Below, piece by piece: positions 1 through 64,000 of a DNA stretch of 64,000 nucleotides. The stretch spans positions 6,387,501 to 6,451,500 of the forward strand of contig NZ_CP029078.1 in assembly GCF_005222485.1 (NCBI RefSeq), in the 5' to 3' direction. Source of the stretch: Streptomyces griseoviridis. GTDB taxonomy: Bacteria > Actinomycetota > Actinomycetes > Streptomycetales > Streptomycetaceae. The position numbers and the translations under genes are program-made. Position 1 is the first letter of the stretch; each line of letters opens with the position of its first letter. The notes beneath the pieces were generated by a model, which saw only the letters and a program-made list of their open reading frames with translations, was not told the origin of the DNA and did no database searches.

Positions 1-1095
<1,095 letters not shown>

Positions 1096-1192
1096 CAGTT
1101 GCTCGCGTCCACTGTGTTGGTTCTGAAACCACGAACAGCCCCACACCTGAACCCGCTGGGTTGGTTGTGGTGTGGCTGGATAGTTTCATAGT

Positions 1193-1311
1193 GTTTCGGT
1201 GGTTATAGCGTGAGGGAAACGCCCGGTTACATTCCGAACCCGGAAGCTAAGCCTTTCAGCGCCGATGGTACTGCAGGGGGGACCCTGTGGGAGAGTAGGA
1301 CGCCGCCGAAC
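1193..1311 (+). rRNA. 5S ribosomal RNA
   Basis: A 119-nt 5S rRNA lies about 100 nt after the 23S gene, in the usual rrn order. It has the typical actinobacterial start GTTTCGGTGGTTATAGCG. The 5' end (GTTTCGGTGG) pairs with the 3' end (CGCCGCCGAAC), and the central CCGAACCCGGAAGCTAAG block is present. The ends are accurate to about 2 nt. Confidence 0.97.
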
Positions 1312-1318
1312 AATCTTT

Positions 1319-1367
1319 CAAAAGGGCCGGTCCCGGGATTTCGATCCCAGGACCGGCCCTTTTCTGT
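1319..1367 (+). terminator. rrn operon terminator
   Basis: A long perfect stem, AAAGGGCCGGTCC pairing with GGACCGGCCCTTT, lies directly after 5S rRNA and is followed by TTCTG. This is the expected intrinsic terminator of the rRNA operon. Confidence 0.9.
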
Positions 1368-1411
1368 TGTGCGTCACCTGGTGTTCACATTGCGCAACAA
1401 CCATCGACGGC

Positions 1412-2089
1412 ATGGGTACCGCTGCAATGCTCAGGGCCGCCGGCGTCGGACTCGGTGACGAGGTCATCGTGCCGGCCTTCGGGAACGTCGAACTCGCCGA
1501 GGCTGTCGCCCTGGTCGGGGCCATGCCGGTGTTCGCCGACATAGATCCGACGACCTACTGCCTCGACCCGGACGCCGTCGAAGCCGCAGTCACCCCGCGG
1601 ACCGCCGCCGTCACCGTCGTCCACCGGTTCGGGCGGCCCGCCGACCTGGCCGCGCTGCACGGCGTCGGACAGCGGCACGGGCTGCTCGTCCTCGAAGAAG
1701 GCGAATCCGAGGCGCCCTACGACGAGATCGCGCAGCGCCGCGAACGGGCCTCCTACCTCGACGCCAAACTGCGCGGCGTCCGCACACCCGACCACGGCGA
1801 CGGACACACCTACCAGCAGTACGTCGTGCGGGTGCTCGGCAACGGGCGACCCGACCGGGACGCGTTCGCACGGGCCCTGCGGGTCAAGGGAGTCGACTGC
1901 CGGGTCCCCGTGAAGACCCCCGTCCACCGGCTGCCCGACTTCCGGCGCTGCGTCGCGCTCCCCGAGACCGAACGGGCCGCCGACGAGACCCTCGCGCTGC
2001 CCGTGGACGCAGCACTCACCAAGCGGGACATGCAGCGGATCGTCTCCGCGTGCAACGCCCTCGGCGGACTGCTCCAGCCCGCCTTCTGA
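1412..2089 (+). CDS. DegT/DnrJ/EryC1/StrS aminotransferase-like protein, shortened and without the PLP lysine
   Basis: About 225 residues that resemble the DegT/StrS sugar aminotransferase family, whose members are usually about 370 residues. The block GDEVIVPAFGNVE...FADIDP is the family's cofactor-domain entry, and the C-terminal part (HTYQQYVVRV, RVPVKTPVHRLPDFR) resembles the small domain. The segment that normally follows (ED.AQ.HGA and the FSF...K lysine that binds PLP) is missing: the chain jumps from VLEEGESEAPYDEI to a late helix. Recognisable family sequence extends upstream of the ATG at 1412 nearly to the rrn terminator, so the 5' end also looks cut. The ATG was chosen as the first one inside the homology; no strong ribosome site is seen. 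It is probably not a working aminotransferase. It may be a relic or a repurposed fold. Confidence 0.6.
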   Translation: MGTAAMLRAAGVGLGDEVIVPAFGNVELAEAVALVGAMPVFADIDPTTYCLDPDAVEAAVTPRTAAVTVVHRFGRPADLAALHGVGQRHGLLVLEEGESEAPYDEIAQRRERASYLDAKLRGVRTPDHGDGHTYQQYVVRVLGNGRPDRDAFARALRVKGVDCRVPVKTPVHRLPDFRRCVALPETERAADETLALPVDAALTKRDMQRIVSACNALGGLLQPAF

Positions 2090-2173
2090 TCCCGGGAACG
2101 TGGTTGGGAGCTGGGTGCTGTTCGGGGTATGATCTATTCCGTTGCCACGGGGGAAACCCCGAACAGGCAACTG

Positions 2174-2246
2174 GCCCCCATAGCTCAGTCGGTAGAGCGT
2201 CTCCATGGTAAGGAGAAGGTCAACGGTTCGATTCCGTTTGGGGGCT
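2174..2246 (+). tRNA. tRNA-Thr (GGT anticodon)
   Basis: A full 73-nt cloverleaf. The acceptor arm GCCCCCA pairs with TGGGGGC and the discriminator base is T. The D arm is GCTC/GAGC, the anticodon arm TCTCC/GGAGA with loop ATGGTAA (anticodon GGT), and the T arm AACGG/CCGTT with loop TTCGATT. The terminal CCA is not encoded. No integrase or duplicated 3' end was seen beside it, so there is no sign of use as an attachment site here. Confidence 0.97.
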
Positions 2247-2257
2247 CAACCCTGAAG

Positions 2258-2285
2258 GCCCCGCCCACTTGGGCGGGGTCTTTCT
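2258..2285. terminator. Terminator shared by tRNA-Thr and the convergent phosphatase gene
   Basis: CCCCGCCC (2259-2266) pairs with GGGCGGGG (2271-2278) around a 4-nt loop, followed by TCTTTCT. It lies between the tRNA and the converging 3' end at 2315. Confidence 0.75.
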
Positions 2286-2314
2286 CGTATCCGCGGCTCC
2301 CCGCGCGGGCCCGG

Positions 2315-5077
2315 TCAGTCCTTCTGGAGACCGGGCACGCGCATCGCGAGGATCGCCATGTCGTCCGACGGAGCGTCCGACGCGAAGCGCTCCACCGCCC
2401 GCATCACACGCGCCGCGACCGCGCCCGCCGTGAGACCCGTGCACGTCGTGAGGACATCGGTCAGACCGTCGTCGCCCAACATGCGGGTTCCCTCGCGGCG
2501 TTCGGTGACGCCGTCGGTGACACAGAGCAGGACATCGCCCGGATCGAGGGTCACCCGCTGCTCGTACAGCTCCAGATCCTCCATCACCCCGAGCAGCGGC
2601 TGCGGTTCGGCGGCCGGTTCGACCGTGCCGTCCTGCCGCAGGCGCAGCGGCAGCGGATGGCCGGCGCAGACCACCTTCAGCTCCGCGCTGCCGTCCTCCT
2701 GCGGCCTCAACTCGCCGTACAGCAGCGTCAGGAAGCGGCTGCGGGCGCCCTCGTCCAGGATCGCCGAGTTGAGCCGCTCCAGGACCGCGGGGCCGGTGAG
2801 GCCCTCCCTTGCGAGCAGCCGCAGGGCGTGCCTGGCCAGGCCGGTCACCGCGGCCGCGTTGGGTCCTGTGCCGCAGACGTCGCCGATCGCGAAGCCGTAG
2901 GTGCCGTCGCTGATCGGGAAGAGGTCGTAGAAGTCGCCGCCGACCTCGTTGCCCTCGCCGGCCGCGCGGTAGATGACCTCCACCTCGACGCCGTCGATCA
3001 CCGGCAGTTCGGGCGGCAGCAGGCTGCGCTGGAGGGACTGGCTGATCGCCGTGCGCTCCGAGTAGAGGCGCGCGTTGTCCAGGGCGAGGGCGGCCCGGCG
3101 GCTCAAGTCCTCGGCCAGCTCCAGGATTTCCTGCCGGAAGTGCTCGTCGGTCGGCTTGCCGAGCGTCAGCATGCCGATCACCCGGTTGCGGGCCACCAGC
3201 GGCAGCACGACCGTTTCGCCGCCCACCGCGGACGCCGTCGCCAGCGTCGGGCCGATGCTGGAGGCGACCTGGTGGGTGGGGCCGCCGGACAGGCCGAGGC
3301 TGCGCATCGAACTGCGCAGGGCGGCCTGGTGGGCGACCTCGCCCGGGGCGGCCCAGACCCGGGCGCCCGGGGTCGGTACCGGGTCGGGCGGGGCGATCTT
3401 CGACAGCAACGACTTGATGCCGTCGATGAGTTCCTCGTCCTCGTGCAGGACGTACGAGAGATATGGCTCGGACGCCTGGTCGGCGATGGTGTAGACGGCG
3501 CACCAGGTGGCGAGGGTGGGGACCGTCATCTGGGCCATCTGGGCCATCAGGGCGAGGGTCTGGTCCCGGTCCAGGGTGCCGGCCAGCAGGTCGGACGCCT
3601 CGACGAGGAAGCTGAGCGATCCCCGGCGCAGCCGCTCCAGCTCGCCGAGGCGGGCCGACTCGACGGCCAGCGCGATGCGGTCGGCGGCGAACTGGAGGCG
3701 CAGCGCCTCCTCGTTGGAGTACCTTCCCGGGCCCTCGGCCGCGACACCGAGGGAGCCGGTGAGGCGGCCCTCGACCTTCAGCGGCACGGTGACGACCGAG
3801 CGCATGCCGGTGCCGTTGAGCAGCGGGACGGCGCCGGGGACGGCCGTCAGATCGTCGTGGACGGCCGGCATGCGGGCCGAGCCGTAGCGGCCGGGGCCCG
3901 CCTCGACGGGGACCCGTGCGAAGCGCTGGCGGGCCGAGGGCAGGCCGGTGGAGGCGCGGACCTCCAGCTCCGTCTCGTCGTCGGTCGCGAGGAGCAGGAA
4001 CGCGGAGTCGCCGTCGAGCATGTCGCGGGCGCGTTCCACCGTGCGCTGGAGGAGGCCGTCGAGGTCGTCGGGTGCCGGGGAGCCGATGAAGACCTCGAAC
4101 GGGTCGGTGCTCTGGCTCTCGGAGCCGCCCGAACCGTCGGAGGACGAGATCCGGGTCGGCGTCTGGAGGACGGCCCGTTCGTGGTTGCGGACCAGCAGGC
4201 AGACCGTGGAGGGCTCGCCCCCGGTGTCACGGACGCGCAGATGGGAGGCGTAGACGGGGGTGACGCGGCCGTCGGCGCCCCTTATGCCGTAACTGCCCTC
4301 CCAGCGGGAGAGCTGGAGGGCCTCCACGATGCCGGTGCTGGTGCCCGGGGTGTGCGGCCAGGCGGCGAGGTCGGTGAGGGGCTTGCCGATGACCTGCTCG
4401 GCGGGGTAGCCGAACAGCTCCTCCGCGTCCTCGTTCCACGCGGTGAGGGCGCCCGTGCGGTCGATCTGGACGACCGCGACCCTGACCCGGCCGTCGGCGA
4501 GCGGCAGCAGGTCGGCGGGGAGGGACGGGCCCGCCGCGCGGGTGCCGACGGCGCGCTCGGGCAGGTGGAGCTGGAACCAGACCTGCTTGTGGGTGGGGGT
4601 GTAGTCGACGCCCCAGCGGCCGGCCAGCGCCGCGCAGAGCTGCAGGCCCCTGCCGCCCTCGCGGTCCGGGCTGCCCATGGTGGCGGGGGAGCCCTGGAGC
4701 GGGATCTCACGCTCCGGGTAGTGGTCGGAGACCTCGATGCGGACCCCGTCGTCGCTGCGCAGGCAGAGGACGTCGGCTGCGGTGCCCGCGTGCACCACGG
4801 CGTTGGTGACCAGCTCGCTGGTGAGGACGACGGCGTCGTCGACGATGTCGGAGAAGCCCCAGCCCTGGAGGGTGTCGCGGACGAAGGAGCGGGCTGTCGC
4901 GACGGAACGCCCGACGGGCTCGAAGCTGGCTGCCGCACGCGCGGTGATCACGGAACTCCTCGACCGGTTGTCGACGTGCTGGGCTGCTGGGCCGGACGGT
5001 TCCCGCCGCTGGTGCGGCAGTCCGTCCCTCGGCCCGTGGTCCGGGGGTTGCGCCCCCGGGATCAGTCCGGTGGTCAT
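2315..5077 (-). CDS. Multidomain PP2C (SpoIIE/RsbU-type) serine phosphatase with anti-sigma kinase, PAS and GAF domains
   Basis: About 920 residues. In order: an RsbW-like GHKL ATPase at about 45-165 (SELVTNAVVHAG, later GGRGLQL), a PAS domain at about 190-290 (TGALTAWNEDAEELFGYPAEQVIGKPL), two GAF domains at about 345-480 and 510-680, and a C-terminal SpoIIE phosphatase at about 700-918 (GGDFYDLF, GDVCGTGPNAA, CVTDGVTE). The family controls anti-sigma antagonists through partner switching. Having both kinase-like and phosphatase domains suggests one protein that can act both ways. No membrane segment is seen. The ATG at 5077 was chosen over one 27 codons upstream because it follows GGAGGGG; the upstream ATG has no ribosome site. 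The divergent neighbour is the osmotic-stress kinase osaA, which suggests a stress role (inference). Confidence 0.92.
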   Translation of the reverse strand: MTTGLIPGAQPPDHGPRDGLPHQRREPSGPAAQHVDNRSRSSVITARAAASFEPVGRSVATARSFVRDTLQGWGFSDIVDDAVVLTSELVTNAVVHAGTAADVLCLRSDDGVRIEVSDHYPEREIPLQGSPATMGSPDREGGRGLQLCAALAGRWGVDYTPTHKQVWFQLHLPERAVGTRAAGPSLPADLLPLADGRVRVAVVQIDRTGALTAWNEDAEELFGYPAEQVIGKPLTDLAAWPHTPGTSTGIVEALQLSRWEGSYGIRGADGRVTPVYASHLRVRDTGGEPSTVCLLVRNHERAVLQTPTRISSSDGSGGSESQSTDPFEVFIGSPAPDDLDGLLQRTVERARDMLDGDSAFLLLATDDETELEVRASTGLPSARQRFARVPVEAGPGRYGSARMPAVHDDLTAVPGAVPLLNGTGMRSVVTVPLKVEGRLTGSLGVAAEGPGRYSNEEALRLQFAADRIALAVESARLGELERLRRGSLSFLVEASDLLAGTLDRDQTLALMAQMAQMTVPTLATWCAVYTIADQASEPYLSYVLHEDEELIDGIKSLLSKIAPPDPVPTPGARVWAAPGEVAHQAALRSSMRSLGLSGGPTHQVASSIGPTLATASAVGGETVVLPLVARNRVIGMLTLGKPTDEHFRQEILELAEDLSRRAALALDNARLYSERTAISQSLQRSLLPPELPVIDGVEVEVIYRAAGEGNEVGGDFYDLFPISDGTYGFAIGDVCGTGPNAAAVTGLARHALRLLAREGLTGPAVLERLNSAILDEGARSRFLTLLYGELRPQEDGSAELKVVCAGHPLPLRLRQDGTVEPAAEPQPLLGVMEDLELYEQRVTLDPGDVLLCVTDGVTERREGTRMLGDDGLTDVLTTCTGLTAGAVAARVMRAVERFASDAPSDDMAILAMRVPGLQKD

Positions 5078-5386
5078 GGTTCCGGCCGCCCCTCCGATGC
5101 CCGCTCGTCTCGTGCCACCGCCCAGGCCGGACGGACCGGTGCGGCTGGACAGCCGCATGCAAGGTTACTTACCTTCACCGTCCACGCGGATGCCGGATCG
5201 GCAGTGATTCCGCCCAGAGGGTGTGCGGACGATGTGCGAAGCTGCCGAACTGTTATGGCCTGGTTCGGACAGGGTGAAACACTGGGCACGATTCACGATG
5301 ACACAGCACCTGCCGCGACGACGAACAGGTCACGCGCTGGTGGGCGAGCACAGCGGTAACGGTCGAACCCCTTCGGGAGGGACACA
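5078..5386. other. Divergent intergenic region (309 bp) upstream of osaA
   Basis: This must hold the promoters of the phosphatase gene and of osaA. An imperfect dyad, CCGAAC (5245-5250) and GTTCGG (5263-5268) separated by 12 bp, is the only symmetrical element noticed and could be an operator. The ribosome site GGGAGG (5375-5380) of osaA sits 6 nt before its GTG. No convincing -10/-35 pair could be fixed by eye. Confidence 0.4.
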
Positions 5387-10858
<5,472 letters not shown>

Positions 10859-11136
10859 CAGGATTCGTCGCCGGGCGCCCCACGTTGCTGACACAGTGGG
10901 GCGCGGAGCCGTGTAGAGGCGGGGCATCCGGGGAACCTTCTGGTCTCCTGCCCCGTTCCCGCTGTGTGCCCAGTGACATCACGGTGACAGGGTGTGGCGA
11001 CAGGCGGGGTGCGGCTACGATGACCGGCACAAGGACGGACGACGCAAGGGAGTCGTCCCCTGGGGCGGCACCCGCGGGTGCCACCGCAAGTCCTGAGTAC
11101 AGGGGAGGCCCCAAGCCGGGGCGAGGAGGGCGGGCC

Positions 11137-11817
11137 ATGGTGCAGAAGGCCAAGATCCTCCTGGTCGATGACCGGCCGGAGAATCTGCTGGCGCTGGAGG
11201 CCATTCTCTCGGCGCTCGATCAGACGCTGGTGCGGGCATCGTCCGGGGAGGAAGCGCTCAAGGCGCTGCTGACGGACGACTTCGCGGTCATTTTGCTGGA
11301 CGTCCAGATGCCGGGCATGGACGGATTCGAGACGGCCGCGCACATCAAACGGCGGGAGCGGACCCGGGACATCCCGATCATCTTCCTCACCGCGATCAAC
11401 CACGGTCCTCACCACACCTTCCGCGGGTACGCGGCGGGCGCGGTGGACTACATCTCGAAGCCGTTCGACCCGTGGGTGCTGCGGGCGAAGGTCTCGGTCT
11501 TCGTCGAGCTGTACATGAAGAACTGCCAGCTGCGGGAGCAGGCCGCGCTGCTGCGCCTCCAGTTGGAGGGCGGCGCAGGGAGCGCGGCGGGCGACTCGAA
11601 GGAGCCGGCCAGTCTGCTGGCCGAGTTGTCGGCGCGGCTCGCGGCGGTCGAGGAGCAGGCCGAGGCGCTGTCCAAGCAGCTCGACGACGAGTCGGCGGAC
11701 GCGGCGGCGGTCGCCACGGCGGCCCATCTCGAACGCAAACTGACCGGTCTGCGGCGGGCTCTGGACGCGCTGGAGCCGGGCGCCGGGAACACCACGTCGG
11801 TCTCCTCGCCGAACTGA
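11137..11817 (+). CDS. osaB: Response regulator OsaB
   Basis: A 226-residue protein with an N-terminal receiver (about 5-125; ILLVDD, phospho-acceptor Asp55 in LLDVQMPGMDG, Lys in ISKPFDP). The C-terminal part has no DNA-binding fold. It is a charged, Ala/Leu-rich coiled coil (about 130-210) that probably mediates protein contacts. It lies 278 bp downstream of osaA on the same strand and is its expected partner. In S. coelicolor osaB is needed for growth under osmotic stress. The ATG at 11137 was chosen because it follows GGAGGG; the longer in-frame opening upstream lacks a ribosome site and homology. The gap suggests that osaB also has its own promoter. Confidence 0.93.
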   Translation: MVQKAKILLVDDRPENLLALEAILSALDQTLVRASSGEEALKALLTDDFAVILLDVQMPGMDGFETAAHIKRRERTRDIPIIFLTAINHGPHHTFRGYAAGAVDYISKPFDPWVLRAKVSVFVELYMKNCQLREQAALLRLQLEGGAGSAAGDSKEPASLLAELSARLAAVEEQAEALSKQLDDESADAAAVATAAHLERKLTGLRRALDALEPGAGNTTSVSSPN

Positions 11818-11940
11818 CGCCGGGCGGGGCCCGGTTGACGATGAGGACGCGTCAGTTCCGTGGCCCGGCAAGGGCGACACGAACGGGTGAAGCCTGGGGC
11901 ACACGTGTCCCACGGCGTCTCCCCCGGTAACCTCGCACCT

Positions 11941-14655
11941 ATGGCCTCACGTCCCTCCGCCGCCAAGAAGCAGCCCCCGAAGAAGGTGGCGGCTCCGGCG
12001 AAGAAGGCCGCTGCGAGGAAGCCGCCGCCGAAGAGGGCGCCCGCCAAGAAGGCCGCCGTGCGGAGGACCGCGCCGCCCCCGAGGCCGGCGCCGAGCCCGA
12101 CCGGCGGCCTCTACCGGCTCGTCCGCGCCTTCTGGCTGGGGCTCGCGCACGCCGTGGGCGCCGTGTTCCGCGGGATAGGGACCGGCGCAAGGAACCTCGA
12201 CCCGGCGCACCGCAAGGACGGCGTCGCGCTGCTGCTGTTCGCCATCGCGCTGATCGTCGCGGCCGGCACCTGGGCCGATCTGAAGGGCCCGGTCGGCGAC
12301 CTCATCGAGATCCTGGTGACCGGTGCCTTCGGGCGGCTCGACCTGCTCGTGCCGATACTGATCGCCGTCATCGCGGTGCGCTTCGTCCGCCACCCCGAGA
12401 AGCCCGAGGCCAACGGGCGCATCGTGATCGGTCTCTCGGCGCTGGTGATCGGGGTGCTCGGGCAGGTCCACATCGCCTGCGGGTCGCCCGCCCGCAGCGA
12501 CGGCATGCAGGCCATAAGGGACGCCGGGGGGCTCATCGGCTGGGCGGCGGCCACCCCGCTGACGTACACCATGAGCGAGGTGCTCGCGGTGCCGCTGCTG
12601 GTGCTGCTCACGGTGTTCGGGCTGCTGGTGGTGACGGCGACACCGGTCAACGCCATCCCGCAGCGGCTGCGGCTGCTGGGCGTGCGGCTCGGCATCGTCC
12701 ATGAACCCGCCGACTCCGACCTCGACGCGTACGGGCCCGACGACCGGCGCTACGACGAGCAGTGGCGCGAGGCGCTGCCGCCCGGCGCACGCCGGCGCGG
12801 CCCAGGACCCGAGGGGTACGCCCCCGAGGACGCCGAGCAGGAGGCGCTCACCCGGCGCCGCCGTCCCCGGCGCTCCGCGGGGTCGCCGTCCGACCCCGAC
12901 CGGCCGATGGACGCCGTGGACGTCGCCGCGGCCGCTGCCGCCGCGCTCGACGGTGCCGTGATGCACGGCATGCCGCCCTCGCCGCTCGTCGCCGACCTCA
13001 CCCAGGGCGTCAGCGCCGGGGACCGCGAGGAGACCACACCGACGCCGGTACCCGCCGCCCGGCCCCGCCAGGACAAGGGCAGGCAGCAGAAACTCTCCTC
13101 CGGGCCGGTGCCCGACCTCACCAAGGCGTCGCCCGAGGCGCCGCGCGACCTGCCCGCCCGCGCCGAGCAGCTCCAGCTCTCCGGCGACATCACCTACGCG
13201 CTGCCCTCCCTCGACCTCCTCACCCGCGGCGGTCCCGGCAAGTCGCGCAGCGCCGCGAACGACGCCGTCGTCGCCTCGCTGACCACCGTCTTCACCGAGT
13301 TCAAGGTCGACGCGGCCGTCACCGGGTTCACCCGCGGCCCGACGGTCACCCGGTACGAGGTCGAGCTGGGCCCGGCCGTGAAGGTCGAGCGGATCACCGC
13401 GCTCACCAAGAACATCGCCTACGCCGTCGCCAGCCCCGACGTGCGGATCATCTCGCCGATCCCCGGCAAGTCCGCCGTCGGCATCGAGATCCCCAACACC
13501 GACCGCGAGATGGTCAACCTCGGTGACGTGCTGCGGCTCGCGGCGGCCGCGGAGGACGACCATCCGATGCTGGTCGCGCTCGGCAAGGACGTCGAGGGCG
13601 GCTACGTGATGGCCAACATGGCGAAGATGCCGCACGTCCTGGTCGCCGGAGCCACCGGTTCCGGAAAGTCGTCCTGCATCAACTGCCTGATCACCTCGGT
13701 CATGGTGCGCGCCACCCCCGAGGACGTCCGGATGGTCCTCGTCGACCCCAAGCGCGTCGAGCTGACCGCCTACGAGGGCATCCCGCACCTGATCACGCCG
13801 ATCATCACCAACCCCAAGCGGGCCGCCGAGGCGCTCCAGTGGGTGGTCCGCGAGATGGACCTGCGCTACGACGACCTCGCCGCCTTCGGCTACCGGCACA
13901 TCGACGACTTCAACCAGGCCATCCGCGACGGCAAGCTGAAGACGCCCGAGGGCAGCGAACGCGAGCTGAAGACCTACCCGTACCTGCTGGTCATCGTCGA
14001 CGAGCTGGCCGACCTGATGATGGTCGCGCCCCGGGACGTCGAGGACTCCATCGTGCGCATCACCCAGCTCGCCCGCGCCGCCGGCATCCACCTGGTGCTC
14101 GCCACCCAGCGGCCGTCCGTGGACGTCGTCACCGGCCTGATCAAGGCGAACGTGCCCTCCCGGCTCGCCTTCGCCACCTCCTCGCTCGCCGACAGCCGGG
14201 TCATCCTCGACCAGCCGGGCGCCGAGAAACTCATCGGCAAGGGCGACGGCCTCTTCCTGCCGATGGGCGCCAACAAGCCCACCCGCATGCAGGGCGCCTT
14301 CGTGACCGAGGAGGAGGTCGCGGCCGTCGTCCAGCACTGCAAGGACCAGATGGCCCCCGTCTTCCGGGACGACGTCACCGTCGGCACCAAGCAGAAGAAG
14401 GAGATCGACGAGGAGATCGGCGACGACCTCGACCTGCTCTGCCAGGCGGCCGAACTGGTCGTCTCCACCCAGTTCGGATCGACGTCCATGCTCCAGCGCA
14501 AACTGCGGGTCGGCTTCGCCAAGGCCGGACGGCTCATGGACCTGATGGAGTCGCGCGGGATCGTCGGACCGAGCGAGGGCTCCAAGGCCCGCGACGTGCT
14601 CATCAAACCCGACGAACTCGACGGAGTGCTCGCGGTCATCCGCGGCGAGGCGTGA
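11941..14655 (+). CDS. ftsK: DNA translocase FtsK
   Basis: A 904-residue FtsK/SpoIIIE family protein. A Lys/Ala/Pro-rich start is followed by several membrane segments (about 85-250), a Pro/Arg-rich linker, the alpha/beta motor with Walker A GATGSGKSS (Lys576) and Walker B-type LVIVDELADLMM, and the C-terminal winged-helix gamma domain (from about 820) that reads KOPS-type sequences. It pumps chromosomal DNA at sporulation septa. A -10-like TAACCT (11928-11933) lies 7 nt before the ATG and no ribosome site is present, so the transcript is probably leaderless. An in-frame codon upstream gives 26 more residues but has no supporting signal. Confidence 0.96.
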   Translation: MASRPSAAKKQPPKKVAAPAKKAAARKPPPKRAPAKKAAVRRTAPPPRPAPSPTGGLYRLVRAFWLGLAHAVGAVFRGIGTGARNLDPAHRKDGVALLLFAIALIVAAGTWADLKGPVGDLIEILVTGAFGRLDLLVPILIAVIAVRFVRHPEKPEANGRIVIGLSALVIGVLGQVHIACGSPARSDGMQAIRDAGGLIGWAAATPLTYTMSEVLAVPLLVLLTVFGLLVVTATPVNAIPQRLRLLGVRLGIVHEPADSDLDAYGPDDRRYDEQWREALPPGARRRGPGPEGYAPEDAEQEALTRRRRPRRSAGSPSDPDRPMDAVDVAAAAAAALDGAVMHGMPPSPLVADLTQGVSAGDREETTPTPVPAARPRQDKGRQQKLSSGPVPDLTKASPEAPRDLPARAEQLQLSGDITYALPSLDLLTRGGPGKSRSAANDAVVASLTTVFTEFKVDAAVTGFTRGPTVTRYEVELGPAVKVERITALTKNIAYAVASPDVRIISPIPGKSAVGIEIPNTDREMVNLGDVLRLAAAAEDDHPMLVALGKDVEGGYVMANMAKMPHVLVAGATGSGKSSCINCLITSVMVRATPEDVRMVLVDPKRVELTAYEGIPHLITPIITNPKRAAEALQWVVREMDLRYDDLAAFGYRHIDDFNQAIRDGKLKTPEGSERELKTYPYLLVIVDELADLMMVAPRDVEDSIVRITQLARAAGIHLVLATQRPSVDVVTGLIKANVPSRLAFATSSLADSRVILDQPGAEKLIGKGDGLFLPMGANKPTRMQGAFVTEEEVAAVVQHCKDQMAPVFRDDVTVGTKQKKEIDEEIGDDLDLLCQAAELVVSTQFGSTSMLQRKLRVGFAKAGRLMDLMESRGIVGPSEGSKARDVLIKPDELDGVLAVIRGEA

Positions 14656-14682
14656 GGACGCGCCCGCCGGGCAGCCGATGAG

Positions 14683-14730
14683 GGATCGTGACCCGCTCGT
14701 AGTGGATCGTGACTCACCCGTAAGGGATCT
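14683..14730. promoter_or_regulatory. Three direct repeats at 21-bp spacing upstream of the RodZ-like gene
   Basis: GGATCGTGAC at 14683 and again at 14704, with the partial copy GGATCTTTGA at 14725. The starts are exactly 21 bp apart, about two helical turns, so the copies lie on the same face of the DNA. A perfect 10-bp palindrome GACGTACGTC follows at 14751-14760. These look like binding sites for an unidentified regulator of the gene at 14915, or of the 3' region of ftsK. Confidence 0.5.
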
Positions 14731-14840
14731 TTGAGCAACCGTTTCCCTTCGACGTACGTCAAGTTGAGGTAAGCGACAACAGCTGACCCGCCATCGGTGT
14801 GTCCGGCCATACCGATGGGCTACAAAGTCCCACCGCCCGG

Positions 14841-14871
14841 TTGCCCCACCCTTTGGCACCCCCCCTAGACT
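14841..14871 (+). promoter_or_regulatory. Candidate promoter of the RodZ-like gene
   Basis: TTGCCC (14841-14846) and TAGACT (14866-14871) with a 19-bp spacer. The -10 is good; the spacer is slightly long. The predicted start of transcription is near 14878, leaving a leader of about 37 nt with an AAGG ribosome site before the GTG at 14915. Confidence 0.45.
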
Positions 14872-14914
14872 GAATCCCCAGCACAGGTGGCTCAAACGCT
14901 CGAAAGGCGCCCCC

Positions 14915-15754
14915 GTGTCCATCGGCAACTCCCCTGAAGACGAGCGTCCGTTCGAAGACGACCACGAGGAAACCCGCCCCTCGATCGGCCACGCCCTGCG
15001 CCAGGCGCGTATCACGGCCGGGCTGACCGTCGACGACGTCAGTAATGCCACCAGGGTCCGGATCGCGATCGTGCACGCCATCGAGGCGGACGACTACACC
15101 GCGTGCGGTGGTGACGTCTACGCCCGGGGCCACATCAGGACCCTGGCCAAGGCCGTCCACCTCGATCCGGAACCACTGCTCGAACAGTTCAGCGCGGCCC
15201 GCGGCGGCCGTCCCGCACCCACCCCCGCGGCCCCCCTCTTCGAAGCGGAACGCATCCGCCCCGAACGGCGCGGACCGAACTGGACCGCCGCCATGGTCGC
15301 CGCGATCGTCGCCGTGGTCGGCTTCGTCGGCTTCACCGCGTTCAAGAGCGGCGACGACGGCCACTCCAGCACCCAGGTGGCCGACACCCCCTCCCCGAAG
15401 CCGAGCAGGTCCGCCTCGCCGACCCCCGGCAGCGGCAAGTCGGGCACCCCCAAGAGCGACCCCTCCGACAGCGCGATCGCCGCCGCGCCCCAGGACAAGG
15501 TGACCGTCCAGGTCAGCGCCCCCGACGGACGCAGCTGGATCTCGGCCAAGGACCACAACGGCCGGCTGCTGTTCGACGGGCTCCTCAAGCAGGGCGAGTC
15601 CAAGACCTTCCAGGACAGCGACAAGATCAACCTCGTCCTCGGCGACGCGGGCGTGATCCAGCTCTACGTCAACGGCAAGAAGATCGACGACGACTTCCGG
15701 CCGGGCGCCGTCGAGCGCCTCACCTACACCAAGGGCGACCCCCAGGTCGGCTGA
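14915..15754 (+). CDS. RodZ-like helix-turn-helix membrane protein
   Basis: 279 residues. An acidic start is followed by a Cro/RodZ-type helix-turn-helix (about 27-95: [21 protein letters not shown], then [12 protein letters not shown]), a linker, one membrane segment (about 125-147, [21 protein letters not shown]), a Ser/Pro-rich stretch and a C-terminal DUF4115/RodZ-type extracellular domain (about 190-279). RodZ proteins link the MreB-type cytoskeleton to the wall machinery. The GTG start follows AAGG. The gene lies between ftsK and rimO, its usual place in Streptomyces, and ends in a strong terminator. Confidence 0.85.
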
Positions 15755-15786
15755 GGGTCCGGGCCGCGCGCCCGAGCGGGACGAGC

Positions 15787-15814
15787 GGGGCCGGTCCGGC
15801 TACGGACCGGCCCC
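15787..15814 (+). terminator. Terminator after the RodZ-like gene
   Basis: A perfect 12-bp stem, GGGGCCGGTCCG pairing with CGGACCGGCCCC around a GCTA loop. There is no U tract, which is common for Streptomyces terminators. Confidence 0.75.
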
Positions 15815-15848
15815 GCCCCCGTCGACGTGGGGTGTCGGTGGGACGAAG

Positions 15849-15861
15849 TAGTCTTGAGCCC
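15849..15861 (+). promoter_or_regulatory. Leaderless promoter -10 of rimO
   Basis: TAGTCT (15849-15854) ends 7 nt before the ATG at 15862 and there is no ribosome site, so transcription probably starts at or next to the start codon. No clear -35 is seen. Confidence 0.5.
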
Positions 15862-17334
15862 ATGCCTGAACGCCGTACCGTCGCACTCGTCACCCTTGGC
15901 TGCGCCCGTAACGAGGTGGACTCGGAGGAGCTCGCAGGCCGCTTGGAGGCGGACGGCTGGGAACTCGTCCTGGACGCCGAGGAAGCGGACGTCGCCGTCG
16001 TCAACACGTGCGGCTTCGTCGACGCCGCCAAGAAGGACTCGGTCGACGCCCTCCTGGAGGCCAACGACCTCAAGAACCACGGCAGAACCCAGGCCGTGGT
16101 GGCGGTGGGCTGCATGGCCGAGCGGTACGGCAAGGAACTCGCCGAAGCGCTCCCCGAAGCCGACGGCGTCCTCGGCTTCGACGACTACGCGGACATCTCC
16201 GACCGCCTCCAGACCATCCTGAACGGCGGCATCCACGCCTCCCACACCCCGCGCGACCGCCGCAAGCTGCTCCCGATCAGCCCGGCCGAGCGGCAGGAGT
16301 CCGCCGCCGACGTGGCGCTGCCCGGACACGCGCCCGCCGACCTCCCGGACGGCCTCGCGCCCGCCTCCGGCCCCCGCGCGCCACTGCGCCGCCGGCTCGA
16401 CGGCAACCCGGTCGCCTCGGTCAAGCTCGCCTCCGGCTGCGACCGCCGCTGCACCTTCTGCGCCATCCCCTCCTTCCGCGGCTCCTTCATCTCCCGCCGC
16501 CCCAGCGACGTCCTCAACGAGACACGCTGGCTCGCCGAGCAGGGCGTCAAGGAGGTCATGCTGGTCTCCGAGAACAACACGTCCTACGGCAAGGACCTCG
16601 GCGACATCCGCCTCCTGGAGTCGCTGCTGCCCGAGCTGGCCGAGGTCGACGGCATCGAGCGGGTGCGCGTCAGCTACCTCCAGCCCGCCGAGATGCGCCC
16701 CGGCCTGATCGACGTCCTGACCTCCACGCCGAAGATCGCGCCCTACTTCGACCTCTCGTTCCAGCACTCCGCGCCCGGCGTGCTGCGCGCCATGCGCCGC
16801 TTCGGTGACACCGACCGCTTCCTGGAACTGCTCGACACCATCCGCGGCAAGGCGCCCCAGGCGGGCGCCCGCTCCAACTTCATCGTCGGCTTCCCCGGCG
16901 AGAGCGAGTCCGACCTCGCCGAGCTGGAGCGCTTCCTGAACAGCGCCAGGCTCGACGCCATCGGCGTCTTCGGCTACTCCGACGAGGACGGCACCGAGGC
17001 GGCCGGCTACGACAACAAGCTGCCCGAGGACGTCGTCGCCGATCGGCTCGCGCGGGTTTCCCGGCTCGCCGAGGAACTCGTCTCGCAGCGCGCCGAGGAA
17101 CGCGTCGGCGAGACCGTCCAGGTCCTGGTCGAGTCGGTCGACGGCGAGGACGGCGCGCATGGCCGCGGCGCCCACCAGGCGCCCGAGACCGACGGGCAGG
17201 TGCTGCTCACGAGCGGCGAGGGCCTGGCCGTCGGCCGTATGGTCGAGGCGAAGGTGGTCGGCACCGAAGGCGTCGACCTGGTGGCCGAGCCGCTCCTCGG
17301 CTCGTTCATGGGCGGCGACGAGGAGGGAAGATGA
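15862..17334 (+). CDS. rimO: Ribosomal protein S12 methylthiotransferase RimO
   Basis: A 490-residue radical-SAM enzyme that adds a methylthio group to the conserved aspartate of ribosomal protein S12. The N-terminal MTTase domain has three cysteines for the auxiliary cluster ([27 protein letters not shown]). The radical-SAM motif is Cys193-x3-Cys197-x2-Cys200 (GCDRRCTFC), and a TRAM domain closes the protein. [11 protein letters not shown] and the S-F-R-G segment after the radical-SAM motif mark RimO rather than MiaB; a true MiaB is at 58618. The ATG at 15862 fits a leaderless promoter. The stop overlaps the start of pgsA by 4 nt. Confidence 0.95.
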
Positions 17335-18425
17335 CCGGAGTGCCGGCCTCGGCGGCGAACGGCCCCTCCGGCGCGCAGGGCGCCACCTCGGACGTTCCCC
17401 CGGCCCACCCGGACGTCTCCGCTGCCGCTTCGGGCGGGTCGCCGGGCTCGGAGGGCGGGTCGCCGGGCTTGGCCGGTGGGTCGCCGGGCTTGGCGGGCGG
17501 TTCTTCTGCTTCGCCTGGTGGTTCGTCTGCCTCCGCGGGCGGTTGCTCCGCTTCGCGGGGCGGGTCGTCTGTCTCGGCCAGTGGTTCTTCGGCCTTGCCT
17601 GGTGATTCCTCGGTCTCGGCGGGTGGGTCGTCTGTCTCGCCTGGTGGTTCTTCGGCCTTGCCCGGTGGTTCGTCTGCCTCGCCTGGTGCTTCTTCTGCTT
17701 CGTCTGGCGGTTCCTCGGGTTCCGCGGGGGTGTCGGATCTTTCCCCGGCAGGTGCGGACGCCGCTTCGCCGGCTGCTGATTCCGACGCCGGGGCGAAGGC
17801 GCCGCGTGGCGCGAAGATCGCCGCCGCGGCCGTCAACCAGGCCAGCGTCTGGAACATCGCCAACCTGCTGACCATGCTCCGACTGGTCCTGGTCCCCGGC
17901 TTCGTCGCCCTGATGCTCGCCGACGGCGGATACGACCCGGCGTGGCGCGCGTTCGCCTGGGCCGCTTTCGCCGTCGCCATGATCACCGACCTGTTCGACG
18001 GCCATCTGGCCCGCACCTACGACCTCGTCACCGACTTCGGGAAGATCGCCGACCCCATCGCCGACAAGGCGATCATGGGAGCGGCGCTGATCTGTCTCTC
18101 CGTGCTGGGCGATCTGCCGTGGTGGGTCACGATCGTCATCCTCGGCCGGGAACTCGGGATCACCCTCATGCGTTTCGTGGTCATCCGGTACGGAGTGATC
18201 CCGGCGAGCCGCGGCGGCAAGCTCAAGACGCTCGTCCAGGGCGTGGCGGTCGGGATGTACGTCCTGGCGCTGACGGGGTGGCTGGCCACTCTGAGATTCT
18301 GGGTGATGGGCGCGGCGGTCGTGCTGACCGTGGTGACCGGGCTCGACTACGTAAGACAGGCCATTGTGCTGCGCCGACAGGGAATCGCCGAACGCAAAGC
18401 GGCGACGGAGGAGACGGAAGCGTGA
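17331..18425 (+). CDS. pgsA: CDP-diacylglycerol-glycerol-3-phosphate 3-phosphatidyltransferase with a heptad-repeat extension
   Basis: The membrane core (about residues 165-364) starts at [17 protein letters not shown]. It carries the CDP-alcohol phosphotransferase motif D-G-x2-A-R-x7-D-F-G-x3-D-x3-D ([17 protein letters not shown], then IADPIADK) and makes phosphatidylglycerol phosphate. The first 165 residues are not part of the family. Residues 35-139 are 15 tandem heptads of the type [14 protein letters not shown], read from 21-bp DNA repeats with unusually many T-ending codons. The ATG overlaps the rimO stop (ATGA) and follows GAGGAGGG, which supports translation of the extension. A later start near the core would give a normal-length protein, but no good one is seen. 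Confidence 0.9.
17433..17747 (+). repeat. 21-bp tandem repeat (15 copies) in the 5' part of pgsA
   Basis: Fifteen imperfect 21-bp units encode Gly-Gly-Ser-Ser-type heptads. The repeat uses codons such as TCT, GCT, CCT and GGT that are rare in the neighbouring genes, and its local GC is lower than that of the flanks. Confidence 0.85.
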
Positions 18426-18967
18426 GTTCCGCAGCCGCCGACGTGGTGCGACTACTGACAGTGAGAGGCTGGACCCTCGCCGTCGCCGAGTCGCTGACCG
18501 GCGGCCTCGTGGCCGCGGACCTCACCTCGGTGCCCGGCGCCTCCCGGGCCTTCCGCGGCTCGGTCACGGCGTACGCCACCGACCTGAAGCAGCGGCTGCT
18601 CGACGTCGACGCCACCCTGCTGGCCCAGCGCGGCGCGGTCGACGCGCAGGTCGCGGCGCAGATGGCGGCAGGCGTACGGACCGCGCTCGGCGCCGACTGG
18701 GGCATCGCGACCGCCGGGGTGGCCGGCCCCGACGCCCAGGACGGGCAGCCCGTCGGGACGGTATTCGTCGCCGTCGCGGGCCCCACCGGGACGGATTCCG
18801 GTTCTGCCGGTGGCGGAAAAGTGGTAGCCCTGCGGTTGAACGGCGACCGTACGGAAATTCGTAAGGAGAGTGTACGCAGCGTGCTCGGACTGCTCCTGAC
18901 CGAGTTGCTGAGCGAACAGACCGGGAATGAGCGGGCACAGGATACGGAACAGAACGGGGGGTTTTGA
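18422..18967 (+). CDS. cinA: CinA C-terminal domain protein (nicotinamide-nucleotide amidohydrolase, PncC type)
   Basis: 181 residues made only of the CinA C-terminal domain: LAVAESLTGGLVAADLTSVPGAS near the start, then TAYATDLKQRLLDVD and GIATAGVAGPDAQDGQPVGTV. Family members hydrolyse NMN to nicotinic acid mononucleotide for NAD recycling. The N-terminal MoCF-like domain of full-length CinA is absent, as in PncC. The GTG start overlaps the pgsA stop (GTGA), so the gene is translationally coupled in the rimO-pgsA-cinA operon. clgR follows about 110 bp downstream, the same neighbourhood as pgsA3-clgR in mycobacteria. Confidence 0.92.
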   Translation: MSSAAADVVRLLTVRGWTLAVAESLTGGLVAADLTSVPGASRAFRGSVTAYATDLKQRLLDVDATLLAQRGAVDAQVAAQMAAGVRTALGADWGIATAGVAGPDAQDGQPVGTVFVAVAGPTGTDSGSAGGGKVVALRLNGDRTEIRKESVRSVLGLLLTELLSEQTGNERAQDTEQNGGF

Positions 18968-19076
18968 TGTTTGCAGCCCTGAGTGAACACGACATCGCTC
19001 CCCGCACGGCCGCGGCGCAAGGCGGTACGGTGGGGCGTGAAGGATGCGGTTACGCGGTCCGAGGAGGGAGCCACCG

Positions 19077-19451
19077 ATGATTCTGCTCCGTCGCCTGCTG
19101 GGTGACGTGCTGCGTCGGCAGCGCCAGCGCCAGGGCCGTACTCTGCGCGAAGTCTCCTCGTCCGCCCGAGTCTCACTCGGCTATCTCTCCGAGGTGGAGC
19201 GGGGGCAGAAGGAGGCATCCTCCGAGCTGCTCGCCGCCATCTGCGACGCGCTGGACGTACGGATGTCCGAGCTGATGCGGGAAGTGAGCGACGAGCTCGC
19301 CCTCGCCGAGCTGGCCCAGTCTGCCGCGGCCACCGAGCCCGTACCCGCGCCGGTTCGTCCGATGCTGGGTTCCGTCTCGGTGACCGGTGTACCGCCGGAA
19401 CGGGTGACCATCAAGGCGCCCGCCGAGGCGGTGGACGTGGTCGCCGCGTGA
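19077..19451 (+). CDS. clgR: Clp protease gene regulator ClgR
   Basis: A 124-residue XRE-type activator. The helix-turn-helix at about 8-65 ([32 protein letters not shown]) matches actinobacterial ClgR closely, which activates clpP1clpP2, lon and related protein-quality genes. The protein ends in Ala-Ala. In S. lividans ClgR a C-terminal Ala-Ala makes the protein a ClpP substrate, so the same feedback degradation is likely here. The ATG at 19077 follows GAGGAGGGAG. Eleven in-frame codons upstream (from 19044) have no ribosome site. Confidence 0.9.
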
Positions 19452-19516
19452 TCCGTACGCCGGAACACGTCTGAGCCGACCGTGCGCGCGGGAGACCGCG
19501 CGCCACACCGTGCGCG

Positions 19517-19570
19517 AGCCCCGGTCGTCGCCTCTCCACTTTCTCCGGAGAGGCGACCACCGGGGCTTTC
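19517..19570 (+). terminator. Terminator between clgR and dps
   Basis: A 21-bp stem with one mismatch (AGCCCCGGTCGTCGCCTCTCC against GGAGAGGCGACCACCGGGGCT), a 9-nt loop, then TTTCG. This is a strong intrinsic terminator after clgR. Confidence 0.85.
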
Positions 19571-19625
19571 GTGCATCGTGGAGGGGCGGAACTCGGGGCC
19601 GGACCCAGCGAACGGAGCACAACGG

Positions 19626-20096
19626 ATGTACGTCGTGAAAAGCCCCCTGTCCGACGCGGACCTCAAGACCGTCGCCGAAGCCCTCCAAGGCGCCCTCGTC
19701 GACCTGGTGGATCTGTCCCTGGTCGCGAAGCAGGTGCACTGGAACGTGGTCGGACCGCGCTTCCGCTCCGTCCACCTCCAGCTCGACGATGTCGTCGACA
19801 CCGCCAGGACCCACTCCGACACGGTCGCCGAACGGGCCTCCGCGCTGGGCGTGCCGCCGGACGGCCGCGCCTCCACCGTGGCCACCGGCAGCGGCATCGG
19901 TGTCATCCCCGACGGGTGGATCCAGGACTCGGACGCGGTGGGAACCCTCGTCGAGGCCCTGGGCGCCGTGATCGTGCGGATGCGTGAGCGAGTGGCTGAC
20001 ACGGGCGAGGCCGACCCCGTCAGCCAGGACATCTTCATCCAGATCACCGGCGACCTCGAGAAGCACCACTGGATGTTCCAGGCCGAGAACGGCTAG
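19626..20096 (+). CDS. dps: Dps-family DNA-protecting ferritin-like protein
   Basis: A 156-residue Dps/miniferritin. The ferroxidase signature is present: KQVHWNVVGPRF gives the first metal His, SVHLQLDDVVD gives the second His and the Asp, and HSDTVAERASALG contains the Glu. Dps assembles into a 12-mer that oxidises Fe(II) with peroxide and protects DNA. The ATG at 19626 was chosen because homology starts there (YVVKSPLSDADLKTVAEAL) and GGAG lies upstream. The preceding 48 in-frame codons run through the clgR terminator and are not coding. Confidence 0.93.
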   Translation: MYVVKSPLSDADLKTVAEALQGALVDLVDLSLVAKQVHWNVVGPRFRSVHLQLDDVVDTARTHSDTVAERASALGVPPDGRASTVATGSGIGVIPDGWIQDSDAVGTLVEALGAVIVRMRERVADTGEADPVSQDIFIQITGDLEKHHWMFQAENG

Positions 20097-20110
20097 GGCT
20101 TGGCGGGACG

Positions 20111-20170
20111 GGCGCGACCGGGTGCGATGGGTGCGACCGGGTGCGACCGGGTGCGACGGGTGCGACGAGT
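20111..20170. repeat. 10-bp minisatellite after dps
   Basis: About six imperfect copies of GGGTGCGACC/GGGTGCGACG lie directly after the dps stop. The rest of the gap to 20370 is G/T-skewed, with GTGGTGCGGTT-type repeats near 20260-20280. No gene is seen there. Confidence 0.7.
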
Positions 20171-20334
20171 TTGGCCGGCTGAGGGTCGTGGTGCGGGCTT
20201 GGTCGGCCGTCGTGCGCGGTTCGGGCGGGTGCCGTGGTGCGGGGCCTGGGGCGGCCGTGGTGCGGTTGTGGTGCGGTTGTGGTGCTCGCTCATCGTGTGC
20301 CGGGTGTGCCGGGCATGCGCCCTTTCGTGGGACA

Positions 20335-20347
20335 AGAACGGCGTTCT
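20335..20347. promoter_or_regulatory. Dyad AGAAC-GGC-GTTCT upstream of the small membrane protein gene
   Basis: A perfect 5-bp inverted repeat with a 3-bp centre, 24 bp before the ATG at 20371 and overlapping TCTAAC, which could be part of a -10. It is a candidate operator for an unknown regulator. Confidence 0.35.
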
Positions 20348-20370
20348 AACGTCGGTCTGGAGGTGAGCGC

Positions 20371-20652
20371 ATGGCGCGGCCGATAGTGCGCCGGGGGGTG
20401 CTGATCGGGCTGGGGCTGCTGTGGTGGTGGGCCGTGCTACGGCTCACGCTGGCGCCCGGCGCCGCCGGGGTCCTCGAAGGGACCGTCGCGGCCGGAGGGT
20501 GGGGGCTGAGCCTGCTGCCGGTGCACTGTGTGGCGAAGTCGCGCGCGGCCGGCGCCGTCGCCACCGGGCGGTGGCGGGACGCCTGGCGGACCGGGCGGGT
20601 CACCACGGCATCGCCACTCCGCCGTTCGGACGCAGAATCTGGCCCGTCGTGA
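20371..20652 (+). CDS. Small hypothetical membrane protein
   Basis: 93 residues with a basic start and one or two hydrophobic segments (about 8-27, GVLIGLGLLWWWAVLRLTL; a weaker one at about 38-52), then a basic tail. The perfect ribosome site GGAGGTGA lies a few bases before the ATG, which is the main reason to call it real. The 3' end overlaps the convergent SDR gene by 53 bp. No function is assigned. Confidence 0.65.
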   Translation: MARPIVRRGVLIGLGLLWWWAVLRLTLAPGAAGVLEGTVAAGGWGLSLLPVHCVAKSRAAGAVATGRWRDAWRTGRVTTASPLRRSDAESGPS

Positions 20653-21451
20653 ACGACGACGCGTCCGACGCCAGATGCAGCACGGCGTGGGCGACGTCAT
20701 CCGGCTCGCCCACCCGGCCCAGCGGGGCCATCCGCGCCATCGCCGTCTCCGTGCGCTCCCGCGCCCCGGCCTCCTGGCGGTCGGTCATCGGGGTGCGGAT
20801 CCAGCCCGGTGCGACCGCGTTCACCCGGATGCCGTGCCGGCCCACCTCCTGGGCCAGGGTCTTCGTCAGCTGGACCACGGCCGCCTTGGCGACGCCGTAG
20901 CAGAGCAGGCCGGGGCGGCCTGTGTCCACGGCGCCCGAGGCCATGGTGATGATGCTGCCGCCTGAGCTGCTTGAGCTGCTTGAGCTGCTTGAGCTGCTTG
21001 AGCCGCGTGAGCTGTCTGTGCCGCCTGGGCTGCCTGAGCTTGTGGCGGCCGTGTCGGTTGAGAGCATCTGGCGGACTGCCTCCTGGCACGCGTACAGGAC
21101 GCCCTTGAAGTTGACGTCCAGGACCCTGTCCAGGTCCTCGTCCCGGGTCTCCAGGACCGTACTCGTGTGCATGATCCCGGCGATCGCCGCCATCACGTCC
21201 AGCCGCTCGCAGGAGCCGACGGCCTGCCGCAGTGCCTTCCGGTCGGTGACGTCCAGGTGGTGGGTGTGGGCCGTGCCGCCCGCCTCCTTGATCAGGGCCG
21301 CCGTCTCGTGGAGGTTCCGCGCGTCGCGGTCTGCGCAGTGCACCGTGGCGCCCGCCCGCGCCAGCAGTACCGCCGAGGCGCGCCCGATGCCGGTGGCGGC
21401 CCCGGTGACGAAGGCGGTCCGTCCGGAGAGGTCGTACGCCGTGAGGGGCAT
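20600..21451 (-). CDS. Short-chain dehydrogenase/reductase with a poly-serine insertion
   Basis: About 283 residues, classical SDR. The nucleotide-binding motif TGAATGIG, Asn in VLDVNFKG, catalytic Ser in ITMASGAVD and YxxxK as YGVAK are all present, as is PGWIRTPM. The usual NNAG after beta-4 is AAIAG. Between helix E and beta-5 there is an insertion of about 30 residues (TSSGSPGGTDSSRG followed by 13 serines and Gly-Gly) coded by 9-bp repeats. The substrate is not predictable. The ATG at 21451 is the first with family homology; TACCGT lies 6 nt upstream, so it may be leaderless. A start 12 codons earlier is possible but unsupported. Confidence 0.88.
   Translation of the reverse strand: MPLTAYDLSGRTAFVTGAATGIGRASAVLLARAGATVHCADRDARNLHETAALIKEAGGTAHTHHLDVTDRKALRQAVGSCERLDVMAAIAGIMHTSTVLETRDEDLDRVLDVNFKGVLYACQEAVRQMLSTDTAATSSGSPGGTDSSRGSSSSSSSSSSSSSGGSIITMASGAVDTGRPGLLCYGVAKAAVVQLTKTLAQEVGRHGIRVNAVAPGWIRTPMTDRQEAGARERTETAMARMAPLGRVGEPDDVAHAVLHLASDASSFTTGQILRPNGGVAMPW
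20963..21043. repeat. 9-bp tandem repeat inside the SDR gene
   Basis: Four perfect copies of TGAGCTGCT (20963-20998) followed by five degraded copies. It codes for the poly-serine insertion on the minus strand and stays in frame because the unit is 9 bp. Confidence 0.9.
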
Positions 21452-21487
21452 GGATCGACGGTACGAGGGTTTCTGACGGGGCGTCAA

Positions 21488-22306
21488 CTAGTGTGGTGCG
21501 GTGGGGATGTTGAATGGGGTTGGGCCCTGCTGGCAGGTCGGGCACCAGTAGGTGGGGCGCTCTCGGGAGCCGTCGCCCTGGTCGGCCCGCTGTACGGGGG
21601 TGCCGCAGCGCAGGCAGGGGCGGGGGGCGCGGCCGTACACGAACAGGTTCTGGCCGCGGCGGCCCGTCGTGTTGCGGACCGGGCGGTCGCGGTTCGCCTC
21701 CAGGAGATGCTGGGCGAGTGCCGGGAGTTTCGCGGCGCGGTCCGTCGGGAGCGCGCCGATCGGGAGCCAGGGGGTGGCGCCGAGCAAGAAGCACAGCTCA
21801 CTCTTGTAGACGTTGCCGATGCCGGCCAGATTGCGCTGGTCGAGGAGCGCCTCGCCGAGCGGGCGGGCCGGGTCGGCGAGGAGGTTGGCCAGCGCCAGGT
21901 CCGGGTTCCAGTCGGGGCCGAGGAGGTCGGGGCCGAGGTGTCCTACGGCGCGGTCCTCGTCCGTGGTGCGCAGCAGCTCCACGACGGGGAGGCGGTAGCC
22001 GACCGCCGTGCGGTCGGTGGTACCCAGGATCGCGCGGATCTGGTGGGCGGGGCCGCCGGTCCAGCGGTGGCCGTTCTCGAAGATCTTCCAGGCTCCGTCC
22101 ATCCGCAGGTGCGAGTGGAGGGTGAGGCCGCCCTCGATGCGGGTCAGCAGGTGCTTGCCGCGCGGGGTGACGTCCAGGACGGTGCGGCCGGTGAGGTCGG
22201 CGGTCGCGTGGGCGGGCACGCGGAGGTCGCTGCAGGTCAGCACCTTGCCCGCTAGGGCGCTGTGCAGGCGCTTCGTGGTCTGCCAGACCGTGTCACCTTC
22301 GGGCAT
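21488..22306 (-). CDS. Fpg/Nei-family DNA glycosylase (endonuclease VIII type)
   Basis: A 272-residue base-excision repair glycosylase/AP lyase. It starts PEGDTVW (after Met removal, catalytic Pro and Glu), has LDQRNLAGIGNVYKSELCF for the helix-two-turn-helix, and ends in a CxxC...CxxC zinc finger (CLRCGTPV, YWCPTCQ). The zinc-finger form and PEGDT start resemble actinobacterial Nei2 rather than Fpg. The stop lies close to the SDR start. It precedes the large helicase Lhr on the same strand in the gene order lhr-nei, both of them repair-related. Confidence 0.92.
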   Translation of the reverse strand: MPEGDTVWQTTKRLHSALAGKVLTCSDLRVPAHATADLTGRTVLDVTPRGKHLLTRIEGGLTLHSHLRMDGAWKIFENGHRWTGGPAHQIRAILGTTDRTAVGYRLPVVELLRTTDEDRAVGHLGPDLLGPDWNPDLALANLLADPARPLGEALLDQRNLAGIGNVYKSELCFLLGATPWLPIGALPTDRAAKLPALAQHLLEANRDRPVRNTTGRRGQNLFVYGRAPRPCLRCGTPVQRADQGDGSRERPTYWCPTCQQGPTPFNIPTAPH

Positions 22307-22397
22307 GGGTCAAGGGTGGCACGGGGGAGGAGGACGTGCGGGGGCGTGCCGGCGTGCTCACTGTGCTTGTTTGGGGCTTGTGTCCGTGGGTGGGGTC

Positions 22398-22511
22398 GGG
22401 GTCGCGGGGGTGCGGCGAATCCGCCGCTTGATGGGCCCTTGGGACTGTTTCCTTGGTGGAACTGGGGTGGTGACCGGGTACGCGGCGGATTGCGCCGCAC
22501 CCCCGCGACCC
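22398..22511. repeat. Large inverted repeat between lhr and nei
   Basis: Left arm 22399-22427 and right arm 22482-22511 are 29-30 bp long and complementary except for one extra C in the right arm. The spacer is 54 nt. Each arm also contains its own short palindrome (GCGGCG...CCGCCGC). It could be the lhr terminator, a REP-like extragenic palindrome or a MITE remnant. The rest of the 279-bp gap holds no gene. Confidence 0.75.
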
Positions 22512-22585
22512 ACTCCCGGTGCGTGGGCCACCCTCACCCGTGGTGGGCGGCCTTCCGGGTGGGTCGCCTGGCCTCCTGTGGTGGG

Positions 22586-25500
22586 TCATGCGCGTAGGCG
22601 TAGGCCGCGGGGGGTTGCGATGAAGCCCTTGCCCTCCAGGAGTGCGCCCAGGGGGGAGGTCAGGGCCGAGGTGCCGTTGACCCGTTCCACGGTGACCGTG
22701 CCCAGGGAGCCCGCGCGGGCCGCCGTCGCCAGGGCCTCGGCCGCCGACTGGAGGCGGGGGTCGTCGGTTGCCGTGCCTGCCGGGTCGGTGGGCCAGGCCA
22801 GCAGGGTCTTGCCGCCGCGCTCCATGTAGAGCGTCAGCTCGCCGTCCACCAGTACGACCAGGGAGCCCGCCTTGCGGCCCGCCTTGTGGGTCGCGCCGGG
22901 CGGGGGGTCGGGCCAGGGGAGTGCGGCGCCGTAGGCGTTCGCCGGGTCTGCCGCTGCCAGGACCAAGGCTCTGGAGTCGGGGGTGGGGGCGCGGCGTCCG
23001 CCCGAGTAACCCGAGTAACCCGCGTAACCGGAGTAACCGGAGGCGCTAGAGGTGCCGGAGGTGGGGGTGGGGGAGGTGGGGGTGCTGGAGGTAGGGGTGC
23101 CGTTGGTGGGGGTGGTCGTGGGGGGGTCGGTGGGGGAGAGGGGTGGGAAGGTGAATGTGGTTGGGGGTGTGGCGGGTGTGGTCAGGTTTGTGGGTGTGGC
23201 TGGGTGGGGTGGGGTGAAGGTGTCCACCGGTGGTTGCGGGGGGAGGGGGGCGCCTCTGTCGCGGGCGTTCGCCACCGCGCGTAGGCGGTCCACCGCGCCG
23301 TCCATCGCGAACTGGGCCGCTCCCAGGCCCTCCACCACATAGCCGCGACGGGCCTGGCCGCTGTCCTCGAACGCCGACAGCACGCGGTACGTCGCCGAGA
23401 AGCCGCCCTCGATGCCCTCCGCGGCGACCGCGCCCCGGGTGACCACGCCGTGCCGGTCGAGCAGGGTGCGGGCCACGGCGTGTGCGCGGACGGTCGGGTC
23501 GCCCTCGCGAGGCGGGAGCAGGGACCAGCGGCCCGCGACGGGGGGCGGGCCGCCCCTGGAGGCCGGGCGGGCCGCCGCGGTCAGGGAGCCGTACCGGCCG
23601 CGCGGGACGTTCCGCTTCGCGCGGTGGGCGGTGGAGCCCGCGGTGCGGCCCGAGCCGAGCAGGGCGCGCATCGGGGTCAGCGTGTCGTTGGTCAGGCGAC
23701 CTGACCAGGCCAGGTCCCAGATGGTGTCGGCGAGCTGCGGGTCGGTGGCCGCCGGGTGGGTGGTGGCGCGGACCTGGTCGGCGATCTGGCGGAAGAACAG
23801 GCCGTAGCCACCGGCGAGGGTGTCGAGGACGGACTGGTGCAGGGCCGTCAGCTCCAGCGGGTGCGGTGCGGGCAGGAGCACCGGGGCGGCGTCGGCCAGG
23901 TAGAGGGAGATCCAGCCGTCCTTGCCCGGCAGCGAGCCCGCGCCTGCCCACACCACCTCGCCCGCCGCCGTCAGTTCGTCGAGCATCGCCTGGCTGTAGT
24001 TCGCCACCCGGGACGGCAGGACCAGCTTCTCCAGGGCGGACGCGGGTACGGACGCGCCCTGGAGCTGTTCGAGGGCGCGGACCAGGCCGTCGGTGCCGCG
24101 CAGTGTGTGCCCGGTGCCGATGTGCTGCCACTGGGGCAGGAACTGGGCGAGCGCGGGCGGCGGCACCGGCTCCAGCTCGTGCCGGAGCGCGGCCAGGGAG
24201 CGGCGGCGCAGCCTGCGCAGCACCGTCGCGTCGCACCACTCCTGGCCGATGCCCGCCGGATGGAACTCGCCCTGCACGACCCGGCCCGCCGCCGTGAGCC
24301 GTTGGAGGCCGCCCTCGGTGACCGCCGTGCCCAGGCCGAACCTGGCGGCCACCGCGGCCGACGTGAACGGGCCGTGGGTGCGGGCGTACCGGGCGAGGAG
24401 GTCGCCGAGCGGGTCCTTGACCGGTTCGGTGAACGCCTCCGGCACGCCGACCGGGAGCGCCGTGCCGAGGGCGTCGCGCAGCCGGCCCGCGTCCTCGATC
24501 GCCGCCCAGTGGTCGGTGCCGCCGATCCGCACCTGGATGGCGCGGCGGGCCGACGCCAGCTCCCGCGCCCACTCCGGTTCGGCGCCCCGGTCGGCCAGTT
24601 CGGCGTCGGTGAGCGGGCCGAGCATCCGCAGCAGGTCGGCGACGCCCTCGGCGTCCTTGACCCGCCGGTCCTCGGTGCGCCACTGCAGTTCCCGCTCCAG
24701 CTCGGCGAGCACCTCGGCGTCCAGCAGCTCGCGCAGCTCCGCCTGGCCGAGCAGTTCGGCCAGCAGATGGGAGTCGAGGGACAGGGCGGCGGCCCGGCGC
24801 TCGGCGAGCGGTGAATCGCCCTCGTAGAGGAACTGGGCGACGTACCCGAACAGCAGGGAGCGGGCGAACGGGGACGGCTCCTGGGTCGTCACCTCGACCA
24901 GGCGGACCCTGCGGGACTCCAGGTCGCCCATCAGCTCGACGAGCCCGGGGACGTCGAAGACGTCCTGGAGGCACTCGCGGACCGCTTCGAGGACGATCGG
25001 GAACGACCCGAACTCGCTTGCCACCTGGAGGAGTTGTGAGGCCCGCTGGCGCTGCTGCCACAGCGGGGTGCGCTTGCCGGGGCTGCGGCGCGGCAGCAGC
25101 AGCGCGCGGGCCGCGCACTCGCGGAACCGGGACGCGAACAGCGCGGAGCCGCCGACCTGGTCGGTGACGATCTGGTCGACGTCGCCCTTGTCGAAGACGA
25201 CGTCCTGCGCGCCGATCGGCGCGTCGTCGTCCGGACCCGCCGCCGACGTTCTCGAGGAGGTGCCCGCCTGCTCCGTCCGTTCGTGGTCGAGCAGGTCAAG
25301 GCTCATCAGGTCGGCGTCCGGCAGCCGCAGCACGATGCCGTCGTCGGCGTGCATCACCTGGGCGTCCATGCCGTACCGCTCGGCGAGCCTGGCGCTGAGC
25401 GCGAGCGCCCACGGGGCGTGCACCTGGGCGCCGAACGGGGAGTGCACGACCACCCGCCAGTCGCCCAGCTCGTCCCGGAACCGCTCGACGACGATCGTGC

Positions 25501-27517
25501 GGTCGTCCGGCACATGGCCGCACGCCTCGCGCTGCTCGGTCAGGTACGACAGGACGTTCCCCGCGGCCCAGGCGTCGAGGCCCGCCGTCAGCAGCCGCAG
25601 CCTGGCGTCCTCCTCGGGAAGCGAACCCACCTCGCGCAGGAACGCGCCCACCGCGCGGCCCAGCTCCAGCGGACGGCCCAGCTGATCGCCCTTCCAGAAG
25701 GGCAGCCGCCCCGGCACGCCCGGCGCGGGGGAGACGAGGACGCGGTCGCGGGTGATGTCCTCGATGCGCCAGGAACTGGTGCCGAGGGTGAAGACGTCAC
25801 CGACGCGCGACTCGTAGACCATCTCCTCGTCCAGCTCGCCGACCCGGCCGCCGCCCTTCTTCGGGTCGGAACCGGCCAGGAACACACCGAAGAGGCCGCG
25901 GTCCGGGATGGTGCCCCCGGAGGTGACGGCCAGCCGCTGCGCCCCCGGGCGGCCGGTGACCGTGCCGGTGACCCGGTCCCACACCACGCGCGGGCGCAGC
26001 TCGGCGAACGCGTCCGACGGGTAGCGGCCCGCCAGCATGTCGAGGACCGCCGTGAACGCCGACTCCGGCAGCGACGCGAAAGGGGCCGCGCGGCGGACCG
26101 TGGCGAGCAGGTCGTCGACCTGCCAGGTGTCCAGGGCCGTCATCGCGACCAACTGCTGCGCGAGGACATCCAGCGGGTTGGCGGGCACCCGCAGGGACTC
26201 GATGGAGCCGGTGCGCATCCGCTCGGTGACCACCGCCGCCTGCACCAGGTCGCCCCGGTACTTAGGGAAGACGACGCCCGTCGAGACCGCGCCCACCTGG
26301 TGGCCCGCGCGGCCGACCCGCTGGAGACCCGAGGCCACCGAAGGTGGCGACTCGACCTGGATCACCAGGTCCACCGCGCCCATGTCGATGCCCAGTTCGA
26401 GGCTCGAGGTGGCGACCACGGCGGGCAGCCGGCCCGCCTTGAGGTCCTCCTCGACCAGGGAACGCTGCTCCTTGGAGACCGAGCCGTGGTGGGCGCGCGC
26501 GATGACCTGCGGCGCGCCCTGGGCCGCGCCCGAGCCGCCCATCAGCTCGGCCGGTGAGTGGTGCTCGTCAAGGGACTCGCCGGTGGCCCGCTCGTACGCG
26601 ATCTCGTTGAGCCGGTTGCACAGGCGCTCGGCGAGGCGCCGGGAGTTCGCGAAGACGATCGTGGAGCGGTGCGACTGGACCAGATCGGTGATGCGCTCCT
26701 CGACGTGCGGCCAGATCGACGGGCGTTCCGCCGCGCCCGAGTCGTCGGTGGCGGGGGAGCCGCCCAGCTCGCCCAGATCCTCCACCGGGACGACGACGGA
26801 GAGGTCGAACTCCTTGCCCGACTCGGGCTGCACGATCTCCACCTTGCCGCGCGGCGAGAGGTAGCGGGCCACCTCGTCCACCGGGCGGACCGTCGCCGAG
26901 AGGCCGATGCGGCGGGCCGGCCGGGGCAACAGCTCGTCCAGGCGTTCGAGGGAGAGTGCCAGATGGGCGCCGCGCTTGGTGCCCGCGACCGCGTGCACCT
27001 CGTCCAGGATCACCGTGTCGATGCCCGTCAGCGCGTCCCGGGTGGCGGACGTGAGCATCAGGAACAGGGACTCAGGAGTGGTGATCAGGATGTCCGGGGG
27101 GCGGCTGGACAGGGCCCGGCGCTCGGCGGCCGGGGTGTCGCCCGACCGGATGCCGACCTTGATCTCGGGCTCGGGCAGACCCAGCCGCGCGGACTCCTGG
27201 CGGATGCCGGTGAGCGGGCTGCGGAGGTTGCGCTCCACGTCGACCGCGAGGGCCTTGAGCGGGGAGACGTACAGGACCCGGCACCGCTTCCTCGGATCGG
27301 CGGGCGCGGGTGTGGAGGCCAGCTGGTCGAGGGCGGCGAGGAAGGCGGCGAGGGTCTTGCCCGAGCCGGTGGGGGCGACCACCAGGACGTCAGAACCCTG
27401 CTGGATGGCCTGCCAGGCGCCCGCCTGGGCGGCGGTGGGCGCGGAGAAGGCGCCCGTGAACCAGCCTCGGGTGGCGGGGGAGAATCCGGCTAGGGGCCGG
27501 TGCGCGGCGCTGACCAT
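22586..27517 (-). CDS. lhr: Lhr-family ATP-dependent DNA helicase
   Basis: About 1643 residues, the long bacterial Lhr. The superfamily 2 core has Walker A APTGSGKT (Lys54), DEVH box (VILDEVHAV), SATVRP, and motif VI-type QRVGRAGHQ, followed by the Lhr core and long C-terminal extension. It unwinds DNA and RNA:DNA hybrids. Near residues 1440-1530 there is a Pro/Thr/Ser linker with TPTS and GYSGYAGYSGYSGG repeats that is not typical. The ATG at 27517 is favoured over the GTG at 27532 because a RecA-NDp promoter ends 6 nt before it. Mycobacterial lhr is known to be DNA-damage inducible, which agrees with the promoter. Confidence 0.93.
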   Translation of the reverse strand: MVSAAHRPLAGFSPATRGWFTGAFSAPTAAQAGAWQAIQQGSDVLVVAPTGSGKTLAAFLAALDQLASTPAPADPRKRCRVLYVSPLKALAVDVERNLRSPLTGIRQESARLGLPEPEIKVGIRSGDTPAAERRALSSRPPDILITTPESLFLMLTSATRDALTGIDTVILDEVHAVAGTKRGAHLALSLERLDELLPRPARRIGLSATVRPVDEVARYLSPRGKVEIVQPESGKEFDLSVVVPVEDLGELGGSPATDDSGAAERPSIWPHVEERITDLVQSHRSTIVFANSRRLAERLCNRLNEIAYERATGESLDEHHSPAELMGGSGAAQGAPQVIARAHHGSVSKEQRSLVEEDLKAGRLPAVVATSSLELGIDMGAVDLVIQVESPPSVASGLQRVGRAGHQVGAVSTGVVFPKYRGDLVQAAVVTERMRTGSIESLRVPANPLDVLAQQLVAMTALDTWQVDDLLATVRRAAPFASLPESAFTAVLDMLAGRYPSDAFAELRPRVVWDRVTGTVTGRPGAQRLAVTSGGTIPDRGLFGVFLAGSDPKKGGGRVGELDEEMVYESRVGDVFTLGTSSWRIEDITRDRVLVSPAPGVPGRLPFWKGDQLGRPLELGRAVGAFLREVGSLPEEDARLRLLTAGLDAWAAGNVLSYLTEQREACGHVPDDRTIVVERFRDELGDWRVVVHSPFGAQVHAPWALALSARLAERYGMDAQVMHADDGIVLRLPDADLMSLDLLDHERTEQAGTSSRTSAAGPDDDAPIGAQDVVFDKGDVDQIVTDQVGGSALFASRFRECAARALLLPRRSPGKRTPLWQQRQRASQLLQVASEFGSFPIVLEAVRECLQDVFDVPGLVELMGDLESRRVRLVEVTTQEPSPFARSLLFGYVAQFLYEGDSPLAERRAAALSLDSHLLAELLGQAELRELLDAEVLAELERELQWRTEDRRVKDAEGVADLLRMLGPLTDAELADRGAEPEWARELASARRAIQVRIGGTDHWAAIEDAGRLRDALGTALPVGVPEAFTEPVKDPLGDLLARYARTHGPFTSAAVAARFGLGTAVTEGGLQRLTAAGRVVQGEFHPAGIGQEWCDATVLRRLRRRSLAALRHELEPVPPPALAQFLPQWQHIGTGHTLRGTDGLVRALEQLQGASVPASALEKLVLPSRVANYSQAMLDELTAAGEVVWAGAGSLPGKDGWISLYLADAAPVLLPAPHPLELTALHQSVLDTLAGGYGLFFRQIADQVRATTHPAATDPQLADTIWDLAWSGRLTNDTLTPMRALLGSGRTAGSTAHRAKRNVPRGRYGSLTAAARPASRGGPPPVAGRWSLLPPREGDPTVRAHAVARTLLDRHGVVTRGAVAAEGIEGGFSATYRVLSAFEDSGQARRGYVVEGLGAAQFAMDGAVDRLRAVANARDRGAPLPPQPPVDTFTPPHPATPTNLTTPATPPTTFTFPPLSPTDPPTTTPTNGTPTSSTPTSPTPTSGTSSASGYSGYAGYSGYSGGRRAPTPDSRALVLAAADPANAYGAALPWPDPPPGATHKAGRKAGSLVVLVDGELTLYMERGGKTLLAWPTDPAGTATDDPRLQSAAEALATAARAGSLGTVTVERVNGTSALTSPLGALLEGKGFIATPRGLRLRA
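22985..23235. repeat. Low-complexity repeats in the 3' part of lhr
   Basis: 9-bp repeats (CCCGAGTAA-type, 23000-23042) and G/T-rich repeats of GGGGGTG type encode the Gly-Tyr-Ser and Pro/Thr-rich linker of Lhr on the minus strand. Confidence 0.75.
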
Positions 27518-27523
27518 GCGTCC

Positions 27524-27546
27524 ATCCTGCACCCGACCACTGACAA
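27524..27546 (-). promoter_or_regulatory. RecA-NDp (PafBC-type) promoter of lhr
   Basis: On the minus strand: TTGTCAGTGGT, 6 bp, then CAGGAT, followed by 6 nt and the ATG of lhr. The literature consensus for LexA-independent actinobacterial DNA-damage promoters is TTGTCAGTGGC-N6-TAGggT. The -35 half matches 10 of 11. The spacing predicts a leaderless transcript. Confidence 0.8.
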
Positions 27547-27612
27547 CCGCTCCGACCTGCGGGTTCGTCGGCGGGTGCGGGGCTGCGCGCGGGCCTGGCG
27601 GACAATGGGCGC

Positions 27613-28452
27613 ATGGCTGGATCCGGTGAGGTGGCGCGGCACTGGCGGTACGCCGACCTGCCCGGCGTCGATCTGCTGCGGGCCCGCTACGTACGCAAGA
27701 CGTTCGTGCGGCACACCCACGAGAACTTCGTCATCGCCGCCATCGCCGACGGCGTCGAGGTCTTCCACCACGGCGGCGCCGACCAGCACGCGGGCGCAGG
27801 CGCGCTCGCCCTCGTCAACCCCGACACCCCGCACACCGGGCGGGCCGGCGTGCCGGAGGGGTGGCGGTACGGGGCGCTCTACCCCTCGCCCGAGGTGGTC
27901 GCGGAGATAGCCGCCGAGACGACGTCCATACGGGGCACCCCCGCCTTCGTCGCGCCGGTGGTCGACGACCCCCGCACGGTGGCCCTCGTGCACCGGGTGC
28001 TGCGGGCCGCCGACGAGGGCGACGCGCTGGCCGCCGACACCCTCCTACGGGTGGCGGTCACCCGGCTGCTGCGGGTGAACGGCGGGACGCTGCCGCGGCG
28101 GGAGGTGAGGACCGCGGGAGCCGTCGCGGCGGCTCGGGCCCGCGCGCTCCTGGAGGAGCGGATGGCCGCGCCGCCCACCCTCGACGCGCTCGCCCGCGAC
28201 CTGGGCACCAGCCCGTTCGCGCTGCTGCGGGCCTTCAGGGACGCGTACGGGATGCCCCCGCACACCTGGCTCACGGACGCGCGCGTGAAGCGCGCCAGAC
28301 GGCTGCTCGACGGGGGCGCCGCACCCGCCGAGGCCGCGACCGCCGTCGGCTTCGTCGATCAGCCGCACCTCAACCGGCACTTCAGCCGGATCGTCGGCGT
28401 ACCGCCGGGCGCCTACCGGCGGGAGCGCAAGAACGTACAAGACAGCATCTGA
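27613..28452 (+). CDS. AraC-family transcriptional regulator
   Basis: 279 residues. An N-terminal cupin-type ligand domain (about 15-110; HTHENFVIAAIADG, then NPDTPHTG) is followed by two AraC helix-turn-helix motifs (about 180-275; LARDLGTSPFALLRAFRDAYGMPPHTWL and AATAVGFVDQPHLNRHFSRIVGVPPGAYR). azlC and azlD follow immediately on the same strand, so the regulator probably senses amino acids and controls their export. GACAAT lies 6 nt before the ATG with no ribosome site, so the transcript may be leaderless. Confidence 0.93.
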   Translation: MAGSGEVARHWRYADLPGVDLLRARYVRKTFVRHTHENFVIAAIADGVEVFHHGGADQHAGAGALALVNPDTPHTGRAGVPEGWRYGALYPSPEVVAEIAAETTSIRGTPAFVAPVVDDPRTVALVHRVLRAADEGDALAADTLLRVAVTRLLRVNGGTLPRREVRTAGAVAAARARALLEERMAAPPTLDALARDLGTSPFALLRAFRDAYGMPPHTWLTDARVKRARRLLDGGAAPAEAATAVGFVDQPHLNRHFSRIVGVPPGAYRRERKNVQDSI

Positions 28453-28475
28453 CCGAAGCCCTTAACGTCCGTGAC

Positions 28476-29219
28476 GTGGAAATACAGACAGTGGTCATGG
28501 ACGCGGACACGGCCGAGCGGAAATCGGACGGCGCCGTCGTCCGCGACGCCCTCGGCGTCGGAGTGGCGGTGGGGCTGTCCGGCTTCGCCTTCGGAGTGAC
28601 GGCGGCCGGTGCCGGACTCACGGTGGCGCAGACCTGCGCCCTGAGCCTGCTGGTGTTCACCGGGGCGTCGCAGTTCGCCCTGGTGGGGGCGCTGGCCGCC
28701 GGAGGGAATCCGCTCACGGCCGCCGCCGGGGCGTTCTTCCTCGGCGTACGGAACGCGTTCTACGGGCTGCGCCTGTCCCAGATGCTCGCCCTCCCGCGCG
28801 CGGTGCGGCCGTTCGCCGCCCAGTGGGTGATCGACGAGACGACCGCCGTCGCGCTGGCGCAGCCCACCCGGCGCGCCACCCGGATCGGCTTCACCGTCAC
28901 GGGCGTGACCGTCTACGCGCTGTGGAACCTGACCACCTTCCTGGGCGCGCTCGGCGCCGACGCCGTCGGCGACACCCGCAGGTGGGGCCTGGACGCCGCC
29001 GGACCCGCCGTCTTCCTCGCCCTGCTCGCGCCCATGCTGCGGTCGACGACCGAACGCGCCGTCGCCGGGCTCGCCGTCGTCCTCGGGCTCGGACTGCTGC
29101 CCGTGCTGCCCGCCGGGGTGCCCGTCCTGGTGGCCTCGCTCGCCGCGCCCGCCGTCCTGTGGGCGCGCGGCCGACGCCGGGGCACGCCGTCCGAGGCCGC
29201 CGAGGGAGAGACGCGATGA
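28476..29219 (+). CDS. azlC: AzlC-family branched-chain amino acid exporter, large subunit
   Basis: About 247 residues with several membrane segments. The family block is present: GFAFGVTAAGAGLTVAQT, SLLVFTGASQFALVGALAAGG, FFLGVRNAFYGL. AzlC with AzlD exports branched-chain amino acids. TAACGT (28463-28468) ends 7 nt before GTG 28476, suggesting a leaderless start; the ATG at 28497 is the alternative and gives 240 residues. The stop overlaps azlD by 4 nt. Confidence 0.9.
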   Translation: MEIQTVVMDADTAERKSDGAVVRDALGVGVAVGLSGFAFGVTAAGAGLTVAQTCALSLLVFTGASQFALVGALAAGGNPLTAAAGAFFLGVRNAFYGLRLSQMLALPRAVRPFAAQWVIDETTAVALAQPTRRATRIGFTVTGVTVYALWNLTTFLGALGADAVGDTRRWGLDAAGPAVFLALLAPMLRSTTERAVAGLAVVLGLGLLPVLPAGVPVLVASLAAPAVLWARGRRRGTPSEAAEGETR

Positions 29220-29524
29220 ACATCTGGATCGCGATCGGCGTCACCGCCGTCGGCTGCTACCTCGTCAAGGTCGTCGGACTGCTGGTGCCCGCGGGAGCCC
29301 TGGAACGACCGCTGGTGAAGCGGCTCGCCGCGCTGCTGCCGGTCGCCCTGCTGGCCGCGCTCACCGCCCAGCAGACCTTCGCCGACGGACACGCGCTCGT
29401 GCTCGACGCGCGGGCCGCCGGGGTCGCGGCCGCCGCGGTGGCGCTGCTGCTGCGGGCGCCGTTCCTGGTCGTCGTGGGCGCGGCCGTGGTCGTGACGGCG
29501 GGGGTGCGGGCCCTCACCGGGTGA
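29216..29524 (+). CDS. azlD: AzlD-family exporter, small subunit
   Basis: 102 residues and about four membrane segments (IWIAIGVTAVGCYLVKVVG, LLPVALLAALTAQQTF and two at the C-terminus). It is the small partner of AzlC. The ATG overlaps the azlC stop (ATGA), so the two are translationally coupled. It ends 16 bp from the convergent gene at 29541. Confidence 0.9.
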   Translation: MNIWIAIGVTAVGCYLVKVVGLLVPAGALERPLVKRLAALLPVALLAALTAQQTFADGHALVLDARAAGVAAAAVALLLRAPFLVVVGAAVVVTAGVRALTG

Positions 29525-29540
29525 CGCCCGCCCGGCGCTC

Positions 29541-30485
29541 TCAGGCGACGGCGCGGCCGTGCGCCCTGAGCGTGCGCAGCGCCTCGATCGTCACCATGGG
29601 GCGTGCTTCGAGGGCCGGCCCCTGCGCCCACTGGCGCCAGCGGATCGGCCAGCCGCCGTCGTCCTGCTGCGCGTCCGCGAGGAAGTCGAGGGAGCGGTTC
29701 ATCTCGTCGTCCGTGAACCACGCGCGCGCCAGCGAGCCGGGCGTCCTCGCGAAGTCGTGCGGGAAGTGGTGCTCGCCCGGGGCGTAGCCCGGAGCGACCG
29801 GGAAGGCGTCGAGACGGTCCGGGTCCAGGGCGGCGAGCCGCTTCTCGCGCACCAGGCGGCCCAGCCGGTCGGCCGCCGCCTCCGCGCGCGGGCGGTCGGG
29901 CGCGGAGTCCAGGAAGGCGACGGCGGCCTCGACCTCGTAAGGATGCGACGTCCGCAGGGAGCCGATCGCCTGCCAGCAGAAGTCCGTGGCCCGGAACAGC
30001 CAGGCGTGCCACACCTCGTTGCGGTGCAGCAGCCCCACCACAGGGCCGGTGGCGAGCAGGTCGCTCGGCGGGTCGTCCACGACCGGGACGAACGGCGCCG
30101 CCGGATAGCCGCGCTGGCTGGGACTGATCGCGGGCAGCGCGCCGTCCGCCGTCGAGACCGACGTCAGATAGCGGCACACCCGCTCCACCCGGCGGCCGCC
30201 GCAGCGCCCGACGGAGTCCAGGACGCCCAGCGCGTGAGCGGTGTGCAGCGGCTGGCTGACCGGGCCGCGCAGATCCGGTTCGAGGGCGTGCCCGTACCCG
30301 CCGTCCTCGTTGCGGTAGGCGTCCAGCGCGGTCTCCACCGGGTCGGCGCCGCCGCCCAGGAAGTGGTGGGCGAAGCGGCGCTGCTCCAGCACGCGCGCGG
30401 TGAGCCACACGAAGTGCTCGGCACGCGCGAGCGGCGAGCACGGCTGGGGCGTGGTCGGAAGGGGGGAGGCTCCGGTTGCGGACAT
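29541..30485 (-). CDS. Alpha/alpha-toroid (prenyltransferase/squalene-cyclase-like) hypothetical protein
   Basis: 314 residues with the fold signature of terpene cyclase-type toroids: repeated helical units with AYRNEDGGYGHALEPDL near 55-70 and a QW-like DAQQDDGGWPIRWRQW near 275-290. The DxDD motif of true cyclases is not seen, so an enzyme activity should not be assumed. It lies alone between convergent azlD and divergent DUF3046. The ATG start is the first possible one. Confidence 0.8.
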   Translation of the reverse strand: MSATGASPLPTTPQPCSPLARAEHFVWLTARVLEQRRFAHHFLGGGADPVETALDAYRNEDGGYGHALEPDLRGPVSQPLHTAHALGVLDSVGRCGGRRVERVCRYLTSVSTADGALPAISPSQRGYPAAPFVPVVDDPPSDLLATGPVVGLLHRNEVWHAWLFRATDFCWQAIGSLRTSHPYEVEAAVAFLDSAPDRPRAEAAADRLGRLVREKRLAALDPDRLDAFPVAPGYAPGEHHFPHDFARTPGSLARAWFTDDEMNRSLDFLADAQQDDGGWPIRWRQWAQGPALEARPMVTIEALRTLRAHGRAVA

Positions 30486-30565
30486 GGGTCAGACCGTAGG
30501 GCGGAAAGCGGTACCGGCGCGGGGTACCGGCACGGGCCCACTCTCAGGAGCGGGATACTGGGGTC

Positions 30566-30760
30566 ATGCGGTTGACGGTCTTCTGGCAGCGGATGGCGGA
30601 TCACTTCGGTCCGGGATACGCCGACACCTTCGCGCGCGATCACGTGATGACGGAGCTGGGCGGGCGCACGGTCCAGGAGGCGCTGGACTCCGGCTGGGAC
30701 ACCAAGGACGTGTGGCGCGTGGTCTGCACGGTGATGAACGTTCCGGGCGAGCGGCGCTGA
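30566..30760 (+). CDS. DUF3046 family small protein
   Basis: 64 residues that match the DUF3046 family of actinobacteria end to end (MRLTVFWQRMADHFGPGYA, DVWRVVCTVMNVPGERR). The family is usually found close to recA-recX, as here; its function is unknown. GATACT (30554-30559) lies 6 nt before the ATG and there is no ribosome site, so it is probably leaderless. Confidence 0.9.
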   Translation: MRLTVFWQRMADHFGPGYADTFARDHVMTELGGRTVQEALDSGWDTKDVWRVVCTVMNVPGERR

Positions 30761-30791
30761 GAGGTCACGAAGTGCGGGAGACCGTGGCCGA

Positions 30792-30814
30792 TTGTCAGTG
30801 GCGTGGGCGAGACT
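30792..30814 (+). promoter_or_regulatory. RecA-NDp (PafBC-type) promoter of the AI-2E transporter gene
   Basis: TTGTCAGTGGC (30792-30802, full match to the consensus), 6 bp, then GAGACT (30809-30814), then 6 nt to GTG 30821. It is the same geometry as the lhr promoter, so this transporter should be induced by DNA damage and made from a leaderless mRNA. Confidence 0.8.
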
Positions 30815-30820
30815 TGCACC

Positions 30821-32203
30821 GTGGCACCCACTGACGAGACCGGGCAGCTCGCCCCGCACACGGCACCGTCCGGCCCGACCCCGCCCGAGCGGCCCCCCGC
30901 CGACGGCGCGGCCGGCGCACCGGCCGCGCGCATGCCGCGCTGGCTGCCGCGCGCCCTGGTGCTCGCGCTCTCCCTCTACGCCGTGTTCCAGCTGGGCAGT
31001 TGGGCCTTCCACCAGCTCACCGGGCTGCTGATCAACATCCTCATCGCGTTCTTCCTGGCGCTCGCCGTGGAACCCGCGGTGAGCTGGATGGCCTCGCGAG
31101 GGTTGCGCCGGGGGCTGGCCACCGCGCTCGTCTTCCTCGCCGTGATGATCGCCACAGCCGGGTTCGTCACCCTGCTCGGGTCGATGCTCGCGGGCCAGAT
31201 CATCAAAATAGTCGAGGACTTCCCCGACTACCTCGACTCCGTCATCAACTGGATCAACGGCCACTTCCACACCGAGCTGCGGCGGGTCGACGTCCAGGAG
31301 GGGCTGCTGCGCTCCGACTGGCTGCGCACCTACGTGCAGAACAGCGCCACCGGTGTCCTGGACGTCTCCACACAGGTCCTCGGGGGTCTCTTCCAGCTCC
31401 TGACGATCGCCCTGTTCTCGTTCTACTTCGCCGCTGACGGACCGCGCCTGCGCCGCACGATCTGCTCCGTGCTGCCGCCCGCGCGCCAGACCGAGGTGCT
31501 GCGCGCCTGGGAGATCGCCGTCAACAAGACGGGCGGCTACATATACTCGCGCGGCCTGATGGCGCTGATCTCCGGCATCGCGCACTACGTCCTGCTGGAG
31601 GCCCTGGGCGTGCCCTACGCGCCCGTGCTCGCCGTGTGGGTGGGGCTGGTCTCGCAGTTCATCCCGACCATCGGCACGTATCTGGCGGGCGCGCTGCCGA
31701 TGCTGATCGCCTTCACCGTCGATCCCTGGTACGCGCTGTGGGTGCTGATCTTCGTCGTGGTCTACCAGCAGTTCGAGAACTACATGCTCCAGCCGAAGCT
31801 GACCTCGCGGACCGTCGACATCCACCCGGCTGTCGCCTTCGGCTCGGTCATCGTCGGCACCGCGCTCCTCGGCGCGGTCGGCGCGCTGATCGCCATCCCG
31901 GCGGTCGCCACGCTCCAGGCGTTCCTGGGCGCGTACGTGAAGCGGTACGCGGTCACCGACGACCCCCGCGTCCAGGGCCACCAGCGGGCCCGCGCCCGGC
32001 CGGCGGCCCTCTCGCTCACCACGCGCGCGTGGTGGCCCGGGGTGCGACGGAGACCGGCGGACGGCGCGGCGGGGGCCGGGGCGGCCGACGCCGGGGCGGA
32101 GGCGGGCAGGACGGAGCCGAGCGGTCCCGCGGGCGAGGAGCCGACGGTGCCGGGGGAGACCGGTGGCGGTTCCGTGAGCCGTTCCGGCGGCGGGGCCTCC
32201 TGA
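30821..32203 (+). CDS. AI-2E family transporter (PerM/TqsA type)
   Basis: About 460 residues with eight predicted membrane segments between about 45 and 375. Family blocks are present: LLINILIAFFLALAVEPAVSWM, SQFIPTIGTYLAGALPM, YQQFENYMLQPKL and AVGALIAIPAVATLQAF. Homologues have been linked to quorum-signal export or Na+/H+ antiport; the substrate here is unknown. The C-terminus is a long charged disordered tail. The GTG at 30821 is preferred because it sits 6 nt after the RecA-NDp -10. The GTG at 30803 lies inside that promoter's spacer and so cannot be on the same transcript. Confidence 0.9.
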   Translation: MAPTDETGQLAPHTAPSGPTPPERPPADGAAGAPAARMPRWLPRALVLALSLYAVFQLGSWAFHQLTGLLINILIAFFLALAVEPAVSWMASRGLRRGLATALVFLAVMIATAGFVTLLGSMLAGQIIKIVEDFPDYLDSVINWINGHFHTELRRVDVQEGLLRSDWLRTYVQNSATGVLDVSTQVLGGLFQLLTIALFSFYFAADGPRLRRTICSVLPPARQTEVLRAWEIAVNKTGGYIYSRGLMALISGIAHYVLLEALGVPYAPVLAVWVGLVSQFIPTIGTYLAGALPMLIAFTVDPWYALWVLIFVVVYQQFENYMLQPKLTSRTVDIHPAVAFGSVIVGTALLGAVGALIAIPAVATLQAFLGAYVKRYAVTDDPRVQGHQRARARPAALSLTTRAWWPGVRRRPADGAAGAGAADAGAEAGRTEPSGPAGEEPTVPGETGGGSVSRSGGGAS

Positions 32204-32427
32204 CCGTCCGGCGCGGCGGCGGCCACAGGCGGCCGTGATGATCGCCTGGCGGGACTGCCACAGCCACGGGGTGGCGATGATCGCCTGGCGCGACTGTCAC
32301 CGGCGGTTGCGATGATCGCTGGTGCTGGTGCTGGTGCTGGTGCTGGTGCTGGTGCCGGTGCTGGTGCCGGTGTGTGAAGTGCTGATCGAGGAGCCGGACC
32401 GATGGTGTCGGGGTGCGCGTGGTGCGC
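32204..32427. repeat. Direct repeats and GGTGCT hexanucleotide array upstream of recA
   Basis: Three copies of GATGATCGC(C)TGG begin at 32237, 32276 and 32311, the first two extended to GATGATCGCCTGGCG. They run into about nine copies of the hexamer GGTGCT/GGTGCC (about 32319-32371). No gene is seen. The region separates the AI-2E gene from the recA promoters. Confidence 0.75.
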
Positions 32428-32457
32428 TTGACACGTAAATCGAACATCCATTCTTAT
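32428..32457 (+). promoter_or_regulatory. recA distal promoter with LexA-type SOS box
   Basis: TTGACA (32428-32433) and TCTTAT (32452-32457) with an 18-bp spacer. The box GAACATCCATTC (32442-32453) resembles the Gram-positive LexA (Cheo) box and lies between and over the promoter elements, so LexA binding would block polymerase. The predicted start near 32464 leaves a leader of about 165 nt. Confidence 0.7.
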
Positions 32458-32563
32458 GGAAGCTCCGGCGAAGCTCTCGACACGGATTCCGACGGCGACT
32501 TCGACACGGTTTCGGTGGAGATGTGCCTAAGTTATCCACAGGCCGGAAGGGCGTCGGGGCGCA

Positions 32564-32586
32564 TTGTCAGTGGCAGGCGTTAGCGT
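32564..32586 (+). promoter_or_regulatory. recA proximal RecA-NDp (PafBC-type) promoter
   Basis: TTGTCAGTGGC (32564-32574), 6 bp, TAGCGT (32581-32586): a complete match to the -35 consensus and nearly complete to the -10. Transcription should start at about 32593-32594, where an in-frame GTG (32594) lies 12 codons before the usual recA ATG. Confidence 0.9.
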
Positions 32587-32629
32587 CTTTGACGTGAAGC
32601 GATCGACTCAAGCAAACCGGGTGGAACCC

Positions 32630-33748
32630 ATGGCAGGAACCGACCGCGAGAAGGCGCTGGACGCCGCACTCGCACAGATCGAACGGCAATTCGGCAAGGG
32701 CGCGGTGATGCGCCTCGGCGAGCGGCCGAACGAGCCCATCGAAGTCATCCCCACCGGGTCGACCGCACTCGACGTCGCCCTCGGCGTCGGCGGCCTGCCG
32801 CGCGGCCGGGTGGTGGAGGTGTACGGACCGGAGTCCTCCGGTAAGACGACCCTGACCCTGCACGCCGTGGCGAACGCGCAGAAGGCCGGCGGCCAGGTCG
32901 CGTTCGTGGACGCGGAGCACGCCCTCGACCCCGAGTACGCGAAGAAGCTCGGCGTCGACATCGACAACCTGATCCTCTCCCAGCCCGACAACGGCGAGCA
33001 GGCCCTGGAGATCGTGGACATGCTGGTCCGCTCCGGCGCCCTCGACCTCATCGTCATCGACTCCGTCGCCGCGCTCGTCCCGCGCGCGGAGATCGAGGGC
33101 GAGATGGGCGACAGCCACGTCGGTCTCCAGGCCCGGCTGATGAGCCAGGCGCTGCGGAAGATCACCAGTGCGCTCAACCAGTCCAAGACCACCGCGATCT
33201 TCATCAACCAGCTCCGCGAGAAGATCGGCGTGATGTTCGGCTCCCCGGAGACCACGACCGGTGGCCGGGCGCTGAAGTTCTACGCCTCGGTGCGGCTCGA
33301 CATCCGCCGCATCGAGACCCTCAAGGACGGCACCGACGCGGTCGGCAACCGCACCCGCGTCAAGGTCGTCAAGAACAAGGTCGCGCCGCCCTTCAAGCAG
33401 GCCGAGTTCGACATCCTCTACGGCCAGGGCATCAGCCGCGAGGGCGGCCTGATCGACATGGGCGTGGAGAACGGCTTCGTCCGCAAGGCCGGCGCCTGGT
33501 ACACGTACGAGGGCGACCAGCTCGGCCAGGGCAAGGAGAACGCGCGCAACTTCCTGAAGGACAACCCCGACCTGGCCAACGAGATCGAGAAGAAGATCAA
33601 GGAGAAGCTGGGCGTCGGCGTACGTCCCGAGGAGCCGACCGCCGAGCCCGGCGCGGACGCGGCCGTCTCCGCCGCCGACGACGCGAAGGTGCCCGCCCCC
33701 GCGGCCACCAAGGCGACGAAGGCCAAGGCCCCGGCGGCCAAGAGCTGA
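32630..33748 (+). CDS. recA: Recombinase RecA
   Basis: A 372-residue RecA, the strand-exchange protein and LexA co-protease. It has Walker A GPESSGKT (Lys72), MAW-type [26 protein letters not shown], loop L2 and [19 protein letters not shown]. The C-terminal tail is Ala/Lys-rich as in other Streptomyces. The ATG at 32630 fits the family start ([17 protein letters not shown]) and follows GGTGGA. It has two damage-inducible promoters, one LexA-type and one PafBC-type. recX starts 3 nt after the stop, forming an operon. Confidence 0.98.
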
Positions 33749-33751
33749 CCC

Positions 33752-34708
33752 GTGACACGGCGAACCGACTGGGCCGAGTACGAGTACGCCCACCCGGACC
33801 CTCCGCGCGAGCGAGGCCGGGCGGGCGAGGGACGGCGGCGCCCCGCCGGGCCGGGCGGCGGCGACCTCTCCGAGGGGTACGAGGACGCCGGGACGCTCGG
33901 CAGGCACGAGGAGCCCATCCCGCATGAAGGCTCCGATCCGTACGCGGTCACGGGGGCTGGGTACGGATCGGACAGAGGTGACCGGGGCGCCGGGGGCGCC
34001 GGGGGGCACGGGGGTGACCGCGGCGAAGATCCGGAGTCCGGGGGCACCCCGGCGGGCGACGGCCCCGGCCGCCGCGCGCGGCGAGGCGGCCGCGGCTCCC
34101 GTACGGCGGGCGGTTCCCGCGGGCGCGGCGAGTGGCGCCGCGGTGAACCGTCCGGTGAGGACGGCGACCCCTCCCCCTCGTCGAGGGCCGGGCGGGAGGA
34201 GTCACCGGCGGACCCGGTGGAGCGGGCACGGGCGATCTGTCTGCGCCTGCTCACCGGGACCCCGCGCACCCGCAAGCAGCTCGCGGACGCCCTGCGCAAG
34301 CGGGAGATCCCTGACGAGGCCGCCGAGGAGGTGCTGTCCCGGTTCGAGGAGGTCGGGCTGATCAACGACGGTGCCTTCGCGGACGCCTGGGTGGAGTCAC
34401 GGCACCACGGCCGGGGCCTCGCCCGGCGGGCGCTCGCCCGGGAGCTGAGGACCAAGGGTGTCGACTCCTCGCTGATCGACGAAGCCGTCTCCCAGCTCGA
34501 CACCGAACAGGAAGAGGCGACGGCGAAGGAACTCGTCGCCCGGAAACTGCGCTCCACCCGTGGCCTCGACCGCGACCGACGGCTGCGCCGCCTCGCCGGC
34601 ATGCTCGCCCGCAAGGGCTACTCGGAGGGCATGGCCCTACGGGTGGTCAGACAGGCGCTGGAGGAAGAGGGCGAGGAGACGGAGTTCCTCGACGGCGAGG
34701 GAAGCTGA
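33752..34708 (+). CDS. recX: RecA regulatory protein RecX, with a long N-terminal extension
   Basis: 318 residues. The RecX core is residues about 150-315 (three-helix repeats: ARAICLRLLTGTPRTRKQLADALRKREIP, FEEVGLINDGAFADAWVESR, RLAGMLARKGYSEGMALRVV). RecX binds RecA filaments and limits them. The first 145 residues are a Gly/Arg-rich, probably disordered extension longer than in most families but usual for Streptomyces. The GTG start 3 nt after the recA stop indicates coupled expression. Confidence 0.93.
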   Translation: MTRRTDWAEYEYAHPDPPRERGRAGEGRRRPAGPGGGDLSEGYEDAGTLGRHEEPIPHEGSDPYAVTGAGYGSDRGDRGAGGAGGHGGDRGEDPESGGTPAGDGPGRRARRGGRGSRTAGGSRGRGEWRRGEPSGEDGDPSPSSRAGREESPADPVERARAICLRLLTGTPRTRKQLADALRKREIPDEAAEEVLSRFEEVGLINDGAFADAWVESRHHGRGLARRALARELRTKGVDSSLIDEAVSQLDTEQEEATAKELVARKLRSTRGLDRDRRLRRLAGMLARKGYSEGMALRVVRQALEEEGEETEFLDGEGS

Positions 34709-34774
34709 GGGAACTAGGCGGGGAACTGAGCGGGGAACAGGGGGAGTTGGAGGGGACGCGGGACCGCGAGAGTG

Positions 34775-34830
34775 CGGGAGCGAAGGAGCGAAGGAGCGAA
34801 GGAGCGCGGGAGCACAGGGGTGCGGGAGCG
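34775..34830. repeat. 8-bp tandem repeat between recX and the rhodanese gene
   Basis: Copies of GAGCGAAG/GAGCGCGG in tandem within the 164-bp convergent gap. No clear terminator hairpin was seen apart from these purine-rich repeats. Confidence 0.7.
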
Positions 34831-34872
34831 AGGGGAGGTTCGGCCCTCCCCGGGTCCCTCTCCTCGTCGCCC

Positions 34873-35265
34873 TCAGGCTTCCGTCACCGGCAGTCCCTCC
34901 GCGCGCCAGGCCTGGAAGCCTCCGATCAGGTCCGTCGCCCTCCGCAGGCCCAGCTGACGCAGCGACGCGACCGCCAGGCTGGACGCGTAGCCCTCGTTGC
35001 AGATCACCACGATCCGCAGGTCGTGGCCGGTCGCCTCGGGGACGCGGTGGCTGCCCTGGGGGTCGAGGCGCCACTCCAGTTCGTTGCGCTCGATGATCAG
35101 CGCGCCGGGGATGACGCCGTCCCGGTCCCGCAGGGCCGCGTACCGGATGTCGACCAGGAGCGCGTCGCCCGCCGTCGCGGCCTCGTGGGCCGGGCGGGGT
35201 GCTATTCGCTCGTAGGTGGCACGCACCCGCTCCAGCAGCTCGTCGATGCCAGGGGGCCGTGTCAC
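34873..35265 (-). CDS. Rhodanese-like sulfurtransferase domain protein
   Basis: A single rhodanese domain of 130 residues: LLVDIRYAALRDRDGVIPGALIIERNELEWRLDP, then the active-site loop with Cys in VVICNEGYASSLAV, and DLIGGFQAWRAEGLPV at the end. It moves sulfane sulfur, with the active Cys carrying a persulfide. The loop CNEGYAS replaces the more usual CxxGxRS and is common in Streptomyces homologues paired with cysteine dioxygenase. The GTG start overlaps the stop of the dioxygenase gene (GTGA), so the two act as one operon under a cysteine leader. Confidence 0.9.
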   Translation of the reverse strand: MTRPPGIDELLERVRATYERIAPRPAHEAATAGDALLVDIRYAALRDRDGVIPGALIIERNELEWRLDPQGSHRVPEATGHDLRIVVICNEGYASSLAVASLRQLGLRRATDLIGGFQAWRAEGLPVTEA

Positions 35266-36272
35266 TGCCAGTCCTGCGGGCGCTCGACGTGCTCCAGGCG
35301 CAGGACCGGGCCGGTGCGGCTGTAGCGGCGGATCTGGGGGAGCGGCGGGTAGTAGGCGTGCACGGAGATCGCGTGCTCGTCGGCGGACTCGTTGAGGACC
35401 TCGTGGACATGGTGGCGGCCGAAGGCCCGGCCCTGGCCGGCCGGCAGTCGGCGTTCGCGGTCCACGCCGTCGTCCAATTCCAGGGTCTTCCAGCCGTCGG
35501 CGGGCAGCCGGGCGGCGAGCGAGTGCTCCTTCAGCTCGCCGGACGCCGTCAGGAAGGCGCCGACGGACTCCGCGTGGTCGTGCCAGCCGGTGCCGGTGCC
35601 GGGCGGCCAGCCGATGAGCCACGCCTCGCTGCCGCCGGGGCCTTCGAGACGCACCCAGGTGCGGCCCTCGGGGTCGAGCGGGAGGGAGGCGATCAGCTCG
35701 GCGTCGGCGGCGCTGCGGCGGACGAAGTCGAGCAGGTCGGCCTGGGTGGGCGGAGCGGAGACGGGCGCGGCCGATGCGGGGGTCGTGACCGTGCCGTTAG
35801 CGGCGGTGCCCGAAGCCACGGCCCCACCGGCTCCTCGCCCGGCCGCTCCGGAAGCCCCGGTGGCGGCGGCGGTGACGGTGACCGTCGCCCCGGCAGCCCC
35901 GGCAGCCCCGGCAGCCCCGGCAGCCCCGGCAGCCCCGGAGGCCGCCGGGACAGCAGCGGCCCGCCCCGCCCCAGCAGCCCCGCCGCCGGGCCCGGAGACC
36001 GTGGACGGAGGCGTGGCGACGGACGACGGAGCCGCAACGGACGACGGCGTGGAACGGGACCACGGCGCCGAGCCGGACGACGGCGCGGGGCCAGGCGTCG
36101 CCGCGGAGCCGGACGTCGCCGCGGAGCCGGATGTCGGCCCGGACCCAGGCGTCGGCGCGGAGCCGGACGACGGCGTGGCGGCGGGAGATGCCACCGGGGC
36201 GGCAGGCGACGCCGCGAGGGAAGGCGGCACCTCGGCGGAATTCGGCGTCGAGACAGACGAAGGCACAGACAT
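35262..36272 (-). CDS. Cysteine dioxygenase type I with a low-complexity N-terminal extension
   Basis: About 336 residues. The cupin core (about 170-336) has the iron ligands His231 and His233 (GWHDHAESVGAF) and a third His in the HHVHEVLN segment (288 or 290), plus SVHAYYPPLP near the end as in type I enzymes. It oxidises cysteine to cysteine sulfinate. The first about 165 residues are Ala/Ser/Pro/Gly/Thr repeats (GAAGAAGAA, SGSAATSGSA) not needed for the fold. The ATG at 36272 follows AGGACGG. A start nearer the core would be normal length, but none with a good ribosome site was found. A cysteine-rich leader peptide lies 80 bp upstream. Confidence 0.88.
   Translation of the reverse strand: MSVPSSVSTPNSAEVPPSLAASPAAPVASPAATPSSGSAPTPGSGPTSGSAATSGSAATPGPAPSSGSAPWSRSTPSSVAAPSSVATPPSTVSGPGGGAAGAGRAAAVPAASGAAGAAGAAGAAGAAGATVTVTAAATGASGAAGRGAGGAVASGTAANGTVTTPASAAPVSAPPTQADLLDFVRRSAADAELIASLPLDPEGRTWVRLEGPGGSEAWLIGWPPGTGTGWHDHAESVGAFLTASGELKEHSLAARLPADGWKTLELDDGVDRERRLPAGQGRAFGRHHVHEVLNESADEHAISVHAYYPPLPQIRRYSRTGPVLRLEHVERPQDWQ
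35880..36190. repeat. 9-bp and related tandem repeats in the 5' part of the cysteine dioxygenase gene
   Basis: About six copies of GGCAGCCCC (about 35889-35940) and a family of GGAGCCGGA-type repeats (about 36050-36180). They code in frame for the Ala-Gly and Ser-Gly-Ser-Ala tracts of the extension. Confidence 0.8.
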
Positions 36273-36352
36273 GGGGACCGTCCTGATGAGCGTTCGCGGA
36301 CAGCGCGCCATCGCCACGCGGGCGGGCACGCCGAGAAGAGAAGGATGCGAAA

Positions 36353-36400
36353 TCAGCAGGACGGGCGACACACGCAGCCCGCATAGCGGACGAGGTCCAT
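36353..36400 (-). CDS. Cysteine-rich attenuator leader peptide upstream of the cysteine dioxygenase operon
   Basis: A 15-codon reading frame, MDLVRYAGCVCRPSC, with three Cys codons (9, 11, 15), the last directly before the stop. The site GGAGGG lies 5 nt before the ATG. The VDLVR...C.C pattern matches the family of small actinobacterial leader peptides placed before sulfur-metabolism genes. Stalling at Cys codons when cysteinyl-tRNA is scarce would alter folding of the 80-nt stretch to the dioxygenase start. The link to attenuation is inference. Confidence 0.75.
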   Translation of the reverse strand: MDLVRYAGCVCRPSC

Positions 36401-36446
36401 ATGGACCCTCCGCCACAGGCGCACACAGGTGTCGGTCACGATCCGG

Positions 36447-36475
36447 AGTGAACCATGACGGCCCACACCGGTCAA
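36447..36475 (-). promoter_or_regulatory. Candidate promoter of the leader peptide-cysteine dioxygenase operon
   Basis: On the minus strand TTGACC, a 17-bp spacer, then TTCACT. The predicted start is near 36440, about 40 nt before the leader peptide ATG. Confidence 0.45.
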
Positions 36476-36510
36476 CTCACCGTCACCATGTGGACCACGT
36501 GACGACCGCA

Positions 36511-37100
36511 CAGTGACGGTGGGCGGGAATCTCAGCGGGAGCCCGCGGTCGCCTCCGTCGTTTCCTGGGTCGTGGTCCCCGCCTCCGAGGGGGCGGGTGG
36601 CGGGCCGCCGAGGGGGGCGTCGGCTTCCATCCACCGTCACCAGGCGGACCGACCGCGTGAGGACCCCACAGTGACGGTGGGCGGGAATCTCAGCGGGAGC
36701 CCGCGGTCGCCTGCGTCGTTTCCTGGGCCGTGGTCCCCGCCTCCGAGGGGGCGGGTGGCGGGCCGCCGAGGGGGCGTCGGCTTCCCCGTCCACCGTCACC
36801 ATGTGGATCGGCCGCGTGAGGACCCCACAGTGACGGTGGTCTGGAATCTCAGCGGGAGCCTGCGGTCGCCCGCGTCGTTTCCTGGGCCCGTGGTCCCCGC
36901 CTCCGAGGGCCGGGTGGCCGGCCGCCGAGGGTGGCCTCGGCCGTCGTCCACCGTCACCAGGTGGACCGACCGCGTGGCGACCCCACAGTGACGGTGGGGC
37001 GGGAATCTCAGCGGGACCCCGCGGTCGCCTCCGTCGTTTCCTGGGTCGTGGTCCCCGCCTCCGAGGGGGCAGGCGGTGGGCCGCCGAGGGTGGCTTCGGC
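36511..37100. repeat. 158-bp tandem repeat, four copies, grown from the monooxygenase 3' end
   Basis: The marker CAGTGACGGT starts at 36511, 36669, 36828 and 36986, so the period is 158-159 bp. Each unit holds an inverted repeat (CCACCGTCAC ... GTGACGGTGG) and a 90-bp block equal to the last codons of the monooxygenase gene, which ends at 37008 inside the fourth copy. The three outer copies carry small indels and substitutions. The 607-bp stretch between the leader peptide and the gene holds nothing else except the promoter above. Confidence 0.9.
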
Positions 37101-38639
37101 CGCCGTGTACAGGTCGGCCGGGCGGACGCCGTTCAGGGCCGTCACGAGATGGCCGTCGGGGCGGATCAGCAGGACGCTGTGGGCGGCGGCGCCCGGGTAT
37201 TCCTCGGAGACCAGCAGTTCGGCGGGGTGCGGCAGGGCCGCCACCGCGGCCGCCAGCCGGGGCATGATCCCGGCGGTCACCCAGTGCTTGCGGTCCCACA
37301 CCCCGGTGCCCGGCGCGATCAGCACCACCAGCAGCGCCCCGCGCCCGAGCCGGTCGCGCAGCCGGACGAACGAGCCGTCCTCCGCCGTCACGCGGACGTC
37401 CTCGACGGGCGCACCGGCCGGTGTGTCGACCGGCACCTCGCCCTCCAGGTCCTGGGGCGCGAGCGGTGAGGACGCGTAGCCGCCGGGGACGCCGAGCGGC
37501 CCGTGTCCGAGGTGGCCGTCGACGAGGAGCCCTTCGTGGCCGCGGCCCGAGCCCGGCACGTAGGAGCGCAGCCCGCCGCCCCCGCGCAGCAGCGGCAGCG
37601 ACTGGTCGGTGGCGCGCAGCCGGGCGGCGACCACCGCCCGCCGTTCCGTCTGGTAGCTGTCGAGCAGCGCCTCGTGCGGCCCGTGGTGCCAGGCGAGCGC
37701 CAGTTTCCAGGCGAGGTTGTCGGCGTCCCTGAGCCCCTCGTCGAGGCCCTGGGTGCCGAGCGCGCCGAGCAGGTGGGCGGCGTCCCCGGCGAGGAAGACC
37801 CGCCCGGCCCGCCAGCGCCTGGCCAGCCGGTGGTGCACGGTGTGGACGCCGGTGTCGAGGAGTTCGTAGGGCGGGGTGGGGCCGCCGGTCCAGCCGGCCA
37901 GGGTCTCGCGGACCCGGGTCAGCAGCAGTTCGGGGGTGACCAGGTCCTTGCCGGGCGGCAGCAGCCAGTCGAGGCGCCACACGCCGTCGGGCAGCGGGCG
38001 TCCGACGACCTCGCCCGCCGACGGGCCCGAGGTCCGCCAGGGAGGCGCGCGGTGCAGCAACGCCTGATCGGGCCAGGGCAGTTCGGTGCGCAGGGCGGCG
38101 ACGGCGTGACGTTCCACCGCGGTCCGCCCGGGGAAGCGGATGTCCTGGAGCTTGCGGACCGTCGAGCGGGGGCCGTCGCACCCCACCAGGTAGCTGCCGC
38201 GCCACCAGGTGCCGCCCGCGCCGCGGGTGTGGGCGGTGACCCCTGACGGTTCCTGTTCGACGGTGTCGAGGCGGCTGTCGGGGGCGATGGCGGCGAGCCG
38301 TTCGCCCGCGAGCGCGTGGCGCAGGGCGCCGGTCAGCACGTGCTGCGCGATGTGCAGGGGCGCGGGTTCGTCGTCGTCGAAGGTGATCTCGCGCATCACC
38401 TGCTTGCGCCGCAGCGACCGCCATCCGGCCCAGCGGGTGCCTTCCTCGGACAGCGGTACCCCGGTGAGCCGTTCCAGCAGAGCGGCGGTGTCCTCGCGCA
38501 GCACGACGGTGCGCGCCGGGCGGGGTTCGTCGGTGCCCGTGGACTCGTCGAGCACGACGGAGGGCACCTCCTGGCGCGCCAGTGCCAGGGCGAGCGTCAG
38601 GCCGACGGGCCCCGCCCCGACGATGATCACCGGGTCCAC
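37008..38639 (-). CDS. FAD-dependent monooxygenase (PHBH/aromatic hydroxylase family)
   Basis: About 543 residues. It starts with the dinucleotide-binding motif VIIVGAGPVGLTLALALA, has the DG motif (VGCDGPRSTVRKL) and the FAD GD motif (FLAGDAAHLLGALGTQGLDEGLRDADNLAWKL), and ends in a thioredoxin-like C-terminal domain typical of class A flavin hydroxylases acting on polyketides or phenols; rifampicin monooxygenase-like enzymes are close. The GTG at 38639 was chosen because a G-rich ribosome site precedes it and the FAD motif starts at once; a TTG 30 codons upstream is possible. The last about 30 residues are coded by the tandem-repeat unit. Confidence 0.88.
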   Translation of the reverse strand: MDPVIIVGAGPVGLTLALALARQEVPSVVLDESTGTDEPRPARTVVLREDTAALLERLTGVPLSEEGTRWAGWRSLRRKQVMREITFDDDEPAPLHIAQHVLTGALRHALAGERLAAIAPDSRLDTVEQEPSGVTAHTRGAGGTWWRGSYLVGCDGPRSTVRKLQDIRFPGRTAVERHAVAALRTELPWPDQALLHRAPPWRTSGPSAGEVVGRPLPDGVWRLDWLLPPGKDLVTPELLLTRVRETLAGWTGGPTPPYELLDTGVHTVHHRLARRWRAGRVFLAGDAAHLLGALGTQGLDEGLRDADNLAWKLALAWHHGPHEALLDSYQTERRAVVAARLRATDQSLPLLRGGGGLRSYVPGSGRGHEGLLVDGHLGHGPLGVPGGYASSPLAPQDLEGEVPVDTPAGAPVEDVRVTAEDGSFVRLRDRLGRGALLVVLIAPGTGVWDRKHWVTAGIMPRLAAAVAALPHPAELLVSEEYPGAAAHSVLLIRPDGHLVTALNGVRPADLYTAAEATLGGPPPAPSEAGTTTQETTEATAGSR

Positions 38640-38814
38640 GGCGTGGCGCCCCCCGCCCGTGACGGCGTCCTGACGGACGTATGTGAACAGGAAGTTGGAG
38701 CGGGGTGCACGATCACAGAACGTATGCAACCCACTGCCGGTGCCCGCGTCAAGCGACGCTCTCGTCCGGTGCGCCGGACCGCGCCACCGGACCGCCGCAC
38801 TCCTGGGACGTGGG

Positions 38815-38858
38815 ACGACGCGGGGGACGACAGTGTCGACCGTCGTCCCCCGCGTCGT
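38815..38858 (-). terminator. Terminator of the gluABCD operon
   Basis: A perfect 17-bp stem (ACGACGCGGGGGACGAC and its complement) around a 10-nt loop, 42 bp after the gluD stop. It can act in both directions. The rest of the 260-bp gap to 38640 must hold the monooxygenase promoter. Confidence 0.85.
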
Positions 38859-38899
38859 GCGACCGGCGCCCCGCGCGCCGCGCCTGACCGTCCGTCAGC

Positions 38900-39784
38900 T
38901 CATACGGTGGTGCCCGCGGCGCCCTGGAGCGAGGCGTCGTCGGCGCTCAGCACCGCGCCCGAGGACTTCTTGCGGTTGCGCAGCCGCTTCTCCAGCCAGC
39001 CCGCGAAGGTCGTGAGGCTGAAGTTGAGGGCCACGAAGATCACCGCGACGACCGTGAAGCTGGCGATCGTGTTGGCGCCGTAGTAGCCGGACATGGTGTT
39101 GGCGGAGGCGAGCAGTTCGGGGAAGGTGAGGACGGCGCCGCCGAGCGCGGTGTCCTTCACGACGACGACGAGCTGGCTGACGATGGCCGGGAGCATCGCC
39201 GTGACCGCCTGCGGCAGCAGGATCGACACCATGGTCTGGGTCTTGCGCAGCCCGATCGCGTGCGCCGCCTCGGTCTGGCCCTTGGGCAGGGACAGGATGC
39301 CCGCCCGGACGATCTCGGCGAGCACCGAGGCGTTGTAGAGCACCAGGCCCGTGACGACCGCGTACAGCGGCCGGTCGTCCGAACTGACGCTGGAGTACTC
39401 GGAGTACAGGGCCAGGCCGAAGATCATCAGGATCAGGACCGGGATGGCCCGGAAGAACTCGACGACCGCGCCGACCGGCACCCTGACCCACCGGTGGTCG
39501 GAGAGCCGCGCTATGCCGAGCACCGCGCCGAGCGGCAGCGCGATCAGCATCGAGAGGGCCGCCGCGATCAGCGTGTTCTTCAGGCCGGGCAGGATGTACG
39601 TGGTCCACGCCTCGGTGCCGGAGAAGAACGGCTTCCACTTCTCCCAGTCCAGCTGGCCCTTGTCGGAGAGGCTGGCGTACACCCACCACAGGACGGCCGC
39701 GGCGGCGACCAGGAAGACGCCGGTGAGCAGGATGTTGCGCTGTTTCGCGCGCGGTCCCTGGGCGTCGTAGAGAACGGAACTCAT
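38900..39784 (-). CDS. gluD: Glutamate ABC transporter permease GluD
   Basis: A 294-residue His/Glu/Gln-type permease with about six membrane segments and the EAA loop VRAGILSLPKGQTEAAHAIGLRKTQ that contacts the ATPase. A cytoplasmic tail (KRLRNRKKSSGAVLSADD) follows. The ATG overlaps the gluC stop by 4 nt. It is the last gene of gluABCD, which imports glutamate. Confidence 0.95.
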   Translation of the reverse strand: MSSVLYDAQGPRAKQRNILLTGVFLVAAAAVLWWVYASLSDKGQLDWEKWKPFFSGTEAWTTYILPGLKNTLIAAALSMLIALPLGAVLGIARLSDHRWVRVPVGAVVEFFRAIPVLILMIFGLALYSEYSSVSSDDRPLYAVVTGLVLYNASVLAEIVRAGILSLPKGQTEAAHAIGLRKTQTMVSILLPQAVTAMLPAIVSQLVVVVKDTALGGAVLTFPELLASANTMSGYYGANTIASFTVVAVIFVALNFSLTTFAGWLEKRLRNRKKSSGAVLSADDASLQGAAGTTV

Positions 39785-40446
39785 CGCTTCACCGCCACCT
39801 TCTTGCCGACCCAGCCGAGGACCATGCCGGTCGGCAGCGTCAGGCACACGAATCCGAACGCGAAGACCGCGGAGATGAGGATCAGCTGGGCCTCGTTCTC
39901 GATCATCTTCTTCATCAGCGTCGCCGCCTCCGCGACACCGATCGCCGCGGCCACCGTGGTGTTCTTGGTCAGCGCGATGAGTACGTTGGTGAGCGGGCCC
40001 ACCACCGCGCGGAACGCCTGCGGCAGCACCACGAGGGACAGCACCTGGGTGAAGCTGAGGCCGATCGCCCGCGCCGCCTCCGCCTGGCCGACCGGGACCG
40101 TGTTGATGCCGGAGCGCAGCGCCTCGCACACGAACGCCGAGGTGTAGGCGATGAGGCCGAGCACCGCGAGCCGGAAGTTGATGGTGTCGAAGTCGTGGGC
40201 GCCCAGGCTGACGCCGAGCGTCTGGCTCAGGCCGAGCGACGTGAACAGGATGATCACGGTCAGCGGGATGTTCCGCACGACGTTGACGTAGCCGGTGGCG
40301 AACCCGCGCAGCAGCGGCACCGGGCCCACCCGCATCGCGGTCAGCACGGTTCCCCACACCAGGGAGCCGACGGCGGAGAGCAGGGTGAGCTGCACCGTCA
40401 CCCAGAAGGCTCCCAGCAGGTCATAACCTTCAAGAAAGTCGAACAC
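39781..40446 (-). CDS. gluC: Glutamate ABC transporter permease GluC
   Basis: About 221 residues, partner permease of GluD, with the EAA loop LRSGINTVPVGQAEAARAIGLSFTQ. Start choices are GTG 40446 (VFDFLEGYDLLGAFW, preceded by GGGAG at short spacing), GTG 40464 or TTG 40476; the first fits the family start best. Confidence 0.93.
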   Translation of the reverse strand: MFDFLEGYDLLGAFWVTVQLTLLSAVGSLVWGTVLTAMRVGPVPLLRGFATGYVNVVRNIPLTVIILFTSLGLSQTLGVSLGAHDFDTINFRLAVLGLIAYTSAFVCEALRSGINTVPVGQAEAARAIGLSFTQVLSLVVLPQAFRAVVGPLTNVLIALTKNTTVAAAIGVAEAATLMKKMIENEAQLILISAVFAFGFVCLTLPTGMVLGWVGKKVAVKR

Positions 40447-40522
40447 GTTCTCCCGCGCTTCCACGAGTGGGTCCAACCCGCGGTGCGCCGCCGCGGCGGA
40501 CGGCGCACCGGTCGGGTCCTGG

Positions 40523-41356
40523 TCAGCTCTTGATGTCGCCGATCTTCGGCGCGGGGTCGTTCTTGTAGTTGGCGGGGCCGAAGTTCTTGTCCACCGTCTT
40601 CTGCCAGGTGCCGTCGGAGACCATGGCCTCGAGCGCGGTGTTGATCTTCGCCTTGAGGTCGCTGCCCTTCTTGACGCCGATGCCGTAGTTCTCGTTCGTC
40701 ATCTTCAGGCCGGCGAGCTTGAACTTGCCCTTGAACTGGGACTGCGAGGCGTACCCGGCGAGGATCGAGTCGTCGGTGGTCAGGGCGTCGATGGCGCCGT
40801 TCTGCAGACCGGTCAGGCAGGCCGAGTAGGTCGGGTAGTTCTGCAGGTCGGCCTTGGGCGCCAGCTTGTCCTTGATGTTCTGCGCGGACGTCGAGCCGGT
40901 CACCGAACACAGCTTCTTGCTGTTGAGGTCGGTGGCCGCCTTGATGGAGGAGTCGTCGGCGCGGACCAGGACGTCCTGGTGGGCCAGCAGGTACGGGCCC
41001 GCGAAGTCGACCTTCTCCTGGCGCTCGGGGGTGATCGAGTAGGAGGCGGCGATGAAGTCCACGTCACCGCGCTGGAGCATGGTCTCGCGGTCCTGGCTCT
41101 TGGACTCCTTCCAGTCGATCTGGCCGGCGTCGTAACCGAGCTTCTTGGCGACGTAGGTGGCGACGTCGACGTCGAAACCGGCGTATCCCTGCGGGGTCTT
41201 CTGGCCGATGCCGGGCTGGTCGAACTTGATGCCGATGGAGATCTTCTTCGACCCGCCCGAGCCCTTGTCGTCCTTGTCGCCCGAACCGCACGCGGTGGCG
41301 GCGACGGAGAGGGCGAGCACGGCGGCCGAGGCGGCGGTGACCTTGCGGAGCTTCAT
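40523..41356 (-). CDS. gluB: Glutamate ABC transporter substrate-binding lipoprotein GluB
   Basis: A 277-residue solute-binding protein with signal peptide and lipobox (LSVAATAC, lipidated Cys23). The body has the family motifs GFDVDVATYVAKKLG, DFIAASYSITPERQEKVDFAGPY and GSTSAQNI. It binds glutamate outside the membrane and passes it to GluCD. It lies between gluA and gluC in the operon. Confidence 0.95.
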   Translation of the reverse strand: MKLRKVTAASAAVLALSVAATACGSGDKDDKGSGGSKKISIGIKFDQPGIGQKTPQGYAGFDVDVATYVAKKLGYDAGQIDWKESKSQDRETMLQRGDVDFIAASYSITPERQEKVDFAGPYLLAHQDVLVRADDSSIKAATDLNSKKLCSVTGSTSAQNIKDKLAPKADLQNYPTYSACLTGLQNGAIDALTTDDSILAGYASQSQFKGKFKLAGLKMTNENYGIGVKKGSDLKAKINTALEAMVSDGTWQKTVDKNFGPANYKNDPAPKIGDIKS

Positions 41357-41406
41357 GGTGAACGTCCTTTGGCTGGTGAAGGGATGGCGGCCGTGCGGGG
41401 CCTGGG

Positions 41407-42183
<777 letters not shown>

Positions 42184-42221
42184 CGCGATCAGGCTCCCGT
42201 CCTCCTCGGTTTCGGAGGACA

Positions 42222-42270
42222 GTAATGACCGGGTAATGCGAGAGTCATCACATCTGAGCGAGATCTGAGC
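42222..42270. promoter_or_regulatory. 11-bp-period direct repeats in the gluA-gluR divergent region
   Basis: GTAATG at 42222-42227 and 42233-42238, then ATCTGAGC at 42252-42259 and 42263-42270. Both pairs have an 11-bp period, one helical turn, as OmpR-type regulators bind. They lie 39-87 bp upstream of the gluA start, so they are candidate GluR sites. The remainder of the 285-bp region, nearer gluR, showed no clear promoter by eye. Confidence 0.5.
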
Positions 42271-42468
42271 ATCACGATCCGGTAGCGATCGGGCACCCGC
42301 GGTGGCCCCCGGGCGATCCGCTCGTATCGGGCGCATAACGGTAGGGCCGCGCAACCGGAACGCTCTTGACGGCGTCCTCGTCCATCAGCGTGACTGCGTG
42401 GGTGCACGCGCGCGTACGTGAGTTCTAGCCATGCCGTTCGTACGGCCGATGAACCGAAGGGGGCCCGG

Positions 42469-43158
42469 GTGAGGCTGCTGCTCGTCGAGGACGACAACCA
42501 TGTCGCCGCCGCGCTGTCCGCCGTCCTGGCCCGCCACGGATTCGACGTCACCCACGCGCGCAGCGGCGAGGAGGCGCTGCGCGCCCTGGTGCCCGAGGGC
42601 GACGGGTTCGGGGTCGTCCTGCTCGACCTCGGCCTGCCCGACCAGGACGGCTACGAGGTCTGCGGCAAGATCCGCAAACGCACCAGCACCCCGGTGATCA
42701 TGGTGACCGCGCGCGCGGACGTCCGCTCCCGCATCCACGGCCTCAACCTGGGGGCCGACGACTACGTCGTCAAGCCCTACGACACCGGCGAGTTGCTGGC
42801 CAGGATCCACGCCGTCAGCCGGCGCACCGTCCACGAGGACGCGGCCACCGGCGGCGACAGCGACGCGCTGCGGCTCGGCCCGCTGCTGATCGAACTCTCC
42901 ACCCGCCAGGTCGGCGTGGACGGCACGGTGGTCCAGCTGACCCGCAAGGAGTTCGACCTGCTGGCCCTGCTCGCGCAGCGGCCCGGGGTGGTCTTCCGGC
43001 GGGAGCAGATCATCAGCGAGGTCTGGCGCACCAGTTGGGAGGGGACCGGGCGCACCCTCGAGGTGCATGTCGCGTCCCTGCGGGCCAAGTTGCGGATGCC
43101 CGCGCTGATCGAGACCGTGCGCGGGGTGGGCTACCGGCTCGTCACCCCGGCCGCCTAG
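42469..43158 (+). CDS. gluR: OmpR-family response regulator GluR
   Basis: 229 residues. The receiver has Asp53 (LLDLGLPDQDG) and Lys in VVKPYDTGEL. The winged helix has LTRKEFDLLALLAQRPGVVFRREQIISEVW and RTLEVHVASLRAKL. In S. coelicolor GluR-GluK senses glutamate and activates gluABCD, and the same gene order is kept here. The GTG at 42469 follows AAGGGGG. Confidence 0.93.
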   Translation: MRLLLVEDDNHVAAALSAVLARHGFDVTHARSGEEALRALVPEGDGFGVVLLDLGLPDQDGYEVCGKIRKRTSTPVIMVTARADVRSRIHGLNLGADDYVVKPYDTGELLARIHAVSRRTVHEDAATGGDSDALRLGPLLIELSTRQVGVDGTVVQLTRKEFDLLALLAQRPGVVFRREQIISEVWRTSWEGTGRTLEVHVASLRAKLRMPALIETVRGVGYRLVTPAA

Positions 43159-43169
43159 CGGGGGAGCGG

Positions 43170-44573
43170 GTGCGTACCCGGCTGCTGCCGCTGCTCATCG
43201 TGCTGCTCGCGGCCGTGCTGCTGGCGCTCGGCGTGCCGCTCGCGATCAGTGTGGCCGCCGCCGAGCAGCAGCGGGTCGTCGTCGACCGGATCGACGACAC
43301 CGCGCGCTTCGCGGCCCTCGCCCAGTTCGTCACCGACGCCTGCGGCGCCGTCCGGGTCGACTCCGACGAACGTCTGGAGACCCTCAGCACCGAACTCGTC
43401 AGCTACTACGGCGTCTACGGCATCCGTGCCGGTGTCTTCTGCCACAGCGAGACGCCGATGGCCGCCGCGCCCGTCCAGTGGCGGCTGCCCGCCGAGGGGG
43501 AGATGCGGGGCGCGTTCGCCGAGGCGCTGCTCAGCCGGCGCAGCCACGACCCCGAGCAGGTGTGGCCGTGGCAGCGCCACCGGCTGGTCGTCGCCTCACC
43601 GGTGATCAGGGACGGCGACGTCGTCGCGGTCGTCGTCACCGACTCGCCCACCGGGTCGATGCGTTCCCGCATCCTGCACGGCTGGCTGGTGATCGCCGCG
43701 GGCGAGAGCGCGGCGATGCTGCTCGCCGTGGGGGCCGCGCTGCGGCTGACCGGGTGGGTGCTGCGCCCGGTGCGGGTCCTCGACGCCACCACCCACGACA
43801 TCGCCACCGGACGTCTGAAGTCCCGGGTCGCCGCGGCCGGCGGACCGCCGGAACTCCAGCGCCTGGCACGGTCGTTCAACGAGATGGCGGACAACGTCGA
43901 GGAGGTCCTGGAACAGCAGCGCGCCTTCGTCGCCGACGCCTCCCACCAACTGCGCAACCCGCTCGCCGCGTTGCTGCTGCGCATCGAGCTGCTCGCGCTC
44001 GAACTGCCCGAGGACAACGAGGAGATCGCCTCCGTGCGCACCGAGGGCAAACGGCTCGGCACGGTCCTCGACGACCTGCTCGACCTCGCCCTCGCCGAGC
44101 ACGCCGAGGCCGATCTGCGGATCACCGACCTCGGCGCGCTGACCGCCGAGCGGGTGGCCGCCTGGACCCCCACGGCCGAGGCCAAGGGCGTCAGGCTGGT
44201 CGGCGACTGCCCGCCGACCACCGCGTGGGCCGACCCGGTCACCCTCTCCAGCGCGCTGGACGCGGTGATCGACAACGCGGTCAAGTTCACGCCCGAGGGC
44301 GAGACGGTCGAGGTGTCCGTGGGGTTCGACGGCACCACGACGACGGTCGTCGTCGCCGACCGCGGCCCCGGGCTGACCGACGACGAGCTGAGCCGGGTCG
44401 GCGACCGCTTCTGGCGCAGCGCCCACCACCAGAACATCAAGGGCTCGGGGCTCGGGCTCTCCATCTCCCGCACCCTGCTGGCGGCGGGCGGCGGCACCAT
44501 CGCCTACGCCCACCACGCCCCGCACGGGCTGCGGGTGACGGTGACGGTGCCCAGGTCGGGCCCTACGGCTTGA
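43170..44573 (+). CDS. gluK: Glutamate-sensing histidine kinase GluK
   Basis: A 467-residue membrane kinase. TM1 is at about 5-28 and the extracytoplasmic sensor at about 30-165, followed by TM2, HAMP (about 190-240), HisKA with His259 (ADASHQLRNPLAALLLR) and HATPase (DNAVKFTPEG, DRGPGLTDDEL, GSGLGLSIS). The GTG at 43170 follows GGGGAG, 11 bp after gluR. The 3' end overlaps the convergent TAXI gene by 11 bp. Confidence 0.93.
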   Translation: MRTRLLPLLIVLLAAVLLALGVPLAISVAAAEQQRVVVDRIDDTARFAALAQFVTDACGAVRVDSDERLETLSTELVSYYGVYGIRAGVFCHSETPMAAAPVQWRLPAEGEMRGAFAEALLSRRSHDPEQVWPWQRHRLVVASPVIRDGDVVAVVVTDSPTGSMRSRILHGWLVIAAGESAAMLLAVGAALRLTGWVLRPVRVLDATTHDIATGRLKSRVAAAGGPPELQRLARSFNEMADNVEEVLEQQRAFVADASHQLRNPLAALLLRIELLALELPEDNEEIASVRTEGKRLGTVLDDLLDLALAEHAEADLRITDLGALTAERVAAWTPTAEAKGVRLVGDCPPTTAWADPVTLSSALDAVIDNAVKFTPEGETVEVSVGFDGTTTTVVVADRGPGLTDDELSRVGDRFWRSAHHQNIKGSGLGLSISRTLLAAGGGTIAYAHHAPHGLRVTVTVPRSGPTA

Positions 44574-45564
44574 CCGAGCGGTAGTACCTGCGGGCGCCCT
44601 CGTGCAGGGCGAGCGGGTCGGTGTAGATCGCCGTGCGCAGGTCGACGAGTTGCGCGGAGTGGACCGTGGAGCCGATGCGGTCACGGCTCTTGATGACCGT
44701 GCGGGTGATCCACTCGGTCAGCCGCGGGTCGACGTCCGTGCGGGTCATCAGGAGGTTGGAGACCGCGATCGTCGGGACGGCCGCGCCGTTCTGGAGCCCC
44801 CGGTAGGCGGACTCCGGCATGTTGGTCGACCGGTAGTAGCGGGTCGCGCCGCCCTGCTCGTGCAGCTTGGCCACGAGGTCGGCGCCGATCGGCACGAAAC
44901 GGAACGCGAAGGACGACGTCAACTTCTGCAACCCCTGCGTGGGCAGCCCGCCCGACCAGAAGAACGCGTCGATCCGGCCCTCCTTCAGCCCCTCCGGCCC
45001 GACGTCGATGCCGTCGGAGCTGGCCGTGATGTCCTTGCCCGGGTCGATCCCCGCGGCCTTCAGGACCCGGTCCGCTATCAGCCGCACCCCCGAGCCGGGC
45101 GGCCCCGTCGACACCCGCCTGCCCTTGAGGTCCGCGACCGAGCGCACGGGCGAGTCGCGGGCCACCACGAGCTGGACGTAGTCGTCGTAGAGCCGGGCCA
45201 CCCCGCGCAGCCGGGTCGCGCCCGGGTTGTCGTCGCTCAGCTCGTACGTCTCCACCGCGTCCGCCGCCGTGATGGTGAAGTCGGCCTCCCCGGTGGCCAC
45301 CCGCCGCACGTTCTCCTGGGACCCGGCGCTGGTCGTCAGCCGCACCCGCAGCTCCGGCATGTCCTGGTGGAACTCCTGCTGGAGCAGCTTGCCGTACTGG
45401 TGGTACACCCCGGCCCTGGTGCCGGTGCTGAAGGTGATCGTGCCGCTCGGCGGGTCCTCGCCCAGGGGCAGCAGCCACCACAGCAGCAGCCCGAACGCGA
45501 CGATGCCGGCGGCGGACGCCTGGAGGGCGCGGCGCCGGCCGGGCCGGGGGAAGAACGTGGGCAT
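44563..45564 (-). CDS. TAXI-family TRAP-type solute-binding protein
   Basis: About 333 residues. A basic start and one hydrophobic segment (about 15-33, SAAGIVAFGLLLWWLLPLG) precede a TAXI domain (TFSTGTRAGVYHQYGKLL, TTSAGSQENVRRVATGEADFTI, GRRVSTGPPGSGVRLIA, IDAFFWSGGLPT). TAXI proteins deliver glutamate-like or dicarboxylate substrates to TRAP transporters; no TRAP permease gene is nearby. Its position beside gluR-gluK suggests it may feed ligand to the kinase instead (inference). The ATG at 45564 was chosen because the upstream in-frame stretch overlaps the mazG promoter. Confidence 0.9.
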   Translation of the reverse strand: MPTFFPRPGRRRALQASAAGIVAFGLLLWWLLPLGEDPPSGTITFSTGTRAGVYHQYGKLLQQEFHQDMPELRVRLTTSAGSQENVRRVATGEADFTITAADAVETYELSDDNPGATRLRGVARLYDDYVQLVVARDSPVRSVADLKGRRVSTGPPGSGVRLIADRVLKAAGIDPGKDITASSDGIDVGPEGLKEGRIDAFFWSGGLPTQGLQKLTSSFAFRFVPIGADLVAKLHEQGGATRYYRSTNMPESAYRGLQNGAAVPTIAVSNLLMTRTDVDPRLTEWITRTVIKSRDRIGSTVHSAQLVDLRTAIYTDPLALHEGARRYYRSVKP

Positions 45565-45647
45565 ACGCGCGATCCTGCCAGCAGCCACACGGAACTGGCC
45601 AGGCCCGGCGGACCGCTCCGTGGCCCGTGCGGCGCTGCGGGCGTCGG

Positions 45648-45659
45648 TAGAGTCGTCGT
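45648..45659 (+). promoter_or_regulatory. Leaderless promoter -10 of the MazG-like gene
   Basis: TAGAGT (45648-45653) followed by 6 nt and ATG 45660. There is no ribosome site, so the transcript is probably leaderless. Confidence 0.55.
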
Positions 45660-46088
45660 ATGACTGCATCGCCCGCCGACCTGGTCCGTGCCTTCCACCT
45701 CGCCGTCGGGCTCGACGCCCGCACCAGCCCCACCGAGGTGGAGCCGGGACTCGCCGCCCAGCGCGGCGCCCTGCTGCGCGAGGAGGCCGCGGAGGTCGCC
45801 GAGGTCGCGGTGGACGGGCCGCTGGACAAGCTCGCCCACGAGCTGGCCGACGTCGTGTACGTCGCCTACGGCACCGCCCTGGTGCACGGCATCGACCTGG
45901 ACGCGGTGATCGCCGAGATCCACCGCTCCAACATGACCAAGCTCGGGCCCGACGGCCAGGTCGTCCGCCGCGACGACGGCAAGGTCCTCAAGGGCGCGCA
46001 CTACCGGGCCCCGGACGTGAGCGCCGTACTGCGCCGCCAGGGCTGGAACCCCGAGGCCGCCGGCCAGGTCGCGCGGGACGGGTCCTAG
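45660..46088 (+). CDS. MazG-like NTP pyrophosphohydrolase
   Basis: 142 residues of the all-alpha NTP-PPase fold. The Mg-binding pattern ExxE...ExxD is seen as LREEAAEVAEVAVDGPLDKLAHELADVVYVAYGTA. Such enzymes hydrolyse non-canonical or excess NTPs to NMP and PPi. It is divergent from the TAXI gene and ends before a two-way terminator. Confidence 0.88.
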   Translation: MTASPADLVRAFHLAVGLDARTSPTEVEPGLAAQRGALLREEAAEVAEVAVDGPLDKLAHELADVVYVAYGTALVHGIDLDAVIAEIHRSNMTKLGPDGQVVRRDDGKVLKGAHYRAPDVSAVLRRQGWNPEAAGQVARDGS

Positions 46089-46097
46089 AACGGCGGA

Positions 46098-46149
46098 CGG
46101 GCCCACGGCGGCTCCCCTCCAGGGCGTGCCGTGGGCCCGAGTGACCGGT
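46098..46149. terminator. Bidirectional terminator between the MazG-like and antiporter genes
   Basis: CGGGCCCACGGC (46098-46109) pairs perfectly with GCCGTGGGCCCG (46138-46149) across a 28-nt loop, between two converging genes. Confidence 0.75.
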
Positions 46150-46154
46150 GGGTC

Positions 46155-47372
46155 TCAGTCGCCCACCGGAACCTCCTCCGCCTCCTCCACCGGCTGCGGG
46201 ACCCGCTTGCGGGCGGCCAGCCGGTCGGTGACGTGACGCGCGACCGGCTCGGTGTACCGCGCGGTGAGCGGGCCGATGACGACCAGGATGAGCACGTACG
46301 CCGTGGCCAGCGGGCCGAGCGAGCGCTCGATGCCCGCGCTGACCGCGAGGCCCGCGATGACGATCGAGAACTCGCCGCGCGCCACCAGCGCGCCGCCCGT
46401 CCGCCAGCGGCCCTTCACGGAGATGCCCGCCCGGCGGGCCGCCCAGTAGCCGGTGGCGATCTTCGTGGCCGCCGTGAGCAGGGCCAGCGCCAGCGCCGGC
46501 AGCAGCACCGGCGGGATGCTCGCCGGATCGGTGTGCAGCCCGAAGAAGACGAAGAACACCGCCGCGAACAGGTCGCGCAGCGGGCTCAGCAGGGTGTGCG
46601 CGCCCTCCGCGACCTCACCGGAGAGGGCGATGCCGACCAGGAACGCGCCGACCGCGGCCGACACCTGGAGCTGCTGGGCGACGCCCGCGACCAGGATCGT
46701 CAGACCCAGCACGACCAGCAGCAGCTTCTCCGGGTCGTCGCTGGAGACGAACCGTGAGATGACCCGGCCGTAGCGGACCGCCACGAACAGGACGAGCCCG
46801 GCCGCGCCGAGCGCGATGGCCAGCGTCAGACTTCCGGCGAGGAGGCCCGCGCCGGCCACGAGCGCCGTCACGATGGGCAGGTACACCGCCATCGCGAGGT
46901 CCTCCAGGACCAGCACGCTCAGGATCACCGGGGTCTCCCGGTTGCCGACCCGGCCCAGGTCGCCGAGGACCTTGGCGATCACCCCGGACGACGAGATCCA
47001 GGTGACGCCCGCCAGCACGACGGCCGCCACCGGGCCCCAGCCCATCAGCAGGGCGACGGCCGCGCCCGGCACGGCGTTGAACATCATGTCGACCAGACCG
47101 GCCGGGTAGTGCGACTTGAGGTTGGTGACCAGGTCACCGGCCGTGTACTCGAGGCCGAGCATGAGCAGCAGCAGGATGACGCCGATCTCGGCGCCGGTGG
47201 CCACGAACTCCTCGCTCGCGCCGAGCGGCAGCAGCCCGCCCTCACCGAAGGCGAGACCGGCCAGCAGGTACAGCGGGATGGGGGAGAGGCTGAAGCGGGC
47301 GGCCGCCCGCCCGAGCAGGCCGAGGGCCAGCAGGATGGAACCGAACTCGATCAGCAGGACAGCGGAGTGCAC
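46155..47372 (-). CDS. khtU: Monovalent cation:proton antiporter (CPA2, KhtU-like)
   Basis: About 405 residues with 12-13 membrane segments of the Na/H exchanger fold: GVILLLLMLGLEYTAGDL, WISSSGVIAKVLGDLG and VLVLEDLAMAVYLPI. It is paired with a TrkA-C protein 4 bp upstream, as in the Bacillus KhtTU K+/H+ antiport system. The GTG at 47372 follows the khtT stop; the longer in-frame start overlaps khtT. The C-terminus is a short acidic tail. It probably exports K+ under alkaline or high-K+ stress. Confidence 0.88.
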   Translation of the reverse strand: MHSAVLLIEFGSILLALGLLGRAAARFSLSPIPLYLLAGLAFGEGGLLPLGASEEFVATGAEIGVILLLLMLGLEYTAGDLVTNLKSHYPAGLVDMMFNAVPGAAVALLMGWGPVAAVVLAGVTWISSSGVIAKVLGDLGRVGNRETPVILSVLVLEDLAMAVYLPIVTALVAGAGLLAGSLTLAIALGAAGLVLFVAVRYGRVISRFVSSDDPEKLLLVVLGLTILVAGVAQQLQVSAAVGAFLVGIALSGEVAEGAHTLLSPLRDLFAAVFFVFFGLHTDPASIPPVLLPALALALLTAATKIATGYWAARRAGISVKGRWRTGGALVARGEFSIVIAGLAVSAGIERSLGPLATAYVLILVVIGPLTARYTEPVARHVTDRLAARKRVPQPVEEAEEVPVGD

Positions 47373-47376
47373 CCGA

Positions 47377-47862
47377 TCACTCCCGCCCGAGTATCGCCGC
47401 GGCGGCGTCCACGCCTTCACGGGTGCCTACGACGATCAGGATGTCACCGCCCGCCAGCCGGAAGTCGGGAGCGGGTGAGGGGATCGCCTCGGCCCGGCGC
47501 AGCGCGGCGACCACGGAGGCGCCGGTGTCGGTGCGCATCCGGGTCTCCCCGAGGACCCGTCCGTTCCAGCGGGAGGCCGCGGCCACCTCGATGCGCTCGG
47601 CCACCAGGCCGAGGTCGGTGGTGTACAGCAGGCTCGCGCTGTGGTGGGAGGGCTTCAGCGCGTCGATCAGCACGCCGGCCTCGGAGCCGGTCAGCCGCAG
47701 CGAGTGGGCGCAGGAGTCGGGGTCGTCGGCCCGGTACATGTTCACGGTCCGGGCACCGTCCCGGTGCGCCACCACGGACAGATGGCGCTGGTCCTTCGTC
47801 ACCAGGTCGTACTGGACCCCGATCCCCGGCAACGGCGTCGCCCGCAGGCGTGGCGCAGACAC
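47377..47862 (-). CDS. khtT: Antiporter regulatory subunit with TrkA-C domain (KhtT-like)
   Basis: 161 residues. An N-terminal regulator domain (TPLPGIGVQYDLVTKDQRHLSVVAHRDG) is followed by an RCK_C/TrkA-C domain (about 75-161; ERIEVAAASRWNGRVLGETRMRTDTGASVVAALR, DILIVVGT). KhtT controls KhtU, and in Bacillus KhtT binds c-di-AMP. The GTG start at 47862 follows GGGGAG. Confidence 0.88.
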   Translation of the reverse strand: MSAPRLRATPLPGIGVQYDLVTKDQRHLSVVAHRDGARTVNMYRADDPDSCAHSLRLTGSEAGVLIDALKPSHHSASLLYTTDLGLVAERIEVAAASRWNGRVLGETRMRTDTGASVVAALRRAEAIPSPAPDFRLAGGDILIVVGTREGVDAAAAILGRE

Positions 47863-47889
47863 GTTTCTCCCCTTCGCTCAACAGCTGGT

Positions 47890-47909
47890 CGTGATCATCG
47901 ATGATCACG
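47890..47909. promoter_or_regulatory. 20-bp perfect palindrome between khtT and the divergent two-component genes
   Basis: CGTGATCATC followed by its exact reverse complement. It lies 28 bp upstream of khtT. A second dyad, GTCACCCA (47928-47935) and TGGGTGAC (47953-47960), is closer to the kinase gene. Both are candidate operators in the shared control region; the binding protein is unknown. Confidence 0.6.
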
Positions 47910-48041
47910 GTCGGCACTCTGCATGGTGTCACCCACACGTACCGTGGCGATATGGGTGACGTGACGGATATACGCGAGCGGGGGCCTGTGAGGAGACTCG
48001 GCACAGCAGTGCCGGGAGCACGTGCCGGACGAGGGAGGACC

Positions 48042-49001
48042 GTGTCGCTGTTCTGGCGGATCTTCTCGCTCAACGCCGTCGGGCTGGTCGTCGCCGCCTC
48101 CCTGCTGCTCGGCCCGGTCACCGTCTCGACCCCCGTGCTGCCCGCCGAGGCGCTCGTCGTCGTCGGCGGTCTCGGGCTGCTCCTGGTCGGCAACGCGCTC
48201 GTGCTGCGCGCCGGGCTCGCCCCGCTGCGCCGGCTCGGCGGGGCCATGGCCGCGGCCGACCTGCTGCACCCGGGCGCCCGCGCCGAGGTCGCGGGCCCGG
48301 CCGAGGCGGCCGAGCTGATCACCACGTACAACACCATGCTCGAACGGCTGGAGAACGAACGCGCCGCCGGCGCGGGCCTCGCCCTCTCCGCGCAGGAGCG
48401 GGAACGCCACCGGATCGCCCGCGAACTGCACGACGAGGTCGGTCAGACCCTCACCGCCGTCCTGCTCCAGCTCAAACGGGTCGCCGACCGGGCCCCCGCC
48501 GACCTGCGGGCCGAGGTCGGCCAGGCGCAGGAGGCCACCCGGGCGGGGCTCGACGAGATCCGCCGGATCGCCCGCAGACTGCGGCCCGGCGTCCTGGAGG
48601 AACTCGGCCTGGTCAGCGCGCTGCGTTCGCTCGCGGGCGAGTTCACCACGCACGGACTGACCGTGCGCCACCACATCCCGGGAGGTCCAGGCGATCTGCC
48701 CGCCCTGACCGAGGAGTCGGAACTCGTGCTCTACCGCGTCGCCCAGGAAGGGCTCACCAACACCGCACGGCACTCCGGGGCCGACCGCGCCGAGATCAGG
48801 CTGCGGCCGGTCGACGGCGGGGTCGAACTCGTCGTCCGCGACAACGGCCGCGGCCTCGGCGGGGCCAAGGAGGGCGCCGGGATCGTCGGGATGCGCGAGC
48901 GCGCCCTGCTGGTCGGCGCCGACCTCACGCTCGGCCCGGGACCCGAGGCGGGCACCGAGGTGCGGCTGCGGGTCCCGGCCGCGGAAGGAACCACCCGATG
49001 A
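48042..49001 (+). CDS. NarL-type sensor histidine kinase
   Basis: About 319 residues. Two membrane segments (about 8-28 and 40-60) are followed by HAMP (about 60-110), HisKA_3 with His130 (ERHRIARELHDEVGQTLTAVLLQLKR) and HATPase (RVAQEGLTNTARHSGA, DNGRGL, GIVGMRERA). The extracellular loop is very short, so the signal is probably sensed in the membrane or cytoplasm. The GTG at 48042 follows GAGGGAGGA; an ATG at 47952 in frame has no ribosome site. It is coupled to the next gene by ATGA overlap. Confidence 0.9.
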   Translation: MSLFWRIFSLNAVGLVVAASLLLGPVTVSTPVLPAEALVVVGGLGLLLVGNALVLRAGLAPLRRLGGAMAAADLLHPGARAEVAGPAEAAELITTYNTMLERLENERAAGAGLALSAQERERHRIARELHDEVGQTLTAVLLQLKRVADRAPADLRAEVGQAQEATRAGLDEIRRIARRLRPGVLEELGLVSALRSLAGEFTTHGLTVRHHIPGGPGDLPALTEESELVLYRVAQEGLTNTARHSGADRAEIRLRPVDGGVELVVRDNGRGLGGAKEGAGIVGMRERALLVGADLTLGPGPEAGTEVRLRVPAAEGTTR

Positions 49002-49693
49002 ACCCGACCCCGCCCCCGATCTCGTCGCCCGCGCCCGTGGGTGCCCCGCCCGCCCGGGTGCTGCTCGCCGACGACCACGCGCTGGTCAGGCAGGGCGTCC
49101 GGCTCATCCTGGACGGCGAACCCGACCTGACCGTCGTCGCCGAGGCGGGTGACGGCGCCGAGGCGGTGGAGCTGGCCCGCGCCCACGAGATCGACCTCGC
49201 CGTCCTGGACATCGCGATGCCCCGGATGACCGGCCTCCAGGCCGCCCGCGAGCTGTCCCGGCGGATGCCGAACCTGCACATCCTGATCCTGACGATGTAC
49301 GACAACGAGCAGTACTTCTTCGAGGCGCTCAGGGCCGGCGCCAGCGGCTACGTCCTCAAGTCGGTCGCCGACCGCGACCTGGTCGAGGCGTGCCGGGCCG
49401 CGGTGCGCGACGAGCCGTTCGTGTACCCGGGCGCCGAGCGCGCCCTCGTCCGCTCCTACCTGGAACGGCTGCACCGGGGCGACGGCCTGCCCGAACGGGC
49501 CGTCACCGAGCGCGAGGAGGAGATCCTCAAGCTGGTCGCCGAGGGCCACACCTCGAAGGAGATCGGCGAGCTGCTGTTCATCAGCGCGAAGACGGTCGAA
49601 CGCCACCGCGCCAATTTGCTGCACAAGCTGGGCATGAAGGACCGCCTGGAGCTGACGCGGTACGCGATCAGAGCGGGCCTCATCGAACCCTGA
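48998..49693 (+). CDS. NarL/LuxR-family response regulator
   Basis: 231 residues. The receiver has Asp71 (LAVLDIAMPRMTG) and Lys in YVLKSVADRD. The LuxR helix-turn-helix is at about 165-225 (LTEREEEILKLVAEGHTSKEIGELLFISAKTVERHRANLLHKLGM, here with AVTE at its start). The partner of the kinase at 48042. Its targets are unknown; the adjacent K+ antiporter and PGA locus are possible ones (inference). Confidence 0.92.
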   Translation: MNPTPPPISSPAPVGAPPARVLLADDHALVRQGVRLILDGEPDLTVVAEAGDGAEAVELARAHEIDLAVLDIAMPRMTGLQAARELSRRMPNLHILILTMYDNEQYFFEALRAGASGYVLKSVADRDLVEACRAAVRDEPFVYPGAERALVRSYLERLHRGDGLPERAVTEREEEILKLVAEGHTSKEIGELLFISAKTVERHRANLLHKLGMKDRLELTRYAIRAGLIEP

Positions 49694-49800
49694 CCGGACT
49701 GGATCGGACCTGGTCGGAACTGGTTGGACCAGGTCGGACCTGGTCGGACCAGGTCGGACCTCGTCGGAACTGATCTCGGAACTGATCGGGTCCGACCGGC
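49694..49800. repeat. 10-11-bp minisatellite after the response regulator
   Basis: About eight imperfect copies of GGTCGGACCT/GGTCGGACCA/GATCGGAACT in tandem. The units are partly self-complementary and could fold into a set of hairpins. No other terminator is seen in this convergent gap. Confidence 0.8.
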
Positions 49801-49833
49801 CCTGTCCTTCGTGGGGCCTGCCCGAGGGGTGAC

Positions 49834-50799
49834 TCAGCCGGCGGCCGCCCAGGTGCGGGTCAGTTCGGTGACGGCGGCCGTCGCGCGGTCGTTCGGCGCT
49901 CCGTCGGCGCGCAGCGGCGGGGCGAACTCGACATGCAGGAAGGGCACCCGCGCGTCGGCCGCGGTACGGCCCTGCGCGTTCGTCACACCGGCCAGCGGGC
50001 ATTTCCCGCGCCAGGCCCGGCAGACCCGGAATCCCCGCTCGCGCAGGGCGTCGGCGAGCAGCAGCGCCTCGGGACCCGCGGTCCTCGCCGCCGACGTCGA
50101 GGCGATGACGTCGTGGTGCGGGGCGGAGGAGCGGGCGAAGCCGTGCACCTGTATGCCGGGGAGGCCGCGCCTGACGAGTTCGGCGCAGACCGCGTGGAAG
50201 ATCGAACCCGGCTGGTGCGCCACGTCTGCCGAGCCGTCCTCGCCCGCCTGGCGGTGGGCCCCCGCGACGACCAGCACCCCGCCGGGCGAGCCGCGCAGCA
50301 CCCGCGCGCCGAGCACTTCGGTGTACTGGTCGGACGCCGGGTGCGGGACCTGCACGGACCAGCGGGCACGGTGGTCGAGGTCGAAGTAGACCCGCCCCCA
50401 GCCGCGCGGCGAGGCGGCCCGCTCGGTGCGGTCGGCGACCTCGGCGAAGCGGCGCCCCGAACCCCGGTCGACGACGGTGCGGAGGGTGAGGTCGAGCGCC
50501 GACAGGCGGCGTCCGGCCGCCGTCAGATCGCCGTCGAGCAGGAGCCCGACACCCGCGGCGACGCCCTCGCGGTCGGCCTCGGTGGGCGGCAGGTAGCCGG
50601 TGTCCGGTCCGAGCCTGCGGGCGTAGGCGGTCATCTCGGCGGTCAGGTCGACCTCGGTGGCCGGGTGGCGGGTACGGTCGTCGTCGGTCCCGTCGTGGTC
50701 GCGCGTGCTGGGCGGGTACACCGTCAGAACCGTTGCGAAACCAGCGAGAACCAGCACAATTGTCGCGATCGTTATGATCGTCGAGCGATCAGCTCTCAT
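49834..50799 (-). CDS. Membrane-anchored protein of unknown function beside capA
   Basis: 321 residues with an N-terminal membrane anchor (about 7-28, STIITIATIVLVLAGFATVL) and a body outside the membrane. Conserved-looking motifs are VPHPASDQYTEVLG (about 150-163), VVAGAHRQAG (about 174-183), DVAHQPGSIFHAV and FLHVEFAPPLR near the end. The His, Asp and Glu residues in these blocks could form a metal site like that of amidohydrolase or carboxypeptidase-type enzymes, but I do not recognise the family. It is divergent from capA, with only 20 bp between the two starts. A role in PGA turnover is an inference from position only. Confidence 0.8.
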   Translation of the reverse strand: MRADRSTIITIATIVLVLAGFATVLTVYPPSTRDHDGTDDDRTRHPATEVDLTAEMTAYARRLGPDTGYLPPTEADREGVAAGVGLLLDGDLTAAGRRLSALDLTLRTVVDRGSGRRFAEVADRTERAASPRGWGRVYFDLDHRARWSVQVPHPASDQYTEVLGARVLRGSPGGVLVVAGAHRQAGEDGSADVAHQPGSIFHAVCAELVRRGLPGIQVHGFARSSAPHHDVIASTSAARTAGPEALLLADALRERGFRVCRAWRGKCPLAGVTNAQGRTAADARVPFLHVEFAPPLRADGAPNDRATAAVTELTRTWAAAG

Positions 50800-50819
50800 G
50801 GTTGTATCAAGATATCCCG

Positions 50820-52031
50820 GTGATCAGACGACCCAGCCGCACCCTGCTGACCCTCGCGACCCCGCTCGCCCTCACCGCCTCCCTCGCCGGCTGCGGCACC
50901 TCGGGCGACGACGCGGCCCCGAAGGGCGGCGGACGCTCGTTCACCGTGGCCGCGGCCGGCGACATCCTGCTGCACCCGCAACTCATCGAGCAGGCCCGCG
51001 AGGACGCCAAGCAGACCGGCAAGGGCACGGCGGGGCTGGACTTCGGCCCCCTCATGGCGGGCATCGAGCCGGTCATCTCCAAGGCGGACCTGGCGATCTG
51101 CCACCTGGAGCCGGTGTTGGCCGGGCCCACAGGACCCTTCGAGGGCTTCCCCGACTTCGCGGTGCCGCCACAGATCGCCACCACCATCAAGGACATCGGC
51201 TACGACACCTGCTCCACGGCCTCCAACCACACCCTCGACCACGGCGTCCAGGGCGTGCGGCGCACCCTGGACGCGCTGGACGCGGCCGGGGTGAAACACA
51301 CCGGATCGGCCCGCTCCGAGAAGGAGTCGCGCACCCCGCTCGTCCTGGACGTCAAGGGCGTGAAGGTCGCGCAGCTGTCGTACGCCTTCGGCTTCAACGC
51401 CCATGAACTGCCCGCCGACAAGCAGTGGCTGGCCAACCTCACCGACTTCGACCGGATCAAGGCGGCCGAGAAGGCGGCGCGGGCGGCCGGCGCCGACGTC
51501 GTGATCCTCTCGATCCACTGGGGGCGCGAGCACATCCCCAACCCGGCCACCTCGCAGCTCAAGCTGGCCCGCAGGATCGCCCGTGAGACCGGCATCAACC
51601 TGGTCATCGGCCACCACGCGCACGTCGTCCAGCCGATGGAGAAGGTCGACGGCACCTGGATCGCCTACGGGCTCGGCAACCAGGTCGCCCGGCACGACGT
51701 GCCCACCGGGCTCACCGAGGAGGGCGTGATCGGCTGGTTCACGTTCACCGAGAGCGGCGACGGCTGGGACGTCCGCCCGCGCTACGAGCCGACGCTCCTC
51801 GAGGTCCCGCCGGACACCGAGAACACCGGGGACGGCGGCACCACGACGGCCGGTCCCGACGACTCCGCCGACTACCGGCTCATCGACGTGGCCACCACCC
51901 TGCGCGACGGCCACCCGAACGCGCAGCTGCGGGCCCGGCTGCGGCTGGCCTTCGAGCGCACCCAGGGCACCATGCTCAACCGCGGTGCGGCGGGCGACGG
52001 GCTGAAGCCCCTGACGGCACTGCCCCGCTAG
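50820..52031 (+). CDS. capA: CapA/PgsA-type metallophosphatase-fold lipoprotein (poly-gamma-glutamate biosynthesis)
   Basis: About 403 residues. It has a signal peptide with lipobox SLAGC (Cys25). The CapA domain shows all metal motifs of the calcineurin-like fold: AAGDILLHP, ADLAICHLEPVLA, TASNHTLDHG, VILSIHWGREHIPNP and LVIGHHAHVVQPMEK. In Bacillus the CapA/PgsA protein is the extracytoplasmic part of PGA synthesis and export. The GTG at 50820 and TTG at 50802 are both possible; the GTG puts a normal basic n-region before the signal helix. TATGAT (50773-50778) is a good -10 inside the divergent neighbour's start region. Downstream lie pgsB and pgsC. Confidence 0.88.
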   Translation: MIRRPSRTLLTLATPLALTASLAGCGTSGDDAAPKGGGRSFTVAAAGDILLHPQLIEQAREDAKQTGKGTAGLDFGPLMAGIEPVISKADLAICHLEPVLAGPTGPFEGFPDFAVPPQIATTIKDIGYDTCSTASNHTLDHGVQGVRRTLDALDAAGVKHTGSARSEKESRTPLVLDVKGVKVAQLSYAFGFNAHELPADKQWLANLTDFDRIKAAEKAARAAGADVVILSIHWGREHIPNPATSQLKLARRIARETGINLVIGHHAHVVQPMEKVDGTWIAYGLGNQVARHDVPTGLTEEGVIGWFTFTESGDGWDVRPRYEPTLLEVPPDTENTGDGGTTTAGPDDSADYRLIDVATTLRDGHPNAQLRARLRLAFERTQGTMLNRGAAGDGLKPLTALPR

Positions 52032-52230
52032 ACCGGTCGCCGGGGCGCCCCCGGTCACGTCGGGAACGCCGGGGACGCCCGCACCGGCCCCGCGGAATGG
52101 CCCGCGGAATGGCCCGCAGAGCGGCCTGCGGGAGGGCCTGCGGAACCGCCTGCGGGACGGTCCGCGGGCACCGGACTCGGCGATCCTGCGTCCCTCTGCG
52201 TCCCTCTGCTTCCCTCTGCGTTCTTCCGTT
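52032..52230. repeat. Imperfect tandem repeats after capA
   Basis: Around 52093-52172 are about five imperfect 15-bp units of the GCGGAATGGCCC/GCGGGAGGGCCT type. Around 52188-52222 are three copies of GCGTCCCTCT or close variants. No gene is seen. Confidence 0.6.
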
Positions 52231-52275
52231 ATCACCACTTTCGTGATGCCCCGTCCGAAAGTGGTGATCGCTTTT
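52231..52275 (+). terminator. Terminator-like hairpin (or operator) between capA and the double-HAMP gene
   Basis: A 13-bp perfect inverted repeat, ATCACCACTTTCG (52231-52243) and CGAAAGTGGTGAT (52256-52268), with a 12-nt loop followed by CGCTTTTG. The arms are unusually AT-rich for this genome, so an operator role is also possible. Confidence 0.6.
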
Positions 52276-52478
52276 GCCCTCAACTGACCGTTTGAAACTA
52301 TGAAGTTGCCTAGATCACATTCACTTCACAGCAACTCTTTATCAGCCTCATATGTCTCACGTTTCCGGAACCACCCGTGTCTCCGACGTAACTCGGGGCG
52401 CATCCGTCAGGCCCGACGTACCACCATTTGCATCCCGTGCGGGGAGGCCACCCCGCACGTGCCAGAGAGGACCGTTCC
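52276..52478 (+). promoter_or_regulatory. AT-rich promoter region of the pgs operon
   Basis: About 52285-52365 is much richer in A and T than its surroundings and contains TTGAAA (52292), TAGATC (52311) and CATATG, but no pair with ideal spacing could be fixed. A perfect 8-bp hairpin (GTGCGGGG, AGGCCA, CCCCGCAC) at 52437-52458 lies in the leader. GAGAGGA (52464-52470) is the likely ribosome site of the next gene. Confidence 0.45.
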
Positions 52479-54800
52479 TTGGCGTCTCCGCCCCCGGCAC
52501 GGCAGCACCGAGCCCGCCGCCGCGCCGACATGTCGCTGCTCGGTGGGATACGCCCGCCGATCGCGGTCCTGTCGGTGCTGCTGCTGTCGCTCGCCGGAGT
52601 CACCGCCCTCTTCCTCGGGCGGGTCGACCAGAGCGTCGTCCCCAAGGCGGTCCAGGTCTCCGAGCAGCACTTCGCCGAGGACGGCGCCATCGCGCTGCGC
52701 GCCTCCGTCGACGAGTCCGCCACCGACCTGGCCCGCTCCACCGTGCTGTTCAACGCGGGCAGCCCGGTCTCCGCGGACACCGTGCTGGACAAGCTGAGCA
52801 ACACGTACCAGAAGTGGATGGGCACGGCGGTCGTCGAGATCCGCTCGGGCAAGCTCCTGGCCGCACGGGGAGAAACGGTTCCGCTTCCGTCCCTCGACCG
52901 GTCCGCTCTCGCGGGCGAGGGCGGCCTCGACCCGAAGATGGTCCGCCTCAACAACGGCGAGGTACGGCTGCTGACCTTCTCGCTGCTGTCCTGGCCCGAC
53001 ACCCCGCAACAGCTCCTCGTCGCCTCCAGCGCCCTGAAGTTCCCCGGCATCAGCCTCGGCAAGTTCCGCTCCATCGCGGTCGTCGACCGGGCCGGCCGCA
53101 TCCTCAGCAGCGACGGCCTGCCCGTCGTCGAACAGGCCTCGACCGACCTCCAGCGCCAGGAGGCCAAGGTCTCCCGCAAGCAGCTGACGGAGTTCGCCGA
53201 ACGCGCCGGACGCAAGGCCGCACACGACGCCCGCACCACCAAGGAACCCGGCTCGGGCGGCTACCGGGGCGCCAGCGGCAGCCTGCTCGGCGGCCGCTTC
53301 CTCAGCGACCGCTCCGTCGGCGGCTACGCCACCCTCACCGGCCCCGCGCCCGGCGAGTCGAGCACCGCGTCGAGCCTCGGCCTCACCGTCGTCTCCATGG
53401 CGAAGGTCGCCGAGGACCCCACCCGCGTCATCTCGCCGCTGTTCGGGCTCATCGCCGCGGGCGCGCTGCTCGGCATCGGCGGCCTCGCCATCGCCGTCCT
53501 CATCGGCACCGTCCAGCGCCCCCTGATCCGGCTGTTCCTGGAGTCACGGCGGCTCTCGCGCGGTGACGTCGCCCGGCCCGTCGACGTCCCCGGGTACGGC
53601 GAGACCCGCCGGATCGGGGCCGCGCTCGAGCGGCTCCGCCGCCAACTGCACGGCGAGCCCGCCGACGCCACGGGCCCCGACGCCACGCCGCGCGGTCTGC
53701 GCAGGACCGGCAGCCGGGCCCTGCTGTGCGTCTGCGCCGCGCTGCTGCTGGTCTGGTCGGTGCCGCTGGTGCTCTTCCTGAACCGCGCCGACAGCACCGC
53801 CGTCGTCCCCCAGCAGCTCGTCGACGACCAGCGCGAACGCACCGACACCCTCAGCGACCGGGTGCGCCGCGCCCTCAACGAGGGTGACGCCGACCTTCTC
53901 TCGGTGGCCGGTCTGATCGGCGACCGCACCGAGGCCGACGCCATGACCAAGGTGCTGGAACGCACCATGACCGAACACCTGCGCTACCAGTCGCTGTACG
54001 TCGTCGACTCCTCCGGCCAGGTCGTCGCCCGCGCCGGGGCCAAGCCGCGCCAGGCACAGGCCAAGCCCGCCACCGCCGACCCGCTGCGCCTGACGGGCCA
54101 GGGCGGCAAGGAGCCCGTCGTCGTCGCCACCGCCGAGATCCCCGGCCGGGGTGGCTCCGCGCTGGTCGGCGAGTTCCGCATCGAGTTCCTCAACTCGCTG
54201 CTGCGCCGCCCGGGACTCGGCGTGGTGCGCCTCGTCGACAAGGACTCCAAGGTCATCGCGGGCAACACCGGCTTCCGCGCCTTCCAGTCGCTGCCCGACG
54301 AACGGCTCGGGGACCTGGTCGCGGCCACCGGCCTGAAGATCGGCAAGTCGGCCCACGCGGGCGGTGTCCTCTACCGCGACGACCACGTCAGGATCGCCGC
54401 CGCCGCGCCCTTCTCCGGCGGCGGCCCCGCCAAGGCGCTCGGCTGGACGGTGGTCAGCTGGCAGTCGGCCGACCGGCTCGCGATCCCCGAGTACGACCTC
54501 CAGAACCGCACGGTGCTGGCCGGACTGCTCGGCGCCGCCGCTGCCGCCGCCTGCCTCGGCTGGATGTTCATCGTGGTGGTCCGCCCGCTGCGGCACCTCG
54601 CCGCGCAGGCCGAGGCGCTGGCCGACGGCGACCGCAAGACGGTGCTCTTCCCGCGCCACCACGACGAGGTCGGCGCGGTCACCCGCTCCCTCGAACTCGT
54701 CCGCCAGCAGCTCCAGGACCAGCGCCGCAAGCAGCCGCGCGGCGCGCGGCCTCCACAGGACCCCCGTCACCCGCAGGACCAGCAGTACGTAAGGAACTGA
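52479..54800 (+). CDS. Four-TM protein with two extracytoplasmic sensors and two HAMP domains, no output domain
   Basis: About 773 residues. In order: TM1 (about 28-48), sensor 1 (about 49-317), TM2 (about 318-345), HAMP 1 (about 345-395), TM3 (about 414-434), sensor 2 (about 435-678), TM4 (about 679-702), HAMP 2 (about 702-752; EALADGDRKTVLFPRHHDEVGAVTRSLE) and a Pro/Gln-rich tail. The sensors look like Cache/PAS-type periplasmic domains. No kinase, cyclase, phosphatase or chemotaxis domain follows, so the signal must go to a partner protein. pgsB starts 6 bp downstream, making the PGA synthase the obvious partner (inference). The TTG at 52479 has GAGAGGA upstream; the ATG at 52530 is the alternative. 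Confidence 0.85.
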   Translation: MASPPPARQHRARRRADMSLLGGIRPPIAVLSVLLLSLAGVTALFLGRVDQSVVPKAVQVSEQHFAEDGAIALRASVDESATDLARSTVLFNAGSPVSADTVLDKLSNTYQKWMGTAVVEIRSGKLLAARGETVPLPSLDRSALAGEGGLDPKMVRLNNGEVRLLTFSLLSWPDTPQQLLVASSALKFPGISLGKFRSIAVVDRAGRILSSDGLPVVEQASTDLQRQEAKVSRKQLTEFAERAGRKAAHDARTTKEPGSGGYRGASGSLLGGRFLSDRSVGGYATLTGPAPGESSTASSLGLTVVSMAKVAEDPTRVISPLFGLIAAGALLGIGGLAIAVLIGTVQRPLIRLFLESRRLSRGDVARPVDVPGYGETRRIGAALERLRRQLHGEPADATGPDATPRGLRRTGSRALLCVCAALLLVWSVPLVLFLNRADSTAVVPQQLVDDQRERTDTLSDRVRRALNEGDADLLSVAGLIGDRTEADAMTKVLERTMTEHLRYQSLYVVDSSGQVVARAGAKPRQAQAKPATADPLRLTGQGGKEPVVVATAEIPGRGGSALVGEFRIEFLNSLLRRPGLGVVRLVDKDSKVIAGNTGFRAFQSLPDERLGDLVAATGLKIGKSAHAGGVLYRDDHVRIAAAAPFSGGGPAKALGWTVVSWQSADRLAIPEYDLQNRTVLAGLLGAAAAAACLGWMFIVVVRPLRHLAAQAEALADGDRKTVLFPRHHDEVGAVTRSLELVRQQLQDQRRKQPRGARPPQDPRHPQDQQYVRN

Positions 54801-54806
54801 TCCCCC

Positions 54807-56933
54807 TTGTTCTTCCTCTACACCGTTCTGCTGGTGTGCTGCGCGATCCTGCTCGTCGCAGGCGTCGTGGAACAACGACGGCACTTCACCAACCTGAACA
54901 ACATCCCGACCCGGGTGCTCGTCAACGGCATCCGCGGCAAGTCGTCCATCACCCGGCTGTGCGCGGGCGCGCTGCGCGGCGGCGACCTGGTGACGGTTGC
55001 CAAGACCACCGGCACCGCGGCCCGGTTCATCCACCCCGACGCCACCGAGGAGCCCGTCTACCGCAAGTTCGGCATCGCCAATGTCGTCGAGCAGATCGGC
55101 ATCGTCCGCCGGGCCGCCGCCTACAACCCGGACGCCCTGGTCATCGAGTGCATGGCGGTCATGCCGGCCCTCCAGGAGATCAACCAGTCCAAGCTGATCC
55201 GCTCCACCATCGGCGTGCTCTGCAACGTCCGTGAGGACCACCTCGCCGAGATGGGCCCGACCCTCGACGACGTCGCCCGCTCGCTCAGCCGGTCCATGCC
55301 CGAGGGCGGCATCTGCGTCACCGCCGAGAAGGAGCGGTTCGCGATCCTCCAGGAGGAGGCCGACTCGCGGGACTGCAAGCTCGTCTACGCCGACCCGGAG
55401 ACCGTCAGCGACGAGGAGCTGCGCGGCTTCAGCTGGTTCACCTTCAAGGAGAACGTGGCCATCGCGCTGACCGTCGCCGAACTCGTCGGCGTCGACCGCG
55501 AGACCGCCCTCCAGGGCATGTACGACGCCCCGCCGGACCCGGGTGTCCTCTCCGTGGAGCGCTATCTGACCCCCGGCGACAAGCGGCTGCGCTTCGCCAA
55601 CGTCTTCGCGGCCAACGACCCCGAGTCGACGCTGATGAACATCAACCAGCTGCTCGACCTCGGCGCCATCCACCGTCCGCTGAACGTCGTCATCAACTGC
55701 CGTCCCGACCGCGTCGAGCGCAACGGCCAGATGGGCGAGATCATCCCGGAGCTGGATCCGGAACACGTCTTCGTCATCGGCCACCCGGCCAAGTCCGCCA
55801 TCGACGCGATCCCCGCCGAGTTCCGCTCGCGCGCCGTCGACCTCGGCGGCGACCGGCGCGACCCCGAGGAGTTCATGGCCCGGCTGCTCGACATGCTCGG
55901 CCCGGACTCCTCGCTGGTCGCGATCGGCAACATCCACGGCCAGGGCGAGATCCTCCTCGAACACCTCGCCGAACTCCCGACCGACGAGACGATCGACGAG
56001 CCGACCGACGAGCCACCCGTGGGCGGGGCTTCCGGCGGGGCATCCCGTCGGGCCTCTGACCGAGGTTCTTCCGATGCTGGACTGCCTGCCGGCGGGGCGC
56101 CCGCTGGCGGGGTGTCCGCCGGTGGTGCGGCCGCTGGCGGGGTGCCAGCCGGTGGCGTGCCCGACGGTCGTCGGGCGGCTGGTGAGCTGGTGTCCGGTGA
56201 GCGGGCGTCCGGTGTGCGGGCGTCCGGTCCGTCGTCGTCCGCCGTTCCCGCCCGCGCGGCGGAGAGCCGGCAGCGGATGCCGGAGCACGCGGAGACGATG
56301 CGGCTCTACGCGCCGCGCATCGACCCCTACCAGCGCTACTCGGAGGCGTACGAGGCGCGGTACGGCGGTCAGCAGGGGCAGGGGCAGGGGCAGAACCCGG
56401 CGTCTCAGCAGGCGCAGGAGGCGCAGGCGCCGCAGGAAGCGCAGGAGTCGCAGCACTCAGGCCACTCTCAGCAGCCGCAGCAACACCAGCACCATCAGCA
56501 GCCACAGCAACACCAGCGCCAGAACCATCAGCAGGCACAGCAGCCCTACCAGACCAACCAGGCACAGCAGCATCAGGAGCCCTGGCAGCCGCAGGAGCAG
56601 CATCCGCATCCCGGGCCCCAGCAGCACGGTGGCCCTGAGCACGGGACCGGGTCCCGGTCGGGCTCGGCCGGCTGGCCCGAGGCGGTACCGCCGGTCCGGC
56701 GGGCGCCGTCCGCCGAGCGGGGCGGCACGCCCACCGCCCCGCCGGGTCCCCGTGGACTGTTCGAGCCGAGGGTGCCGCCGGTGCACCCCGTCTCCCCGGT
56801 GACGCCAGTAACCCCCGCCACTCCCGTGTCACCCGCGTCATCCGCACTCCCGGCACCCGCCGGTCCTTCCGTCACCCCCGTCACCCCCGCCGACGACCCC
56901 GAGCAGTGGCACAGCCCAGGAGAGCCCCGTTGA
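54807..56933 (+). CDS. pgsB: Poly-gamma-glutamate synthase PgsB with a long disordered C-terminal tail
   Basis: 708 residues. Residues 1-390 match PgsB/CapB: a short N-terminal membrane segment (LYTVLLVCCAILLVAGVVE), EQRRHFTNLNNIPTRVLVNG, then the ATP loop GIRGKSS (Lys45) and Mur-ligase-like blocks (ECMAVMPALQEINQ, NVREDHLAEMG, FAANDPESTLMN). It forms gamma-linked glutamate chains with ATP in complex with PgsC and CapA. Residues about 391-708 are not in Bacillus PgsB: an Ala/Gly/Val repeat region, a Gln/His-rich region (about 515-610) and a Pro/Thr-rich end. The TTG start has AAGGAA upstream and gives the correct family start. The stop overlaps pgsC. Confidence 0.9.
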   Translation: MFFLYTVLLVCCAILLVAGVVEQRRHFTNLNNIPTRVLVNGIRGKSSITRLCAGALRGGDLVTVAKTTGTAARFIHPDATEEPVYRKFGIANVVEQIGIVRRAAAYNPDALVIECMAVMPALQEINQSKLIRSTIGVLCNVREDHLAEMGPTLDDVARSLSRSMPEGGICVTAEKERFAILQEEADSRDCKLVYADPETVSDEELRGFSWFTFKENVAIALTVAELVGVDRETALQGMYDAPPDPGVLSVERYLTPGDKRLRFANVFAANDPESTLMNINQLLDLGAIHRPLNVVINCRPDRVERNGQMGEIIPELDPEHVFVIGHPAKSAIDAIPAEFRSRAVDLGGDRRDPEEFMARLLDMLGPDSSLVAIGNIHGQGEILLEHLAELPTDETIDEPTDEPPVGGASGGASRRASDRGSSDAGLPAGGAPAGGVSAGGAAAGGVPAGGVPDGRRAAGELVSGERASGVRASGPSSSAVPARAAESRQRMPEHAETMRLYAPRIDPYQRYSEAYEARYGGQQGQGQGQNPASQQAQEAQAPQEAQESQHSGHSQQPQQHQHHQQPQQHQRQNHQQAQQPYQTNQAQQHQEPWQPQEQHPHPGPQQHGGPEHGTGSRSGSAGWPEAVPPVRRAPSAERGGTPTAPPGPRGLFEPRVPPVHPVSPVTPVTPATPVSPASSALPAPAGPSVTPVTPADDPEQWHSPGEPR
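56020..56650 (+). repeat. Codon-scale repeats encoding the PgsB tail
   Basis: GGTGGCG/GGCGGGG-type repeats (about 56025-56160) followed by CAG/CAC/CAT-rich microsatellites (about 56365-56600). They encode the Gly/Ala and Gln/His tracts and differ in composition from the pgsB core. Confidence 0.75.
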
Positions 56934-57412
56934 TCCCCTCCGTCCTGACCCCCGAGATCGCCGCGATCGGCATCGGCCTGGGTCTGATGTTCTCGCTGAT
57001 GTGCTACCTGACGACGAACCTGTCGCCCGGTGGCATGATCACGCCGGGCTGGCTCGCCCTCACCCTCATCGAGGACCTCCAGCGCGCCGCGATCGTGCTC
57101 GGGGTGACCGTGCTGACGTACGTCACCACCCTGGTCCTCCAGAAGTTCGTGATCCTCTACGGCAAGCGGCTGTTCGCGACGGTCGTGCTCACCGGTGTGC
57201 TCATCCAGGGCGCGGTGATCATCGTGCTCCAGGTGGAGTTCCCGCTCCTCTACGCCAACCAGACCCTCGGCTTCATCGTGCCCGGCCTGATCGGCTACCA
57301 GCTGGTCCGCCAGCCCAAGGGCGCGACGCTGCTGTCCACGGGATCGGTGACGCTCGCGACGTACGTCGTGCTGACCGCCGGCATCCTCCTCGGCGCCCTC
57401 CCGACCGCCTGA
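56930..57412 (+). CDS. pgsC: Poly-gamma-glutamate biosynthesis protein PgsC
   Basis: 160 residues (Bacillus PgsC has about 149) with four to five membrane segments. Family blocks are GLMFSLMCYLTTNLSPGGMITPGWLAL, FVILYGKRLFATVVLTGVL and GFIVPGLIGYQLVRQ. PgsC is the membrane partner of PgsB. The TTG at 56930 overlaps the pgsB stop (TTGA) and follows AGGAGA at 6 nt, so the two are translationally coupled. The GTG at 56906 is in frame but lies inside pgsB with no ribosome site. Confidence 0.9.
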   Translation: MIPSVLTPEIAAIGIGLGLMFSLMCYLTTNLSPGGMITPGWLALTLIEDLQRAAIVLGVTVLTYVTTLVLQKFVILYGKRLFATVVLTGVLIQGAVIIVLQVEFPLLYANQTLGFIVPGLIGYQLVRQPKGATLLSTGSVTLATYVVLTAGILLGALPTA

Positions 57413-57449
57413 GCCCCGACCTACCGCACACCTCCTGGAGTTCCCCACC

Positions 57450-58505
57450 ATGCCGAAGCGGAAAAGCCGCCCCGTCCTGCACGCGGCGACGGTCATGGCG
57501 CTGCTCGCGGGCAGCGCCTACTTCACCTACGAACTGCGCAAGGACGAGCAGGCGAAGGTGCCGGCGGTGCAGTCCGTCACCGACGGTCTCCAGAACTCCG
57601 GCGGCGGCGCCACCGGCAAGGAGTCCTGGGAGCGGCTGAACAACCCGGCGCGCTCGGTGCTCAGGGACGGCAAGGGCGCGGTGATCGCCACCTTCACCGA
57701 CGGCGCCCGCAGCGCCACCCTCAAGGGCCCCTCCCGCACCTTCGCCGAGCCCGTCAACACCTCCTCGCGGGTGGTCACCGACGACTGGGTGCGGCTGATG
57801 CCCGAGCCGTGGATCAAGGGCGCCGAGAAGGAGCAGTGGTTCAAGGACTGGTTCAAGGAGGCGTCGGGCAGCGAGGAGGACGACATCTTCGCGTTCGCCT
57901 TCCAGTACGTCGAGGGAGCGCCGATCAAGAAGGACTCCGAGGGCATCCCGTACGCCGGTGACGCCGTGTTCGGTCCGTTCAAGGAGGACGGCGTCGACCG
58001 CCTCGAACAGAACGACTTCTACGACTACCTCGGCATCTCCTACACCTTCCGCAGCGGCACCACCCTCGTCCCGCGCAAGGAGCGCTACCGGGCGCTCGAC
58101 TGCTCCGGCTACATGCGCATGGTGTGGGGCTACCGGGCCCGCTTCCCGCTGATGGCCGACAACGCCTCGGGCGACGGCCTGCCCCGCTCCGCCGACGGCA
58201 TGGCCCGCTCGAAGACGGGCGTCGACATCATCAAGCTCCAGGGCCCGTCGCCCTGGTACACGCGGCCGAAGAACATCGACGTCCTCCAGCCAGGGGACCT
58301 GCTGTTCTTCAAGATGGACCACCGCACCGCCAACCACCTCGACCACGTGGCGCTCTACCTGGGCCTCGACACCGAGGGGCACCGGGTGTTCATCTCCAGC
58401 CGCAAGGAGCAGAACGGCCCGACGATGGGCGACGCCGGCGGCGTCTCCCGCATCGACGGCAACGGCTTCTACGCGGGTCTGTTCCGCAGCGCCAAGCGCC
58501 TCTGA
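57450..58505 (+). CDS. Membrane-anchored NlpC/P60-type cysteine peptidase (PGA or wall hydrolase)
   Basis: 351 residues. The N-terminal anchor is at about 10-27 (LHAATVMALLAGSAYFTYEL). The NlpC/P60 domain is at about 205-345 with catalytic Cys218 (ALDCSGYMRMVWGYR) and His299 (NHLDHVALYLG). The family cuts gamma-D-glutamyl bonds in peptidoglycan or in PGA; Bacillus PgdS, a PGA depolymerase of this family, lies next to pgsBCA. The gene starts 37 bp after pgsC and is likely in the operon. The segment about 100-200 is not recognised and could bind polymer. Confidence 0.85.
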   Translation: MPKRKSRPVLHAATVMALLAGSAYFTYELRKDEQAKVPAVQSVTDGLQNSGGGATGKESWERLNNPARSVLRDGKGAVIATFTDGARSATLKGPSRTFAEPVNTSSRVVTDDWVRLMPEPWIKGAEKEQWFKDWFKEASGSEEDDIFAFAFQYVEGAPIKKDSEGIPYAGDAVFGPFKEDGVDRLEQNDFYDYLGISYTFRSGTTLVPRKERYRALDCSGYMRMVWGYRARFPLMADNASGDGLPRSADGMARSKTGVDIIKLQGPSPWYTRPKNIDVLQPGDLLFFKMDHRTANHLDHVALYLGLDTEGHRVFISSRKEQNGPTMGDAGGVSRIDGNGFYAGLFRSAKRL

Positions 58506-58513
58506 GGCCGACC

Positions 58514-58549
58514 GGCGGGGGCGGGCCGGCCCGCGCCGCCGCCCCCACC
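58514..58549 (+). terminator. Terminator of the pgs operon
   Basis: GGGGGCGG (58517-58524) pairs with CCGCCCCC (58539-58546) around a GC-rich 14-nt loop, directly after the peptidase stop. There is no U tract. Confidence 0.5.
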
Positions 58550-58605
58550 GCCCCGCCCACCCGCACAGGACCGGCCGCGCGACCCGGTGCCGCGCGGTGA
58601 GCGCC

Positions 58606-58617
58606 TACCCTTGAGCC
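58606..58617 (+). promoter_or_regulatory. Leaderless promoter -10 of miaB
   Basis: TACCCT (58606-58611) followed by 6 nt and ATG 58618, with no ribosome site. Confidence 0.5.
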
Positions 58618-60147
58618 ATGACCATCAGCAGCGACCGGAGCCCGGCAGTGGACACCTCAGCGCCCAAGACCTACGAAGTCCGTACCTACGGGTGCCAGAT
58701 GAACGTCCACGACTCCGAGCGATTGTCCGGGCTGCTGGAGGGCGCGGGCTACGTGCGCGCGCCCGAGGGGTCCGACGGCGACGCGGACGTCGTCGTCTTC
58801 AACACCTGCGCGGTCCGTGAGAACGCCGACAACCGGCTCTACGGCAACCTCGGCCGGCTCGCGCCGCGCAAGGTGAGCAGGCCCGGCATGCAGATCGCGG
58901 TCGGCGGCTGCCTCGCCCAGAAGGACCGCGACACCATCGTGAAGAAGGCGCCCTGGGTGGACGTCGTCTTCGGCACGCACAACATCGGCAAGCTGCCGGT
59001 CCTGCTGGAGCGCGCCAGGGTCCAGGAAGAGGCGCAGGTCGAGATCGCCGAGTCCCTCGAGGCGTTCCCCTCCACGCTGCCGACCCGGCGCGAGAGCGCC
59101 TACGCGGCGTGGGTGTCGATCTCCGTCGGCTGCAACAACACCTGCACCTTCTGCATCGTGCCCGCGCTGCGCGGCAAGGAGAAGGACCGCAGGACCGGCG
59201 ACATCCTCGCCGAGGTCGAGGCGCTGGTCGCGGAGGGCGTCAGCGAGGTCACCCTGCTCGGGCAGAACGTCAACGCCTACGGCTCCGACATCGGCGACCG
59301 CGAGGCGTTCAGCAAGCTGCTGCGGGCCTGCGGCTCGATCGACGGCCTGGAGCGCGTCCGCTTCACCTCACCGCACCCCCGCGACTTCACCGACGACGTC
59401 ATCGCTGCCATGGCCGAGACGCCCAACGTGATGCCGCAGCTCCACATGCCGCTCCAGTCGGGTTCCGACCCGGTCCTCAAGGCGATGCGCCGCTCCTACC
59501 GGCAGGAGCGCTACCTCGGGATCATCGAGAAGGTCCGCGCCGCCATCCCGCACGCCGCGATCACCACGGACATCATCGTGGGCTTCCCCGGCGAGACGGA
59601 GGAGGACTTCGAGCAGACCCTGCACGTCGTCCGCGAGGCCAGGTTCGCGCAGGCGTTCACCTTCCAGTACTCCAAGCGGCCCGGCACCCCGGCGGCCACC
59701 ATGGACGGGCAGATCCCCAAGGAGGTCGTCCAGGCCCGCTACGAGCGGCTGGTCGCGCTCCAGGAGGAGATCTCCTGGGAGGAGAACAAGAAGCAGGTCG
59801 GCCGCACCCTCGACCTGATGGTCGCCGAGGGCGAGGGCCGCAAGGACGGCGCCACCCACCGCCTCTCCGGACGCGCCCCCGACAACCGGCTGGTCCACTT
59901 CACCAAGCCCGACGAGCCGGTGCGCCCCGGTGACGTCGTCACCGTCGAGATCAGCTATGCGGCCCCGCACCACCTCCTCGCCGAGGGCGCCGCCCTCGCC
60001 GTCCGCCGCACCCGCGCGGGCGACGCCTGGGAGAGGCGCAACGCCGCCGAGGCCGCGAAGCCGGCCGGCGTCATGCTGGGCCTCCCGAAGATCGGCGCCC
60101 CGGCCCCGCTGCCGGTCGCGACGGGCAGCGGCTGCGGCTGCGACTGA
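58618..60147 (+). CDS. miaB: tRNA-2-methylthio-N6-isopentenyladenosine synthase MiaB
   Basis: A 509-residue radical-SAM methylthiotransferase that converts i6A37 of tRNA to ms2i6A. The auxiliary-cluster cysteines are at YGCQMN (Cys26), [10 protein letters not shown] and GGCLAQK. The radical-SAM motif is Cys172-x3-Cys176-x2-Cys179 (GCNNTCTFC), and a TRAM domain follows at about 385-455. YGCQMN and VRENAD mark MiaB rather than RimO. The C-terminus ends GSGCGCD, as usual in Streptomyces. Its partner miaA is at 62153. Confidence 0.97.
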
Positions 60148-60323
60148 CCCACCGGACGACGGCGCGACAGGCGGGCCGCCGGGACAGGCGGGGCCAACTC
60201 ACCTGACCCGGCTGACTCGCCCTACCCGCCCGACCGGGCTGACCCGCCCGACCGACGCGGCGGCCTGACGCCCTGACGGCGGTCCGAAGGGCCCACCGGA
60301 CGGGGCGTTCCGGCGGTCCGGGT

Positions 60324-60336
60324 TACGCTGCCGATC
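60324..60336 (+). promoter_or_regulatory. Leaderless promoter -10 of the LigB-like gene
   Basis: TACGCT (60324-60329) followed by 7 nt and ATG 60337. No ribosome site is seen. Confidence 0.45.
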
Positions 60337-61146
60337 ATGCTTGTCGCCGCCGCCGTCTGCCCCTGTCCGCCGCTTCTCGTCCCCGAGGTCGCCGCGGGCG
60401 CCGCCCCCGAGCTCGACGCGGCCCGCGCCGCCTGCGCGGACGCCCTCGGGGTGCTCGCCGCCGCCCGGCCCGATCTGCTGGTGGTCGTCGGCCCCGCGGG
60501 AGCTGACACCCGCGGCCGCCACCCCCAGGGCACGCCGGGTTCCTTCCGGGGCTTCGGCGTCGACCTCGACGTCACCCTCGGGACCGTCGAGAACGTCGTC
60601 CCGAACGGCGCGAGTGCCGAGGACGGCGGGACCGGGAGGACCGGAGGGACCGGGGTGACCGGCGCGAACGGCGATGACCGGGCCCTGACGTCCGGGCCCG
60701 GCCGGGCTCTCCCGCCGTCCCTGGCCGTGGCCGGCTGGCTGCTGGCGCGGGTCGGGTGGGCCGCCGCCCCGGTCGACGGGCTCGGGGTCGAGGAGACGAC
60801 GGAAACCGAGCGGTGCCTTCAGGCAGGGCGGGACATCGCCGGCCGAGCCCGGCGGGTCGCGCTGCTGGTGATGGGCGACGCCAGCGCGTGCCGCACGCTC
60901 AAGGCGCCCGGCTATCTCGACGACCGGGCCGCGCCCTTCGACGCGGCCGTGGCGCGGGCGCTGCGGGACGCCGACCTGGCCGCCCTGCGCGCCCTCGACG
61001 CCCCGCTCGCCCGCGAGCTGAAGGCCGCGGGCCGCGCCCCCTGGCAGGTCCTCGCGGGCGCGGCCGAGGGCGCGGACCTCACCGGCGGTCTCCTCTACGA
61101 GGACGCGCCCTACGGCGTGGGCTACCTGGTCGCGAGCTGGTCCTGA
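60337..61146 (+). CDS. Class III extradiol dioxygenase-like (LigB fold) protein lacking metal ligands
   Basis: 269 residues with the LigB/Memo-type fold start (MLVAAAVCPCPPLLVPEV) and core (PDLLVVVGPA, ALLVMGDAS, LYEDAPYGVGYLVA). The family's metal site needs two His and a Glu. Here the usual CPHPP is CPCPP and the whole protein has only one His (His62), so an extradiol dioxygenase reaction is not expected. A Gly/Thr repeat insertion (GTGRTGGTGVTGANG) lies at about 99-113. It is found between miaB and miaA, a stable Streptomyces arrangement, so a conserved non-catalytic role is possible. Confidence 0.85.
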   Translation: MLVAAAVCPCPPLLVPEVAAGAAPELDAARAACADALGVLAAARPDLLVVVGPAGADTRGRHPQGTPGSFRGFGVDLDVTLGTVENVVPNGASAEDGGTGRTGGTGVTGANGDDRALTSGPGRALPPSLAVAGWLLARVGWAAAPVDGLGVEETTETERCLQAGRDIAGRARRVALLVMGDASACRTLKAPGYLDDRAAPFDAAVARALRDADLAALRALDAPLARELKAAGRAPWQVLAGAAEGADLTGGLLYEDAPYGVGYLVASWS

Positions 61147-61198
61147 CCTCCGCGTCCTCGCCCGCACGCCCGTACGCCCGCCCGCACGCCCGCGCGCA

Positions 61199-61253
61199 CG
61201 AGAACGGCGGACGGCCCGGAGCTGCTGTGCTCCCGGGGCGTCCGCCGTTCTCG
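61199..61253. terminator. Bidirectional terminator between the LigB-like gene and the antitoxin-like gene
   Basis: Perfect 15-bp arms CGAGAACGGCGGACG and complement, with further partial pairing inside the 25-nt loop. It lies between converging genes. Confidence 0.85.
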
Positions 61254-61272
61254 TACGGGGTGTCAACGGCCG

Positions 61273-61647
61273 TTACGGCGTCGGAGGTGCTCCGCCGGGC
61301 CGAGTGGGATCGCTGGGACCAGTCGGGCCCGTCGGGCCGGCAGAACCAGCCGGACCAGCCGGACCAGACGGATCAACCGGTCCAGTGGAACCGGTCGGGC
61401 CCGTCGGTCGGGTCGGGTCGGTCGGGCCCGTGGTGCCGTCCTTGTGCGCGAGTCGGTCAACGGCGCCCTTGGCCTTGCCCGTTCCCGACTCGATCTTGTC
61501 GCTGTACTTGCCCTTGGTCTTCTCGTCGACCGCCTTGGCGGCCTTGTCCAGACCCTGAGCGATCTTGTCCCCGTGCTGCTGCGCGAGGTCCGAGACCTTG
61601 TCCTTGGCCGGGTTGAGCTTGGCTTTCCAGTTGTCCAGAAGACCCAT
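61273..61647 (-). CDS. MT0933/Rv0909-type antitoxin-like small protein with a collagen-like tail
   Basis: 124 residues. The first about 70 ([20 protein letters not shown], then [26 protein letters not shown]) match the MT0933_antitox family of actinobacteria. The tail (about 73-120) is Gly-Pro-Thr/Gly-Pro-Ala triplets, such as TGPTGPSDP, like a collagen repeat. No toxin gene is adjacent, so the name is by family only. The ATG has a strong AAGGTGA site and lies 15 bp downstream of the next gene, forming a two-gene operon with it. Confidence 0.85.
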
Positions 61648-61662
61648 GGTTCACCTTCCCTG

Positions 61663-61971
61663 TCACCTGCGGGCGCCCTCGTCGGCTTCACTGTCGGTCG
61701 CCTGTCCGACGGACTGCTGTTTAGGGATGCCGATACCCTCACCGGCCCCCTCCACACCGCCTTCGGCCGCCGCCGTGACCTCGGCGTCCGCTCCGGCCCC
61801 GGTCTCCACCGGCGCCGGCTCGACGGCCGTCGCCGCGTCCGCCGCGCCGGCTTCCGCGTCCGCGGCCCCGGCCTCGGCCGCGGTGCTCGGTGCCTCGGCG
61901 GTCGTCGTCTCCTCCGCAGCCGCCTCCTCGGTAGCCTTCGACCTCCGGATAAGCCGTGCGAAAACGCCCAT
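61663..61971 (-). CDS. Small Ala/Glu-rich conserved hypothetical protein
   Basis: 102 residues. A basic start (GVFARLIRRSK) is followed by a low-complexity Ala/Glu/Thr middle and a distinctive end, GIPKQQSVGQATDSEADEGARR, which suggests a short binding motif. AAGGAG lies before the ATG. It is the first gene of the operon with the antitoxin-like gene. No function is assigned. Confidence 0.75.
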   Translation of the reverse strand: MGVFARLIRRSKATEEAAAEETTTAEAPSTAAEAGAADAEAGAADAATAVEPAPVETGAGADAEVTAAAEGGVEGAGEGIGIPKQQSVGQATDSEADEGARR

Positions 61972-62152
61972 ATCAACTCCTTACGGTACTCGCGCGGGTG
62001 GGATCCCGCGTCGTCCGGTGCGTCCGAACGCGTCCCCCGGCCCGCCGTCCGTCGGGACCGGACGGCGAGAACCACAACGGGCAACGACACCGCTCCGACG
62101 CCGTCACGTAGCTCGTTCGAGGAGCACCCTCCGGGTTTGCGAGACTGGTCCC

Positions 62153-63091
62153 GTGAGCAGCGCATCTTCCGCCCCCCGAGTCATCGCCGTCGTCGGTCCC
62201 ACGGCGGCCGGAAAGTCCGATCTGGGCGTCTTCCTCGCCCACCGGCTCGGCGGCGAGGTCGTCAACGCCGACTCGATGCAGCTGTACCGGGGGATGGACA
62301 TCGGCACCGCCAAGCTGACGCCCGACGAACGCGGAGGCGTCCCGCACCACCTCCTCGACATCTGGGACGTCACCGTCACCGCGTCCGTCGCCGAGTACCA
62401 GCGGCTCGCCCGGGAGCGGATCGACGCGCTGCTCGCCGAGGGGCGCTGGCCGATCCTGGTCGGCGGCTCGGGCCTCTACGTCCGGGGCGCCGTCGACAAC
62501 CTGGAGTTCCCCGGCACCGACCCCGAGGTCAGGGCCCGTCTGGAGGACGAGCTGACGCTGCGCGGCTCGGGCGCCCTGCACGCCCGCCTCGCCGCCGCCG
62601 ACCCCGGCGCGGCCCACGCGATCCTGCCCAGCAACGGGCGCCGGATCGTGCGCGCGCTGGAGGTCATCGAGATCACCGGACGCCCCTTCACGGCCAACCT
62701 CCCGGGCCACGACTCGGTCTACGACACCGTCCAGATCGGCGTCGACGTGGCCCGGCCCGAGCTCGACGAGCGGATCGCCCGCCGGGTGGACCGGATGTGG
62801 GACGCGGGACTCGTCGAGGAAGTGCGCGCACTGGAGGCGCGCGGGCTGCGCGAGGGGCGCACGGCGTCCCGCGCGCTCGGCTACCAGCAGGTGCTCGCCG
62901 CGCTGGCCGGCGAGTGCACCCTCGACGACGCGAGGACCGAGACCGTACGGGCCACCAAACGCTTCGCGCGCCGTCAGGATTCGTGGTTCAGGCGGGACCC
63001 GCGGGTGCACTGGCTCAGTGGGGCCGCGGCGGATCGCACGGAACTTCCGCACCTCGCACTGGCGTTGCTCGAACGACCGGTCACAGCCTGA
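62153..63091 (+). CDS. miaA: tRNA dimethylallyltransferase MiaA
   Basis: A 312-residue enzyme that adds dimethylallyl to A37 of tRNAs reading UNN codons, making the substrate of MiaB. The P-loop is GPTAAGKS, followed by VNADSMQLYRGMDIGTAK, HHLLDIWDV, GGSGLYVRG and RFARRQDSWFRRD. The GTG at 62153 starts just before the P-loop. GAGACT (62141-62146) lies 6 nt upstream and there is no ribosome site, so the transcript is probably leaderless. Confidence 0.97.
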   Translation: MSSASSAPRVIAVVGPTAAGKSDLGVFLAHRLGGEVVNADSMQLYRGMDIGTAKLTPDERGGVPHHLLDIWDVTVTASVAEYQRLARERIDALLAEGRWPILVGGSGLYVRGAVDNLEFPGTDPEVRARLEDELTLRGSGALHARLAAADPGAAHAILPSNGRRIVRALEVIEITGRPFTANLPGHDSVYDTVQIGVDVARPELDERIARRVDRMWDAGLVEEVRALEARGLREGRTASRALGYQQVLAALAGECTLDDARTETVRATKRFARRQDSWFRRDPRVHWLSGAAADRTELPHLALALLERPVTA

Positions 63092-63194
63092 TCACGTCAT
63101 GGCATCGGGACGCCCCGGCCGTCATCGCGGACTTCGGGGCCGTGCCATCATCGAGCTTCGATCGACCTAGTCCTAGTTGGGAGGGCGCGTGGCG

Positions 63195-63710
63195 ATGGAG
63201 GCCGGCCCTCGCGACACCGCACAAGGAACCGAGCCCTTCACCGCCGACAGCGGTGGGCCGGATCTCGACCCGGAGCAGGACGCCGACCGGCTGAGCCCGG
63301 ACGGTCCCGACGACACCGAGGGCGGGGTCACCGCCGACGGACCCGAGCCCGAGGAGATGTTCGCGGGCGGCCCCGAGGTCGAGGTGGAGCTCCGCCCGCA
63401 GCGCAGGCTGCGGCTGTGGCATCTCGCCCCCATCGTGGCCCTGGCCGCGGTCGGCTCGCTGATGTTCGCCTTCCCGCTCGCCTTCGACTTCGGCGACAGC
63501 GGCGCCGTGATCGCGATGCTGGGGCTGCTGATCTGCTCCTGCGCCGCGGGCTGGGGCATGATGGCCGCCCGCCGCGTCGGCCACACCTGGCCCGGCCTGC
63601 CCGCGCGCGCGTCCGGGCGTCGCCCCGACTGGCGGGTCGTCCTCGCGTACGCCGTCGTCGTGGGCGCGGTGGTCGTCCTCGCGGTGTGGCGCGTGGCCCG
63701 CCTGCGCTAG
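63195..63710 (+). CDS. Conserved hypothetical membrane protein
   Basis: About 171 residues. An acidic disordered N-terminal half (about 1-70) is followed by three membrane segments (about 78-100, 106-128 and 148-168). The ATG at 63195 follows GGGAGGG at 9 nt; the GTG at 63189 is too close to that site. It lies between miaA and dapF. The function is unknown. Confidence 0.8.
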   Translation: MEAGPRDTAQGTEPFTADSGGPDLDPEQDADRLSPDGPDDTEGGVTADGPEPEEMFAGGPEVEVELRPQRRLRLWHLAPIVALAAVGSLMFAFPLAFDFGDSGAVIAMLGLLICSCAAGWGMMAARRVGHTWPGLPARASGRRPDWRVVLAYAVVVGAVVVLAVWRVARLR

Positions 63711-63762
63711 CCGCGCGCTCCGCCCCGCGCTCCCGGCGGCGGTGACTGTCGGTGCCTGGCCG

Positions 63763-63774
63763 TACGATCGAGGA
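63763..63774 (+). promoter_or_regulatory. Leaderless promoter -10 of dapF
   Basis: TACGAT (63763-63768) followed by 6 nt and ATG 63775. The AGGA within those 6 nt is too close to serve as a ribosome site. Confidence 0.5.
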
Positions 63775-64000
63775 ATGAGCACGCGGATCGCCTTCCTCAA
63801 GGGGCACGGCACGGAGAACGACTTCGTGATCGTCCCCGACCCGGAGAACACCCTCGACCTGCCCCCGGCCGCCGTCGCCGCGCTGTGCGACCGCCGCGCG
63901 GGCATCGGCGGGGACGGCCTGCTGCACGTGGTGCGCTCCGCCGCGCACCCCGAGGCCCGGGGCATGGCGGCCGAGGCCGAGTGGTTCATGGACTACCGCA
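63775..64000 (+). CDS. dapF: Diaminopimelate epimerase DapF, 5' part
   Basis: The first 75 codons; the gene runs past the end of the window. RIAFLKGHGTENDFVIVPD and CDRRAGIGGDGLL (with the first active-site Cys in ALCDRRAGIGGDG) identify DapF, which converts LL- to meso-diaminopimelate for lysine and cell-wall synthesis. Confidence 0.95.
   Translation, partial: MSTRIAFLKGHGTENDFVIVPDPENTLDLPPAAVAALCDRRAGIGGDGLLHVVRSAAHPEARGMAAEAEWFMDYR

Follow-up and report, generated by a model that had tools for sequence, protein, structure and literature searches.

The closest described counterparts of the locus considered here are the poly-gamma-glutamate (gamma-PGA) systems of Bacillus, pgsBCAE and capBCA. 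In B. subtilis, pgdS is situated beside the pgs genes. Its product, PgdS, is classified as a C40 hydrolase (PMC6506827). The CapsuleFinder PGA class comprises CapB and CapC as mandatory and CapA as accessory components, and the model forbids a PGA-digesting enzyme, the presence of which is taken to speak against a fixed capsule (PMC5542703).

In Streptomyces griseoviridis, a six-gene unit that extends from a gene termed X321 to an NlpC/P60 gene spans positions 49834-58505 of the window (the whole stretch of 64,000 nucleotides that was analysed) and is located between a NarL-type two-component pair and miaB:

47901..49001, + strand: sensor histidine kinase (HisKA_3, HATPase_c), left flank, outside the cassette, identified by family scan
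48998..49693, + strand: NarL/LuxR-type response regulator, left flank, identified by family scan
49694..49772, no strand: 10-bp tandem repeats at the left junction
49834..50799, - strand: X321, divergent membrane-anchored predicted amidohydrolase without known family
50820..52031, + strand: CapA/PgsA-type protein (PGA_cap), start at GTG 50820 or TTG 50802
52231..52268, no strand: inverted repeat with perfect 13-bp arms, ahead of the sensor and pgsB genes
52530..54800, + strand: double dCache-HAMP protein, ATG 52530 chosen as start, frame open from 52428
54807..56933, + strand: PgsB, putative ATP-dependent gamma-glutamyl ligase, equivalog match
56906..57412, + strand: PgsC/CapC membrane subunit, open frame, Pfam match
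57450..58505, + strand: NlpC/P60 (C40) peptidase-like protein (PF00877), candidate polymer or wall hydrolase
58618..60147, + strand: miaB, right flank

An earlier note on this DNA had placed CapA, PgsB and PgsC homologues in this interval, with overlapping pgsB and pgsC genes, a double-HAMP gene before pgsB, an NlpC/P60 gene after pgsC, and the NarL-type pair and miaB as flanks; family scans and reading frames bear out each of these assignments at the correct coordinates. The likeness to the Bacillus systems consists in the PgsB, PgsC and CapA/PgsA homologues and the nearby NlpC/P60-type (C40) hydrolase, whereas the gene order (CapA-sensor-PgsB-PgsC-NlpC, with X321 divergent) differs, the tandem dCache-HAMP protein and X321 are additions, and CapA is often missing from loci related to this cassette. 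No small hydrophobic ORF resembling PgsE was noticed in the three gaps of the window, and Pfam and NCBIfam scans detected no CapD-type gamma-glutamyltransferase among the six cassette genes. The CapB/CapC/CapA content matches the CapsuleFinder PGA class, but the presence of two candidate hydrolases in this cassette, together with the lack of CapD among the six genes, favours a released or remodelled polymer over a fixed capsule.

PgsB scores 376 bits against the NCBI PgsB equivalog TIGR04012 (cut-off 222.7) and thus passes by more than 150 bits. Throughout the 8.96 Mb genome, the cassette PgsB is the sole protein to pass (378 bits), followed by a runner-up at 10.8 bits; by profile score it is therefore not a mis-called Mur ligase, an outcome favourable to the earlier note, which had named a grouping with Mur ligases as grounds for abandoning its reading. 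The conserved core of PgsB covers approximately residues 1-395 and is followed by a tail rich in proline, alanine, glycine and glutamine. PgsC, encoded by the single CapC copy found in this genome, passes Pfam PF14102 (110 bits, cut-off 27) and fails the NCBI equivalog TIGR04011 (67.1 bits, cut-off 96.45). The pgsB stop codon TGA occupies positions 56931-56933 and the PgsC frame opens at GTG 56906; a start at the further in-frame TTG 56930 would give a 4-nt overlap with the pgsB stop. CapA passes PF09587 (227 bits, cut-off 27) and contains the sequence LAGC, recognised by eye as lipobox-like. A second CapA homologue, 50% identical, is encoded elsewhere in this genome, and a search of 18 named genomes with CapA-less loci likewise placed the best match to CapA (46-51% identical) elsewhere, so that an unlinked CapA may serve loci without a linked one.

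Judged by its gene families, this is a real and complete-looking gamma-PGA-type synthesis locus. The PgsC score below the equivalog cut-off, the presence of two potential wall hydrolases and a gene content unlike the Bacillus operon would also suit a cassette that makes another gamma-linked or glutamate-containing polymer, or that puts glutamate chains on a wall component. This is improbable in our view, given the margin by which PgsB exceeds its cut-off and the occurrence of three gamma-PGA hydrolase structures among the structural neighbours of X321 (see below).

The protein encoded before pgsB contains two HAMP stretches (PF00672, 51 bits) and a dCache match below the cut-off (26.8 versus 45 bits). 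It represents an internal duplication with halves that are 24% identical (E 2e-8), and transmembrane helices are located near its start and around each HAMP stretch, giving a unit of sensor region and HAMP that occurs twice. No output domain was recognised in Pfam and NCBIfam scans. Among the best 120 of 630 homologues, all those with a named organism belong to Streptomyces; a shorter relative (374 aa) adjoins PgsB in the genome of another family (L128). We predict that the protein serves the synthase as an extracytoplasmic sensor or as a modulator, the latter role being suggested by the constant linkage.

The protein encoded after pgsC passes PF00877 (27.6 bits, cut-off 23). Residues C218 and H299, which we take to be the catalytic Cys and His of NlpC/P60 (C40) enzymes, are kept in 85 of 89 and in all 89 loci, respectively, with C218 replaced by Ser in L132, L133 and L137 and by Ala in L072. 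A fold search with its structure model (pLDDT 77) returned the catalytic domain of an autolysin (7cfl) as the single match at E ≤0.001, and a comparison with solved structures by sequence gave nothing below E 0.47. It is a candidate polymer or wall hydrolase.

The reverse-strand X321 gene opens the interval delimited by the earlier note, yet it is absent from that note; we regard it as the most informative part of the locus. X321 matched no Pfam family at E ≤1 and no NCBIfam model. Searches of Pfam with 47 X321 members touched 12 families, with a best E of 0.025 or worse, none of them a PGA hydrolase family (we take PF05908 to be the Pfam family of PghP), and the comparison with solved structures by sequence produced chance matches (E 0.26 or worse). 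Since sequence matching gave no family, the lead came from fold prediction. The protein has a single N-terminal transmembrane helix, and the closest folds to its model (pLDDT 85) are N-formylglutamate amidohydrolase (2q7s), Atu2144 (2odf) and the PghP group. N-formylglutamate amidohydrolase is also the annotation of at least two database relatives of X321 (P0165, P0180).

A profile alignment pairs H40, E45, H78, H103 and E165 of PghP in order with H153, D157, H195, H219 and E291 of X321, at a probability of 12-20% and with high local confidence only around H195-H219. These X321 residues are kept in 81, 81, 83, 83 and 81 of 83 relatives, respectively. The PghP set was assembled from phage PM1 together with six further Bacillus phages. 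The X321 alignment (A1) comprised 46 of 120 listed homologues (of 430 matches), all at least 50% identical to the window protein. In the profile comparison, global mode returned 12 columns and nothing useful. H182 was considered as the first zinc ligand of X321 and rejected, as three of 83 relatives, including a distant one, have another residue there and the positions used in the profile alignment are H153, H195 and H219. A "zinc peptidase" of phage Bobb, considered as a PghP relative, proved to be an M23 peptidase and was dropped.

X321 therefore resembles PghP and PghL of Bacillus phages and prophages in its predicted fold and, by a weak alignment, in the ordered counterparts of the catalytic residues. 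It differs from them in its very low identity, the lack of a Pfam match, its membrane anchor, a gene divergent to the synthase and an Asp in place of the Glu at the position of the second zinc ligand, and tblastn with X321 against a phage collection gave no match at E 0.01. From its best structural matches, 2q7s and 2odf, it is set apart by lacking a Pfam match and by its linkage to PGA synthesis genes. CapC is present in 82 of 88 genomes with X321, a count based on 89 of 95 X321 matches, as six extra fragment rows of already-counted genomes were excluded; conversely, a detected X321 is missing from 25 of 107 CapC genomes. By this co-occurrence, X321 is a companion of the PGA synthase. Linkage of this kind could also arise if X321 were a peptidoglycan or peptide amidase that remodels the wall during polymer export. 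We consider this rather doubtful in view of the structural matches, the ordered residues that fit PghP and the association with PGA synthesis genes in particular. X321 is instead predicted to be an extracytoplasmic amidohydrolase of the PghP/N-formylglutamate amidohydrolase fold and a candidate gamma-PGA depolymerase.

In a PgsB scan of named genomes, 80 of 316 relatives were kept as loci, all from Streptomyces, with a best identity of 94%. Of 392 same-genus genomes, 107 have CapC/PgsC (106 above the family cut-off), as do 10 of 296 genomes sampled from the class, which represent four of 114 genera and include three genomes from outside the genus. The synthesis genes are thus present in about a quarter of the related species in the sample examined, at many sites, and the implication of the earlier note that they are unusual in Streptomyces is not supported in that form. 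Their presence is not new either, because two of six plasmid records with PgsB already carry the annotation pgsB, one of them also PgsC, and one paper names Streptomyces first among the soil microorganisms in which gamma-PGA genes are abundant (PMC6506827). A literature search, with most subscription journals outside its range, returned no report of gamma-PGA production by Streptomyces among the matches listed.

The gene content was compared across 92 loci picked for PgsB, namely the 80 named-genome loci, 11 others and this window. At a threshold of at least 60 bits, the HAMP protein and PgsC are each present in 91, the NlpC/P60 protein in 89, X321 in 83 and CapA in 62 of these loci. CapA is absent from 22 of the 83 X321-bearing loci. 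X321 was not detected in nine of the 92, some of which end at contig ends; in L132, L133, L137 and L138, the order HAMP-PgsB-PgsC-NlpC is accompanied by neither X321 nor CapA over several kb upstream, as is also the case in L061, while L110 has CapA and lacks X321. Broken copies (L131, L147, L149) indicate decay in place in other genomes. By analogy with these copies, the cassette might be a silent or decaying remnant in the present strain as well, but all six frames are open with a coding-like GC3 of 0.89-0.97 and the residues discussed above are kept, making this the least probable of the readings considered here.

The GC content of the cassette (0.714) is the same as that of the window (0.716). 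The arrangement of a kinase adjoining the regulator, with miaB close by, also occurs in L122-L126, which share with this locus the motif TACCCTTG upstream of miaB. MiaB was found in none of the 80 named loci, for which up to 10 kb on each side were covered. A close regulator copy near miaB was detected in five of 24 same-genus relatives searched (several assemblies being fragmented), so the flanking arrangement itself is not universal. In four relatives without PgsB, the regulator and miaB are separated by about 100 bp (G017), 2.2 kb (G011), 2.8 kb (G014) and 2.9 kb (G022) with other contents, and in G009 by 8.6 kb of other genes, the cassette of this genome being located 1.3 Mb away. The comparison of this interval proposed in the earlier note thus revealed near-empty or differently filled sites in relatives, though the flanks it relied on recur in only these five.

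The cassette tree was built with FastTree from joined HAMP, PgsB, PgsC and NlpC sequences of 88 of the 92 loci, leaving out four with a missing or too short HAMP, PgsB or PgsC. The nearest cassette is that of S. corallincola (L093), at a site not common to others, and the next-nearest, of S. anandii and S. naganishii, lie between dxs-permease-NYN and thiolase-RNase D blocks (block names read from the sequences). Many related cassettes adjoin a dxs-like gene, and the window copy falls within a group of 20 rows, 16 of which are dxs-site cassettes (support 100); the dxs-like block is present in this genome (L143) and cassette-free there. The site label requires 17 changes on the tree as compared to a shuffled mean of 46.3, and none of 200 shuffles was as low; this count is rough, because labels were derived from flank clusters and contigs that end early were labelled "other," which inflates it, while "other" pools all unmatched sites, which deflates it. 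PgsB was also found at E 1e-60 in six plasmid records, all from Streptomyces, including the 1.8 Mb plasmid of S. clavuligerus (three records), a 180 kb plasmid of S. finlayi and two more, which makes transfer on plasmids plausible.

The near-empty site in a relative without PgsB and the vacant dxs-like site support the suggestion of the earlier note that the cassette may have been inserted between the two-component genes and miaB. Relocation, transfer or loss are each possible as its route. An ancestral block at the pair-miaB site that was lost in relatives, with neither transfer nor relocation, would accord with the decay in place seen in other genomes, but is very unlikely considering the nesting of the window copy among dxs-site cassettes, the differing contents of the pair-miaB interval and the existence of plasmid copies. 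Integration at a tRNA site is unsupported because both tRNA genes of the window (at 2174 and 29392) are far from the cassette. The 13-bp inverted repeat looks like an operator but was found in none of the loci searched for it and was discarded in this role; a simple promoter and terminator scan, which does not cover all Streptomyces promoters, gave no match.

In our view, the locus is probably a chromosomal cassette that moves horizontally and serves to make and remodel poly-gamma-glutamate outside the cell, or else a gamma-linked glutamate polymer very close to it. Gene content, family membership, order, linkage, empty sites and a predicted fold were observed, and from these we infer the product and its export, the sensing and cutting steps, and how the cassette moves. 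In this model, ATP-dependent joining of glutamate by PgsB and PgsC would take place at the membrane, with help outside from CapA, a predicted lipoprotein. The tandem dCache-HAMP protein would sense something outside the cell and, as no output domain is recognised, might exert its effect on the synthase directly or provide a scaffold. The NlpC/P60 protein and X321, membrane-bound or secreted, would cut the polymer, resulting in its release, shortening or recycling. More tentatively, and as a possibility that we do not favour outright, the dCache-HAMP protein could be an integral sensing subunit of a PgsB-PgsC synthase for which linked CapA is dispensable. In this reading, X321 would be its partner from a new gamma-PGA hydrolase family that combines the PghP fold with a membrane anchor, and all components of this actinobacterial type of polyglutamate system would travel together, as a single polymer module, among chromosomal sites and plasmids.

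What is new here lies chiefly in the X321 family and in the sensor built into the cassette. If the proposed function holds true, the capacity to make a polyanionic, protein-like slime could extend to roughly a quarter of Streptomyces species, with consequences for biofilm formation, phage shielding, metal binding and fermentation viscosity; to our knowledge, such a slime is absent from the usual list of Streptomyces extracellular polymers. X321 would then constitute a new family of bacterial enzymes that cut gamma-PGA, of practical use for breaking this polymer down, and the dCache-HAMP protein would provide a direct link from an outside signal to polymer synthesis.

The interval between the regulator gene of the NarL-type two-component pair and miaB, which holds the cassette in the window, is a variable spot in five relatives of the same genus that carry a close copy of the regulator near miaB (L122-L126), where it measures about 0.1, 2.2, 2.8, 2.9 and 8.6 kb and differs in its contents. 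The genes to the left of the two-component pair and the repeats at the edge of the insertion and inside it are as follows.

44563-47420, both on the reverse strand: TAXI-type TRAP solute-binding protein and Na/H exchanger
49694-49772: head-to-tail 10-bp repeats of the TCGGACCTGG/TCGGACCAGG type, directly after the regulator stop codon and thereby at the insertion's left junction
52231-52268: 13-bp inverted repeat without mismatches, on the 5' side of the sensor gene

In L122 and L124-L126, too, both the solute-binding protein and the exchanger adjoin the two-component pair; L123 keeps the exchanger beside the pair. The 13-bp inverted repeat was not found in the loci searched.

PgsB ranges from 393 to 708 aa across the 92 loci bearing it, and the copy in the window (54807-56933) is the longest, with residues 396-708 forming a long, low-complexity tail rich in P, A, G and Q, C-terminal to the catalytic core. 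The cassette NlpC/P60 protein varies at the position of the expected catalytic Cys (C218 in the window copy), which is occupied by Ser in L132, L133 and L137 and by Ala in L072; these substitutions suggest that the four versions are inactive.

On the Streptomyces finlayi plasmid NZ_CP045703.1 (180,509 bp), the PgsB match stops about 0.3 kb short of the end of the record, and PgsC is therefore not on it. The contig of locus L145 matches this plasmid in length and ends in the same way. In a genome of another family (G468, locus L129), two CapC matches lie about 0.5 kb apart, adjoining a distant PgsB and X321, the predicted membrane-anchored amidohydrolase. Genome G009 harbors, 3.2 Mb away from its intact cassette, a second, broken CapC (L131), which is accompanied by NlpC and by short fragments of both PgsB and HAMP. 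In two further genomes (G326, locus L147; G334, locus L148), all that stands next to X321, or to part of it, is the NlpC gene's 3' end; these two loci are scars of the cassette.
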